Shown in pieces: positions 1-64,000 of a stretch of 64,000 bases of DNA. Positions within the stretch are counted from its first letter, which is position 1. Each line of letters opens with the position of its first letter. The notes beneath the pieces are model-generated. The model had not been told where the DNA came from. It did not search any database and was given only the letters and a program-made list of their open reading frames with translations. The position numbers and the translations under genes were made by a program. Origin of the DNA: Rhytidiadelphus loreus (lineage: Eukaryota > Streptophyta > Bryopsida > Hypnales > Hylocomiaceae); assembly GCA_947034895.1 (NCBI GenBank), contig OX344765.1, forward strand, positions 24,371,001 through 24,435,000, given 5' to 3'.

Positions 1-2
1 CT

Positions 3-1169
3 AAATCGACTGGAAACTTTTTGACCATCCTCTCGTCAATTGAGGTCTTTTCAGCGGATGCCACGAGGTTTGCACTAGCTGACGCCGGAGATGCTATGGA
101 CGATGCTAACTTTGTGTTTGAAACAGCCAACTCCGCTATTTTGCGTCTGACGAAGGAGATAGCTTGGATGGAGCAAGTCATTAGAGCTGGTTCGATGGAG
201 CCAGTCGGTGGAGCAGAGTCTTACACGCTTCGGTCAGGCCCTACTACCTCTTTTGCAGACAGGGTGTTTGAGAATGAGATGAATATTGCCATCCAAGAGA
301 CGCAGAAGAATTACGATAACTACATGTTTAGGGACGCTTTGAAGACTGGGTTCTACGACCTTCAAGCTGCACGGGATGAATACAGACTGGCATGTGGGAC
401 AGCTGGAATGCACAAGGATCTGATGTGGAGGTTCATGGACGTTCAGACAAGGCTCATCACTCCATTTTGCCCTCATTATGCTGAGCACGTATGGACAGAG
501 TTGCTCAAGAAAGAGGGTTATGCAGTCACCGCAGGATGGCCAGCAGTTAGTAGGCCCAGGGATTTCATTCTGCAACGTGCTAACACATATCTGCAGGATG
601 TGATCAAAACCTTGAGAAATGTATTACAAAAACAGTCCGCGCCAAAGAAGGTCAAACAGGGGAAAGGGCCCGCTCCTCCACCTGCTGCCAGGCCAACTAT
701 TGCGCTCATCTTTGTCGCAGAGAGGTATAGTGGGTGGCAAGAGGAGTGTTTAAGGATCCTACAGAGCAATTATCAATCCTCTACCAAAGGCTTCGCTCCT
801 GACTCTCAGATTGTGGCTTCCTTGAAGAGCAGTGAATTGGGACAGCAGTCAGCTTTTAAGCAGATCCAGCAACAATGCATGCCTTTTATTAAATTTAAGA
901 AAGATGAGACGATGTTGGTCGGTGAGCACGCGTTGGACCTGAAGCTTCCATTTGGAGAGATCGAGGTTCTGGAAGAAAATCTGGAATTCATCACTAGTCA
1001 GCTCTTATTGGAGACGGTGAAAGTCTACTCTTACACAGATGCTGATGCTCTCGCTATGGCAGGCGCTCAACAGACACAGCTGAAGCAGAAACCTCCTACA
1101 CCTGGAAATCCTGTGGCAGCCTTCCTTACAACGGCAGAGGTCAATTTTGCGGATTTGAGATTGGCTTGA
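3..1169 (+). CDS. Leucyl-tRNA synthetase, cytosolic type, C-terminal part (partial, 5' end outside window)
   Basis: The frame is open from base 3, before any ATG. Its first residues, KSTGNFLT, are the end of the class I KMSKS signature, followed by SADATRFALADAGDA, which is typical of eukaryotic and archaeal LeuRS. So the window begins inside the gene, just after the catalytic domain. The rest, about 380 residues, is the helical anticodon-binding domain (around residues 130-165 of this fragment: MDVQTRLITPFCPHYAEHVW) and the long C-terminal extension of the cytosolic enzyme. The enzyme charges tRNA-Leu with leucine in the cytosol. The last exon is more than 1.1 kb with no intron and ends at TGA. 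No frameshift or stop is seen, so the gene looks functional. The identification rests on recognised motifs; the N-terminal editing domain is not visible. Confidence 0.93.
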   Translation, partial: KSTGNFLTILSSIEVFSADATRFALADAGDAMDDANFVFETANSAILRLTKEIAWMEQVIRAGSMEPVGGAESYTLRSGPTTSFADRVFENEMNIAIQETQKNYDNYMFRDALKTGFYDLQAARDEYRLACGTAGMHKDLMWRFMDVQTRLITPFCPHYAEHVWTELLKKEGYAVTAGWPAVSRPRDFILQRANTYLQDVIKTLRNVLQKQSAPKKVKQGKGPAPPPAARPTIALIFVAERYSGWQEECLRILQSNYQSSTKGFAPDSQIVASLKSSELGQQSAFKQIQQQCMPFIKFKKDETMLVGEHALDLKLPFGEIEVLEENLEFITSQLLLETVKVYSYTDADALAMAGAQQTQLKQKPPTPGNPVAAFLTTAEVNFADLRLA

Positions 1170-2511
1170 AATTGTTGGCAATGAGTTGTCCTTCTGTATT
1201 GTAGATCTAGCATTATTCTTTGCGTACTGTGTCTTTTGAGTAGCTTGGCGTAGTGTATTTCTCTCGTCGATGCTACTAAACAGTCATTGCATCATCAGCG
1301 CATGCCGTCCTGAGTCCTGGAAGACGAGTATTGCTATGCAACTAAATGTTTGTGTTGCAACTCAGAGGATCTTGTGATCCTTACCTTTTTTGAGAGAGAT
1401 ATCAGTTACCCAGTAGGATTTACAAGTGGCGAATGGAGGTGGATCTATTTTCACTTCGGATTTCATCAACTTCATACGAGCTTCAGTCATCTTCTACTGC
1501 TGCGTAGCATGATTTGATGATGGCTTATCTTCAAATGCCAACGGCCACCTCTAGGAATGTAGGAAAGCAGTTCCTGTTATTCCTGCTATCGTCTTATGAA
1601 CCTTGGTGTGGGGTCTAGAACAACAAATTCTTTATTTAGGCTAGAGACAGAGTACCGGTACACTTATAACTCTTTTATTTCAGAGGCTTGAGACCTAAAA
1701 TAATTATTTGGAAGTTGTCCAATCACATGTGCACACCTGAGGATCTGTTCTAAGAATATTACAGATTTTGATTGTATCCCGAGTGATAAGGAGGAGATTT
1801 GGGTGTACTTCCACACATTGGCTGCACATATATCTTTATACCATAATCTGAAGGAGGCCTTTTGCCAGTTGCCTCTAAGTGGCAATCCAAGACACGACTT
1901 CCATTTTATTTTAGAGTTTTCTGCAATGGAGTCTGGGTTAACCCTGGAGCGCTCCGACTTCCATTTTCTGGACGATGAACAGATTTAGATCCTTGTTTCT
2001 GTCTCATTCCTGCTTGGATGAAAGTCATCCTAATTTTTGGTGGTACTTTATCAAGTTGTTGTCCTATCCATTGGTTGGATTTGGTGTTACTAGAATATAT
2101 ACATTCCTAAAATTACAAATGTGGAAGTATGTCAAGTGGTCAATTTGCATTGACTTTAGTCCAAAACTAGATGTGCAAAAATGAGGTCAAAGATGTAAAG
2201 GTCACAAAAATTTCAAAAAATCACCATATGAAGAGAACCTTATTTCAAATCCATTCCAACAAGTTTTACTCAAAAAATGATAATATTTTACTTGTAATTG
2301 AATTTAGAAAGAATTCTGAATTTTTTTTTTAAATTTATAGAAAAAGATTGGTGATAGCATTAGTAGATCTAACCATAGGATAGAATCTAAAAATCAAAAT
2401 CTACAGCTTTCATTTGTATACCAATTCCAAAATATTCTTCCAAATTGTAGTTTATAATGGTTTTTCTCAAATCGTCAATTTTGGAGATGAATCTAGACGT
2501 TTAGGGGTTAA
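1170..2511. other. Gene-free stretch after LeuRS
   Basis: The first few hundred bases are probably 3' UTR of the LeuRS gene. The remainder is AT-rich, and the short frames in it (up to about 73 codons) resemble no family I know and lack splice context. I see no RNA gene or clear repeat here until the first MITE at 2,512. Confidence 0.5.
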
Positions 2512-2987
2512 GAGCATCCCCACTACACTAATAATGTTAATTAGTGTTTATAACACTAATTACGAACTTGAACACTAAATGTCAATTGAATCAATAATGT
2601 GTAGTGTTTTCCCTTTCCCTATCTCCATCGGGATGAAGGAGAGCACATATGGAGATAGGGAAGAGAAGTTCCCAATTGTAGTTCCCTAAATTTTCAACTT
2701 ATTGCTAAATAGAGGTAGGAAGAAGTCAAAAGGGAATCATAGAAATAGTAACAAGGCCAAATGAATAGTACTCCCACAAATCAATGAAGCACACCTTATG
2801 TTGAAAAGGTGGAAAGTGGTTTAGGGATTACTCCACTTGAGTTCCCTATCCATCATTCTATTTGGGAAATTTGGACCCTTCCTCCCTAAATTTTTAGGGA
2901 TAGGGAATGTTGGTGGAGGAGTTTTCTTCCTTATCTGGATGAAAATCATTCGGATAGGGAATAGGGAAGCCATTGGTGGGGATGCTC
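2512..2987. mobile_element. MITE with GAGCATCCCCAC ends, copy 1
   Basis: The left end reads GAGCATCCCCACTACAC and the right end is its near inverse (TTGGTGGGGATGCTC). The inside (about 2,590-2,980) is repeated almost unchanged in the copy at 3,587-3,984. There is no coding capacity, so this is a non-autonomous DNA transposon. The superfamily cannot be assigned safely. Confidence 0.7.
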
Positions 2988-2991
2988 TAAA

Positions 2992-3583
2992 AGCATCCCC
3001 ACCATGGAATTCTCTTTCCCTAAACTTGGGACCTCAATCTAGTCAACCTTGACTTTATGAGACCTCACGTGTTCTCTATATGAGCTTGAATATAGAGAAT
3101 TGGGCCCAACTTTCACTAGTAGAAAATCTGAAATTTCTGTCATTTTGGACCTGTTGTTTTGGACAAAATCTAACAAAAATCTGTTATTTTCAACAAATTT
3201 CTGTTAGATTTTGTCCAAAACAACACATCCAAAATGACAGAAATTTTAGATTTTCTACTAGTGTTTTACTGAGTTCTCTATAAATTTGGGGTAGAGATCT
3301 TGTTTCAAGACTGGTGTGCACAAGCTTCTGTGCCCCATCTCCATCTGAGGTCCTCTCCCTAAAGCTTTAGAGAGAAAATTTCATATGCAAATAGAGATAC
3401 AGAAATTTCATCGCACCAATCTTTATCCAAAACCTATATCTCTAAAATATATAGATTTCTATAAAACTCTTCTCCACTTCTGTACCTAGAGGCTCATATG
3501 GAGAACTTGCAAGGTCTCATCCCTACTTGAGGTCCCAAGCTCAGTAAACAAATAGAGAAACAAAAGAATTGGTGGGAATGCTC
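2992..3583. mobile_element. MITE with AGCATCCCCACCA ends, copy 2, carrying a nested insertion
   Basis: It is bounded by AGCATCCCCACCATGG and GAATTGGTGGGAATGCTC, the same terminal family as its neighbours but with a different interior. It lies head to tail between copies 1 and 3. A 150-bp palindromic CACTA-like MITE (3,114-3,263) is inserted in it. Confidence 0.6.
3114..3263. mobile_element. 150-bp near-perfect palindromic mini-CACTA element
   Basis: It starts CACTAGTAGAAAATCTG and ends with the inverse (GATTTTCTACTAGTG). The two halves can fold on each other almost completely, with roughly 70-bp arms and a small loop near 3,190. It is flanked by TTT on both sides, fitting the 3-bp target duplication of CACTA elements. 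It carries no gene and could give a long hairpin RNA. Confidence 0.75.
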
Positions 3584-3586
3584 TAA

Positions 3587-3984
3587 GAGCATCCTCACCA
3601 GTGTCTTTCCTTTCCCTACCTCTGTCAAGATGAAGGGGAGCACATATGGGGATAGGGAAGAGAAGTTCCCAATTGTAGTTCCCTAAATTTTTAACTTATT
3701 GCTAAATAGAGGTAGGGAGAAGTCAAAAGGGAACTATAGAAATAGTAACAAGGCCAAATGAATAGTACTTCCACGAATCAATGAAGCACAACTCATGTTG
3801 GAAAGGTGGAAAGTGGTTTAGGGATTACTCCACTTGAGTTCCCTATCCATCATTCTATTTGGGAAATTTGGACCCTTCCTCCCTAAATTTTTAGGGATAG
3901 GGAATGTTGGTGGAGGAGTTTTCTTCCCTATCCGGATGAAAATCATTCAGATAGGGATTGGGAAGTCACTGGTGGGGATGCTTT
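3587..3984. mobile_element. MITE with GAGCATCC ends, copy 3
   Basis: This is a direct repeat of most of copy 1 (2,590-2,987). The shared stretch includes the STILFGKFGPFLPKFLGIG-encoding segment, which is a chance frame. It ends in GGTGGGGATGC. The array of three adjacent copies suggests either insertion of relatives into each other or a tandem duplication. Confidence 0.65.
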
Positions 3985-4207
3985 CAAGTGGAGTAATCCC
4001 TAAACCACTTTTCACCTTTCCAACATGAATTGTGATTCATTGATTTGAGGGAGTATTATTCATTTGACCTTGTTATTATTTCTATAGTTCCCTTTTGACT
4101 TCTTTTTACCTCTATTTAGCAATAAGTGGAAAATTTACGAAACTAGTGGGAGCTTGTCTTCTCTACCCCATCTATGCTACCCCATCTATGCTACCCCATC
4201 TATGCTT
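3985..4207. repeat. Inverted partial copy of the neighbouring MITE plus a 14-bp tandem repeat
   Basis: Bases 3,985-4,160 are an inverted copy of about 3,650-3,840: the two segments share, in opposite orientation, GTGGAGTAATCCCTAAACCA and the following stretch. At 4,163-4,204 the unit CTACCCCATCTATG occurs three times without change. Confidence 0.65.
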
Positions 4208-5738
4208 GAAAATGTTTTCATTTATTTTTCACTTGAAGGAAAATTGATGCTAAATCTAACACAAGTGATTTCATATTTCCGGAGCATTTATGAATTACTT
4301 ATCAATTTCCAAAGAATTATGTAGTAGGCACCTATTCTTGATCCTAGGTCTTGCAAAACCCACACACATAGTCTGAAAAAAGATATGGCTAGACTAAAAA
4401 CAAGTAGTGAGGCATTTGAAAAATAATACACAAGGTTCCTAAATGTGACCCTTGTTAAACTTAAACAAACACTACATTCTTTTAACATGTGTAAGAAGCA
4501 ATTGGGCAATCAATTTCCATTTAGAAAAATTAAGTGGACATACCTTGGCTTTGAAATGGACCCTCACCGGCTCTTAATCCATCCATTAAAGAAGTATGAA
4601 CAAATCTCATCAATGCTCTGACATTATAAGTACTCCAACTCACATTCATCAACTATTGCTTTTGAAGCCACCTATGGAAGAGTTTGAAGAAGAGGGTCTG
4701 AACTAGAGTCATCTACCATACGGTAGTGTCAATAGAAGGTAGGTTGACCCGTTGTGAACCCTAAACTCTAAGGCAATTACACATAGAATCTAGACTTACT
4801 AGATTCACAAATTTGTTTTCAAAAGAAATGGAAAATCATGGAATGTTCTATAAATATTTGGATCAATTCAATTTTTTTTTAAACAAACATAATTATTTGA
4901 TGGTCAATGCCAAAACATATAGCTTCACCTAGGATGAGTCCATTGGTCTACGAGGTAGTAACTTACTATTAGTGTAGATTTCTCATATATATTGCAAAGA
5001 GGATTTAATCTTGAAAAATGGAGTAGAAAATGTGGGTAGGAATCATTGACCATGATATAATAATACACTCCAACCTCCTTAAGTTTATATGACACCCTCT
5101 ATTATAACAAATTTTATATTGTGACAAGACTCTTGGGAACGGATGTCCCTAATCAAGAATTCAACTCAATATTGTGACTATCACATTCATTAATGTACCT
5201 CATAAGATGAACAAATGTGAGAATATAGAAAGGCAAGCAAGTGATGTATCAATAGTTGTATTGCCTTGATATGCAACAATCACCATGATGGTTACACTAC
5301 ATGTATGACTATGTACTATGCACCAAAAAGATGCATACAAATTGCCATGCGTACCACTCCAAACTCAAAAATCCAAATTCATCCAAGTACTTAAAAAAAT
5401 GGAGTCCCCCTTCCCATGTTGTCGATCTAAACTGCACAAAAAAATAGTTTTGATTGAATCCATGTTGTCAATCTCAAATACAATACTTATAGAATATGAT
5501 ATATAATACGTAGTATAGAATATTATATAGGGTACATACATACATATATACATAGATATGGTACATGGTATATTGATGTATAGACTCAAATATTGATATG
5601 AGATATGGTATCGATATCCCACATCGATTGCAGTGACAACAACTTCCAAAAGAATATAAATACTTAAGGAAGGCAAAAAATGAATTTTACAAGTACATTG
5701 TGATTATGAATGTGAATCAGTTAATTGTCAAATTGTAT
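4208..5738. other. AT-rich stretch without recognisable gene
   Basis: No frame above about 100 codons and no splice-compatible coding block is seen. Around 5,480-5,600 the sequence is a degenerate TA/TATG-rich simple repeat, which creates a Tyr/Ile-rich chance frame on the minus strand. Confidence 0.5.
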
Positions 5739-5883
5739 CAATTGACATTGAATCTTTAAAACCTAATTATCAATTGCCTCTTTAATGTGACAATTGCATG
5801 CTAATTTCACAATGTGACACCTCTCTACTATGACTACAATAATAGGGATAAAGTTAGTCATTATAAGGAGGTCAAAGTGTAGA

Positions 5884-8290
5884 CACTACAACAATAGCAG
5901 TGTTTTATGACTGCAGAAATATGATTGAGGATGATTGGTGACTGCTCACAATCATATTCTTGGATGCCAACACCTTGGGGAGAAATATGACTGCAAATAT
6001 GACTGCTAGTCTTTTTTGGGCCTTGTACTTTACAAGCGTATACTATACGCCCATTGGAAATACCAAAGTATTTCATAGAGAACGTAGAGAACATTTTTGG
6101 AGAGCATTGAGTCATATTTCTAGTCATATTTTTATGGGAGTGACATTTTTTTAATTTTCAAGTAGCCCAAAAAAATCTGAGCAATCCAAAAAAAATATGG
6201 ACAAATCATTGTTTAAAATTTTGAAATCCTAGACAAATTTTTTTTGGATTTTCAAACCTAATCACCACTTTTTTAGAGTTTTGAAACCCTAGCCGTCATT
6301 TTTTTAGGGTTTTGAAACCCTAGCCATCACTTCTAGAAACCCTAGCCACCACTTCCCTTAGCTCTTCTTCCTTGCCTTTTGTTATTTCTTAGCTCTTATT
6401 TGTTGTTACTGTTGACACTACTAGGGCTCTACGGTTACATCCCACCTGAATGACTATCATCCTGGGACAATTAGGGTTAACTAGTTTGCAACCTATTTCA
6501 CAACATGGTATCAGAGCAGTGGTCATAGACTAACTTAGAATCGTCAAGTCATAGAATGGTCGATTACTAGAACGTGATTCCTCCCACTTGCTAACGAAGC
6601 AAGACAGCGCCATCAGAACAGTTCTTTAGCAGGTGGGAGGAATCACGTTCCAGTAATCGATCGTTCTTAGTTGTTTTTTGCTTCTTAGTTGTTGGGTTTT
6701 TTTGCATTTTAGTTTTTTTTACATCTTAGCTGTTACTTCTTGTTGCTTTTTAGTTTATGAATCTTGTTTCTTCTTCTTGTATTTTAACTCTTTTTTCTTC
6801 TTAATTCTTGCTTTTTGTTTCTTTTTATTGCTTTTTAGTTCTTACTTCTTGTTTTTTTTTGTTGCCTCTTAACACTTGTTTCTTATTGCCTCTTAGTTGT
6901 TATTTCTTGTTGCATCTTAACTCTTGTTTGTTGTTATTTTTTAGCACTTGCCACTTTTTTCTTCTTTTTTCCTTCATCACCATTTTTATTCTTTCTACTC
7001 TAGACTTGTATTACATTTTTTTTTTGTAAACCTTAAAAGGTTGAGCTTTATTGTTCATTCACTAAAAATTGACCTCTCGTTTCTTTAATTGTATATGCAG
7101 GCACTAAAAGTTGAAACAAAGTTGTTGGAGGCTACTTGCAAACTAATAGAGCCATCTTCACATTATTGTAAGGAATATAGACCCTATTGGATTTTGTGAA
7201 TGATTCATTGTGATATATATGTTTTATATTGTTGGCTAATAAATGTCAATGAAGAGAGTTGCATTCCTTCTTGCATTCTTTTTCTCCAACATGATTGTCT
7301 CTTGTATATCTCTAAAATCATGTGTATGTGTTTTTAACTACATGAAGTGTTATTTTCAATTGTTAAATCATTTTGATGTATAATTGCAATGTGTCATGTC
7401 CATTTAAAATGCATGAAAAATGTAATTGTAGTTGGTAATTAAAGCTATTCTGAACTTCAATCATCCCAATCACAAACTACACACAAATTTAAAAAATATG
7501 ACTCTCAATTATTCAAAATATCACTTGCTTGAGGTACATTTCACAATATATATTGGCCAAAATATAATTAGTTATAGTCATATAATGCTCATATTTATGT
7601 GTGTCAAAATATAACCTTACACATCCCAAAAAATGACTATAATCAATCATAAAATTACTAATGACATCTACATTAATTACCATGTCAATCAAAAATATGA
7701 CTCACAAGAGTCATATTTTACATTAGTAAAGAATATGATTCACACATTAGTAAAGAATATGATACACACAAGAGTCATATTCATATTCCACATCATTCAA
7801 AAATTTAAAAGTTATTTTCCACATAGTAAAAAACATGACTCACAAGAGTGATATTCCACAATTCACATCAACAAAAAAAATGACTCATTGCAATCATATT
7901 CTACATTTGCCAAAATATGACTCATCATAGTCATATTCCACGTCAACCAAAACATGACTCACCACAATCATATTCTACGTCAACCAAAAATATGACTAAA
8001 CGGGGTCATATGTCATGTAGGAATTTTTTCTTTGCTCGGGTAGCTCAAAAAAAAGTCAAACCCCCAAGGATAGTCAACGTGTACGCCACGTTGACAAAAT
8101 ATGGCTAATTATACCTTCCAATCCATGTGACTCAAAATATGACTGATGTCCGAAGCAACTTGTCGGTAATGACTGGACCTAGTCATGCTCCGAGTCATGT
8201 ATAGTGATTTTTGTGTGAGTCATATTTTTCAATTTTATGACTCACTGCAGTCATATTTTGCAGTCATAAAACATTGTTTTTGTTGTAGTG
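5884..8290. mobile_element. Non-autonomous CACTA (EnSpm-type) element, 2.4 kb
   Basis: The left end is CACTACAACAATAGCAGTG and the right end, read inverted, is CACTACAACAAAAACAATG. Both continue with TTTTATGACTGCA. The element is flanked by the 3-bp target duplication AGA (5,881-5,883 and 8,291-8,293). Short motifs of the type ATATGACT/AGTCATAT recur on both strands, densest at 7,650-8,260; in this superfamily such subterminal repeats bind the transposase accessory protein. No transposase frame is present. The interior holds a T-rich stretch (6,670-7,030) whose Phe/Leu-rich frames are low-complexity artefacts. Confidence 0.88.
6506..6517 (+). other. Primer-binding-site-like motif of an LTR retrotransposon
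   Basis: TGGTATCAGAGC is the usual plant primer-binding site complementary to the 3' end of initiator tRNA-Met. It directly follows a sequence ending in CACAACA, as an LTR would. No matching second LTR or gag/pol frame is visible, so this is at best a remnant or a very small (TRIM-like) element captured inside the CACTA element. A short inverted repeat (GAACGTGATTCCTCCCAC and its inverse) follows at 6,571-6,652. Confidence 0.45.
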
Positions 8291-8454
8291 AGAGCAACAT
8301 GCAAAAATGCAATTGACATTGAATCTTTAAAACCTAATTTCCAATTGTTTCTTTAATGTGACAATTGCATGCTAATTTCACAATATGACACCTCCCCACT
8401 ATGACCACAATAATAGGGATAAAATTAGTCATTATAAGGAGGTCAAAGTGTAGA

Positions 8455-11400
8455 GCAACATGCAAAAATGCAAATGAAGAAGGGAAATTTTTGGAATAGG
8501 TTCAATGAAGACTAGTATTCATCCAACTTTGGGGGAACAAGAGAAGAATTGAAGGTCAAGTGAGCTTTGCAGAATTGAAGGTCAAGAGAGCTTTGCAAAA
8601 TTGAAGCTCAGACCTTTCAATATGGGGCAAAAATTAGTGTGACTACCAAATTTACATTTGTAAAAACTAATACAACCTACATTAATTTAGTATTTTAACA
8701 AATAGTATGACTTTAGTAAATTAGGGTCACACACATAAACAAAACAAATCAGTGTACTCCCAAAATTTTAATTTTAATGAGTGAGGATATATGAGGTGCC
8801 CAATTTTTTGTCTAACTACACACTATATACAAGAGAGGGTGCAAGTTTTTTTGAATGGATAAAAATAGTGTAGTTTTGAGACTAGGTGATTAATTACAAC
8901 AACTAACTCTTAATGTAGGGTGATTAATGTAGGTTGATAGCAATGACAAGGGTAGCTCACTATAAATAGTGTGTTTGTACATAATCCTCTTACAAATTCT
9001 ATGAGAATTATATATCTAATTAATAGAGTTAATTGTGAGTGTTCCTCTAGGGACAAAATAAAGTTCAAGCAAGCACTTATAATCTTGATTTTTAGTGTGA
9101 TCTTTTGAAATATTCCTTTGAGGTAGAAAAATACATTAACTCTTAAGGGAATATAATTTTTATTCAATTAGTGCCCAGGAGAAAAATAAAATAAACCACA
9201 ACAAGCTTAAAATGGTTAAGCCGAAGTAACAAAAAAAACAAAAAAAATTGTAATAATTTTTTTTAAAATTATTTCTTGTAGACTATATTGTTGTCTAATA
9301 AGAATGGAAAGATTTGATTAATTCCATTTGGACTACACTAAAAAGGATATTTAGTGTTGGATTACATTTAGTGTACTTACCACCCTACTCCACACAACAC
9401 TAAATCTGAACTTTGTGGGAATTAGTGTAATATTAGACTTCAATGCGTACCATAGAGTACATTTAGATTTACCAGATTTTAGATTTTAGATTTGCCATAG
9501 AATACAGATTTCAGATTTACCATAGAGTACATTTAGTGTTAGGAATTAGATTTAATGTTACTTACTTTAGTAGGGTTAATGATATTTAGTGTCAAGGTTC
9601 ATAAATAGTGTTGCTAACACTAAATATCCTTTTTAGTGTAGTGGTGTGAAAGTTATGGACCCTCTAGCTCTGCAGGTAGTCATTTTTTGAAAATAATAAT
9701 TTATTGGAATCATTTTTTAACTCAATTTTCACAATTAAAAAAAATTTGCAGTTTTTAATTTATTTATTAGAAGAATCTCACCATTGGAATTTGTGTGATT
9801 CAATTCCATCTTAGAGAAATAATATTATATATTTTCTTTCTATTTTGTACCTTCTTCTACTTAACAATTTATTAAAGAACAAAAATCAAGTTTTTTTGCT
9901 TGAATTATTTTTTCACAAACTATATACTCAATTTTTCAGCATAATTTTTTTAAAATTAAAATCTTTAATGCAAAATTTAAATTAAAAAGATTCAAAGTCA
10001 ACTAATTTCGTCTTAAAAGGTGTAGAAAAACCATTCTCTTCATTGTAAACGCAAATACGGTAGTTCCTTTAACTAGTCTCAAAATACTAGTCCTTTTTGT
10101 TTTTTTTCATTTGATTGTTCCAAATATATTGAATGAAGTATAAGAAGTATAGTTTATTATCTTATTTATAGATCAAAAAAATTCTTAAATTGAATTTTTA
10201 TAGCAATTTGAAGTTGATTGGATCAAAGACCAAAACAAATTGAAATTTTCATTGAATAGATTGAATTCCAAGTCATTTGTAGATCTAAAGACATGAAGAG
10301 GTAGGATTTTTCTTAGGCATTTAAATGCCTAAAATCACCAAAAATAGTTGGGGAGTATCATACCTCTAGGAAAATTTGAAAAAAATTTGGATGATGAAGC
10401 CAAGTTGTTCCAATTTTTGTAAAAAAATTGAATGAAATTTATAGTTTTTAATGAAACCCATCCAAATATGTGAATGAAAAGATAGTTCTATCCAAAATAT
10501 AAATGAATACTAAAATTTATGGCTATATCATTTTTTTATATGCTACCACATCAGCATTTCTCCAAAAACAAAAACAAAAACCTTGTGAAGAAGCAATGTA
10601 GTTTCATAGGAAGTGACTTTCTTTTCTTTAAAGCCTACCTTTATTTATGTGTAGCACTTTGTATCTATTGGAACCTCCTACTATCTTGATCTATCCTTGA
10701 TTGCAAATAATAGCTACATTCATTTGTTTTGCACTTGAGAGGACACATTTCATATTTACAATAGAGTCATTGAATCATAATATACATTAAAAATTTGTTG
10801 CCAAATCCTTAATACTTTCATTACTACAAAAAAATGACTAGTAGTGTAGGACATAGTGAGTATCTTGCAATCTGCAGAGTTAAAGTTTCTAAATTTTCTT
10901 CCACACATTTTTATCCCAATCTAGTGCAAGATCCTATAATTAGATATGAAAGAAACTAAGACAATTTTAATACTATTACTTTTTGCAATGGAAATAACAA
11001 TTTTTAGTGGATTTTTTCACTAAAGCACTCTAAGTTAAATGGACCATAGGCCAAAAGAAAATCACAAAGAAAAGTTTGGTGCATCTTAGTATAAAATCTA
11101 GTGGTAAACTACTTTTTTATGTTGTGGTAAAAAGATGGGAGGTTTTGAGTACACAAACTGCGAGATTATAATAGTGTTAAAACTAGAAGAAATTATTTTG
11201 GAGGCATCCAAATACTTGACAATTCTAATTTGGAGAGACTTTTATTCAAGGTAATCTCACTTTTTTACTTGAAATTTTTCTGCTTTTTTTTTTGTAACAA
11301 AGTAGTCCACATGTCCAAAAAAATTCATAATATTTCAAATTGGGGATCATATACCAAAAAATTCCAATGGAGAACTAGCTTCAAGAAAAACTCTCATTCA

Positions 11401-12178
11401 AAGCTATTTTTTCAACAATTTCTGGCTTGCACATAAAATAATCTCTTCAAAATGTTAATGGTAGAGTTTTTGATTTCAGCTAGCCCTAGAGGGAAAAAAA
11501 AATCGCCTAAAATTTGTGGCTTTGGCAAGCTTAATCAATCTAAGGTAGGAACACCCATAACCGTCAAATTAAGCAATTCAGCATAGTTGGAGGCAAATTT
11601 TTCAAAAAAAAATATTTTTTCAATGTTAGCAATTGAAAATCATGAATTTTCAAAAAAAAATTAGAATTTTTGGATAAGGCATCTAATTTCTACAAATTTT
11701 CAAAGTTGAACTCCCTAGGGCACCCTATACCGCATTCTAATAAATCTGCCTCGATTCTAGTACAAAAATCTACAAAAATCAGGGACCACCAACCGTAGTT
11801 AAGCATGGACACGGTTTCAAGAAACTTTTGGGAGCATTTTTAGGGAACTCTACAGTTGGTATCAAGGTACACTCACGCTTATGGGTGTTGCTACCTTATG
11901 GCATGAAACACCCAAATTGAACTAAAAGGCAATCAAGCATATTAGGTTGTTTTGTATGGGAGGAGGCTTTGCTATGCTTGACTCATCCATATAGCACTAA
12001 CATTGGATAACTTTACCACATGCCAAGCCATGCTGTATGTCATCTAAGGTTAATTGACAACCACATTCTCCTCATGCTTGAAGATGTTCTCATATTCCAT
12101 AAAATATAATTTAAAAAAAATTGGAATTAAATTCAAAGAAATCAAATTATTTGGCAAACTAGCTCACATAGCATCAAG
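8455..12178. other. AT-rich gene-free stretch
   Basis: Apart from the small MITE at 9,333-9,641 I see no coding block, RNA gene or well-defined repeat. Composition is strongly A/T-rich with many homopolymer runs. Confidence 0.45.
9333..9641. mobile_element. 309-bp MITE with 26-bp perfect terminal inverted repeats
   Basis: The left terminus begins CTACACTAAAAAGGATATTT and is matched base for base by the inverted right terminus at 9,616-9,641. The interior contains many TTAGTGT-type repeats. The CACTA core inside the termini suggests a CACTA-derived MITE, but no clear target duplication is seen. Confidence 0.75.
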
Positions 12179-12822
12179 AGTCACTTATTTTGTATGTATA
12201 CAAATGAGAATATAAGCTCTTTATACAAGTAGAGTGGTTGGAGGTAAAACAAAACATGTTGGATATGTAAATTAGGATTAATAAAAGCTCAATCAAGCTC
12301 ATAGTTGTCAAATTAAAGAAGGAATTGGATTCAAAGTAGAATCTTAGATATCATTTAGGCATAGTAGAATAATTTTTTTCAATTTTTTTCAATTAAGTTA
12401 ATGTGGGAAATCAAGCCAAATTTCATCTCAAAAAATCATTTCAGATTTCAAGTCTCCATTCAAAAACTATGGACAAAGTTCAAAGAAGGGTTGGAAGTTT
12501 GACATTTTTTAACATCCTCTTTGAACTTTGTCCATAACTTTTGATTAGAGACTTAAAATCTGAAACACAAAATTTTGGAGATGAAATTAGCTTGATTTCA
12601 CAACTTTTACTAGTTCAATTTTTTCTTAAAGTCATTCTACTATGCCTAAACGTGGTCTGAAATTTTACTTTGAACACAATTCCTATTTTTGACTTAACTA
12701 TGAGTGGTTTGAGCTCCTACTAATTCTAATTTACACATCCCACATGGTTCTTTTTACCTCCTACCACCCCACTTGTATAAAGAGCTTGTCTTCTTATCTT
12801 TACATATATAAAATAAGTGACC
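12179..12822. repeat. Foldback (long inverted-repeat) element, about 640 bp
   Basis: The two halves are diverged inverted copies meeting near 12,500. For example TCACTTATTTT at 12,181 pairs with AAAATAAGTGA at 12,810, and CAAAGTTCAAAGA at 12,475 pairs with its inverse at 12,520. It has no coding capacity. Confidence 0.65.
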
Positions 12823-13538
12823 TTTGAAGTTGTATCATGTGTGTGATAATTGCTGAATATGTTGATTTCTTTGCCTTTTGAACTTCCAAAATTCAAATGT
12901 GAAAGTTAGGAATAATTGCCCCATTTGTTCAAAAGAGAAGGAGAGAAGGTAGTTGGTGATGTCACCGAGCAATCGTCTTCTTGCCAACTAGTAATCATCT
13001 TCTTTTTACCCCTCTTTATACTCTTTTATAAATTTATGGATACATAAAATTGTTAGAGAAGCAATCCATTTTCAATGTGGATTGAAAGCCTATCCCAAAC
13101 ACTATCTAAGGTCCTCCAAGCATTGTGATGGAAATTTGACTCTAATGTAAATAATTTTGCTCGTCTTGTTCCTTGTCCATAAAAAATGACATTGTTTTTG
13201 TAGAACTCCTGATGGGAAAATCGAATTGTGAATTTTTTTGGTAGAAGAGTAAAGTACTCCTTGTCCTTCACATCCAAAAAAAAATTCAAAAAATGAAGTG
13301 AATATTTTTGTTCTTAGTGAACAATTGAAAATTGCTATATTGCCAAAAAACATTGTGTGGTTCTTCAAGGATTAAAAAAAAGGCCTTTGGATTTTAGAAG
13401 TTAAGGTAAACTTACACATTTCTGCCATCATTCCAATCCCACCCTCAAGTATATTTTATGTACGTTTTTCTTTTAGAATGTTTTCCTTGAGTACATGGTG
13501 GTAAAATTCAAATGAAGGTGGTGATATGCAGATTCACT

Positions 13539-14766
13539 TTAACCCCTGCAAGTTTTTGACTACTTTTTGAACAAAAACACTCTCGAACTGCCATTTCTAA
13601 TACAAGTACCAATTTTACAAAAATATCATTTTTGGACACATGTAACCATAGGATATTTTAGTATGCTAGTTTGAGAAGATGTGGAAAAAATTTCAGAAAT
13701 TTCCACTATGTGGATTGCAAGATATGAGCTTTCGAATTCACAAAAATCCTTTTTTGGGCCCTACAAAAGGTCGGGTAGCTACACTTCACAAGCTCACATT
13801 TGTATGAAAAATGTTCAAAATGGTGGTGCTTCTTTGGATTCATTCTTCAAGGCAAGTTGGCTACATGCTTGAAAATTTTCAAACCATTTGGAATTGTACA
13901 ATATATAGGAAAAAAATGATAAGTAGAAAGAAGTAGAGGATTATTCAAAATACTAAATTGATAAGAATTTAATTATGAACTTGAAAAATGCCAATCCCAA
14001 TGGTTGTAATGTTATAATAAAACAATGTACATGCTATGATTTTATTTTTTTCAAAAATTATTAAAACATTAGATGAGATTCGGAGGGGCTGGAGGATTGT
14101 TTCAAGCTTGTTCCTAGCTTCGTTCCCCTGGTCTCATTGAACGCTGATGTTAGATATTTTTATTTTTCAAGAAAATGAAAATGAAAATGAAAAATTCTTA
14201 AAATGAAAAACAAAATTAATCTTTTTTTTAAATTTTTTTCAAAAAAAGTGACTTGGCAGTCACTCGACTAGGTCAATGTAGTTTGTGAACGGCGGGTTTC
14301 GGCTGGTTTCGGCAGGTTTTGAGATGGGAACTCGCAACCCTCTAGAGTAGCAAAAAAACATGTAATGATTGAGTTCAATAAAGGACTTCAAAGTTTATTT
14401 TAGAGTAGAGATTCCATAACTATCTGCAAACCAAAAATCCTCGTAACTTTCATTTCATTATTCAAAATGGAATGATTCAAAACTTTCCATGTATATATAA
14501 AATCTAAAGAACCAATTAAAAAAAATTAATTTAAAATAAAAGTGATTTTAAAATAATTTTTTTGAACTACTTAGATTGCCCACAGTTCAAAGAAAATTAC
14601 ATATCACATAATAACTTTTTAACTGTGTAGTCAAAAGTTATGAAAATTGTTGGGCTTGAAAGATACTCCTCAGGCACATGTTATGTGAAAAATTGAAGAA
14701 TTTTTTTTTTATTTGTAGCAAGTTGCCCAAAATTACTATAACATAGTTTGGTCCATTAGGGGTTAA
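13539..14766. mobile_element. TTAACCCCT-ended transposon, copy at 13.5 kb
   Basis: The left end is TTAACCCCTGCAAG and the right end is GGTCCATTAGGGGTTAA. The interior resembles the copies at 38.2, 40.0 and 58.0 kb: all share the stretch read as GGTGGTGCTTCTTTG or a close variant, and a CACAAGCTCACATTTGTATG-like block. About 1.2 kb, no transposase. Confidence 0.65.
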
Positions 14767-15316
14767 TCCTTAAAGGATGAAGGGGTGACCTTGGAAATCA
14801 TCCCTTTCCATTACCGTGTGAATCATGAGCTTTAGAAATAGCAAAAATACTCATTAGAAGTCAGAGTACTATAGAAGACCTCCCCTTTTCACAACAAAAT
14901 TCTAAGGATGAATAGTTACACTTTTGTCCTACTACAAGGATTCCGTGTCATCCATCGGACGCCATATGTCCTCTTAAAAACTTAAGGGTTAATGAGAATA
15001 GTTTCATTTGCTCCAAATCAGCAAAAAGAACCCTTCAACACTTGAAGCAACCTCACGACACCACTTGTCATGCACTCAAGGCCCCTCCCATACGGTCCTA
15101 TAGCCGCATACGTTACCCAACATCATACGAATACGAATACCGTACGCCTTATCCCCCCGCGTGCAATCGCTGTCTTGCTCGCCTTTGAACTTGCAAAATG
15201 GGTTTTGCAGTGTGCAGAGCATCCATTGCGCCATAGCCACTCTGCGCCTGCCATTATTCTTGCGCGTTCCATTTTCGACGCGAGAGACCTTGAAACAGCC
15301 AACAGCAGCAGCCGCG

Positions 15317-18298
15317 ATGGCGTGCGCGAGTGTGGCGGTCGCTGGGTTGTCCGCTTTCCAACAAGCGGCGGCTTCGTCGTCCTCGTCCACCTTCGGTAAG
15401 CTCACATTTGATAAGGGGACTTGGAATGGATTTTAGATATTGCTCGCAAAATTTCTCGATTAATGTGAGAGTCGGACATGGCTGTTTTTTCCAAGTTTGG
15501 AGGGAGATTCGTGTCTCACCATGATTTCTAGACGCTTGGTAGGGTTGGAGAGGAAGAGTTAGGATGTGTTTTCGTTTACGAATTATGTCGGTTTCATTAC
15601 GATTTCATTCGTTTTTGTAAAGAGATTTGGTGTTTGTCGATCTCGATGCTTGGTAATGTAGCTTCGGTTGCATTTTGTTGGTACCGAGATTTTGGAAGCG
15701 GAGGACTTGAGATGAATTTTTGGAATTTTGGTGGAGATGCCGTGGTTTGTGCGGAATTAGGGTGAGGTTGAGAAGCTCCTAGGGAATTGAGATCGCATCT
15801 CTCCTCGTATGCATCAGTTCATTTCGAATGTATTTTCGCGTGGTTTAGTGAGGGCCTGGCATCATAAGATAGACGTTAGGTAAGGTTAGAGTGTGGATAG
15901 TTCCCGTGCTGGTTTTGTTTACGAATTATGTAGACTTCATGACGGTTTTGTGCTTGTTGTTTTGGATGCTTGATATGTTGCTACGGTCGACATTTGATAT
16001 ACGGAATTCTATGTTTATGAAAGCGGACGACTTGAAATAGATTTCTGGAAATTTTGCGGAAACGCCATGTTTTGTGCCGGAATTAGGGTGAGGTTTGTGA
16101 AGCTCCAGGAAATTGAACTCTCCTATGCATTTTTTCCTGTCGAATGCCTGTCCCAGGGTTTAGTCTTTGCATTATAATATGGACGTGATGTAATAGCTTA
16201 CGTCCTTTTATTCCCTCTGTTTTGCCCCGTTTAGCTTTAATTCAACCTTGTTTAGAGAGCTTCCTTGTTTGTGGCTCTCAAACATTCGTATCCGGTTTTT
16301 GTGTCGGCTTTGCGAGTAGTCGTTTAAGTTGATTGAATTGAAATAATTAAGACAAAGGTAGTAGATGCATGTGAAGAAGACCAGGTATTTATTTAGGTGC
16401 TTGGTTTTGGAGTTCTAGTTGATTTTTCCTTAGCGTGTTTTCCTCTGTAATCACTTTGAAACCTGTTAAGTTTTTGTCGATACGAGGGAATTGTAGTGAA
16501 ATAGCGTAGTAATCTACTGCCTCTATACGATCTCACGCCATCATTGGAGCTATGAGTTCTCTTAGCGAGTTGAATAGCTACGGTTTTATGAGCATTGAAT
16601 AATTATGCGCTGGACTAATTCTTTTCCAACACACACTGCATACAGGTTCTAGGGTTACGAGTGTGTTCTTGAAGAGGAGGGTGGCGCCTCTCTGCTCTGT
16701 CCAGCGTTCTCTCAGTATTACCAGCTTGTGGGGACAGAAGAAAGAAGATAACCCTGATGATGCTTCCAAGAAGGTTATTCTACTACCACTGTCACTTGTT
16801 TGTCTAAGTATCGTATGGTCGTTAAGCTGATCTGGGAAGTCTCTTGTGTTTGATTAGTATCTAATTTTTAGTGATCTCTCTGTCTGCTAGACTAAAATTT
16901 AATATCCTGTTGCAATATTATGTCACGTATCTGTTGGTGATGAGTAGTGTGATGGAATAGAGGTGAGAATATTACATATGTACTCTAAAAGGCTGAAGCT
17001 CTGGGTTTCGTTTGTATCAGGCTTAGTCAGTTGATTTGTTTAGTTTTCCTAAGCTCTAATTGTTTTAGACGTGGTATATTTTCAACTTCCATTCTATTGT
17101 TCCGACTGCTGACTAGGTCTCTGCACTGTAGGCCATCAAATACATGTCATCAGGAATCTCTATCTGGTTTTCGTTTGTACTAAGATCTTCTCTCCTTGGT
17201 GTTGCACCAGGGACTAGGAAACATGTTTGGGAATATGCAGGGGCTTTATGACACAGTGAGGAAAGCCCAACAAGTAGTTCAAGTTGAGGCTGTCCGCGTT
17301 CAGAAAGAGCTTGCTGCGTACGTTCTCTACCTTTAATACTCCGTGAATTTATCTCAGGTAAATCGAAGGGTTCCTGATGATATGTTGGTGTGCGGTGGTT
17401 ATTTTCTTAAGAAATATTTGCTTCATGTAATTTGTCTTTGTGGTGTTGATGGTGTCTTTGTTGAAAGTCTTGATGCGGGTGGTGACTATAATTGATTTTA
17501 GGATATAAAGTGGATAACCTTTGTCGATCAGTTGTGTTTGGTACATGGGGATGGGAAAACCGAGTTTGATGCGTTGCATACTCTCTTTAGCATGAGCAAA
17601 GAATATTGTCAAGTAGCTGGGTATTGAAACTGTCCTCCCTGTTTGCAGAGCGGAGTTTGATGGCTATTGTGAAGATGAGCTTGTGAAGGTTACCCTATCT
17701 GGGAACCAGGAACCTATTCGGGTCGAGATCACTGAGATCGCCTTGGAGAAGGGCGCTGAAGTGAGTTACCTCTCGAAATTGCAAAATTGACGTTTCTGTG
17801 TTCGATTAAGAGTGCACAGTTGTTCAGTAGGTTTTTATCAAGATTGTCGGGTAAGCTATCTAAGGCTCTTTGTATATGCAGGACTTGTCAGTGTTGGTGA
17901 ACCAAGCATACAAGGATGCTCACACGAAAAGTGTTGCGGTAAATAAATCATTCTCGTCCATTTTGCAATGATTTAGATGATAGGTCTATTCATGCTGCTT
18001 ATTGTTACAAGAGCCTCTATAGACTCAAAATATGCCTTTATAGGCTCAAAATATTCCTGTCTATTCATTTTCTAGCAACGTATGGTCCGAGGCGCTACTT
18101 GGACCGCTGTTCGCTTCAAATTTTACTTTTGGCTCTGAATGCTGATGATAGTTGCAAAACTGTTTATGTCGTCTGGTGCGCGTACCAGTATATTTGACTC
18201 TTGTCGAACATTCTGTGCAGGCTATGAAGGATCGTATGAAGAATTTGGCAGAAAGTCTTGGTATGCCCCCTGGCCTAGGTGGCGGTCCTGGCATGTAG
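15317..18298 (+). CDS. Chloroplast YbaB/EbfC-family nucleoid-associated protein (STIC2-like), six exons
   Basis: The exons are 15317-15395, 16646-16773, 17211-17317, 17649-17760, 17882-17938 and 18221-18298. All have GT-AG borders and phases join without a break to give 186 residues. Residues 1 to about 65 are rich in Ala, Ser and Arg and look like a chloroplast transit peptide. From about residue 70 the YbaB/EbfC fold follows (GLGNMFGNMQGLYDTVRKAQ, then VEAVRVQKELA, VTLSGNQEPIRVEIT, a DLSVLVNQAYKDA segment), ending in a Gly/Met/Pro-rich tail GMPPGLGGGPGM. In Arabidopsis the homologue STIC2 works in the stroma with cpSRP54 in thylakoid protein targeting; bacterial YbaB binds DNA. The start was chosen because it is the first ATG in frame with a plausible transit peptide. 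The gene appears intact. Confidence 0.9.
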
Positions 18299-19956
18299 AT
18301 GTTCGGTAGATAGTTCCACTTATGTAGACGGCTGTTGATTAGAGATGGCTCCTCTTGAGTCATGAGAGTGTCATCATGAGAATCTGAGTTTTTTCTCAAG
18401 AAGTCGATTCCTTTTCCTTGAGAACATTTCTATTTGGTTTTTTCAAGACTTAGTAGACAGATATTTTGCGGTTGGCCAACTGTGAATTTGTACGAGCCTC
18501 ACATAAATCAGCAAATTCTGGTATTCGGGGTGTATTCTTTCATTATTTGTTTAGTTTGATACTACCAAAGCAACTGGAGGGAGCTTTTCCCTTGAAGATG
18601 TACTTTACACTCGATCCTCACTAATGACTCTCTACAATTGTACATTCCCTTGCATATCCTAAAGAATCTGGCATGTTTTGTTCACATCTGATTAGACGAT
18701 TTCCACTTGTCAAATTGTGAACATGTGAGGCCATTTAGAATCACATTTTCCCCTATGGTGTCATTGAGGTAGCATCACAAAAAGTCCCTACGCATTGATG
18801 ATCAATATCTTCATGTTCAGTGTTTTCAAGGGTTTGTATAGAAAGTCATCATGTTAGTGCCTAAACAACACTATAATCGATAATGTATACATTATATTCA
18901 TAACAATTTTAGCATTGAAACTTTAGCGGTTCACAAAAACCATGTTGAAACTCTTATTCAGGCGACTTAAGGTGATGTTTACCTAAAATGCCACCTCATT
19001 TAAAATGGAGAAAAACAGTATGTAATCCTTGTGGTAACGTAGGTCCTAAAGACTATTGTGTAGACGCGGGTGTGAATGGAGCAAATCCAGCCAGCCTGTT
19101 GCAACAGCACACTCAGTTCACCAATCAGGCACCGCAAACAGTGCCAACTGTCGTCGATGGCCACACTTGACCACTTCAATTCCACACTGGAAAACCTGTG
19201 ATAACCTGTGATACCCTTCCCCTTTACTCATATCCAGCTAATACACAGCTCAGGACCCACTTGACTCCGAAAATAATAGCCAACGTGGCTGATCCTAATT
19301 AGTCATGGTCCCCAGATACCCTGATGCATACCCGAGTTCTTACCCTTCGCCGGCGTCCCTGCCCAGACTCCCCGCTATAGTGCAGCACTCCTGCCTATTC
19401 TGGAACCTCGACGAAGCTGTAGAATTGGCAGCCGAAGATTCAGAATTGAACGCATGAGGGCGGGATTCCTGCTCGTCTTTGCACGATTGCCGACGCCGAT
19501 TGTGCCCTTGTCGGAGCTGTAGCGCATGAGCTTTTGGTGCGAAGTGCTTATACAAGTTTTTGCAATCGAACATTTGGTGGGAGTGTAGTTTGTAACCCTG
19601 TTTTTGAGGGATCTTGGTGACTTCAAACCCTAGGTCTGGTTTTCTCTTTTCCCGATTCGAATGAAACTGGTTTGTTCGAAGAGAGAGTAGATAATTTCTT
19701 TTCATTTCTTTTTTTGGAACGCTGGAGAAGGCGGAGTTTTTTGAGTGGATCCATTTGATCGAGGTTTGGTGAGTGGAGTGGATTTCAAGGTTTTGGGTGG
19801 GGACGGTGTTAACCCTAAGGAGGTGTGTGTTTTGAGCGAGTGTATCGTTTTTTTCTTGTTCAGATCTTGTTGACATTGTGGCGAAGAGACGCCAGAGAAA
19901 AAGAGTTTGTAGAGTAGGGTGGGAGAACGTTGTGAAACACGGAGATACGTTTGCAG
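18299..19956. other. Intergenic region between the YbaB-like and RAB genes
   Basis: It holds the 3' UTR of the first gene and the promoter and 5' leader of the second. The long minus-strand frame at 19,340-20,107 overlaps the RAB leader and first exon, resembles nothing known to me and is probably chance. I see no repeat or RNA gene. Confidence 0.45.
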
Positions 19957-21613
<1,657 letters not shown>

Positions 21614-24567
21614 TGAACCTGACCCGTCAACATCCACTGACAACCTCCACAAAGTCTTGGATGTTCACATTTCAAGAGGTAATCCTGTATTATTCGTTAA
21701 GGCACAACCTGTGAAAGGTCTTGCTTAGGGACCAGTGGCTAGTGCCAAATGCTTATTTAGGCGTGAGTAGATGACATCAACGGAGCATAGACGGAGTAAG
21801 TTTTTAGGCTGGGCTGTAGTTATTATCAAGAGAAGACGCATAACGCCGCTACTGCTGGGGTAAGCTTATGTGTTGAACTAGTTTGACGCATCTCTTAAGA
21901 GATGAGTTAGGGTTGGTGATGGTAAGTGGCGAGAGATAGGTCTATTGAATGCTGAGAGCCTACGAGCTCACTAAGCATTGTGCCTGAAGGGGTGGATATG
22001 TGCTATTTTTCCTGCTCTTTCGGAATTAGGATTCTGAAAGGCAGCCTACTCCAGCATGGATTGCTGCAAGCAGTGGGTAAGATTAAAATGTAGTTAAGCT
22101 ACCGGTGAGGATTAGGCGTTTTTCTATCGGAAGACCAGCATAGCCATACTCTGTACATTAATGCGTGTTAGATATCAAGTCGACTTGAAATTAGTTCTCA
22201 TCTCCAGATTCTCGGTTCTTGAGCTTCTAGGCTCACCATTTGAGTCGGGGTTCCTTGTTTGCAAAAAGAGTTGCCGTTTTAGCATGAGAACAGTGTAAAA
22301 CCGTCGTCTGGTGTAAGCTTCGATAGACTTAAAGTGTTTACTTACATAACCATTTGACGGAGACACTAGCAACTTCGAGTGCGGGTAGCATGATAACTAA
22401 TCGCGCCAACTTCAACTTAAGAATTGGATAGAGTGCAGGTAGCATGGCAATTAGTCGACCCAAATTAGCTGAACAAGTCGAGGACCATGACTTTGAACAA
22501 ACACACTTCCACCTTCACCACTGGATAGGCACTGCATGTGAAAAATAAGCTCAATCAGACTGGAAGGCCGAAAGATTACCGTACACAGCTATCAGGTTCG
22601 GTAAAATTAATTATCCAAAAGGATGCTGAAATTTTTGGAAATTTATCTTTGCAAGAAAATAGTTTTTTATGAATGGATAAAAAAAGGATGTTACAATTAA
22701 ATATAATGCAATTAAATATTTTTTTTGTATTGAATATTCCCTCACTATTGTATTGTTAATTTTTCAAAAAGAGAAGGTATTTAATCTATGGATCACCCTT
22801 GTAATGTATTTTGGTCATTTCTTACTCTATATTCTTAGTGTGAACTAGTGTGTCTTATGTTGCCATAGTAGTTATTGGATGGCAATTACTGCCTCTTTTG
22901 GGTGTATAGTGACACTCTATGCACCCAAATGCCCCCCCACTCCCCCCATTTTAAAAGTTTTTTTTACTAAATTTTAATTCATTCCATTTACCCCACCCCT
23001 CTCTCCCATTTTAAAAGTTTTTTTAATTAAATTTTAATTTGTTCCATTACCTACCCCTCCGGATCAAACAAAAAATTTGTTCAAACCCCACCTCCTATTT
23101 GTACATTTGAAGTGGCATTGACTGTGACATTTAATATGGGATATATCCCATATACCAATTCATATCCATATGTCAATCCGTATTTGTATTCAATATAGTA
23201 TCCCAAGTCTGTATTCGTATTCCGTATCAATACAATACCTGTATCCGTGTCTATATCCCAACTTTTTTAAGATCAACGATGTTAGAGGGAGGGAGAGATT
23301 TAAAAAAAAAATCAACACCTCTCAATTTTTGGAAGGAGAGGGGGGGGGGATAATTGCAAACTAGGATTGGTACACCTCTTTTGGGTGCATAGTATAATAA
23401 AATAAAGTATAAGTTAATTTTTAGTTTTTTTAATTTATAATTTTGTTGAAAATTTAATATTTTTTTTGGCATAAGTTGGATTGTTATAAAACTAAGTCCA
23501 TGCACTCTTCCTTGTAGAGGGCTTTTCAACAGAAATAAGAATGAGTTTGTAGGATGTATGGTTTTAGAGATATCATAACAAACAAAACAAACAAAACCAA
23601 TAAACAATCTAATTTAATGTATGGATTTTAGTTATAAAAATGATCTTTTTTGAAATTTGTGTACAACTAATGAAATGAAGTTTACCCAATGCATTTTCTA
23701 TTCCAATTGGAAAATTTAATATTTTATTGCAATTTGAAGTTTGAGCCTATAACCATGGTTTATTAATTTTATAACTTTGTAATGACATGGTAACTTTGGT
23801 TTATACACTAGTAAAAGCATGTTTTGCATGGATTCAACTTTAAGATCCACATTGAGTCTAATTTGTCATTTTATCATCAATCTTCTTCATTATGTTTTGT
23901 CACTTTGGGTTCAAATATAATTTCAAAATTTTCAAAATTATTTATAAAGTGGGATATTGGCAAAGAAATTACATCTAAAATGATTTTTATTAATAGTTGA
24001 GCATGGATCTTATTGTTAAACTATATTAAATAAATTGTCTAAATTTTTGTCTAAATTTGGAAGTTTGAAAAATATTCTAGATTCTCCAAACATGCATTTA
24101 ATTTCTAGACAGCTTTAAATTAAAAATGAATGATTCTTAAATTGTATAAAAGAAGTGTCTTGAAAATTATAACTAGGTTTCTAAGAATAGAAATGATACC
24201 GCTTATGGGCTTCAAATTGATGAATGGTTGTTTCCAAGCTTCATAGTTATCCAGAATTAAACACTCATGTGCCCGTTCTTTAGTAACATAGAAGTTGAGA
24301 CTTAACTTAGAAGTATCTATTTTTAATAACTTAAGCATTTCAACCTGCACAATGTGAGAAATTTGTTGAGAAATTGAGCTCAATGTGTGCAAACATAAGA
24401 ATGAGGAAGAATACCAAAAAAAGGAATTTTATTTATTTAATGCAATATAAATGTGGATTTTTCATCCAGACCCATTCCAGTCTCCTAGACTCACCTATTC
24501 CGGTTAGCTTTGGCACTTTTTCCCTATGCAAGAAGGGAAGAGAGATGAGTGGATGAGAAAGTACTGG

Positions 24568-24906
24568 GATCACTCTGGACCTTGTCAAGTGTAAGATGAG
24601 AGTTGTTCATTGCTCTAGGAGACGACAATTGTGGTGAATGCAACATGCAAATTGTAAAGGGTGAAGAAACTTAAAAGAAGGTATGACATGTGAATTATTT
24701 TATACCTTAAACCTTCCTAGAGCAATGAACAACCCTAATATCCTAAACTCTAAACTCTCCTAGAGCAATGAACAACTCTCGTCTTACACTTGACAAGGTC
24801 TAGAGTGATCCAACATCCAAAGTTTTAATTCCATAGTTGGCTCATTGTGGTTGATCGAATGACACAAACACCCTTCACAATTTGCATGTTGCATTCACCA
24901 CAATGA
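24568..24906. repeat. Compound foldback element
   Basis: GATCACTCTGGACCTTGTC followed by the sequence to about 24,625 reappears inverted at 24,755-24,810. A second block, GTGAATGCAACATGCAAATT at about 24,634, reappears inverted at 24,872-24,900. The motif GTGAATGCAACATG is then repeated directly at 24,917-24,960. The interleaved order of the arms means it is not one simple hairpin. Confidence 0.6.
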
Positions 24907-27401
24907 GCAATGGTTAAATGTTGTGAATGCAACATGGTTAAATGTGGTGAATGCAACATGTTGTCATTAATTTGGCCTTTTTGTAGGTTTTTCCAAAGTG
25001 ATCCATAGATGAGATGTATGGTTGTATTGAAACGTTACATACAATGTCAACCTCCCACAATGATAGCGGAATACCATTGAATTCATGTCTAGCTTCACTA
25101 TGTCGCCTCCAACAATGATTTTCATATCCCACCCACTATCCATAAGACCATAAGTGAATTGAAGTAATCTTCATTGAAGTTTTTAAAAATGATTGGTGTT
25201 TGTGTTTGGTGCATTGTAGCATAGGCAAATAGGTCAACGACAACATGGGCATGAATGAACCAATGTATGTAAGTGGTTCAAGAGCTTGCACTATGTTTCA
25301 TTGACAATTTTATGTCGCAACGCACATAGGTTCTAAAAGTCTTAGTTGTGAGTATATTAGGCAAAGACCGTCAATCGTGACTTTCAAAGTTTGGTAGAGG
25401 CATTATCTTCTCTTGACTAAACTCTATCCATTTTGTTTGTGGAATATGTTTTGTATTATAGAAGAAGATATTGTTCTCAAGCAAATCCTTATGACTTTGA
25501 TGTTGACATTGTGATTCACCAATCTCAACTTGAAAACTTAGGTCAAATTAGAAATTTAGCCAAGTTTCAAGAGAAGAATAAAAAAAATTGAATTCACAAT
25601 TGTAACCTCTTGCTAATTTGCAATCTACATCCAATTTCCGTTGCAAATATGCATGTTGCACAAGAACCTTTGGAAACCACACTAGATTTATTAGCCACGT
25701 GGAACTTCAAATTTTTTGCCTTACAACCACAACCTCTATGCTTCTTAGCATCTCTAGCGTGATCCTACCTTACAATACAAATCGTTAGTTACAATTGGAC
25801 CAGTAGTAGTTTAACCTACACAACATGTTGCAATGATTGTCCCCATACTCATCGAATTTGATGGAAGTCACTACTAGCTTACAACCTCTACTACACTTAA
25901 TATCTCTTCTAATCATTACAAAAAATCTAAACCCTGTAAAAGGCTGCCAGTTTTGCAACCTCTTCGTGCAATTTTGGTGCAATTAGGGAATATTTTTCCT
26001 TTCCGGATTTGACATGGCACTACTAGTACCACGTCAGCATCACATCAGACTGACAATTTTTTTTTTTTTTTAAATATTTAAAAAAAATTGATTAAAAAAA
26101 ACTATATTTAAAATATTTTTTTATTGTTTCTGTACTTGCACTGCGAGGCTACCAAAAATCAAACATTTGCAACCTTTTGTAAGGTTCAAATTTTTTGTAA
26201 TGATCCAATGCAATAGGCACATGCCCATATATACTACAATAGACTATCTTTTAAAATTTCTCATGTCGTGATGCTAGTAATCAGGTACTATTTACTACAA
26301 TCCCAATATTGTTCTTGGGTTTGGATATATTTGTTTCCTAGTTCAGTTGATGGTCCATGCAATAGCTTCAACCATATTGTATAGATGTCCATTTGGTTGG
26401 CCACTAGCCTAAAGGCACTAAATTGTTGCCCACATTTTGGATAGTATAGAATAAATCATGAAAGCATGTTCTAAGGTTTCTACTCCTAAATTGGAGGGTT
26501 GCTATTATGTGAGTTTAGGATCATGAACACACGAGCTTAGAAGACTATATACCTATGTTATAGGTATCTATATGACATAAACTTTTCATGATTGTAGGGT
26601 ACCTATGTTTTAAATACTTATATTATAGGTGTTTATGTTATAAGGTCATTCAAAGGTTGTAGAATATCTACTTATACATATGCTCAAGATTCATATGCTT
26701 GCATTTCCATACTCACATGCTAGCATCGATGTCTTGGATTGTGGCAAGTTCTACATTTATCTTCACAACCAACAAGTTTCTTCTAACTCTCTATTAACAC
26801 ACACCTTCTAATGCAGGTCTATACATTGCCATAATTTTTTGGGTAACCAGATATGCTAGATTCTATGCATTACTATTGTAGTTGTTAATATCTGGTGTAT
26901 TTCTAGTTTGCTAGGAAAATAAGGCCTCACATATTAAATTTAACCACTTTGTTGGAGACAATTCAATACCCTATTTTGGAATTGAATATAAGAAAAAATT
27001 CCTTTTTGTAATCACTACTAGAAACAAGGGTCTTTATCAACATAAAGTCAACTTGTTTATATTAATTCAACAAATTCAAAAATTGGCTCTCTTAATTCAA
27101 AACAACAACAATTAAAGGTTGATTAAAAAAGTTGTGAAGGCATCACAATCGACTATACCCTTATTGACATGGCAATGAATGTGCTTATTCCATCCATAAG
27201 AACTTTGCCAACTCAACATAATGTTGATGTAGAGGCAAATGAAATAGAGATTTTTGGATGATTTATTGGATGTGAAGATAAAGTAGGAAAAGTTTATGTA
27301 AGGAAATTCTGCATAGTAACCATTGTGATTGGAAAATTTAGATCTATAATGTCACCTATTTTCTCTCATCTTTTGCCACCCACTTGTTTTCACAACAAGG
27401 G

Positions 27402-27650
27402 TTTGAAGTCTTTTTGATGTTTTCACAAAGTATTGTAGATTTTTGTTTGATGGTTTGGCAAGGTTTGAAGTCTTTTCTTGATGTTTTAGCAAAGTGTTGT
27501 AGATTTTTACTTAAAGATCCAATAGGGTTTGAAATTTTTTCTTGATGTTTTAGCAAAGTGTAGTAGAGTTTGGAGTCTTTTAATTTCTTGATGCTTCAAT
27601 GAAGTGTTATAGATTTTTGCTTGATGATTCAATAGGGTTTACAAATTTTG
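27402..27650. repeat. Diverged minisatellite, unit about 65 bp, roughly four copies
   Basis: The core GTTTGAAGTCTTTT, then TTGATGTTTT, CAAAGTGTTGTAGATTTTT and a variable tail recur at about 27,402, 27,468, 27,530 and 27,590. The chance minus-strand frame over it gives a repeated peptide (SKNLQHFAKTSRKDFKP-like). Confidence 0.6.
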
Positions 27651-28216
27651 GTGATAGAATTCTAGAGTTTCTCTTCTCTCACTCTCCACTTCACCCTTGT
27701 TTTTGGTTTTCTCTTGAATGTTTTGAACAATACAATTTTGTTACATTTTATTCAATGTTTCACCACATTTTTGTACATTTCACTTTTAGATCTTTAGATC
27801 TATTGCAACATGTTGAATCATACTATGCATCATATTAGATCCAAACAATTTAGATAGGCCAAATTCAAGTTCAATATTCTAGCCTCAAAAAAATTCGATT
27901 CTCTCCTTACAAGGATCGGCAATGTCATGCAAGGGTGAGTTACTGTTTCTCATTGTTCCACATGTACTCAAATTTGTTCATCAGCTCCACATCTAATCCT
28001 ACCATCCCTGTTATAGATTCCATAGGGCGCGGCTTCCTTGGGTTCGCATCCCCCACATCCTCGAATTAGTGGCCAAATGCTTGATGGACCGAATCGATAA
28101 CCCATGAAACGGTGAACAGTATGATACTCAAATCAATTTTTCCTTTCGTCTCCTCCATGTCGTAACAGCTGCCCATATCTCATTCTGTAAACCCAGCCTA
28201 ATCCCGGAGAACTGAC

Positions 28217-29284
28217 ATGCCAACGTTGAATTATGATGATGCAATCACAATGCGTACACTACTAGCAGTGTTGCTGCTCCTCCTTACTTCCTTAACAACA
28301 ACAACAACAGGATCAGCCCAAGGCCCTGGGAGCTATGTTGAATCTGGGGCGCCGATAGTGATCCGCAGCAATGCCTCGTTGCCCATCGAGATCACATGCC
28401 ACCATGTCCTCTCCGAATTAGACCCCGAAGTCCCAACCGGTGCACGATCCCCTCGCAGCACGGTGAAGCATGGCGACCAGTGGAGCATCAACTTCCCGCC
28501 CGGCGTGGAGGATCCGCTCTACTGCACCTTCCGCAGCGGCGTGCGCAAATGGAACTGCGACGAGCGCTGGCTCATCAGAGACGCCTGCGTGTGGGAAAAT
28601 TCCTGGACCATCGTGCGCCCGGGCCATGCCACCATCAACCCCCAGTCCAACCCCGACTGTCCGCGCTGCGAGTCACGTAACAGCATCGGGAAGATCATCT
28701 GCGTCTGGACGATCCAAGACGACGGGATATACGTTCAAGAATGGGACGCGGAGAAGAAAGAGGACGTACCAACCCTAAAGCACGCCTGGCGAGAAGACAG
28801 CCCGGCGTTTTACGATCCGACGAGCCCGTTCCGATTCTCCGTCGCGAACACCTTCAACCACACGGTGAAAATTCAGTGCGACGTGGTGAGTGAAGCGATT
28901 TTCCTCGAAGCAAGTCCGGGAGAAGGACCAAACCCTAAGTGGGAGTATGAAATCGACCCTGTCATGGACGCGGAAACGACTTATTTCCCTTGGACTTGCG
29001 ATTTTGAGGTCCTCGGGACGGAATTGCGACGAGGAGGAGTGGGGATTTGGAGCCCGCAACCAGAAGTGAATACGTGGATTCGCACGCCGGATTGCATTGA
29101 TTGCGCGTGGAGGTTGGACACGGCAGGACTGTGGCTTGACGACCGATCGTGCTACATCGACCAGCCCGTGTGGATCAGAGAACATGGATGGGACTCGATT
29201 CTAAATGCATCCGCCGCAGGAGACATGGATTGGAATCCATTCTACTATCCTCTCAAGAAATCCTCGCACAGTCATTTCGTTTGA
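28217..29284 (+). CDS. Secreted protein with two S1/SPH (self-incompatibility-like) domains
   Basis: This single-exon gene encodes 355 residues, or 344 from the second ATG at 28,250. The second start puts a typical signal peptide first (MRTLLAVLLLLLTSL, cleavage near TGSAQG) and is my preferred start. Two similar halves follow, about residues 40-150 and 205-300. Each has the pattern of plant S-protein homologues: a beta-strand IVIRSNASLPIEITCHHV (second half FRFSVANTFNHTVKIQCDV), a GDQWSINFP-like stretch and a YCTF or WTCDF strand. Cysteines are numerous and a site for N-glycosylation is present in each half. S1/SPH proteins are secreted plant ligands; poppy S-proteins act in pollen rejection, most others have no known role. 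The tandem arrangement and long inter-domain segment are unusual. GC content is well above the flanks. Confidence 0.65.
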   Translation: MPTLNYDDAITMRTLLAVLLLLLTSLTTTTTGSAQGPGSYVESGAPIVIRSNASLPIEITCHHVLSELDPEVPTGARSPRSTVKHGDQWSINFPPGVEDPLYCTFRSGVRKWNCDERWLIRDACVWENSWTIVRPGHATINPQSNPDCPRCESRNSIGKIICVWTIQDDGIYVQEWDAEKKEDVPTLKHAWREDSPAFYDPTSPFRFSVANTFNHTVKIQCDVVSEAIFLEASPGEGPNPKWEYEIDPVMDAETTYFPWTCDFEVLGTELRRGGVGIWSPQPEVNTWIRTPDCIDCAWRLDTAGLWLDDRSCYIDQPVWIREHGWDSILNASAAGDMDWNPFYYPLKKSSHSHFV

Positions 29285-31930
29285 CGAGAGTCGCGAGGGA
29301 GCTTCTCGCCATCGTCTTTAGGGTTTCAGAATGGCTCTCCGTTCAGTAGTCTCGAGGAGACAGAAACTTGTGTTGTTTTCGATACTCTTTGCCGAGGTAA
29401 CCAAACCTAAATCGCCTAAAACCTCAAATGAATAATCATTTGATCATGATTCCTAATATTAGGTTTCTTGGAGAGTCAAATGGGCTCTTCCAGATTTATT
29501 TTTCTCATGTGTTTTTTGGGACTACATATCCCAACAAGCTATAGTCAAACTTGATTAATGGTTACCAAGATATAGGTTTAAATTTTCAAATAGTTATTCT
29601 TTTTGTATTGTCACAAAGTATACAAAGTAGATAGTTAAGTGGTTATTGGTTATCTTTTTGTACTCCCTTTAGTGTTAATTGTTGATGGATAATGATTAAT
29701 TTTCACTTTTGGATTGAAAATAGTTGTCAATGTCACTTTTAGTTACATGGACAATAATAATTAATGTCATGTTAAGTGATGCCATCCATGATCCCAAAAG
29801 CTAATCATTAAAAGTTGACATAAGTTGACAAGTTTCTCCAACAACTATCTAATTTATTAGTCATTGATGATTGGAACTATTCCAACTATACTACCTTAAG
29901 AATATGTGGAATTTGAGATTGAGTTTGACTTCAATGTTATTCTTGAAGTTGGTCATGAAGATGACATATGGAATACTATACTACCTACACCTAAAGTAAA
30001 CTATCCCAATATGGACAAAATGGGAGCAAGCCCATTGTGGGTTGAATTATGATAGTGGTGTACATTTCAGAACTTGAATGGACACCACAATTACAATTTC
30101 GGCCACAACCCATTTTGTCTATAATGAGGTAGTTTACGTTAATGAATTAGAAGAAAACAATGAAGAAATTGTACTCAAAGTTGAACAACCTTTGATTCCT
30201 ATTGTATGTAGTTTGAACAGTTTATACAACCTTTATTGGAAGTGTTCAAGTTGATATCACCGCTTGGTAGAACCATCTCTTTGTGGCACTCACCATTATT
30301 TATATGCAAACATTGGATAGTTCTTAAATATTTGAAGTATCTTTAGTAAATAATAGAATTTCTTTTAAAAGATAATAATAGTTTATTGAAATAAACTAAT
30401 TATTAACACATAGTGAGCTATTCCCTTGCTACTCCAAATCGCTATGTCAACTGCCAAAAACAATGTTTGGATCTTTAGGGGTTTAGGTAAGCCAACCTAT
30501 GACAAGCTAACCATCCAATGCGTACACCTAGGAAATCCCATTACAATCTTACATCAACACATGACAGAGTTTTTTCCAATAATTAAATGAGATTTGAGCT
30601 AATTCGGTTGAGTTAGTCGTCACAGTCAATGAGTTAGTCGTCATAGTCAGTGCCTAGGGTGATGGTGAAGGAATTATTAGTGATTGCAGTAGGAGCTTCC
30701 ATCTTTCATTAGAGGGCCATTTGACTTTCAGCCAATGTACAAATAATAAAAGAAAAAAATTATTTTATTTTTTATTTTTTATTTATTAAAAAAAAATTAG
30801 TCCCTAGTTCTGTAGCACAATAAGTGATCATGCACATTTATGTGGGCCAAAAAAAATTCTGATTTTTACATTAAATTTTTTTTCCTTGTAATTGCACATT
30901 TTCATGCAATCAAATGGCCTTGTGCAGGCTCAGATTTCCTCTAATGTTAGTCTTTTTTATTCCTTTATGTCATGTCCATGTTATGAAATATTGTGACTAT
31001 TTTAGGTGGTAAGATGACCATTGTGGGTACACTCTTGTATGGTTTTGGTGTGTCTAGAGACTCTTTTGGCATGGGTCAATTGGGCAACACACTTGAAAAA
31101 TTCATAAAAAAATCTACAATTTATAAAAAAAAAGAACATTTCAATTGCTCTCTCCATTTCTCACATTTGTCTTTAGATGGAAAAACTTTAAAAATTTTCA
31201 ATAATGTCGGACAAGGCAAACCAGTCATTCTGCAGGCCTGTCAAAGGCTGGTTTCCCTTGTAGGAGAGTAATTTTTGCATTACATTCACCTTGATAGTGT
31301 TATTGGAAAAATACAAGTCAGGATAGTGATAAATTTCCTTTTGATCGATACAGGTATACAAATGCACTCTGACACTAGTAGTGTACTGGTCTTCTCGCCA
31401 TTTTATAGATCGATGAACACCGATGAAAGTTGTCAAAACTGGAAGAAACGATATATCGATCATTTCCCTCACAGACTGAGAAAACTCATAAAATTAAGTG
31501 ATGTATGCTAATCCTGAAGCTTGCAACGATTTAATCACAGTCCTGACCATCTCCATTCACAAGATAGATTTTGCAGTCTCTCAATACAACAAATCATTCA
31601 CAAACTTGCACAATTGATTATTAATAAACAGCTGAAGATCCACATGAATTGTGATTGATTCTAGCTCGCTGGTCGACTCCGCCTAGCTCGATCGGCCACA
31701 CAAACAAGCAAGAATATAATTCTGATCTTGGAAACTACTTCAACTCCACATCCAATTCACAGGCTCCTACGGCTACGTATGTCCAAGCTACGCTGATTGT
31801 GCAATTAATTATTCTTACTACCGCGGCAAATCGTTTAGTTGCATGTCGTCTGCGTGCAGCAGCAGCTCCAGACTCATGAAAAAAAGCTGTGGCTAGCACG
31901 CTGCATGTCAGAACCGACCGAATAAGTCGA
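29285..31930. other. Gene-free AT-rich stretch
   Basis: It contains the 3' UTR of the SPH-like gene. CATTGTGGGTTGAATTATG near 30,035 and inverted relatives near 30,100 hint at a small decayed inverted repeat. No gene or RNA is recognised. The last few hundred bases (from about 31,660) may be 3' UTR of the minus-strand phytocyanin gene. Confidence 0.4.
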
Positions 31931-32470
31931 TCACGCGACAACGTCGACGAAGAACTTCTGGCCTGCGCCGCAATGCCCTGAACCGCTGATGAAGTAGAAC
32001 CGCCCGGCGTGCACGAGCGGGAAGAGCATGTGCCCGTCCTCGCTCCAGAACCCGATGGCGTTCCGCAAGTCACACCCGCTGAACCCGGCTTCGTTCACCT
32101 GGGCTACACTGTCACCCAGAGCATAGCGAAACTCTGCATGCATGGGATCACAATCATATCACGGAGAGTTCGATCACGACGGTGTAATATCATTCACATA
32201 CAACTTAACGTACAGACTTGAAATTAAAGCAAGCGAAAACTTTTAAGAGTTTTCAGTTCTGGTTTAAAGAGAAACTGTACCCAGAGTGTCGCGAAAGCGG
32301 TAGGGGCCGTTGCTGTTGGCCCAATCCTGATAGAAAGTCGGGTTGTCCGGGGCGTGCCATGATCCCTGATCCCCTCCCACGACGTGGTTTGTGGCTATCG
32401 CGCAACGTGCAAGCGCCATCGTCACCACCAAGCATGCCAAGACGGCGGAAGCGGAGGTGGATCTTGCCAT
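31931..32470 (-). CDS. Phytocyanin, early-nodulin-like (first gene of cluster), two exons
   Basis: Exon 1 is 32470-32281 and exon 2 is 32133-31931, joined in phase 1 to give 130 residues. A signal peptide (MARSTSASAVLACLVVTMALA) leads into the plastocyanin-like domain: HVVGGDQGSWHAP, FYQDWA, DTLEFRY, CDLRNAIG, FYFISGSGHC and GQKFFVDV. Phytocyanins are extracellular cupredoxins. Of the four copper ligands, the first His (normally in the H-x-V-x-Q-V segment) is replaced: the protein reads YALGDSVAQV. Cys and the second His (GHC) remain, with Gln in the axial position. It therefore probably binds no copper, as in early-nodulin-like proteins. There is no C-terminal hydrophobic tail, so no GPI anchor is predicted. 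The pair of cysteines for the disulphide is present. Confidence 0.85.
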
Positions 32471-32700
32471 GGCGGCTCGTTACGGGACGGATCGAATTCC
32501 CTTACTGTAGATTAACCTGGGCGCGCAGACGTTACGTAAACAGCGACTCACGAATTCAAACTAAACCCTAAACCTCGCAGCAACACGAGAGTTCTCTACG
32601 CGATCGGTTAGAAATAAGCAAGAATGTACGTGTTTGGGATACGACTGAAAGACTCTGATCGTGTGGAGGCTGAAGATGAAGAAGTGAGCTCCAGGTGGGG

Positions 32701-32708
32701 GTTTATAT
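32701..32708 (-). promoter_or_regulatory. TATA box of the first phytocyanin gene
   Basis: On the minus strand the sequence reads TATATAAA, about 230 bases upstream of the ATG at 32,470. A GC-richer leader follows, which fits a core promoter with the start of transcription near 32,675. Confidence 0.5.
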
Positions 32709-33644
32709 AGTTGGGGGTACGTCATGTTAGGGTTTGATTCTCGCGCGGTACTCGCGAGGCAAGGATCAACGGCGAGCTAGCTTGCTCACGAAGGCAATGC
32801 GCGTCATGCGATAAGGCTGTTGTCGTTGTCTCAGTCGCGAGTTATTCACACAGCCTGCCTTTTAGTGGTTTAGGGTTTAATTTGGGAACCGGTAAGGCAT
32901 TCAATGTATACGTTTTTCACATTTTTCAGTTTTTTCAGAGGGGATCCAAAATAATCTGGTTATTGTTATCTAATGATTCATTTGTTCCACTTATAACATA
33001 CTACACAACACTGCAAAAATCTTTTAACTTGTTCAATCTCTTTGAAATGGTACCGCCACAGTAAATTAATTTTCCTCACGATTCCAACTTAGAGAAATAC
33101 AGCTGAAATTTGTGATTGCAAGAAATATGTGTTAATAATTTTGGCATTGTTTTCTTTTCAATATACTTTTCAATATATTTTTGCATTCAAGATTGTTCTA
33201 TAAAATTTTAGCAATTTTAAAATGAATTTGTATTAAATATATAAAAAGTATGGAACATGTTTACATGTCTTAGATGATTGTGCCTTAGTTAGGAAAGCAG
33301 GATTGTAGTGAAGGAGATGAATATCATAACATCCATTTTGTTGAATTGGTTGTACTTTGTATGCCACTTTCATGTTTTCTTTAGTATGTTGTGCTAATAA
33401 ATGTGGAAATTGTTGTGCAAACTGCATTCCACTCAAAACATGGTGAGGGGTGGATTACACCAGCACGAGAGCAAGGGATTCTGAAAGGCATGATTGACTG
33501 TTTCCCAAGGTCACAGCCAATTGCAATCATGCATGCATGACTTTCAGAATTCAAATGGAACTACCTTACGATGACGTCAGGGAATGATACTTTTTCTTTT
33601 TACAGATTGCCAAAACTTATTGTCTTATTCTAAATGTGCTTTTC

Positions 33645-35790
33645 GACGAATTCAATTGAAACCGCATGCCTCGCATTATTGGCCAGACTGCCAGAGTGAG
33701 CATGGCTTACAATTCAAATCCTTTCGAATGAAATGTTTATTAGAGTCACTCGGAGTGCGTACACATGCAACAAGTCAAGAACTGGTAAAGATTTCAGCTT
33801 TCACAAATAATTATCAGAGACAAAAATAATTAAACTACTCCGGCGCCATGGCGCCATTAGCTGTACGTTATTACGACGAAGTAAGTGTTTCTGCACGTTG
33901 AAAACTGCAGCTACTACGAACTCGAACACAACCAACGTCGTCCAAGCGATCCAAACTCTTCTTATTCCGCTGCTTGACATTGCAAGTGAGGCCCTTGATG
34001 GATCATTCGAAAACATCGATGAAGAACTTCTGGCCAGAAAGGCAATGATCGGCATCGCCGCTGGTGAAGTAAAGCGTGTGGAAACTGTACGTGGCAAGCA
34101 CACAACATTGCGGATTGATTATGAAAATTAATATAATGACTTGCATGCATGTCATATATGTGTTCATTTCTAAAAACAAATGATTTCATGTAGTATTGAG
34201 TTGTTGTCATTATTTAATAAGAAGGTCAATTGACTAGCCTACATGTAAAGTCACTCTATATCCAGCCTATATTAATTTGCTTGTGATCACGAAGGAAAAA
34301 TTTACACAAAATATTACATTACTTGGTTCATTTTATGATAACCTTGTCATTAGGGTGCTAACCTCGGTATTAGGGTTGGTTGACAGTATATAACGCGGTC
34401 CGCTCCCGTCTCTAAGATATAATTCCACTAATTTCGGCCCGGAGTCCAGCAAACCTGCCTCCACCACCGAAGCTTTACTTCTCCATCTCGTTCTGCACCT
34501 CAAGTTTTAGGAACTCCAGGCACCAGCCACACCGCAGCGCTGTCGGTGAAGGATCCTCCTGAAGCAGCTTCTCCAAACACCCTAGGTACGTAATTCTTGG
34601 CTGCTGCAACTTCAGACAATCTGACCTTGTTAGTGGCAGAGTACTGGCAGCTCAGACGTACAATCAATTAAGCTCTTTGCTTCTCAAATTCTGAGGAATT
34701 GATGTACGTACGTGGCCCTGTGATCCAGATAATTAATTGATTAAAACAGCCTCGATGGCAGGATTTCGCTCCATATCCACTCAGGATGGTCGGAACAGGG
34801 ATTGGGATTTGGACGCGACCCCAATTTTTTCCAGAATTGGGCACACCGAAATTTTCATGTCCACACTATAGCCGAACTCGGTACACATCGTCGATCGACA
34901 CTCCTCTTCATAATCGATCAGCTTGCAATATAACAGGGAGAATATCTCTGGTTTCCAGATCTACTGCCATTCCCGGTTAACAGATTAGTCAACATGGAAA
35001 TTTGTGCCACTGCTTTCATGTTTGCCGCTTTTCCCTGATCGCTGTTCCCATTGCCAAATCATCTGGGAAACTTCTGATATTCCTGTAAGGGAAACAATGA
35101 CAGATAATCTACCTAAGATATTAAACATTTACTTATTCTAGTAAGACGATTGTGATCTGAGCGAGGTGGGTGGTTTTGTGCAGAGTTTCGATGGGCCTCC
35201 CCAGACGGCGTGCTGCAGGTGGATTTCGCCGCCTTCCAAGCTTGCAACACGCGTGGCGCCATCAAGGCCTGGTTCGCGGTTCGCGAATCCCGACTGAGGG
35301 CAGACGAGCATGGTGTTCAATTCCCACTGCGTGACTACATGTCGAACTTGCTTTAATTGTGACAAATTCAATGGAATTAAGTTGCGTGCCTCACAGTATT
35401 GACCAGAGTGATCGGTCGAGCAGGCTTACAAATCCTTCCGAATGAAATGTTTTATTATTAGAGTCGATCTGAGTGCATACACGATTAACAAGCTAGTCAA
35501 CAATTAACTGAAGGTACTGATTTCAGTTTTCACATATCAGAAAGTAACTCAACTAACTCAACTACTCAGATTGGGCGCCATGGCGCTAGTATAATTACGA
35601 CGAAGTAGTTGGAAACTGCAGCCACTACGAACTCGAACACAACATCGTCCAAGCGATCCAGACTCTTCTTCGTTACTAAGTCCACTGCTTCACATTGCGA
35701 GTGAGGCACTCGATCGATTTATCATTCGAAAACGTTGATGAAGAACTTCTCGCCATCAGCGCAATGACTGGCATCGCCGCTGATGAAGTA
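33645..35790. repeat. Direct duplication of phytocyanin 3' flanks
   Basis: About 445 bases at 33,645-34,089 are repeated at 35,345-35,790 in the same orientation. Shared landmarks are the GGCGCCATGGCGC palindrome (33,841 and 35,574), CTGCAGCYACTACGAACTCG and GATCATTCGAAAAC-type coding ends of exon 2. It shows that the second gene and the broken copy arose by tandem duplication. Confidence 0.8.
34003..35339. pseudogene. Phytocyanin copy broken by a local inversion
   Basis: The 3' part of exon 2 lies on the minus strand at 34,089-34,003 (FHTLYFTSGDADHC, then GQKFFIDVFE and TGA). The 5' part of exon 2 lies on the plus strand at 35,184-35,339 after a good acceptor TTTTGTGCAG (EFRWASPDGVLQVDFAAFQA, ending LRDY). 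Both parts align with consecutive pieces of the intact gene at 35,722-36,245 and stop at the same point, the Asp-Tyr codons before the strand that leads to the metal-site His. Inverting 34,090-35,340 would place them next to each other. Exon 1 was not found inside the inverted segment, so the copy is dead whatever the orientation. There is also a small indel in the plus-strand part. Confidence 0.75.
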
Positions 35791-36245
35791 CACCGTCTGG
35801 GACTTGTAGTCGCGCAGGGGGAACACCATGCTCGTCACCTCTCCGCCGGGATTCGCCAACCACGCCTTGATCGGGGCAGCCGTGTTGCAAGCTTGGAAGG
35901 CGGCGAAATCCACCTGCAGCACGCTGTCTGTGGCGATCCATCGAAACTCTGCATGCAGAAAACCACGCTCATCGTCTTAATCATTTACTGGAACTACGTC
36001 GTAGCAAGGTTGATTAGTGGTTACTTTTAGCTAGGCCAGGGTTCAGTTGGTGTACCGAGAGAGTCGGTGGTGTAATAGGGGGCGTTGCTGTGCTCCCAAT
36101 CCTGATAGAAATTGGGTTCGTGCAAGGGGGTCAGCTGCCATCCCACTGACCCTCCCACCACGTAGTTCGCGGCCATCGAGCCCTGCACAAGAGCCATCGT
36201 CACCGCCAGGACGACGGCCAAAGCGGCGGCCCCGGATCTTGCCAT
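35722..36245 (-). CDS. Phytocyanin, early-nodulin-like (second gene of cluster), two exons
   Basis: Exon 1 is 36245-36056 and exon 2 is 35948-35722, giving 138 residues. Exon 1 has exactly the length of its neighbour's and the intron is again in phase 1, so the two are paralogues. The signal peptide is MARSGAAALAVVLAVTMALV, followed by NYVVGGSVGW, FYQDWEHSNAPY, DSLEFRW, ACNT, FISGDASHC and GEKFFINV. The first copper His is absent (IATDSVLQV) and the axial position is Glu, so copper binding is unlikely. No GPI tail. A probable 5'-UTR intron runs from about 36,771 to 36,276 (GTAAGC ... ACGCAG), placing the promoter near 36,940. That promoter region lies inside the inverted repeat. Confidence 0.85.
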
Positions 36246-36933
36246 CGTAGGTCCGTAAATTAATCGGATGTGACCTGCGTCATGCACAAGAGGAAGATGT
36301 ATCAGTCATGACGTTATAGTGGGTGTGGAATCGTGTAGATCGTACCTAGCGAATGCATGCCCGAATGAAAAATCACAATTCATTTCCGGCACTCGGGAAT
36401 TGAAGCAATGCAACTAGGTGCCTGATATAACAACACGCTAAATTAGAACTTGTGGAGCACATTTGATTTGCATACAAGCTAGCTAGCTACTGAGTCAGAG
36501 TCTCTCCGATCCAGCCAAGAATTCATTAATGCAAAACAGTCGAGTACTGTGAAATGAATGCTTGAATTACGAAAAGAATGACGAACTGCCTGTAAATCGA
36601 TCGATTTGCAAAGCAACAAAATGCAAAGTCTAACCGGAATGTGACCCCTGCCAGAAATCGGGAACCCAAATGAAGACCTAGCTAGCTACAGGCCGGCTAG
36701 AATTCTGTGCTCGACCAGTGCTTGCATCTGAATTAGTCAGGTCCCTCAATCCAATTGCAAGAATTGCTTACAACGTGATCGAGAAGAACGGAACGGAACG
36801 GTGCAGCTCCAAGCTAAGCTTCGATCACGAACGAGGATCACTGATCGATGATAGAACTGACTCGAGAGCTCGCTCGGGGCCAGGCGGAGAGCGAGAAGGA
36901 AGAAAGATGGAGAAGAGGACGGAGGGCGTGTGA

Positions 36934-36940
36934 ATTTATA
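36934..36940 (-). promoter_or_regulatory. TATA box of the second phytocyanin gene
   Basis: TATAAAT on the minus strand, preceded by GC-rich sequence and followed by a pyrimidine-rich leader (CTCCATCTTTCTTCCTTCTC) as in plant core promoters. The distance to the ATG (about 690 bases) is explained by the 5'-UTR intron. Confidence 0.55.
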
Positions 36941-37759
36941 CCCAGCAAAAGCGAAGCGATCGAAGAAGAGGACCGACAGTCAGCGCGACAGACCGGGCGC
37001 GAACATTAGTCGACGTGGCGAGGCGAGCGGCACGAGGAGCGGAATATGCGGCCTCCGTTCGTTCGGTTGGCGAAGGATTAATTGCGGCGGACGACCCAAG
37101 GACATGGCTCTAATTTCAACTCATTTCAACTTACACATAACCTAATCAGATATATTGGAATTTATGAACATGGAACTGTTTGAAAATTTGAAAATTTAGA
37201 TGGACAACCTGTAATTTCTTTAATTTATTAGTATACGATTATGTAAAAAGTTATGGTTATTTTCAGAAATTTAGAAAATGAAAAATCCACCAATTTATGG
37301 ATGTTTTAATACTTGAACCCCTCAAAATCTTCCACAACTCCTTAGAAGCCCAAAAGTGCTTCAATATTAATACTCGTCTCCAAAAGAAGGTCAAAATCTT
37401 CATCAATATTTAATTATTCACAAATCCAAAACTAATAAGGATGCTTTGATTGATAGCTTGTTCAATTACATTGTTTCAAAATTTTGGAGTGAATGTTCCG
37501 ACTGATTTTAACAAGTTTAATGTGCTTAACTTTGAAAATACATGGTTTCTATAGCCCTTGCAAAAGGTGATGCTTTGTCTTTCAAAAGCTTTAGAAAAAA
37601 AACTCCTATGTCCTATTGCTTGTGCATTTTGTCAATATGTTGGAAAATGGGTTGAAAACATATGTACACAATGTTTAACCAAAAAGAAAATTTCATACTC
37701 ATTTTACTTTAAATTGTAATGTAGAAGGTGTTATTTGATGAAAGATTTTAAAACTAATA

Positions 37760-37945
37760 CTCCCTCTGTCCCAAAATGATCTTCCTATTTGACAAAATGT
37801 TCTAGATTAAGGCTAAAAATAACTTTTTTAAGACCCATTTCGAATGGTAGGTAGAGTTTAGTATACTCTTAGTGTCCTGCAAACATTGACTTTAGAAGCC
37901 TTTTTCAAAGTGCAGTTTTAAATTATTGAAAAGTAGAATTTTTGA
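37760..37945. mobile_element. Truncated Stowaway-like MITE in left arm
   Basis: It starts with CTCCCTCTGTCCCA after TA, the typical Stowaway (Tc1/mariner) terminus, and is identical to the outer part of the right-arm copy. At 37,945 the match stops inside the element and the following bases repeat a segment found near 37,597, so one rearrangement breakpoint lies here. Confidence 0.7.
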
Positions 37946-38210
37946 AAAAAAACTCCTATTGCTTGTGCATTTTGTCAATATGTTGGAAAATGGATTATAT
38001 TTTTCAATGCAAACAACAAAACCTTTAAAAATTTGGTTTTTTTCTACATATTGAACCTTAGGATCTTGTTCAAGACTATTATTAGAATGTCTAGAAAATG
38101 CTTTAGAAACTTTGACAGTTAGTGTCAATAACAAGACATCTGCGTTTTAAGTAAATAGAATTATAATATTTTATTTCAATCTTAACTAGATTATAAGGCT
38201 TTGTAACCTC

Positions 38211-39136
38211 TTAACCCTTAAAGGACCAGCACTATACTTTCACCAAAAACGCTGTAAAACCACCATTCTAGTACAAGTACCAAAATTTTGGAAAAAAACT
38301 TTTTTGACATATCTAACCGTAGGATCTTGTATTACATAGTATCAAAAACATGTGGTAAAATTTTTAGACATTTCCACTAGGTGGATTGCAAGATATAAGC
38401 ATTCAAATTAACTAAAATCTTTTTTTTATTCTGTGATAAGCGAGGCAGCTGCACTTCACAAGCTCACATTTCTATGAAAAAATGACCTAAATGGTGGTGC
38501 TTCTTTGAATTTGTTTTCCTAGACAAGTTGGCCACATGCTTGAAAATTTTCAGATCATTTGGAATAGTACAACATATAGGGAAAAAATAGTAAGTAGGTA
38601 GTAGTAGAGAATGATTAAAAATACTAAATTATTTACAATTTAAATATGGAATTGAAAATTTCCAATACTATTGCTCAAAATTTTGTAATGATGTATCTAC
38701 ATCCTATGATTTTATTTTTGTCCAAAAATATTGAAAATTGGGTAAGATAAAGGATTTCAAGGTTTATTTTAGAGTAGGAAATTCAAAACTGCCTGCAAAC
38801 AAAAAATCCTCATGACTTTTGACTCATTGATCAAATTGAATGATTCAAAGCTTTTCGTGTATAAAACTCTAGGAAATCAATTCCAAATTCTTATTTTTGG
38901 AAAAAGTGATTTTTTTATCTGCCCAAACTGCCCTGTTGGTGAAAAAAAATATATATTAGGCTATAACTTTTGACTCGTATTTCCAAATGTCATGAATTTT
39001 GGTGCATATGAAAGATCTTCCTCGCCCCCACATTCTATTAAAATTTCAGCCTCAAATATGAATATCTCCTCTCGTAGGTACTTGCCCAAAATTTCTATAC
39101 AACCAAAAAAACACAGTCCGGTCCTTTAGAGGTTAA
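38211..39136. mobile_element. TTAACCCCT-ended transposon, left-arm copy
   Basis: Ends TTAACCCTTAAAGGACC and GGTCCTTTAGAGGTTAA, about 926 bp. The interior resembles the copies at 13.5, 40.0 and 58.0 kb. No frame of transposase size. Confidence 0.72.
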
Positions 39137-40036
39137 TTCAAACTATTCTCACAAACTAAGGATGGTGCATTAAAATAAAATTGTGTTGAAGAATTGAATT
39201 AAGAGTTTATAAAAAAATAAGGAAAATAAGAAAAAATTAAATTGTTGATTGGTCTAAGATGGAGTTGAAAGACACTAGTCTCAAACAAGTCTATTTTTCT
39301 TGGCTTTCTAGTGCCCCATTGCATCTATAAAAAATAATTTGGCTAAGAAATGGAAGAAACCATGAAGTTTTTCACCCAAAAATTCTGAATTAGAAAAAAA
39401 ACTTGGATGAAATTGCTAGATTATGGATGAAAACATAATTATGCACATGTGATATGTGCTAATTTGATATTTCTATCCAATATGTTGAGGAATGTTGAAA
39501 TTTGGAGTACTACTATATTATTTTATTGCCACTTTGGCACTTCATAAAGTATGACAAAAAAGTCTTGATTTAACAATGAGATTGTTCTAGAAAGCAAACT
39601 AAACCATTTGCAACTTTCTTTCTTTTAAATTGTTAAAATTGAGTTAAAAAACAAATACGAACAGTACATTATTTTTCCAAGAATTTGCTAAGATTGCCTC
39701 CAAAACATAAAGCTTCATTCCTTTCACATATCTTATCCAAATGGAACAAATGAAATCTTTCCTCATACAAAAAAATTATAATTTTTTTTAATAAATTACT
39801 TCAAATTTTGTGTGTACTTTTCTATGCCCGCCCTTGTCCTATTTCAGCTTATTGTGAAAAAAATATTTTCTCCCATGCACTAATGGAAATAAAAATCACA
39901 TCGCCCAAATGTTGAAATGCTAATTAGTTTGCTATCTTGAAAAAAAAAATTCAGAAAATCTTGCCAAAATTTTAGATCATGAGTACCTACTCAAACCTTC
40001 AAGAGTCCCCCAAAGAGACTCTTTGAACTTTTGGGG

Positions 40037-40804
40037 TTAACCCCTAAAGGTCAGAGACTATGTTTTCACCAAAAACGCTCCAAAACTGCCATTTTTGATA
40101 CAAAAATCTTTTGGGGGGCCTTGTGAAAATGCGGGTAGTTGCACTTCACAAGGTCACATTTGTATGAAAAAATGTCCCAAATGGTGGTTACTCTTTGGAT
40201 TCATTCCTCAAGTCAAGTTGGCTACAAGATTGAAAAAATTTAGATCATTTGGAATTGCACAACATATAGGAAAAAAATAGTAAATAGAAAGAAGTACAAA
40301 GTCATTCAAAATACTGAATTGTTAAGAATTTAATTATAAAATTGAAAAATTCCAATCCCCACGGTGGTAATGTAGTCTTAAACAATCTACATCATATATT
40401 TTTATTTTTTTCAAAAAATATAGAAATTGGGTTAAATAAAGGACTTTAATGAAAAATATATTTTTGAGTAGGAGATCCATAACTACCCGCAAACTAGAAC
40501 ACCTCATATTTTTCATCTCGTAAATAAAAAAGGAATGATTCAAAGCTTTCCACGTACATATAAATCTAGAAAACCAACTTCAAATTTTTTTTCTTTTAAA
40601 AGTGATTTTAAAAAAAGTTTTTTGGGCTACCTATGCTACCCGCCGATTGCTAAGAACTCGGTTGAGAATTGCATATCATGCAATAATTTTTTTAACCATG
40701 TAGTCAAAAGTTATGAAAATTGTTGTGCCTTAAAGCTTCTCCTTATGCACATACTGTGTATAGTTTTCAAAGAAAAAATAAAAATTTCATATGCAGTGAG
40801 GTGC
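40037..40804. mobile_element. TTAACCCCT-ended transposon, 3'-truncated copy in left arm
   Basis: It starts TTAACCCCTAAAGG and follows the right-arm copy at 58,013-58,832 nearly base for base until 40,804, where the inverted-repeat similarity also ends. The second terminal repeat is missing here. Confidence 0.65.
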
Positions 40805-42551
40805 CTCAAATGCTTTTTACCTCATTATTTGAAAATTCAAAATTTAAAAACCATTTGAAAGAAAAAATTAAAAAAATGGCCAAATATTAGACCTTGAGCC
40901 CCTCAAAGACTAAAAAACACAATGTATCCTCTTCAAATGATCAATGACAAGTTCTTTGTAGGGTGAAAAAATCTCAATATTTTGTAAATTAGGAACTCAT
41001 AGAGTAAAAAGTTGACATACTTGTTGTATTTTTTTATTTTCAAAATTTCAATGTGAGAAGTATTTAAATATTATTTAGGAAATATAATCTAATAGAAATA
41101 AAAAGCAAACCAATTGTTTTTTCAATGAAAAGAATAGTAGGGCTGGAAAAAAAACATTTTTTGGGATAGTATTAGTCTTAATTCATCACAAATAAATTGG
41201 ATTTTGAGGATTTTTTTCAAATTTTTATTTTTAGCAATTTTAGAAATACAAGATTGAATCTATGTGATTCTGAATACAAAATATTTAGAGTGATTCCAAA
41301 TTTTTTGAAGATGCTACCAAAAATATGTTAATAATATCAATTATTAAATTCAAAAAATTGACATATATATAAATTTTTAAGGGGTCCAATTTCATTAGTT
41401 TTGGTTTCAATTCGAAAATACATACAAATTTGAGAGAGTTTTTTTATTTCTCATCATTTTTAATTAAAAAATTAAAAAAATTGCCTATTATTTCACTTAA
41501 AGATTTTGGAAGGGTAAAAAAGCATTATTCATCTTGCTATCGTTATTCTTCCCCCAAAGCTATGTTTTTTGCTTATAAAGTTCATCATTTAAATTGTTAT
41601 AATCTAAAAATCCAACAATCATATTTAATACACTTAATTCTATGCATACTATAGTAGACAAACAATTAGTCTTCATCTTTGTATGGTTAAAATTAAAATT
41701 TCAAGCCCATCGTGATCCAAAAAAATATCAAAATAAGACAATTCATTGAAAACCTTCACTATCAAAAAGTTGTTGGAGCCTCGAGGGGTAAGAAGAGTGT
41801 ACTCAAGGAAGATCAAACAGAGAATAATTCTCTAAGTATAAAAATTGAAAAAGTGCAAAATCTCAAGAAAATAGGTATTTTCACATATTCATTTGTCAAA
41901 ATTAGATAATTAAAATTTGAAAAACAAAATATTTTTTTCCATTTAGAACAACTTTGTGGAGATTTTCATTCACCAAAAAAAACATCAAAATTTTTTTTTT
42001 CATATTTGAAAATGTATGTTGAAAGATGCTCGCTTTGCAAACATCTATACAACATACAATGGATTTTTTTGAGAATTCCATTTCCTATAGCTAAAATTCT
42101 ATTAGAAAAAAAATCTTTAATTTCTAAATTATTTTCAGCTCTAAATTTTTTAAGAGAAAAAGGTATTTCATAGTTCTTGCAAGTCGCAACTAGGAATTTG
42201 CACTGCCAATGAGGACTGAGTGGAGGTTTCAAGATTGTGAATTTGGCTTTTTGAGATTTTCATTTGAGGATCCTTTACTTTAAGAACACAAAAAGAAGAG
42301 CCATTGTGCCCTCTATAAGGTTTCATAGTTTAGTTTTACCTTTGTCAACTTTTGGCTAATAAAACAAGTTTGACCAAAAAGGTTGTTATTTGGGATAATT
42401 GAGAACTTCAGAAACTTTTCAATACTAAAGGCGTATCACTAAGTAACAAATTTCTGAGGTCAAAATCATTCATTGAAAACCTTTTTTAGAAGGTTTGAAC
42501 AAATTTAGAATTTTTGTTTTTATTTTTATCAACCCACCTATAAGGCCCACC
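40805..42551. other. AT-rich spacer between left arm and the large element
   Basis: I see no gene or defined repeat here. Short frames up to about 90 codons are Lys/Phe/Ile-rich and reflect base composition. Confidence 0.45.
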
Positions 42552-42579
42552 TAACCCATATTTAACTAATTATGGACAA
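42552..42579 (+). repeat. Left terminal inverted repeat of the large element
   Basis: 28 bases beginning TAACCCATATTTAACTAATT, perfectly inverse to 56,332-56,359. Just inside, TATGGACAAATCCATAG resembles a second TATGGACAA copy found at the right end. Confidence 0.85.
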
Positions 42580-43112
42580 ATCCATAGTCCAGAATTCAAT
42601 CAGCTGCCCGCCGATAAAGTGGAATTCAATGATTTATGTGCAACAATCATTTTCCAGAATAGCCCGCAGTGTATACGAAACGTAAAATAACATGATATAT
42701 TGAGAATGACAAATTACATAGCTGATGACCACAAGGCGTGGCACAGTGTCGGATGCCAGCCGATAGTCCACATGAACTAGCTAAGATGAATGATTCGACT
42801 ATCAGAGCAGGGTAAGACAACCTCCATGCTGCTGAAAGCGCAAGCCACATTACATTTGCCTCACACTAACTAGATCAGCTATAGAGGAATCTACGAGGAG
42901 TATCAGTTGGCAGCCGATATCTCAGCGAACGTGATGTCGACCCCGAAAGTAGGATGTGAAAGTAAGGAAGGCGTTGTTGACGATCCATTTGATTTTGGAG
43001 GTACAATTGATGAAGGCAATAAAGTTGATGACGGCGATGAAGGTATATACTGTGTACCTCAGCGGACGATAGCAGTGTATTGGCTGGCAGCCCATATATC
43101 CTAAAGAAGTCT

Positions 43113-43763
43113 CTACCAGAATATCCCATCCCAATTCGGATGCCCGTACTTCATGGCCTGTGCCACTTTATAGTGTAATTGTCCCGGTCTTTTGGTGACT
43201 TTGACATATTCCGAAACTGAATCATGCTCGTACATGGGATATATGAATGGAATGATGTCCGTTGAAATATTTGGAATAACTCTATTAGCATTTGGGAAGT
43301 TGAGATGCCCCTGAAATGGCAATGGAATATAGCACGCGGTATCCGGTGTTCTCCGTAGTGAAATCGGGCAGACGTCAACCATGAGCACTTGGTCAGATGA
43401 ACAAATTTCCTTGGACGGTCCCTTTACAAGCAGTGTTGATATCATTTTGTAGCACCAAGGAAAATTCTGCCTATCTACACAGTATTCTCTCCCATATACA
43501 AATGATAGCTTTTGAATGACATCTTTTGGAAGCAAGTGAGCAAGCAACAGCCGCAGTTCATGCATTGGCATTTTCGACCAAATCCCGACATGGAACTTTT
43601 CAAACAACGTAGAAAACATTCCAACGAGCCCTGGACGTCTAACGATGTTTCGGTGAGGGTCCCACTTATCCACCTCGATATTTGGGTCGACAAAACAAAG
43701 CAATCCCGTGACGCAGAGCACCACACACTTTTTGAATGTATGGGGTTGCCCATTGGTGGACTC
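43113..43763 (-). pseudogene. FCP1/NIF-type HAD phosphatase-like domain, copy 2
   Basis: The exon begins after the acceptor CTGTTCAG at 43,764 and runs about 215 codons. It shows the FCP1-homology order: a hydrophobic strand (VVLCVTGLLCFVDP), RRPGLVGMFSTLFEKFHVGIWS, a LLP..VIQKLSFVYGREYC segment and VLMVDVCPISLRR. In active family members the first strand carries the nucleophile as DxD or DVNG and the later motif is DDSP; here these read CVTG and DVCP. It therefore looks inactive. The frame ends at TAG, which could also be part of a donor site (CTG/GTAGAG). Palindromes follow at 43,078, 42,901 and 42,747. No first exon with ATG was found, so it may be a 5'-truncated gene or a further exon of the upstream unit. 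Confidence 0.6.
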
Positions 43764-44520
43764 CTGAACAGAACAGAAATGTGATGACTCAAGATTATGT
43801 GGTAATTACAAGGGAGCTGAGAACCGGCATGCAAGGTATTGGCTGGCGGCCGATACGCAGGGTTGTCGATAAATGATAAAGTAGTAAGCAATGATTCACC
43901 CCGAAATCTAGGCACGAGAAGTGAGTATGAGTGTGCGAGTTTGTAAAAGAAAAGATGGCCATGCCCAGCCATATATGGCAAAGCGCGCTTTTGCTCAGGA
44001 AGCAATCAAACGATTCCTTAAAGAGTGAAAGGGTAAAGCAGAGAACTGTAAATAAGTGTTGTAGAAGACCAGATGCAATCGATGAGTCTCCACTAAACAA
44101 GCCTTGCTATAGTTAATGCTACAGTCCCGTCAGAGTCCCAAGCTAGAAGCATTTGCGGACCGTCTAGGAGACTGAGTCATTACATGCAGCCCAGTCAATT
44201 TAGTGGAGATTCAGCGACTACATCCAAGAATTCCATAACTATTGATTACAGTGATCGTGCTAGAACATTCAAACTCTCGAAGGAAACATTTGAATGCTTC
44301 GAGAGCGAAACGACTATCCGTCTTATATAGCTGGACAGGCGTCGGTAAATGCCTTTATTACAAGTAATTGTTTAGCAAAAAAATCCATACATAAGTTTTT
44401 AAACATATGGTACAAGTCCTACGCTATATGTACAAGACATTTATACAGTTTCTAATAAAAGTGTCGGCTGGCAGCCGATACAGTAAGCGCCCTCCAGCGA
44501 CAGGTTGATTAGCATCCGCA

Positions 44521-45359
44521 TCATTTCGTTCCCATGGCTAGTAGCTCTTCCTCTGAGTAGGGCACCTCAAATCCCTTCTTACAGTCTGGCGTGACTTCAA
44601 TGCACAAATTATATTGAGTCGACCCCGGCATGCATTGCGGAAGACCGACTTCTGAATTCCGCTCACAATACTCGGGAACCGAGAGCCCAGAAGACAGCAA
44701 CCCCTCCAGAAACGGGATCATCGTTTGCTGGAAGAAGGGGAGTTTGGGAGCCTTCAATTTCGCCTCCGAGTACATTGTACAAGGAGGTGGATGAACCGCA
44801 CTATATGGCAAATTCAGAATGTTCCTATAAGGAATATGATCGATGATCAATGAATTCTGAATGGAGGCACCACTGTTGAACAGTGTCGGGGAGGCCAAGA
44901 GACGTGCAAGACGCTTCAAGAAAATTGGTCTACTAGGATTCGCCGGATTCCAGTAGGTGCTAAGGTCACATGACTCTTGCCCGAAGGCAAGAAAGCTATC
45001 TCCAATCTCTAGCACCTTCCATTTAATATTGTCTAGACGATGCTTGAGAGTGTTCAACACCAAATCCAACCAATAGACAATCGTGATGTCCTGACTCATA
45101 CAAAATCTCAGAAATTATTGAAGTCCCGGACGATCTCTAACCTGAGACCTTTGATGCGAACCCTTTCCCTTCAAAATGAGCGGCTCGAAGAACATTATGG
45201 TTCCCTGGACCTCAATGAAAAGTAACAATTTCGAAGACGCTACCTGTGGAGCATCAGAACTTGAATCGTGTGCTCTGTAGTCGGTAGCCGGTTTGTCACA
45301 CTCGTCTCCTCCTTGAGACACGGTCTTCTCTGAGGACTCAGATGGTGGAGCATGAGAAT
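44521..45359 (-). pseudogene. FCP1/NIF-type HAD phosphatase-like domain, copy 1
   Basis: The exon starts after the acceptor CTCATTGCAG at 45,360. A Ser/Asp-rich lead is followed by LLLFIEVQGTIMFFEP, RPGLQ-stop-FLRFC, VYWLDLVLNTLKHRLD, FGQESCDLSTYWNP, IFLKRLARLL and IIDHIPYRNILN. That order is the FCP1-homology fold of HAD-family phosphatases. The usual nucleophile Asp is Glu (FIEVQGT) and the DDSP motif reads DHIP. An in-frame TAA (45,117-45,115) would be CAA by one C-to-T change. The C-terminal part ends EELLAMGTK and TGA. It may belong to the same transcript as the ParB-like unit upstream, since an intron with a palindrome (45,434) separates them. Confidence 0.6.
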
Positions 45360-45588
45360 CTGCAATGAGAGATGACGTACATAATGCCTTAGATGCAATA
45401 CAATGAGTGGATTCGAACAACAAAATTCTAATGTATCGGCTGGCAGCCGACACACTACATAAATAGTCTATTCTGCATAGCTGAAGGCACACAGTGACAA
45501 GTCCCAAAGAACAAGTCAGAGCCAGGTAGCACTAAGTTAAATGACCTACTCTAGTTACTCCTCAAATATTTCGGCACATATTTTTGAC

Positions 45589-48500
45589 CTACGACGAACC
45601 TCTAGACCGCGTTGGCATAGATGCTCCCTGATGAACGGGAGACAGCGGTTCGTTGGGGAAGTCGTGCTCTGGCATGTTTTCCAAAGGCATGACACTGTCT
45701 ACCTCCACCTCCGTGCGTTTACGTTTCCCCTTGGACCGGCCAGTGCGACGAGAGTCCAGAGAAGGCGAAGTCCCATCCGGTCTGTTTCCTTTGCTCCTAC
45801 CCCGTCGCGGCCCGCCAACGGACGCATCTGGAAGTGTTGGCTGGCCGCCGACATCAACGGTAGACTTTGGCGGGTTCTCGACGGCTCCTGTTGGTTTCGA
45901 CCCCTAGTGTTCTGATTGAGCTCTTAGGATCTCCTCAGATGGCGGGGCATTATGTAAATCAACGACCATGGCGTCCGAAGTGCCATCATCGCCGACTCCA
46001 CCATCTCCAGTTTCTCCAACATCGCATGGTACAGTGTCACAAATTGCTTGGCAACTATGAGCAAGATCAATGGGCGACACGATATTGCTATTTGTTGGTG
46101 CCGACTCCTGTTGAGCTGTACAAGTGGGCGATGAAGGTTCGATTGGTGTAGGATCCCGACTTCGGCTAGCTCGCGGCTTGCGAAGCAGTGCTTGCACGAT
46201 GGAGTCTTCACTGGACGAGTCGCCGCGCAAGACAATCGTTCGTGATGTGGTTGGTTGATTAATTCGACGGCGGACCCTCGAGGGTGGATCATCAGAGCCG
46301 ACAATAATCTGTAGTGGACGCATGGATTCTGAATCAGTGGAGGGACGCGGAGTGAACGAAGGAGTCGAATGAGCCCCCTGCCCCGATCCTCCAATAGTGC
46401 GAACCTCCAGTAATGCCGGGTCTCGCGGAGGAGCAAAGAAATGAGCAGCGGAAACAAGGTTCATTCCCTTTACGCGCTCATTAGCTTTCGCTACGCCATC
46501 CTCCTCAAGAACAAACTCTAGAACGGGGCAACCATTCCTCTGAAAACATAGAACACTGCAGTCAGATAGGATTTGTATCGGCTGCTAGCCGACACAAATG
46601 GATGAATACGAAGAAAACATTAAACTCCCAGTGTACTACAGCGCATGACTTACCAGAGCGATCTCGGTAACGTTTCCACCTCCCCAAATATTGATGACGG
46701 TGGCATCCTTGGATTTGAGGGTCGGCTTCATGAATAACTCCAGGAGCCCATGGCCAACGCCGCAGAATCCTCCGTTCCAGTCGACCTTGCCATCGACATC
46801 TTGGTTGTACCATTCAAGGGGCTTCTGGATTCCTGTGAACTTTTTGAATACCCCTTGCATATTGCCTCTATCCTCCGGCTTGAGGTAGGTCAGAGATAGT
46901 GTGACCATTGGCTTCGCCTCTAGCTCGGCCTTGAGAAAGCCCCTGCGAGAAGATGGTTGGTAGTACACCGTCTGGAAATACCAGGACGACATAGATGAAT
47001 AGGAGGCGGCCGCCATGGAATCCCTGAATCGAGAGTTGCCTATGAAGAGCATTGGCAGAGGAATGTAGGAGTCGGAATCATTGTCCAGTTCCGAGGGAGC
47101 CTTTGCCACAATTGCTAATTCCAAGAAATTTTCTTTATTCACATGCAAAGGTTCTCCACTCTCGTTGTACCCAAATAGCACGAAGAACTTCCGGTCCCCA
47201 GGTTGGAGGCCCAAAGACTCAGAGCCGCCCTAAACTACTTCTATCACGCTGGATATAATCTCTCCAAGGCGGCACTCGTACTTGAGGTCTGACCCACTCC
47301 CCCGGATCGGATCCATAGCAACAGTGGCGTAGCTCTTCAACGTTGTGTAGAATACCCCAGGCGCCTTGCCATCCGTAGACTTATCCGTCGTAGGATGCAT
47401 GGGGTTGGCTCGCCTGTTCAACCAGTTGCTGCCGTCTGTGAATTTCTTGACGTCCTTCCACACATTCCGAACGACAGCGGCAGAATAGCCTTCCGCGTTT
47501 GCAAGTTCTTGCCACGCCTCGTCAGAATACGGGACCCAAGTAGCATCCTTACAAGGCAGCGGGTACTTCTTCTTGAGCCACATGATCTCGTTCATGACGA
47601 CCCTGTCAAGCTTCTTATCCCAGCACCAATCGAAGAGTGTCACCTTTCCTGATGATCAGGCCTTTGCACTATTCTTGATGCTGACGCGGGGGTTGAGGAT
47701 GTCCCCCACAAGTTCACAGAGGTCGGCATCGCGGAGGCCGAGAGTAGGCGTCAAGTCCGTCTTGGTGATATATGTCAGTGGTTTCTGATTAACGATGGAA
47801 TTCGGAATAGTCCCATCGTCGCCCACAAGCTCACCGTTCTCCCAAGCATCGAACACCTCAGTCCACAGTACCCATGTCCTCTCCTTAACAAAGATGAGCG
47901 ACAGCTTTGACGAGACCTTCTCGTCGACGAAGTGTGCCATGACATTCAACTTTGCTGCCTGCATAATTTAGTATTTAATGTGTGAGAACATGTCAAAATT
48001 GTATCGGCCGGCAGCCGATAGAAAGGATACTTCCATATGAACATTATGAATGTCGCCCTGTAATGCCTGTATCGGCCGACAGCCGACACAATTGCAATTA
48101 AAGAACGACTATATAATTAAATTAAATTCCTATTGATGAAGCAGAGTTTATGATGAATACCTCAAATGCGGCCGTTGGCTTGCCTCCTCCTCGATGTGGC
48201 TCCGGGCAACCCGCCTTCACCCATGCCGCCCTCCCCATCTCCGCGCAGGATCGGAACGTCTCCTTTGCCACCTTCTCTGCGATGTTCAGATTAAGAGCAT
48301 TGGATACCCGGACAAGCGTGTTTGGGTCTCTACTAAATACCGGAATGACCTCAAACTCCAAGAGATCAGCTTTGGCCGGCGAGCCGTCAAGAAACTGTTC
48401 GGCTAGTTCTCGACAGGCGGTGACAATATGTTGGCCCCCAATGATATACCAGTTGACATTTGGTACCTGCCACCACGGCATCGTTATACCACCGATGACA

Positions 48501-49944
48501 ACAGTGGCACCCTCCACCGGGCATTGGTCCATCACCGCGTCCAGTCCTTTGTCTGTGGGTAACGAAGCTCGTTTCAATGGAATGCCGTGTATTTCGGACT
48601 TCTTCCTGATAGACCCATAGCCCTTGTACATGGTTTTAACCTGAAATGACGGAAATCTAGGTAGTGAGAATCACCACTTCAGGGTGTCGGTTGGCAGCTG
48701 ACACTATTGGTAGGAGGACATTAAATGGAATATGGGGTAGTGGCATAGAAAACAAATGGAATACCTGACCAAGGCGATCCTTCGCAATCTTTCGGTACTT
48801 CAACTCGTCTGGTGCAATGTGAAGCTTGTCCGATGGAATGACTCCAGATAGTCGCCGCTTTTGGTATGGGAATGCGTGAAGGAGTCCCGTCTCCAGCGCC
48901 TGGTAGATGGCGTTCACCTCGTTATCCTTTGTCTTCGTCGTCAGGTGATTCCCGCAAACCAGTGCTTCGTCCAGTGTGAGAATAATCACCCGATTCGGAT
49001 CGTCCTTTCCCTTTGCCTTCCTCCTGGGTTTGCTAGGTGACCCGGCCTCCTATTCAGTAGATTCATTTGCCGGATCCTGTGATCTTGTCACTTGCTTCCT
49101 CGACGCTGGCACCTTCTTCTTCCCTTTCGCCATGTCCTTAGTGATTAGGGCATTCTGTTGATCCCTCTCTGCCTTCATACATTCCCATCCCATAACAAGG
49201 TCTTCACTATCGGAAGGGCTGCTCCCCTCAAATGTCATTCCCCTCGCCATGGATTTCTCTCCACATGCTTCCTCCGTGCACTTGTCGACAGGCAGCTGCA
49301 CCGCAAAATAGTCCGCGATGCCATCCGGATTTCCGATTGGGAGTAGGTAGATCATCACCTAGACATCTCCACCAACTGCCATAACTTCCATCACGTTGCC
49401 GTGGCCTGGCATCATGTTACCCTTCAGTTTGAAGGAGCGCGCAATCTCCACTAGCCGGTCCGGGTAATCCCTCCAACACAAGCCCCACTCTTGGATGGCC
49501 GGATTTGCTATCCAAGTCACGCGTGGGGGAAAACCGTCGGCCATTATACTTGAGTTCGGGATCTGCTCGCTAAGAAGTTTGGCCATCAGGGTCGGTTTCC
49601 TGCGCACAAAAGTCCAAAACATTCAGCACAACACATACATAGGTATCGGCTGCCAGCCGACAGTTTCAAACGGAATTCATTACACATCGAGACAAATGTG
49701 TCGGCCGCCAGCCGATACTACCTTGAAGTTCCTAATTCATACTGCCTAACTACAATTGCTGCCAACCATTGTATATGGGGAACAGGCTCCAGACTACAGC
49801 TGCCCTTACTGTCGGCTGCCAGCCGATAACAAGAGCAATGTGTTCGTTCAATTCAAATAACATAGTATACATTCAAACCGGCATATCATCAAAGCATAAA
49901 CAATTGTATCGGCGGCCAGCCGATACAATGTACGGATCCATACC
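45589..49944 (-). pseudogene. ParB/Srx-like plus methyltransferase-like multi-exon gene, decayed
   Basis: Visible exons are (up to) 49944, 49599-48765, 48640-48161, 47958-46654 and 46539 to about 45589, with good GT-AG borders and continuous phase. A first exon may reach 50,244. Exon 3 (48640-48161) has NWYIIGGQHIVTACRELAE and RVSNALNLNIAEK, resembling the ParB/sulfiredoxin GxxR-type box. At the end of exon 4 and start of exon 5 comes HGLLELFMKP, INIWGGGNVTEIAL and a CPVLEF..A..R segment, in the order of motif X/I/II of permuted N4/N6-type DNA methyltransferases, but without the DPPY motif that I can see. A Ser/Pro-rich tail follows. In-frame stops: TAG at 49361, 49052, 47232, 45906 and 45591, and TGA at 47658 (first base, minus strand). 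All are one C-to-T step from Gln or Arg. Phage ParB-methylase fusions share this layout; the link is inference. Confidence 0.5.
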
Positions 49945-50338
49945 TGTCACTTTCAGTGGCGGAGGACGCCATCGCCGTTGGCTGTTGTTGTTTATCGGCG
50001 GGCCTTCGACACCTGTCGGTTGAAGATAAATCTCCTTGTCTCGAGACGCCACAACGAAGTATCGGCTGCCCACACTGAAGTATCGGCTACGCACTAAAAT
50101 CCTTAAGCGGGGCCGCTCCTCCTCAGTCCCTCGATTGCATGTCAGCGACCGGCCGGTGAGAGAGCGAGAGCAAGAGCAAAAGTGGTGGAGAAAAAATGAG
50201 GAGAAATGAGAGTGGCCAGGGGAGTATACCCCCCCCTCCCCCACTCAAGTGTCGGCTGCCAACGTCGGTGCAATCATGACAATCTTTTTCCATTCATCTA
50301 TGGATTTCATCCATTCCTCGCATTCCATCCAAAATCCA

Positions 50339-50506
50339 GTACACCACTTCCTCCCAAGGACATCAGAGTGACGATCACTCATTGCTCGGAGATGCGTACG
50401 TTCCCATTGTCGATCCTCAAGCGTACACCACATCCTCCCAAGGACATCAAAGTGACGAACACTCATTCCAAGGACATGCGTACGTTTCCAATGGCGATCC
50501 TCAAGT
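50339..50506. repeat. 84-bp tandem repeat in the divergent intergenic region
   Basis: Two units, 50,339-50,422 and 50,423-50,506, each begin GTACACCAC and contain CCTCCCAAGGACATCA, AGTGACGA and GCGTACGTT. A third unit starts at 50,507 and stops after a few bases. It lies between the two oppositely transcribed gene groups, where promoters are expected. Confidence 0.75.
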
Positions 50507-51238
50507 GTACACACCTCTCTCATTTGTAATCACAAAAACTTCAACCTCCTCCGCATTCAAATTTTGAGCGCCAAATTGCGTCTCGCACCTCCTCACTAAG
50601 GTCCAATTCTTAGAGGGTAACCCTCTTTCAGTTTCATTCCCTCCTTGCAGACATAGAGTCACAAGTCACACTGTCCCGGGAGCATGAGGGATGAGGATCA
50701 GGATCTGAGCATGAGTCATAGGTGAACTAGAAGAACTGAATACATCCTTGCACGCGCTTGCAGTAGAATGCATTGGATTGCGCATCTATAGGTTAGGACA
50801 CACTCACATTAAATGCAGTAGATGTGGATCCAGTCTGTGATGTTTTGGAGCTCCCTATTTTGCACATCCAATTCAATTACATGTCTCAAGTTCGCATGGA
50901 TCGGATATGTTTTCATATTAGTGCAAACTTCCTCGATCGCTTCATTGTATTTGAAATCTATCTCCCTAATTGATTTACAACTTTGTAATGTGAATGAAGG
51001 TCAGGGTATTGTCCGTACAATCCGTCTTGTCGACTGCCCGCCCATAAGCTAGGTCAATGTCGGCTACCAGCCGATACAAACATCATTAGTGGGAAGGAGG
51101 GAACTAGAAGTCACTGTGTTTGATAGGGTGTCTTTCATTTTGTTCTTTGACGTATCGGCTGCCAACCGATACAGACTTCCGAGGACTTTGAGCAAGTGCA
51201 TATTCAACATTGTATGAGATCCGTGCCAAGTTTGTATC

Positions 51239-54200
51239 ATGAGTGGATCTGTTGGCATTGGTTTGGATGCAAATCCGATTGAAGCGTTCACACGGAATGG
51301 AAGCTCTGGGAGATTGACGCTGCGGAAGGGAGTAGTCGTTGCTCTTACCCTCGAAGGACTCTATTACGCGGGGCGGGCCGTTGTAGAGAGGGTAGTGAAC
51401 CGCAAACCCTACCTTGTGCATGTTCATGTACTTGATGTTCCAGATAACCTTGACATGAATATTCCGTTTCCCGAGGGGAACTTGGTCTTCCTTCGACACT
51501 GCGCGGGGAAGTCAATCGTGTGGGAGGCAAGTAATGTTTATCCCTACGCAGAGGCAAAAGGATCTAGTTGCGGTGGTGTCGGCCGGCAGCCGATACAACT
51601 GAACATGGATGAAAAAACCATACAACAATTCCTGTCTCTCACTATCAATATGGAAGTCGCTCTTCTGCTGACTGTGGCACCGACCTGCAGTATGTAGGTG
51701 TTGGCATAATTGTTGAATGCTCTCCGAAGGGGTTCTGGAAAGGCTTCCGAGTTCCACACAGTTTCTTCCTAGTTGTTAGACTTCTATATGTTGTCGATGA
51801 TTTCAAGGATTACAATGCCTACTGCGAGATTCCACATTTTATGATACTGAAGGACTGTGTTGGATACAGAATACTTTGGTTTGGTTACAAGGTCAGGCCT
51901 ATCAATCCATCTAATGTGTCTCCCACTCCTGTCGGCGGACAACCGACAGGACCGGGAGTAATTCATTTGACGCGACCTTCTCTGGATGGTAACTGCGAAA
52001 GTGGAGGGAGCTCTTCCGATGTCCTAGCCGAATTTCGAGAGGTGGCACAACAACGGATTCCTGCCAATGCATCAGACGAAGATGAACGGGATGATAGGCG
52101 GTACTCATCCGACGATGACAGCCGCGGGTCTGCTGACAATCTCCCCAATGTTCATGGTTTCAGTACCTCTGGTGATGGTGCATCTAACCCTAGTGCTAGT
52201 GATAGCATCGTTGATGCGGACGTGTTTATTGGGACTAGTGGAAGTGGAGACCTCAATTATACCTCTGATCCTCCATCTAGTCAACCGGGTCTTCCATTCT
52301 CTGATAGACCACTTTGGAGAAATCAATATTGTGAACTTTTGAATGACGACTTCTCATTCTTCGGTAGAGCAATGATCCAGGTCTGTCTTCCCGACGAGGC
52401 ATGCAACAACGGCGTCCTCGGAGATTCAGATGTGGGTGTCATGTTCGTATCTGACCATGAGGCACTACAAATGACTACCATGCGCTGGAGCTTGGAGGCT
52501 GTCCCACACAAGATTAGAAGGGGGCAGGCTACTCTCTGAAATTGTCACCTTATACTCCGAGGCTGCTGAGTTGAACAAGTCTGATGACGGAGGATTGCAG
52601 GGAGTGCCCAAGAATCCATACCGGTCCGTGCGTCGAAGAGTGCTGCCCAAGGATCGCGGGGGTTTATCCAAACTGCAAATGAAAACATCAGACCTTGACA
52701 TACGAAAGGTCAGCTCACAAAACTGCTACAAGCACAAATGTTGCTAGACGTTTCCCTGGGAGGATACAAGAACACTACGTCAAAAGTTCTATGCTTGCAC
52801 ATTCGAAGCAAGAAGGGAGATGGCATACACAGTTCAGAGTCAACTTCATGCATGTGTTATTCCAGGGAAGAAGTTTGTTACTCTCGCAAATGTAGACGTC
52901 TGCGAAAACGCCTGGTATATTATACACGGGGTCTCCAAGTCGGCATACCATGTCTACAAGGCCGTGGTCGTTGGAGGATCTGTCAGCGGGTCTCATAGAA
53001 ACGCGGGGACACAGTGACCACGTTCGCACACTATTCAGGCTCAAGCAACTTTCACGACAATTATCAATGAGAATGCTGACCAGATGCCAAATGAGTTCAG
53101 ACTGGTGGGAAATAATCGCGTGGATAATCTCAAGGTTGTCCCCTCTGCAATGAACTGGGATCACATGCGCGAGTAGGTCAATTATGTAAGTATCCATTAT
53201 CCTCCACTCCTCTGCATTCCGTTGTAGCTTCTGTCGGCTGCCAGCCGACACAATACTAGGAGTCCGAATTGGCGTCCTCCAGAATCTCTCCACCTTGCGG
53301 GTCAGTGATTGTTCAATTCCCTCTTTAATTTCCGGGCAATCCCGATCTGTCAGCTGTCAGCCGATACATATGATTCTCTCGTCATGGAATCCCTTGCAAT
53401 TGGGTCTGTCTTGTAGGTCAATGGAGTCTGCAATATGAAACCGGTCTCACAGTCTGCCATCAGCCGCCTCCGAAAGGCTCATTTCAAAAACGTTGAGGTT
53501 AAGGTGGTAGGAAGCAATTTCTCCAAATGCACAGAATGTGACTTTCTGGTCGAGTTCATTGCAAAGTATCCCAGAGGTTGTGATGAGTGGCAGGCCCTAG
53601 TAGATGACAGAGAACGACATCTCAATTACCAACGCGCTTGCAGAAATGTGTATGGTGGATGGAGATCACAATCTATTCAGAATCCATCATAGTTCCTCTG
53701 CATTATTCACGACAAGATGGACACCACAAAGACCGCGATTCCGAGGATGCAGCGCATCACCAAGGCCACCGTCGGGCTGGGGTAGATACCAATATCGTGT
53801 ACTGGCATGCTCACGTATGGCCATGGCGATGGCGCATATGCTCATTACTCCACATCACTGTGGCCTGGGGATTCCAATTTCACTATATCGTCGCTATGTA
53901 GGGTTCTTCGAGCTCTGGAGCTGCTGCCTGTTCGGGAATCCAAGATCCTCTTCTCCACTCCTCCTCAAAACACCTTTTTTGAAGCTCTACTTCACGGAAA
54001 ATCAAGATGCAACTCATCCATTCCTCCGGCCTCTGATAAAATCACAAACACTCCAAGACCAGGACGGCCGCATGTTCCACTCCCAAGGAAGTTGTTCTTG
54101 CAACTCGACAATTCCGCAAAGGACAATAAGAATTGGTTCCTCATGGCATTTTGCTCATTACTCACTGCCAGGCGCATCTTTAAGGAAGTAACTGTTGGCT

Positions 54201-55432
54201 TCCTTATTGTTGGTCATACACACGAAGACATTGACGCGTACTTCAGTTATCTGTCCAAGCTAATTAAGAGGAAGAACACTTACGTTCTTGCAGATCTAAT
54301 GAAGGCGTTCATGGATTCGCAGAAGACTGTAGCCTTCATCTCGGAGTTCGTTCAGGAGGTGGCGGACTTCAAATCCTACCTAAAGGGATTCCATCATGAT
54401 GGGGTCAACAAGATCGTGGAACTCGGGGATAAGCATCTCTTCAAATTCTACGTAGAAGAGTCGGGAAATGATCGAGGATGGCCGGTCATGAGGTACAAGA
54501 AAAGGACAACGGATTCTTCGTGGCTTCCTCCTGGACCACCAGTGAAAATGTGGACAGTTGACGCTTCAAGGGGACCGGCACTTCCACAGGGGGATCCTCG
54601 ACCTGTTCCGTTCAAGGCACTCTGGGGTAACGTTGACATAAATCCCAAGAAACGGAACGTAGACAAAGAAGTGGCCAGGGCAAGCGAATGCAATGAGAAA
54701 CAGTGCTTCATCAAAAATGGAATAGCGAAGTACATCGAATTCTAGAAATTGGGAATGGCTAGAAACAAGCGATACGCAGAGGAAATAGCAAGTTGTGTGT
54801 CATACTGGGAAAGAATTCTGTCGGAGATTAGTAAGCCGCTACCCGCAACACCCACATTGCTACAGGAAGGATTCTAGCCGATGTCTGACTGGACAAGAGA
54901 TCACGGATCCGCATGTCGCGATGAGGGGGCGGATCCTAATAATCCGACTGACACGACTCCAAAGGACGACTTGGAACCTTCTCTATACTGCGGGCCTGCG
55001 AAGGATAGGCCAAGGTTGACCTTCAATCCATTCAGGGATGTTCTGCTTGGAGATTTTGTTCTTTGCCGACCATGTCACAACAATTATCTGCCGGTTTGGC
55101 TGGGGCGGGTACTTGAGTGTGTGGACATGACTCCTGGGCCATCGTATGGAAACTTCAAGCTAGAATGGTGGACTCCAATGAAAGCCAAGAGGGAAGGAAA
55201 GGCCGTTGTGGCGAGGGAGTGTTGGACCCGTAGATGGCATAAGGAACTCTGTCTGCCGCAGGTAGTTCATGTCAACATTGTCTTGTACTCGCACCAAATG
55301 CCCTCGCATGCGAAGAATGGACCGCCAACATCTCATGTTATTCCGGAAGCCTCGGTTATTGCTGCAATTGCTAATCTGGAGGCTGCCGGGGAAGCTATTG
55401 ACAAAGATGTTGATGAAGAGGGAGATGACTAA
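51239..55432 (+). pseudogene. DUF7869-like (transposase-like) protein gene, three exons, decayed
   Basis: Exon 1 is 51239-51530; exon 2 runs from about 51698 to 53185; exon 3 from 53417 to 55432. The N-terminal 430 residues are unfamiliar and include an acidic Ser-rich stretch. From about 52,700 the order matches the family I know as DUF7869: NCYKHKCC, CENAWYIIHGVSKSA, SKCTECDF, HDKMDTTKTAIPRM, GHGDGAYAHYS, LDNSAKDNKNWF, VGFLIVGHTHEDIDAYFS, and a C-terminal WLGRVL...WWTP segment. The invariant Asp/His-rich blocks suggest a metal-dependent, perhaps nuclease or transposase, core; this is inference. Damage: an extra G in the G-run near 52,520 shifts the frame; TAG at 52745, 53174, 53690, 53783, 54743 and 54875; TGA at 53015. 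All stops are one C-to-T step from Gln or Arg. Introns hold palindromes at 51577, 53232 and 53348. Confidence 0.65.
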
Positions 55433-56331
55433 CGCCACGTCTCTTCTGTGTGCTATCAGCTACCCGCCGATAAACCCCTTATATGTTCGATGAATGCTTT
55501 CCACAGTGTTGCTCGGGTCAGAACCAACAATCGGGAGGTGGTGTCGGCTGCCAGCCGATAGGAGTGACACTGCTCAGTATTGATAGCACCGTTCTGTCAC
55601 TAGGAAAATCTTGTTTTCATGGGCTCTACCCAGATGTCCAATTCACTTCTTCTCATTTTCGGTCAGGAGGGGAGTAGCCTCATGTCTGCAATCTCCTTAT
55701 TCTACGCAATTGCTTTTGCCTTTACTATCGGCTGCCCGCCGACACAAATTGCGCATCTGAATAATGCAAGATTAGCTTTGACATTTTTAGACGTTCTCAT
55801 ATCCAGTCTGCCTCTATTGCTAGAATTGCATAGAATTTGTACATGTCAATTTTGAATTTAAATGAAGCTCCGCTGCAGGGCATTTTGAAAATGTTTCTAT
55901 TCTTTATGCTACCAAATATGCTCACTTCTCATGCTCTAGGATGGGGATTGCACTGTTTACATATGACTACGCACGAGACTCTGGACCCTCTTATCAGCTG
56001 CCAGTTGATACATGTAAAGGGGCTAGAGTTGTCTTGTGTTTGGGATTTGCATAGGAAATGATAGGATTTGTACTGTGGATATGCCTTTCCTGGGGTTCCA
56101 CGGTTATAGGTACCGCTTCTAATATCACAAGGTTGCATTTGTAACTCATTTATTTTAATACTTCTAAGTCCATTAAAATCAAATTGTCTGACATTAATCC
56201 ATTTTGAGGAAACCAATGGAGCAGGATATTAAATGTGTTGGTGGGCCGCCGACACTTTTCCATCGTTGTTTTCAGTTTCTTCACATTTTCGAGGTGATTG
56301 TGCACTATCAATTTGTCCATATTTGGTGTAA

Positions 56332-56359
56332 TTGTCCATAATTAGTTAAATATGGGTTA
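56332..56359 (-). repeat. Right terminal inverted repeat of the large element
   Basis: Perfect inverse of the left terminus. A second motif, ATTTGTCCATAT at 56,311-56,322, repeats part of the terminus as a subterminal site. Confidence 0.85.
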
Positions 56360-58012
56360 CCTATAAGTAAACGCTATAAGTTTAGCAACCTAAAGTAGTT
56401 GGATTTGAGTTGTGCAAAGAGTCACAAAAAGCTATCTTATCTCAAAGGCCTCAAAATAACTGATTTCTACATGTTTTACATAGAAAAAAGGATTAGTATT
56501 ATTTTTGTACTAAAATCTTTCAATTGCATCACTAATAGGGGATTTTTTCATGATCCTTTGATGTGCACCAGAGTTCTAAACTTTAGAATTTTATGTTAGC
56601 AAGTGAAAATTGAAGCAAGTGAGATGTTTTTTCACTATAAGAAATTCACGTTTTGGGCTATGTTTGACCACTAATGCGTAATATCTGATAGAACATGATG
56701 ATGTCAAAAGAAATTTGGCTCAACAAGGTAGATTTTTGTAGATGTTGCCAAGAACATTGGTATATTATTGTAAATCTAAGTTGATGTTATCATTGTTTTA
56801 TTTGACAAGACTGAAAATATGTTGATGTTTTGGAGGATGTCCAAAAGAACTTAAACTGCCACATTAACAAGTAGATCCATTTTGACTATGGATAAGTTAG
56901 TAAAAATTACTATGGTTTACAGTAAAATATTGACCATATGTAAAAAATTTGAGGAAAGGGTAGCCACATGACAATAATGATATACTTTGATAAAAAGGAA
57001 AATGGACGGATGTGTAGTATGGATGAAAAGAGATGGTTTTTATACAAAAAGGGTGGAAGAAAGTGAAACAATCTATATGGGATATGTACAGCAAGAATTG
57101 TGTTCAATGAAAAATGTTTGAAACAACATCTAGATGTTTAAAACAACAAGTCCCTTATTCTAAATGTCTCAAATAACGTCAAGATGTACAATGGTCAAGT
57201 TCCCATATTCTAATTATCCCATATCGTTTGTCTCACCATGGACTTATAGTAAATATAAATATAACCTCCCTATCCTTCATTCTCATTAACTTTTAATGAA
57301 GAAATTCCTTCATTTTGCCATCAAAAATCTTCTTCATGATAGATGGTAAGTTTTCTTTAGTTCTTATTGAATTCAACAATTTTGTTTGTTCATTTATTTT
57401 ATTTTTTCATTTATTTTAAGTAACTTTTTTTTGTTGATCTTGCCTTATGGGTAGGGAATGCACCAATTGATGTCTCAAAAAACATCTAATTTGACATTTA
57501 AAAAATTGAAAACCCAAAATCAAAAACAATTGCCACGTCAAAAATCAAAGAGGTCCAAGTCACAATCCATGTCACTCATGGGATGAATGAAAAAATATCC
57601 TACGTGGCACTACATGCCCATATTATGCTTACGTGGCAATGACTTGTCTGACACATGGCGCATTTTGGAGAGCTTCAAAGACTACATTTTTCGCGAGGTT
57701 AGAGAAAAACCCCTGAAATCTTGCATGTTTCTTGTGATTTTCGCACATTTTTGCTTGTCAATTATAACGAATTTTAGGAGACATCTATGCTGATCACTTA
57801 CCCGTCAAATTGAACATCCTCTCTTATTTTCTAAGACGCCAAAAAAAATCGATTGTCTTATAGTGTTTGATGAATGTTGGTGCATTAAATACTAACATAG
57901 CCTTTCTCTAAGTTCAATTTTTATGAACCAAGGTGAATTTTCAAAGTTTTGAACTCAAGTGTATATTTATGCATTATGCCAAAAATGTTTGTATATGATA
58001 GTTGCAATGTTC
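56360..58012. other. AT-rich spacer between the large element and the right arm
   Basis: No gene is recognised. It differs in sequence from the left spacer (40,805-42,551), so the inverted repeat does not extend into it. Confidence 0.45.
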
Positions 58013-58832
58013 TTAACCCCTTAAAGGACCAAACATTGTTTTTTGGCAACATAGCAATTTGGAGCACCTCACTACAAACGAAATTTTTATTTTTTCTTTG
58101 AAAATTTAACACAGTATGTGCATAAGGAGAAGCTTTAAGGCACAACAATTTTCATAACTTTTGACTACATGGTTAAAAAAATTATTGCATGATATGCAAT
58201 TCTCAACCGAGTTCTTAGCAATCGGCGGGTAGCATAGGTAGCCCAAAAAACTTTTTTTAAAATCACTTTTAAAAGAAAAAAAAATTTGAAGTTGGTTTTC
58301 TAGATTTATATGTACGTGGAAAGCTTTGAATCATTCCTTTTTTATTTACGAGATGAAAAATATGAGGTGTTCTAGTTTGTGGGTAGTTATGGATCTCCTA
58401 CTCAAAAATATATTTTTCATTAAAGTCCTTTATTTAACCCAATTTCTATATTTTTTGAAAAAAATAAAAATATATGATGTAGATTGTTTAAGACTACATT
58501 ACCACCGTGGGGATTGGAATTTTTCAATTTTATAATTAAATTCTTAACAATTCAGTATTTTGAATGACTTTGTACTTCTTTCTATTTACTATTTTTTTCC
58601 TATATGTTGTGCAATTCCAAATGATCTAAATTTTTTCAATCTTGTAGCCAACTTGACTTGAGGAATGAATCCAAAGAGTAACCACCATTTGGGACATTTT
58701 TTCATACAAATGTGACCTTGTGAAGTGCAGCTACCCGCATTTTCACAAGGCCCCCAAAAGGATTTCTGTATCAAAAATGGCAGTTTTGGAGCGTTTTTGG
58801 TGAAAACATAGTCTCTAACCTTTAGGGGTTAA
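58013..58832. mobile_element. TTAACCCCT-ended transposon, complete copy in right arm
   Basis: Ends TTAACCCCTTAAAGGACC and CTTTAGGGGTTAA, 820 bp. The inner end of the giant inverted repeat falls 53 bases inside this element, so the element is a likely site of the rearrangement. Confidence 0.7.
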
Positions 58833-59238
58833 CCCCAAAAGTTCAAAGAGTCTCTTTGGGGGACTCTTGAAGGTTTGAGTAGGTACTCATGATCTAAAAT
58901 TTTGGCAAGATTTTCTGAATTTTTTTTTTCAAGATAGCAAACTAATTAGCATTTCAACATTTGGGCGATGTGATTTTTATTTCCATTAGTGCATGGGAGA
59001 AAATATTTTTTTCACAATAAGCTGAAATAGGACAAGGGCGGGCATAGAAAAGTACACACAAAATTTGAAGTAATTTATTAAAAAAAATTATAATTCTTTT
59101 GTATGAGGAAAGATTTCATTTGTTCCATTTGGATAAGATATGTGAGAGGAATGAAGCTATCTAGAGGCAATCTTAGCAAATTCTTGGAAAAATAATGTAT
59201 TGTCAATATTTGTTCTTTAACTCAATTTTAACAATTTA

Positions 59239-60172
59239 TCCCCTAAAGGACCATTGTCCCTTCAGGGGACAAATGTGTTTTCGGGCAGGTACCTACGGGC
59301 TGAAATTTTCTCCTAATTTTTTGAAATATTTTTTGGAGGTAGAAAAATTTATTAGCTTCGTGGGAATATAATTTTTTTCAAAATCGATGCCCAGGAACAA
59401 TAGTTATGACCAAATAAGCTCAAACAAGGGGACGGCGGGCAGCTTGGGCAGCCAAAAAAAAATTGGACAAAAATTTGAATTTTCTTTTTAATATTATTTT
59501 TCCTCATAGATTATATTTTTGTCTATCTGGAAAGCTTTTATTCATTTCATTTGGATATGTTATGAGAAAGTTATGGACATTCTTGTTTTTTGGGCAGTTA
59601 AAGCATCTTCTTGAAAAAATAACTTGTAAGATTCATTTCTGAATGCAATTTTTCAAATTTTTAATTTTTTTTTTGCATGGTCTAATTTGCTTTCTAGAAC
59701 AATCTCACCATTGGGATTAGTGCATTTTAATTCCATCTAAAATATATGAATATTTTAGATTTTCCTTCTATCTCATACCTACTTCTACTGAACAATTTTT
59801 TTAAGAGTGATAATTAATTTAAATTTTTTATTTTTTTTCCTATCTAGACTCTCAACTCAATTCTCCACTATAAAGATTTAAAGCTCAAAACTCTGTAGTG
59901 CAAAAATTTTAAGTTAAAAATGTTCAAAGTCAAAAAATCTAGTCCTGCAATGTGCTGAAAAACTTGTTTTTTCCACTTTAAACAAAGATATCTTGCAATC
60001 TGAGCGGTCAAAAATTCTCAAATTTTTTCTACACACTCTCATACTAGTTAGGTGTAAGATTCTACGGTTAGATTTGAAAAAAAAACAATGCTTCAATTTT
60101 TCTTACTCCTTGCTATAGGTATGGCAGTTTTAAGTATTTTTTGGCAGAGAAAAGGCCTTGGTCCTCTAGGGG
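59239..60172. mobile_element. TCCCCTAAAGGACC-ended transposon inserted into right arm
   Basis: 934 bp with ends TCCCCTAAAGGACCATTG and, inverted, CCCCTAGAGGACCAAGG. It is flanked by TTA (59,236-59,238 and 60,173-60,175). The left arm keeps the empty site with a single TTA (as TAA at 39,626-39,628). TTA duplications are typical of PIF/Harbinger elements. No transposase frame is visible. Confidence 0.82.
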
Positions 60173-60901
60173 TTAAAAGAAAGAAAGTTGCAAATGGTTT
60201 ATTTTGCTTTCTAGAACAATCTCATTGTTAAATCAAGACTTTTTTTGTCATACTTTATGAAGTGCCAAAGTGGCAATAAAATAGTATAGTAGTGCTCCAA
60301 ATTTCAACATTCTTCCACATATTGGATAGAAATATCAAATTACCACATATCACATGTGCATAATTATGTTTTCATCCATAATCTAGCAATTTCATCCAAG
60401 TTTTTTTTTAATTCAAAAATTTGGGGTGAAAAACTTCATGGTTTCTTCCATTCTTAAGCCAAATTATTCTTTATGGGTGCAATGGGGCACCAAAAAGCCA
60501 AAAAAAATAGACTTGCTTGAGATTAGTGTCTTTTAACTCCATCTTAGAGCAATCAACAATTTAGTTTTTCTTTTTTTTTAATTATTTTTTTAAAAACTCT
60601 TAATTCGATTCTTCAACACAATTTTTTTTTATCACTATCCTTAGTTTGTGAAAATAGTTTGAATTAATCCCTAAAATTCCATCAAATATTTAGTAAGCAA
60701 TGGTAATACCAAGGATTATATTGAGCTTGATAAGGCCACAAAAAGTAACACGTTTTTTACACTTGATAGAATGATGGAAAGATTAGTGTTGTTGCAACAT
60801 TAGGATTCCAATCATGGCTTTCTTTGTTAACAATTAAGGTCATTTCAAATTATAAAATTTCAAATATTAAGAATTTCAAAAATCTATATACATTATAATC
60901 C

Positions 60902-61451
60902 TTAACCCCTAAAAGCCCTAGGGGTTTGGACAAAACACAAATGTATTATAAAATATAGCTCTATAACCTTTTTGAAGTTTGCATCAAAAAAGACAATGTG
61001 AAGCATGAAAAGTAGAAAGTACCCGTACGGTCAAAATTATTAAAATATTCTCTTCAAATGAATTTTGAAGATATAACTCCAAAAATTTACTAAAAATATA
61101 ATTTCTATCTTTAGCATTTGGATTTCTTTTATTGGTCAAAATTGTTTCTTTTTATTGATTTGTGAAAAATTCATAATATCTAGTAATGAGATAATCAAAA
61201 CTTTTCCAAAATAGTAAGTTTTTCAACACTAAACCAATTCTAAATTCTTTGTACTATTTCTCTTATAATTTATGTTTCACCGTAGTGATTTTAGTTGTAA
61301 ATAAAAAAACTTAGAAGACACTCTAATATTTTTTAAATTTAAAAAAAAAATGTTGGAAAAAAAAGTTGAAAAAAAGTTTTTTTTTGCTCGAAAATGCTTT
61401 CCAAAGTCGGGCAATGACTCCAAAATGGTCATTCAAGCACTTAGGGGTTAA
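60902..61451. mobile_element. Probable short TTAACCCCT-ended element
   Basis: It is bounded by TTAACCCCTAAAAGCCC and CACTTAGGGGTTAA, 550 bp. The interior is not clearly related to the other copies. It lies in a right-arm segment that has no partner in the left arm. Confidence 0.45.
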
Positions 61452-61953
61452 AATCCAAATAACAAGACAACTTTGGGCTTTTTGAGAATTTGGGCAAGCT
61501 CTATAGACTTCATAATTAGAATTTCTTTTATAAATTTTTAGGATGGATGCTATCATCATAAGCTATATAATTATGAAGATTTGTTTCATTCCATTCCAAT
61601 AAATACTCTAAAAATGTAGAAAGGATATTTCAATTTCAATATCAAATTGGACAACAAAAAATATATTCTAAAAAAATATTAATTATTTTTCAACGGTTGT
61701 ATAGATTGAAATCTATTCAAAAACATTTGAACCATGGAAATCAGTTCTAAATAATGAGGTAAAAAACATGAGGAGTTTTTTTTTCCGCAGGCAATGAAGG
61801 TAGGAATAACATATATAAAGTCATCTTTTGCTCTTTATTTTGAAAATTTTCAATCAAAATAAAAATAAATGATATGAATTTTTTATTATAATATTATGTA
61901 CAATCACCATTGGGATTAATAATTTTCAAATTCTTCCAAAAATTATCAATATA

Positions 61954-62520
61954 CTCCCTCCGTCCCATAATGATCTTCTTGTTGGCTCTAATTTTTTGTC
62001 CCAAAATGATCTTCCTATTGCATTTGTGATGTTGCAATTTAGTCAGATTTAATTTTCGATTGTTCTCTAGGATCAACAAAACAATTTTGAAGAATAGCTC
62101 TCCCTCCCTCCATTCAATCATCAATCAAAAGACAGATGAAATGATTCAAAGGGTCAATCAACATTGTTCAAATTTATATTTTGCATCTCTTTGAGTATTG
62201 TCTAATTGAAGGAGAAGAAACTTTTGGAGTCAATATTGAGGTCCACACATGGGCTTTGGCTTATTCTAAATGCCCATAAAATTATAACCTCACACTCAAC
62301 AACTAAATGCCCACTGGTGCTATTTAAAAATGCCCAAAAAATTCTACTTTTCAATAATTTAAAACTGCACTTTGAAAAAGGCTTCTAAAGTCAATGTTTG
62401 CAGGACACTAAGAGTATACTAAACTCTACCTACCATTCGAAATGGGTCTTAAAAAAGTTATTTTTAGCCTTAATCTAGAACATTTTGTCAAATAGGAAGA
62501 TCATTTTGGGACAGAGGGAG
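61954..62520. mobile_element. Stowaway-like MITE, complete, right arm
   Basis: Ends CTCCCTCCGTCCCATAATGA and, inverted, CTCCCTCTGTCCCAAAATGA, flanked on both sides by TA as expected for the Tc1/mariner superfamily. 567 bp with no transposase. Confidence 0.82.
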
Positions 62521-63339
62521 TATTAGTTTTAAAATCTTTCATCAAATAACACCTTCTACATTACAATTTAAAGTAAAATGAGTATGAAATTTTCTTTTTG
62601 GTTAAACATTGTGTACATATGTTTTCAACCCATTTTCCAACATATTGACAAAATGCACAAGCAATAGGACATAGGAGTTTTTTTTCTAAAGCTTTTGAAA
62701 GACAAAGCATCACCTTTTGCAAGGGCTATAGAAACCATGTATTTTCAAAGTTAAGCACATTAAACTTGTTAAAATCAGTCGGAACATTCACTCCAAAATT
62801 TTGAAACAATGTAATTGAACAAGCTATCAATCAAAGCATCCTTATTAGTTTTGGATTTGTGAATAATTAAATATTGATGAAGATTTTGACCTTCTTTTGG
62901 AGACGAGTATTAATATTGAAGCACTTTTGGGCTTCTAAGGAGTTGTGGAAGATTTTGAGGGGTTCAAGTATTAAAACATCCATAAATTGGTGGATTTTTC
63001 ATTTTCTAAATTTCTGAAAATAACCATAACTTTTTACATAATCGTATACTAATAAATTAAAGAAATTACAGGTTGTCCATCTAAATTTTCAAATTTTCAA
63101 ACAGTTCCATGTTCATAAATTCCAATATATCTGATTAGGTTATGTGTAAGTTGAAATGAGTTGAAATTAGAGCCATGTCCTTGGGTCGTCCGCCGCAATT
63201 AATCCTTCGCCAACCGAACGAACGGAGGCCGCATATTCCGCTCCTCGTGCCGCTCGCCTCGCCACGTCGACTAATGTTCGCGCCCGGTCTGTCGCGCTGA
63301 CTGTCGGTCCTCTTCTTCGATCGCTTCGCTTTTGCTGGG

Positions 63340-63346
63340 TATAAAT
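63340..63346 (+). promoter_or_regulatory. Mirror copy of the phytocyanin TATA box
   Basis: This is the exact inverted counterpart of 36,934-36,940. Reading on the plus strand, the same leader and 5'-UTR intron follow up to the window end, so the coding part should begin just beyond base 64,000. Confidence 0.55.
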
Positions 63347-64000
63347 TCACACGCCCTCCGTCCTCTTCTCCATCTTTCTTCCTTCTCGCTCTCCGCCTGG
63401 CCCCGAGCGAGCTCTCGAGTCAGTTCTATCATCGATCAGTGATCCTCGTTCGTGATCGAAGCTTAGCTTGGAGCTGCACCGTTCCGTTCCGTTCTTCTCG
63501 ATCACGTTGTAAGCAATTCTTGCAATTGGATTGAGGGACCTGACTAATTCAGATGCAAGCACTGGTCGAGCACAGAATTCTAGCCGGCCTGTAGCTAGCT
63601 AGGTCTTCATTTGGGTTCCCGATTTCTGGCAGGGGTCACATTCCGGTTAGACTTTGCATTTTGTTGCTTTGCAAATCGATCGATTTACAGGCAGTTCGTC
63701 ATTCTTTTCGTAATTCAAGCATTCATTTCACAGTACTCGACTGTTTTGCATTAATGAATTCTTGGCTGGATCGGAGAGACTCTGACTCAGTAGCTAGCTA
63801 GCTTGTATGCAAATCAAATGTGCTCCACAAGTTCTAATTTAGCGTGTTGTTATATCAGGCACCTAGTTGCATTGCTTCAATTCCCGAGTGCCGGAAATGA
63901 ATTGTGATTTTTCATTCGGGCATGCATTCGCTAGGTACGATCTACACGATTCCACACCCACTATAACGTCATGACTGATACATCTTCCTCTTGTGCATGA

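Follow-up and report, generated by a model that had tools for sequence, protein, structure and literature searches.

An earlier note on the stretch of moss DNA analysed here (the window: 64,000 nt of Rhytidiadelphus loreus, GCA_947034895.1, OX344765.1:24,371,001-24,435,000, forward strand) described at 42552..56359 a 13.8-kb multi-gene unit with inverted termini and an array of palindromes, belonging to 'no family I can name'. The locus raises the questions of what kind of element this is and what the palindromes dispersed through it are for.

Boundaries and decay of the element

The inverted termini at 42552-42579 and 56332-56359 form a perfect 28-bp repeat, as first described, and a search of the window that allowed 3 mismatches gave no match beyond these two (0.00 expected). 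Comparison between copies showed, however, that the outermost of the 28 bases is part of a 4-bp target-site duplication (TSD), so that the terminal inverted repeat (TIR) proper is 27 bp (Table 1) with the termini AACCC..GGGTT. An earlier reading of the flanks as a 9-bp TSD with filler was dropped for the 4-bp TSD after the same comparison. The G+C-rich interior and AT-rich flanks reported previously were recovered per kilobase (about 0.45–0.51 within the element versus 0.24–0.33 in the adjoining kilobases), as was the arrangement of the genes in two divergent groups, with the left group on the minus strand and the right group on the plus strand.

In the window the element is present as a decayed copy. 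An unusual genetic code was rejected as an explanation for its in-frame stops because the frames are open in other copies and the changes private to the window copy are mostly C>T, chiefly at CG and CHG. The host genome has a CG/CHG mutation pattern of the plant type.

Table 1. Features of the element in window coordinates
Feature	Position	Strand	Basis or remark
Left TSD ACCT	42549..42552	.	Copy comparison
Left 27-bp TIR	42553..42579	+	Terminus search and copy comparison
ORF F, NIF/FCP1-like HAD domain	43113..43805	-	PF03031, 25.9 bits (cut-off 21.8), E 9.2e-6; relative in family B
ORF E, second NIF/FCP1-like protein	44521..45370	-	Approximate exon, interrupted in window copy
Exon D, variable basic C-terminal part of GGQH protein	45589..46549	-	Approximate; copy and family comparison
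Exon C	46650..47961	-	In-frame stops in window copy, open in cp02 and cp09
Exon B, conserved GGQH domain ('ParB-like' in the earlier note)	48155..48652	-	Family comparison; no supporting library match
Exon A of GGQH protein	48766..49600	-	In-frame stops in window copy
Possible first exon, GGQH gene	49940..50100	-	Splice sites by eye; least certain feature
Transposase gene candidate, N-terminal part T1	51239..53190	+	Frame broken in window copy; T1–T2 joining inferred
Transposase gene candidate, DUF7869 part T2	53417..55432	+	PF25273, E 4.4e-41, and alignment of three families
27 dispersed palindromes, consensus about TRTCGGCTG-S-CAGCCGAYA	42600..56252	.	Pattern search
Palindrome core starts, 1–14	42600, 42749, 42903, 43080, 43839, 44464, 45436, 45837, 46578, 48004, 48072, 48687, 49646, 49701		
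Palindrome core starts, 15–27	49812, 49909, 51030, 51060, 51155, 51579, 51932, 53234, 53350, 55456, 55544, 55728, 55994		
Weaker palindrome, beyond the 27	56238	.	
Right 27-bp TIR	56332..56358	-	Terminus search and copy comparison
Right TSD ACCT	56359..56362	.	Copy comparison

Copies and families in the host genome

Near-complete left ends were found 20 times in the host assembly (407 Mb), the window copy included. Perfect 4-bp TSDs flank all six independent insertions in which both ends were seen (ACCT, TGTA, GTAT, TTTT, ATAT and AAGA); the TSD of the family C copy is AAAA and that of the family B copy GTGA/GTGG, with a one-base mismatch. One diverged left end (L029) matches over short stretches only. 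A chance repeat as the source of the termini and palindromes was ruled out by shuffles and by these further copies. The combination of inverted termini and a TSD of fixed length at independent insertions indicates that the element is a TIR DNA transposon of class II.

The DUF7869 gene gave 126 scored genome matches, falling into three identity bands. For 85 of these matches a GGQH-exon match in head-to-head orientation occurs within 20 kb, versus 0.4 under a crude random placement. Families A, B and C have a common gene order, recurring in the family C copy at protein identities of 28–46 %. The dN/dS values between families A and B were 0.04–0.22 over five gene parts, showing that the element genes have been under purifying selection. 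The TIR-bounded unit with a multi-gene cargo is one mobile unit whose gene set is stable across copies. Additional copies sharing these ends and this set of genes, which the earlier note had proposed to look for, were therefore found, and the contrary outcome that it had named, termini occurring only here by chance, did not occur.

A probable transposase

The DUF7869-like protein reported previously is a clear member of PF25273 (141 bits against a cut-off of 26), a family to which Pfam assigns no function. Part T2 is open over 671 aa in copies cp02 and cp09 and broken in the window copy. In the alignment of the three families, D99/D102, D231 and E270 are invariant. The two single-sequence structure models were of low confidence, with a mean pLDDT of 38 for this protein and 36 for the other model. 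The D...D...E arrangement in the alignment suggests that the DUF7869 protein is probably the transposase, a role supported by its position inside a unit bounded by TIRs and TSDs. An uncharacterised domain would in this way gain a likely function.

The large size, several genes and inverted ends of the element could also describe an endogenised DNA virus, an origin to which we attach negligible probability. No viral family scored above its cut-off in the three ORF sets scanned (10, 8 and 7 ORFs), the set of 7 giving one sub-threshold match to Phage_DsbA (E 0.025); no relative of the transposase was confirmed in IMG/VR contigs, and the TSDs and copy pattern are transposon-like. GTDB contigs likewise gave no confirmed relative.

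At the level of superfamily, the verdict of 'no family I can name' stands, with Zisupton, piggyBac/canonical Kolobok and the CMCT clade set apart by their descriptions. The Sola or Academ superfamily would be compatible with a TSD of some 4 bp. Pfam scans of the element ORFs gave no match to a MULE-type transposase. Zisupton (KDZ group) was rejected on its TSD, 4 bp in the element versus the 8-bp criterion given in PMC12730594, and piggyBac and canonical Kolobok on the TTAA target given in PMC9587614, which none of the six TSDs above matches; the latter source describes TSDs of 3–5 bp for non-canonical KolobokP. The CMCT clade (EnSpm, Chapaev, Plavaka etc.), characterized in PMC12730594 by mostly CA..TG termini and a C(2)C motif between the second D and the last E, was rejected on the element's termini and on the presence of at most one C between the assigned D and E in our alignment. 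The TET/JBP-carrying fungal transposons described in the same source (KDZ, Plavaka and others) likewise combine TIRs, a transposase and additional genes, the extra genes being thought to counter methylation-based silencing, but the moss element gave no TET/JBP match and differs in its termini.

Minus-strand genes

Two element genes belong to or resemble the FCP1/NIF-like HAD phosphatases (PF03031). The FCP1-like protein of the earlier note was confirmed as to its domain by Pfam, but there are two such genes rather than one. Gene E scored 15.6 bits against PF03031 in family A, below the cut-off, and 49.5 bits in family C, above it; the family C gene retains DLNG and IDDSP, whereas the catalytic aspartates have been lost from gene E in families A and B. 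Gene F is without catalytic aspartates in A, B and the F-like ORF of C, a counterpart assigned by position and by eye. In ORF F the aspartates are absent, VLCVTGLLC replacing the catalytic motif DxDxT.

The assignment of the GGQH protein as ParB/methyltransferase-like found no support: it was based on a motif resemblance, and Pfam, NCBIfam, PHROGs and PDB sequences gave no ParB or methyltransferase match, only weak unrelated ones. Nor could any DNA-binding or chromatin domain be recognised in this protein, a point against the address reading given below.

Distribution and conservation of the palindromes

At up to 3 mismatches, the element contains 27 palindromes and the remaining 50 kb a single weak one, with 0.32 expected per whole window. 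As had been described, the outermost copies sit just inside the termini (42600 and, weaker, 56238). Most of the palindromes (24 of 27) fall outside the approximate exons, in 33 % of the element length (binomial 2e-9), and each intron placed in the element holds at least one. Genome-wide, the A-type palindrome had 834 matches with at most 1 mismatch and its reversed control had 0; among the matches listed, 49 of 50 exact A-type sites have a match to an element gene no more than 12 kb away.

Between families A and B, compared as one copy per family with an aligner that may draw similar palindromes together, identity was 81 % (393/483) in 23 noncoding palindromes versus 44 % (865/1960) in their flanks. 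Within family A, substitutions other than C>T numbered 13/3738 in palindromes, 258/23288 in other noncoding DNA and 288/54443 in coding DNA. The palindromes are thus nearly confined to the element, and their positions in its noncoding DNA are conserved from family A to family B.

These data bear on two further explanations. If the palindromes were small mobile or amplifying repeats of the REP/BIME kind merely piling up in the element, their high number, GC-rich palindromic form and occasional tandem arrays in family C would be accounted for. This is highly improbable and strongly disfavoured, as 21 of the 23 noncoding sites have a family B palindrome aligned to them at the corresponding position and nearly all of the exact genome sites listed are at the element. 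Near-confinement to the element and little change among copies would equally suit a mark read by the host, such as repressor or recombination sites. Selection on the element should, however, remove a target of repression, yet identity between A and B is higher in palindromes (81 %) than in coding DNA (72 %), and we regard a host-read mark as very unlikely.

Replacement of the palindrome in lineage C

In lineage C the A-type palindrome has been replaced by a different one. In a 16-kb stretch of the family C copy, C-type sites numbered 26, versus 0.44 in shuffles, and A-type sites 0; a pattern differing in the last bases gave 41 C-type sites in 24 kb. With one mismatch allowed, the C-type palindrome matched the genome 174 times (control 4), and 34 of 35 exact sites have a DUF7869 or GGQH match no more than 20 kb away. 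Beyond the earlier note, the palindrome is therefore seen to be near-exclusive to the element, kept in position in two families and swapped in a third. Between C and C', identity in the palindromes reaches only 56 % (192/342) versus 41.5 % in flanks, indicating that sites turn over within the C lineage, and no palindrome array was seen in L041, one decayed copy of a fourth lineage; both observations tell against the address reading given below.

Near-exclusivity, and a change of palindrome along with transposase lineage, would also be expected if the palindromes were bound by the transposase itself, for end pairing of a long element or for copy counting, like the multiple subterminal motifs of other DNA transposons. 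The palindromes are not clustered at the ends but scattered through the noncoding DNA, that of the central part included, and a better candidate for a transposase site is the motif TATGGACAA, which by eye lies on the inner margin of the TIR and, in families A and B, recurs once just within the right end. Binding by the transposase is consequently rather unlikely.

Proposed function of the palindromes

Our preferred reading, with a probability of about 0.55, is that the element is an autonomous plant transposon of the DDE cut-and-paste type, by now mostly decayed, whose palindromes serve as anti-silencing addresses for an element protein. The palindromes would be recognition sites at the DNA level, marking introns and intergenic DNA for a DNA-binding protein that the element itself encodes, with the GGQH protein and the transposase protein's N-terminal part as candidates. 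By coating noncoding DNA, this reader would most likely keep the element open for transcription or transposition, and each lineage would then act only on its own copies, as VANC proteins do on VANDAL elements. Palindromes, other noncoding DNA and coding DNA have undergone C>T decay at CG and CHG to much the same degree, so that the copies that survive give no sign of having been lastingly protected from methylation, which speaks against an anti-silencing role.

By analogy, the palindromes most resemble the anti-silencing motifs of the Arabidopsis VANDAL/VANC system (MULE class), with a putative reader and purpose. Like the VANDAL elements of the sources cited (PMC5735166, PMC10398659), the moss element is a plant DNA transposon with several genes and a short motif that is dense in introns and other noncoding DNA of one family, rare elsewhere and different between related families; VANC21 binds such a motif, enriched in noncoding regions including introns of its own VANDAL family (PMC5735166). 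VANC motifs are reported as tandem arrays in one direction, whereas the moss motif is a 19–23-bp palindrome, mostly single rather than tandem in A and B, and the moss element has a 4-bp TSD and a candidate reader only. It is possible, though we hold it tentatively, that the element represents a separate plant transposon superfamily, with a DUF7869 transposase, a 4-bp TSD and FCP1-like pseudo-phosphatases, in which self-addressing by a lineage-specific palindrome, placed in almost all of the noncoding DNA, and a co-changing reader encoded by the element arose independently of VANDALs.

Few transposon systems are known to recognise their own copies in a sequence-specific manner, and of these VANC/VANDAL is the closest found. 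Should this be a second, its long recognisable palindrome, three related lineages and two palindromes would make the origin and switching of protein–DNA address pairs directly testable.

Orientation of the palindrome centre

The centre base of the A/B palindromes is mostly G to the left and C to the right of a 7-kb cut picked post hoc (Fisher 0.0002–0.002), an orientation that mostly matches the transcript direction. A plain homodimer site would not need an oriented centre base, a point against the address reading. Both this orientation and the presence of a palindrome in every placed intron would suit a function in RNA, as intron or UTR hairpins for splicing, stability or confusing small-RNA silencing. 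Such a function is distinctly unlikely: palindromes also occur near the termini, and the R/Y position yields A-C mismatches besides G-U pairs in the transcript sense (by eye), indicating that RNA base pairing has not been kept.

Termini, target sites and copies

The inverted termini, described in the earlier note as perfect over 28 bp, were exact copies with no third match within the window. Perfect 4-bp target site duplications (TSDs) were present at all six independent insertions with both ends, the window copy included (ACCT, TGTA, GTAT, TTTT, ATAT and AAGA). This leaves 27 bp, AACCCATATTTAACTAATTATGGACAA, for the terminal repeat itself; the 28th base of the earlier description is a TSD base. 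Ten further copies were examined in 15.5-kb stretches, six with both ends and four with left-hand element parts only; two of the six were one insertion on two contigs, with identical flanks. When the leftmost 149 bases of the element were compared with the 407-Mb genome, the bulk of which is in five large contigs, 40 places among 98 candidates were scored, 20 of them near-complete left ends with 88–100 % identity, the window's own counted. The genome search with the terminus proposed in the earlier note thus recovered further copies sharing the same ends. The window element is a mobile element.

Related lineages of the element (families B, C and C', with the window copy in family A) were found in the same genome. 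One family C copy measured 21.8 kb; its 27-bp ends are related and its TSD is AAAA. One family B copy spanned 18.6 kb, had an imperfect TSD (GTGA/GTGG) and contained a nested insertion. The two matches flanking this insertion overlapped by 9 bp, which suggests a target duplication.

Among superfamilies with testable marks, TTAA-target elements were ruled out by the criterion in the accessible part of PMC9587614, and Zisupton, for which an 8-bp TSD is required, and CMCT, by its termini and C(2)C motif, by criteria in the accessible part of PMC12730594. TSD length and superfamily are linked in general (accessible part of PMC10045372). No mention of DUF7869 was found in the open literature, nor any ParB-bearing or moss transposon of this kind in its accessible parts; most subscription papers fall outside that scope, so published descriptions may still exist.

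Gene content

On the plus strand of cp09, a further family A copy, a pair of open frames (642 and 671 residues) probably represents one spliced gene. DUF7869 was detected in the second frame (E 7.9e-41) and in the window piece (E 4.4e-41), bearing out the DUF7869-like protein of the first reading. The motifs IIHDKMD, LQLDNSAKDN and GHxHEDID were invariant across families A, B and C (one copy per family) and are read as the D, D and E of a putative transposase.

A multi-exon gene on the minus strand encoded a conserved domain with an invariant YIIGGQHxxxAxxEL in four sequences. This domain had been presumed to resemble ParB; searches of Pfam, NCBIfam, PHROGs and PDB sequences gave that label no support, and the name GGQH protein is therefore used. 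Reading frames E and F were NIF/FCP1-like HAD proteins, upholding the FCP1-like assignment: F scored 25.9, above the Pfam cut-off of 21.8, and E of family C was also above the cut-off (49.5 bits), with DLNG and IDDSP kept. E of family A scored 15.6 bits, with both motifs lost. The catalytic aspartate motif was lacking from F in families A and B and likewise from its presumed counterpart in the C copy, an F-like ORF assigned by position and by eye. Between families A and B, dN/dS was 0.08 for the transposase, 0.044 for GGQH, 0.106 for exon C, 0.215 for E and 0.119 for F.

At least 126 genome matches to DUF7869 (125 of 1433 candidates scored) fell into three identity bands, about 92–100, 80–91 and 51–64 %, and at least 149 matches to a GGQH exon were found (150 of 630 candidates scored). 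A GGQH match was located head to head upstream of DUF7869 in 85/126 cases within 20 kb and 104/126 within 60 kb, compared with 0.4 expected at 20 kb under crude random placement. Spacings clustered near 5.5–6.5 and 12.5–14 kb, and another geometry within 20 kb was seen for two DUF7869 matches, both at one place. The gene set of the element is stable.

Composition and decay

The element interior exceeded the neighbouring kilobases in G+C, as first noted. Divergence among six aligned copies was 1.6–4.8 %, and private changes, those present in one copy, were for the most part C>T or G>A. Such changes in exactly one copy affected 16.9 % of CG, 18.1 % of CHG and 5.0 % of CHH positions. Methylation at CG plus CHG is typical of plants; the host is probably a plant and, as a conjecture, a bryophyte. 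In-frame stops break the window copy, and long frames are kept in other copies.

Palindromes of families A and B

The internal palindrome array noticed earlier was recovered as TRTCGGCTG-S-CAGCCGAYA (A-type), with 27 sites inside the element versus one weak site in the rest of the window. Exons, placed approximately, make up 67 % of the element; only 3/27 sites were in coding sequence (binomial 2e-9). Comparing one copy each of A and B, identity was 81 % (393/483) over 23 noncoding palindromes versus 44 % (865/1960) in site flanks, 72 % in coding DNA and 48 % in noncoding DNA outside palindromes. A family B palindrome was aligned at the same place for 21/23, a count to which an aligner drawing similar palindromes together may contribute. 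Within family A, non-C>T substitutions were rarer in palindromes (13/3738) than in coding (288/54443) or other noncoding DNA (258/23288), and C>T decay at CG and CHG was about equal in all three; the palindromes were therefore probably constrained during the element's active phase and now decay like the rest. Genome-wide, TATCGGCTGSCAGCCGATA at ≤1 mismatch gave 834 matches and its reversed control none. For 49 of the first 50 places listed, a DUF7869 or GGQH match was no more than 12 kb away; on contig C1 the sequence this close to such matches amounts to 0.7 %.

Palindrome exchange between lineages

No A-type sites were found in the family C copy. Its first 16 kb contained 26 sites near ATCGGGAGATCTCCCGAT (C-type; ≤5 mismatches) versus 0.44 in 100 shuffles, and the A and B sequences tested had one each. 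A second C-lineage stretch carried perfect copies of CATCGGGAGATCTCCCGATG. At ≤1 mismatch the C-type palindrome had 174 genome matches (control 4), and 34/35 exact sites had DUF7869 or GGQH matches no more than 20 kb away. In the C copy 3/39 sites were inside open frames, which make up 38 % of it. ATCGG...CCGAT is common to both types and the inner part differs. The C-type palindromes of this copy (L034, L035) were partly tandem, with periods of ~24 and ~76 bp, like arrays reported for VANC targets. In a fourth, decayed lineage (L041) a palindrome array was looked for and none was seen.

These motifs are almost exclusive to the element, retain their positions in noncoding DNA and are replaced by others from one lineage to the next; they are best explained as sites of a putative DNA-binding protein that the element itself encodes and that is specific to its lineage. 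Points against this reading are the orientation of the palindrome centre base, the equality of C>T decay across compartments, site turnover within lineage C (C versus C' identity 192/342 at sites and 765/1842 in flanks, less stable than between A and B) and the fact that no DNA-binding domain was recognised. Such a protein would bind palindromes in noncoding DNA of its own lineage and might counter silencing, by analogy with VANC on VANDAL; the FCP1-like proteins may take part in this system. VANC/VANDAL is a published parallel to an element-encoded reader of family-specific noncoding motifs: VANC21 binds YAGTATTAY in introns and noncoding regions of its own VANDAL family, and methylation is lost (accessible parts of PMC5735166 and PMC10398659). 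TET/JBP genes are carried by fungal transposons with a similar presumed purpose (accessible part of PMC12730594).

Other features

In the left half of the element the palindrome centre base was mostly G, in the right half mostly C (Fisher 0.0002–0.002 in three copies, with the cut point chosen afterwards); this bias follows either the element's midpoint or the direction of transcription. Family B had VGRQPI or alike at places similar to the three coding palindromes.

Coordinates of features in the window and of side observations elsewhere in the host genome (G000)
Feature	Location	Strand	Remarks
Element	window 42553-56358		
Inverted termini	window 42552-42579 and 56332-56359		including one TSD base each
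Coding palindromes	window 45837, 51579, 51932		encode V-G-x-Q-P-(I/T) within linkers of variable sequence
Cytoplasmic leucyl-tRNA synthetase exon	window 3-1166	+	E 7.2e-74 vs solved structures; ordinary nuclear host gene
Direct and inverted repeats	window 2603-4145		300 bp direct (94 %), 162 bp inverted (90 %); probably another small repeat element
GC-rich 360-aa ORF	window 28202-29284	+	two similar halves by eye; weakly resembles plant self-incompatibility S1 (PF05938; sub-threshold, E 0.017)
107-bp inverted repeat	window 35179-35285 / 35847-35953		86 % complementary
Nested insertion in family B copy (L036-L038)	G000:C1 about 13146690-13151993		~5.3 kb
Left-end matches	G000:C5 33.52-33.71 Mb		four of 84 bp, three spaced ~65 kb, with intervening matches to C-lineage genes; a large segmental duplication is probable
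12-bp tandem repeat	L041 ~3930-4300		over ~350 bp, directly behind last DUF7869 gene match
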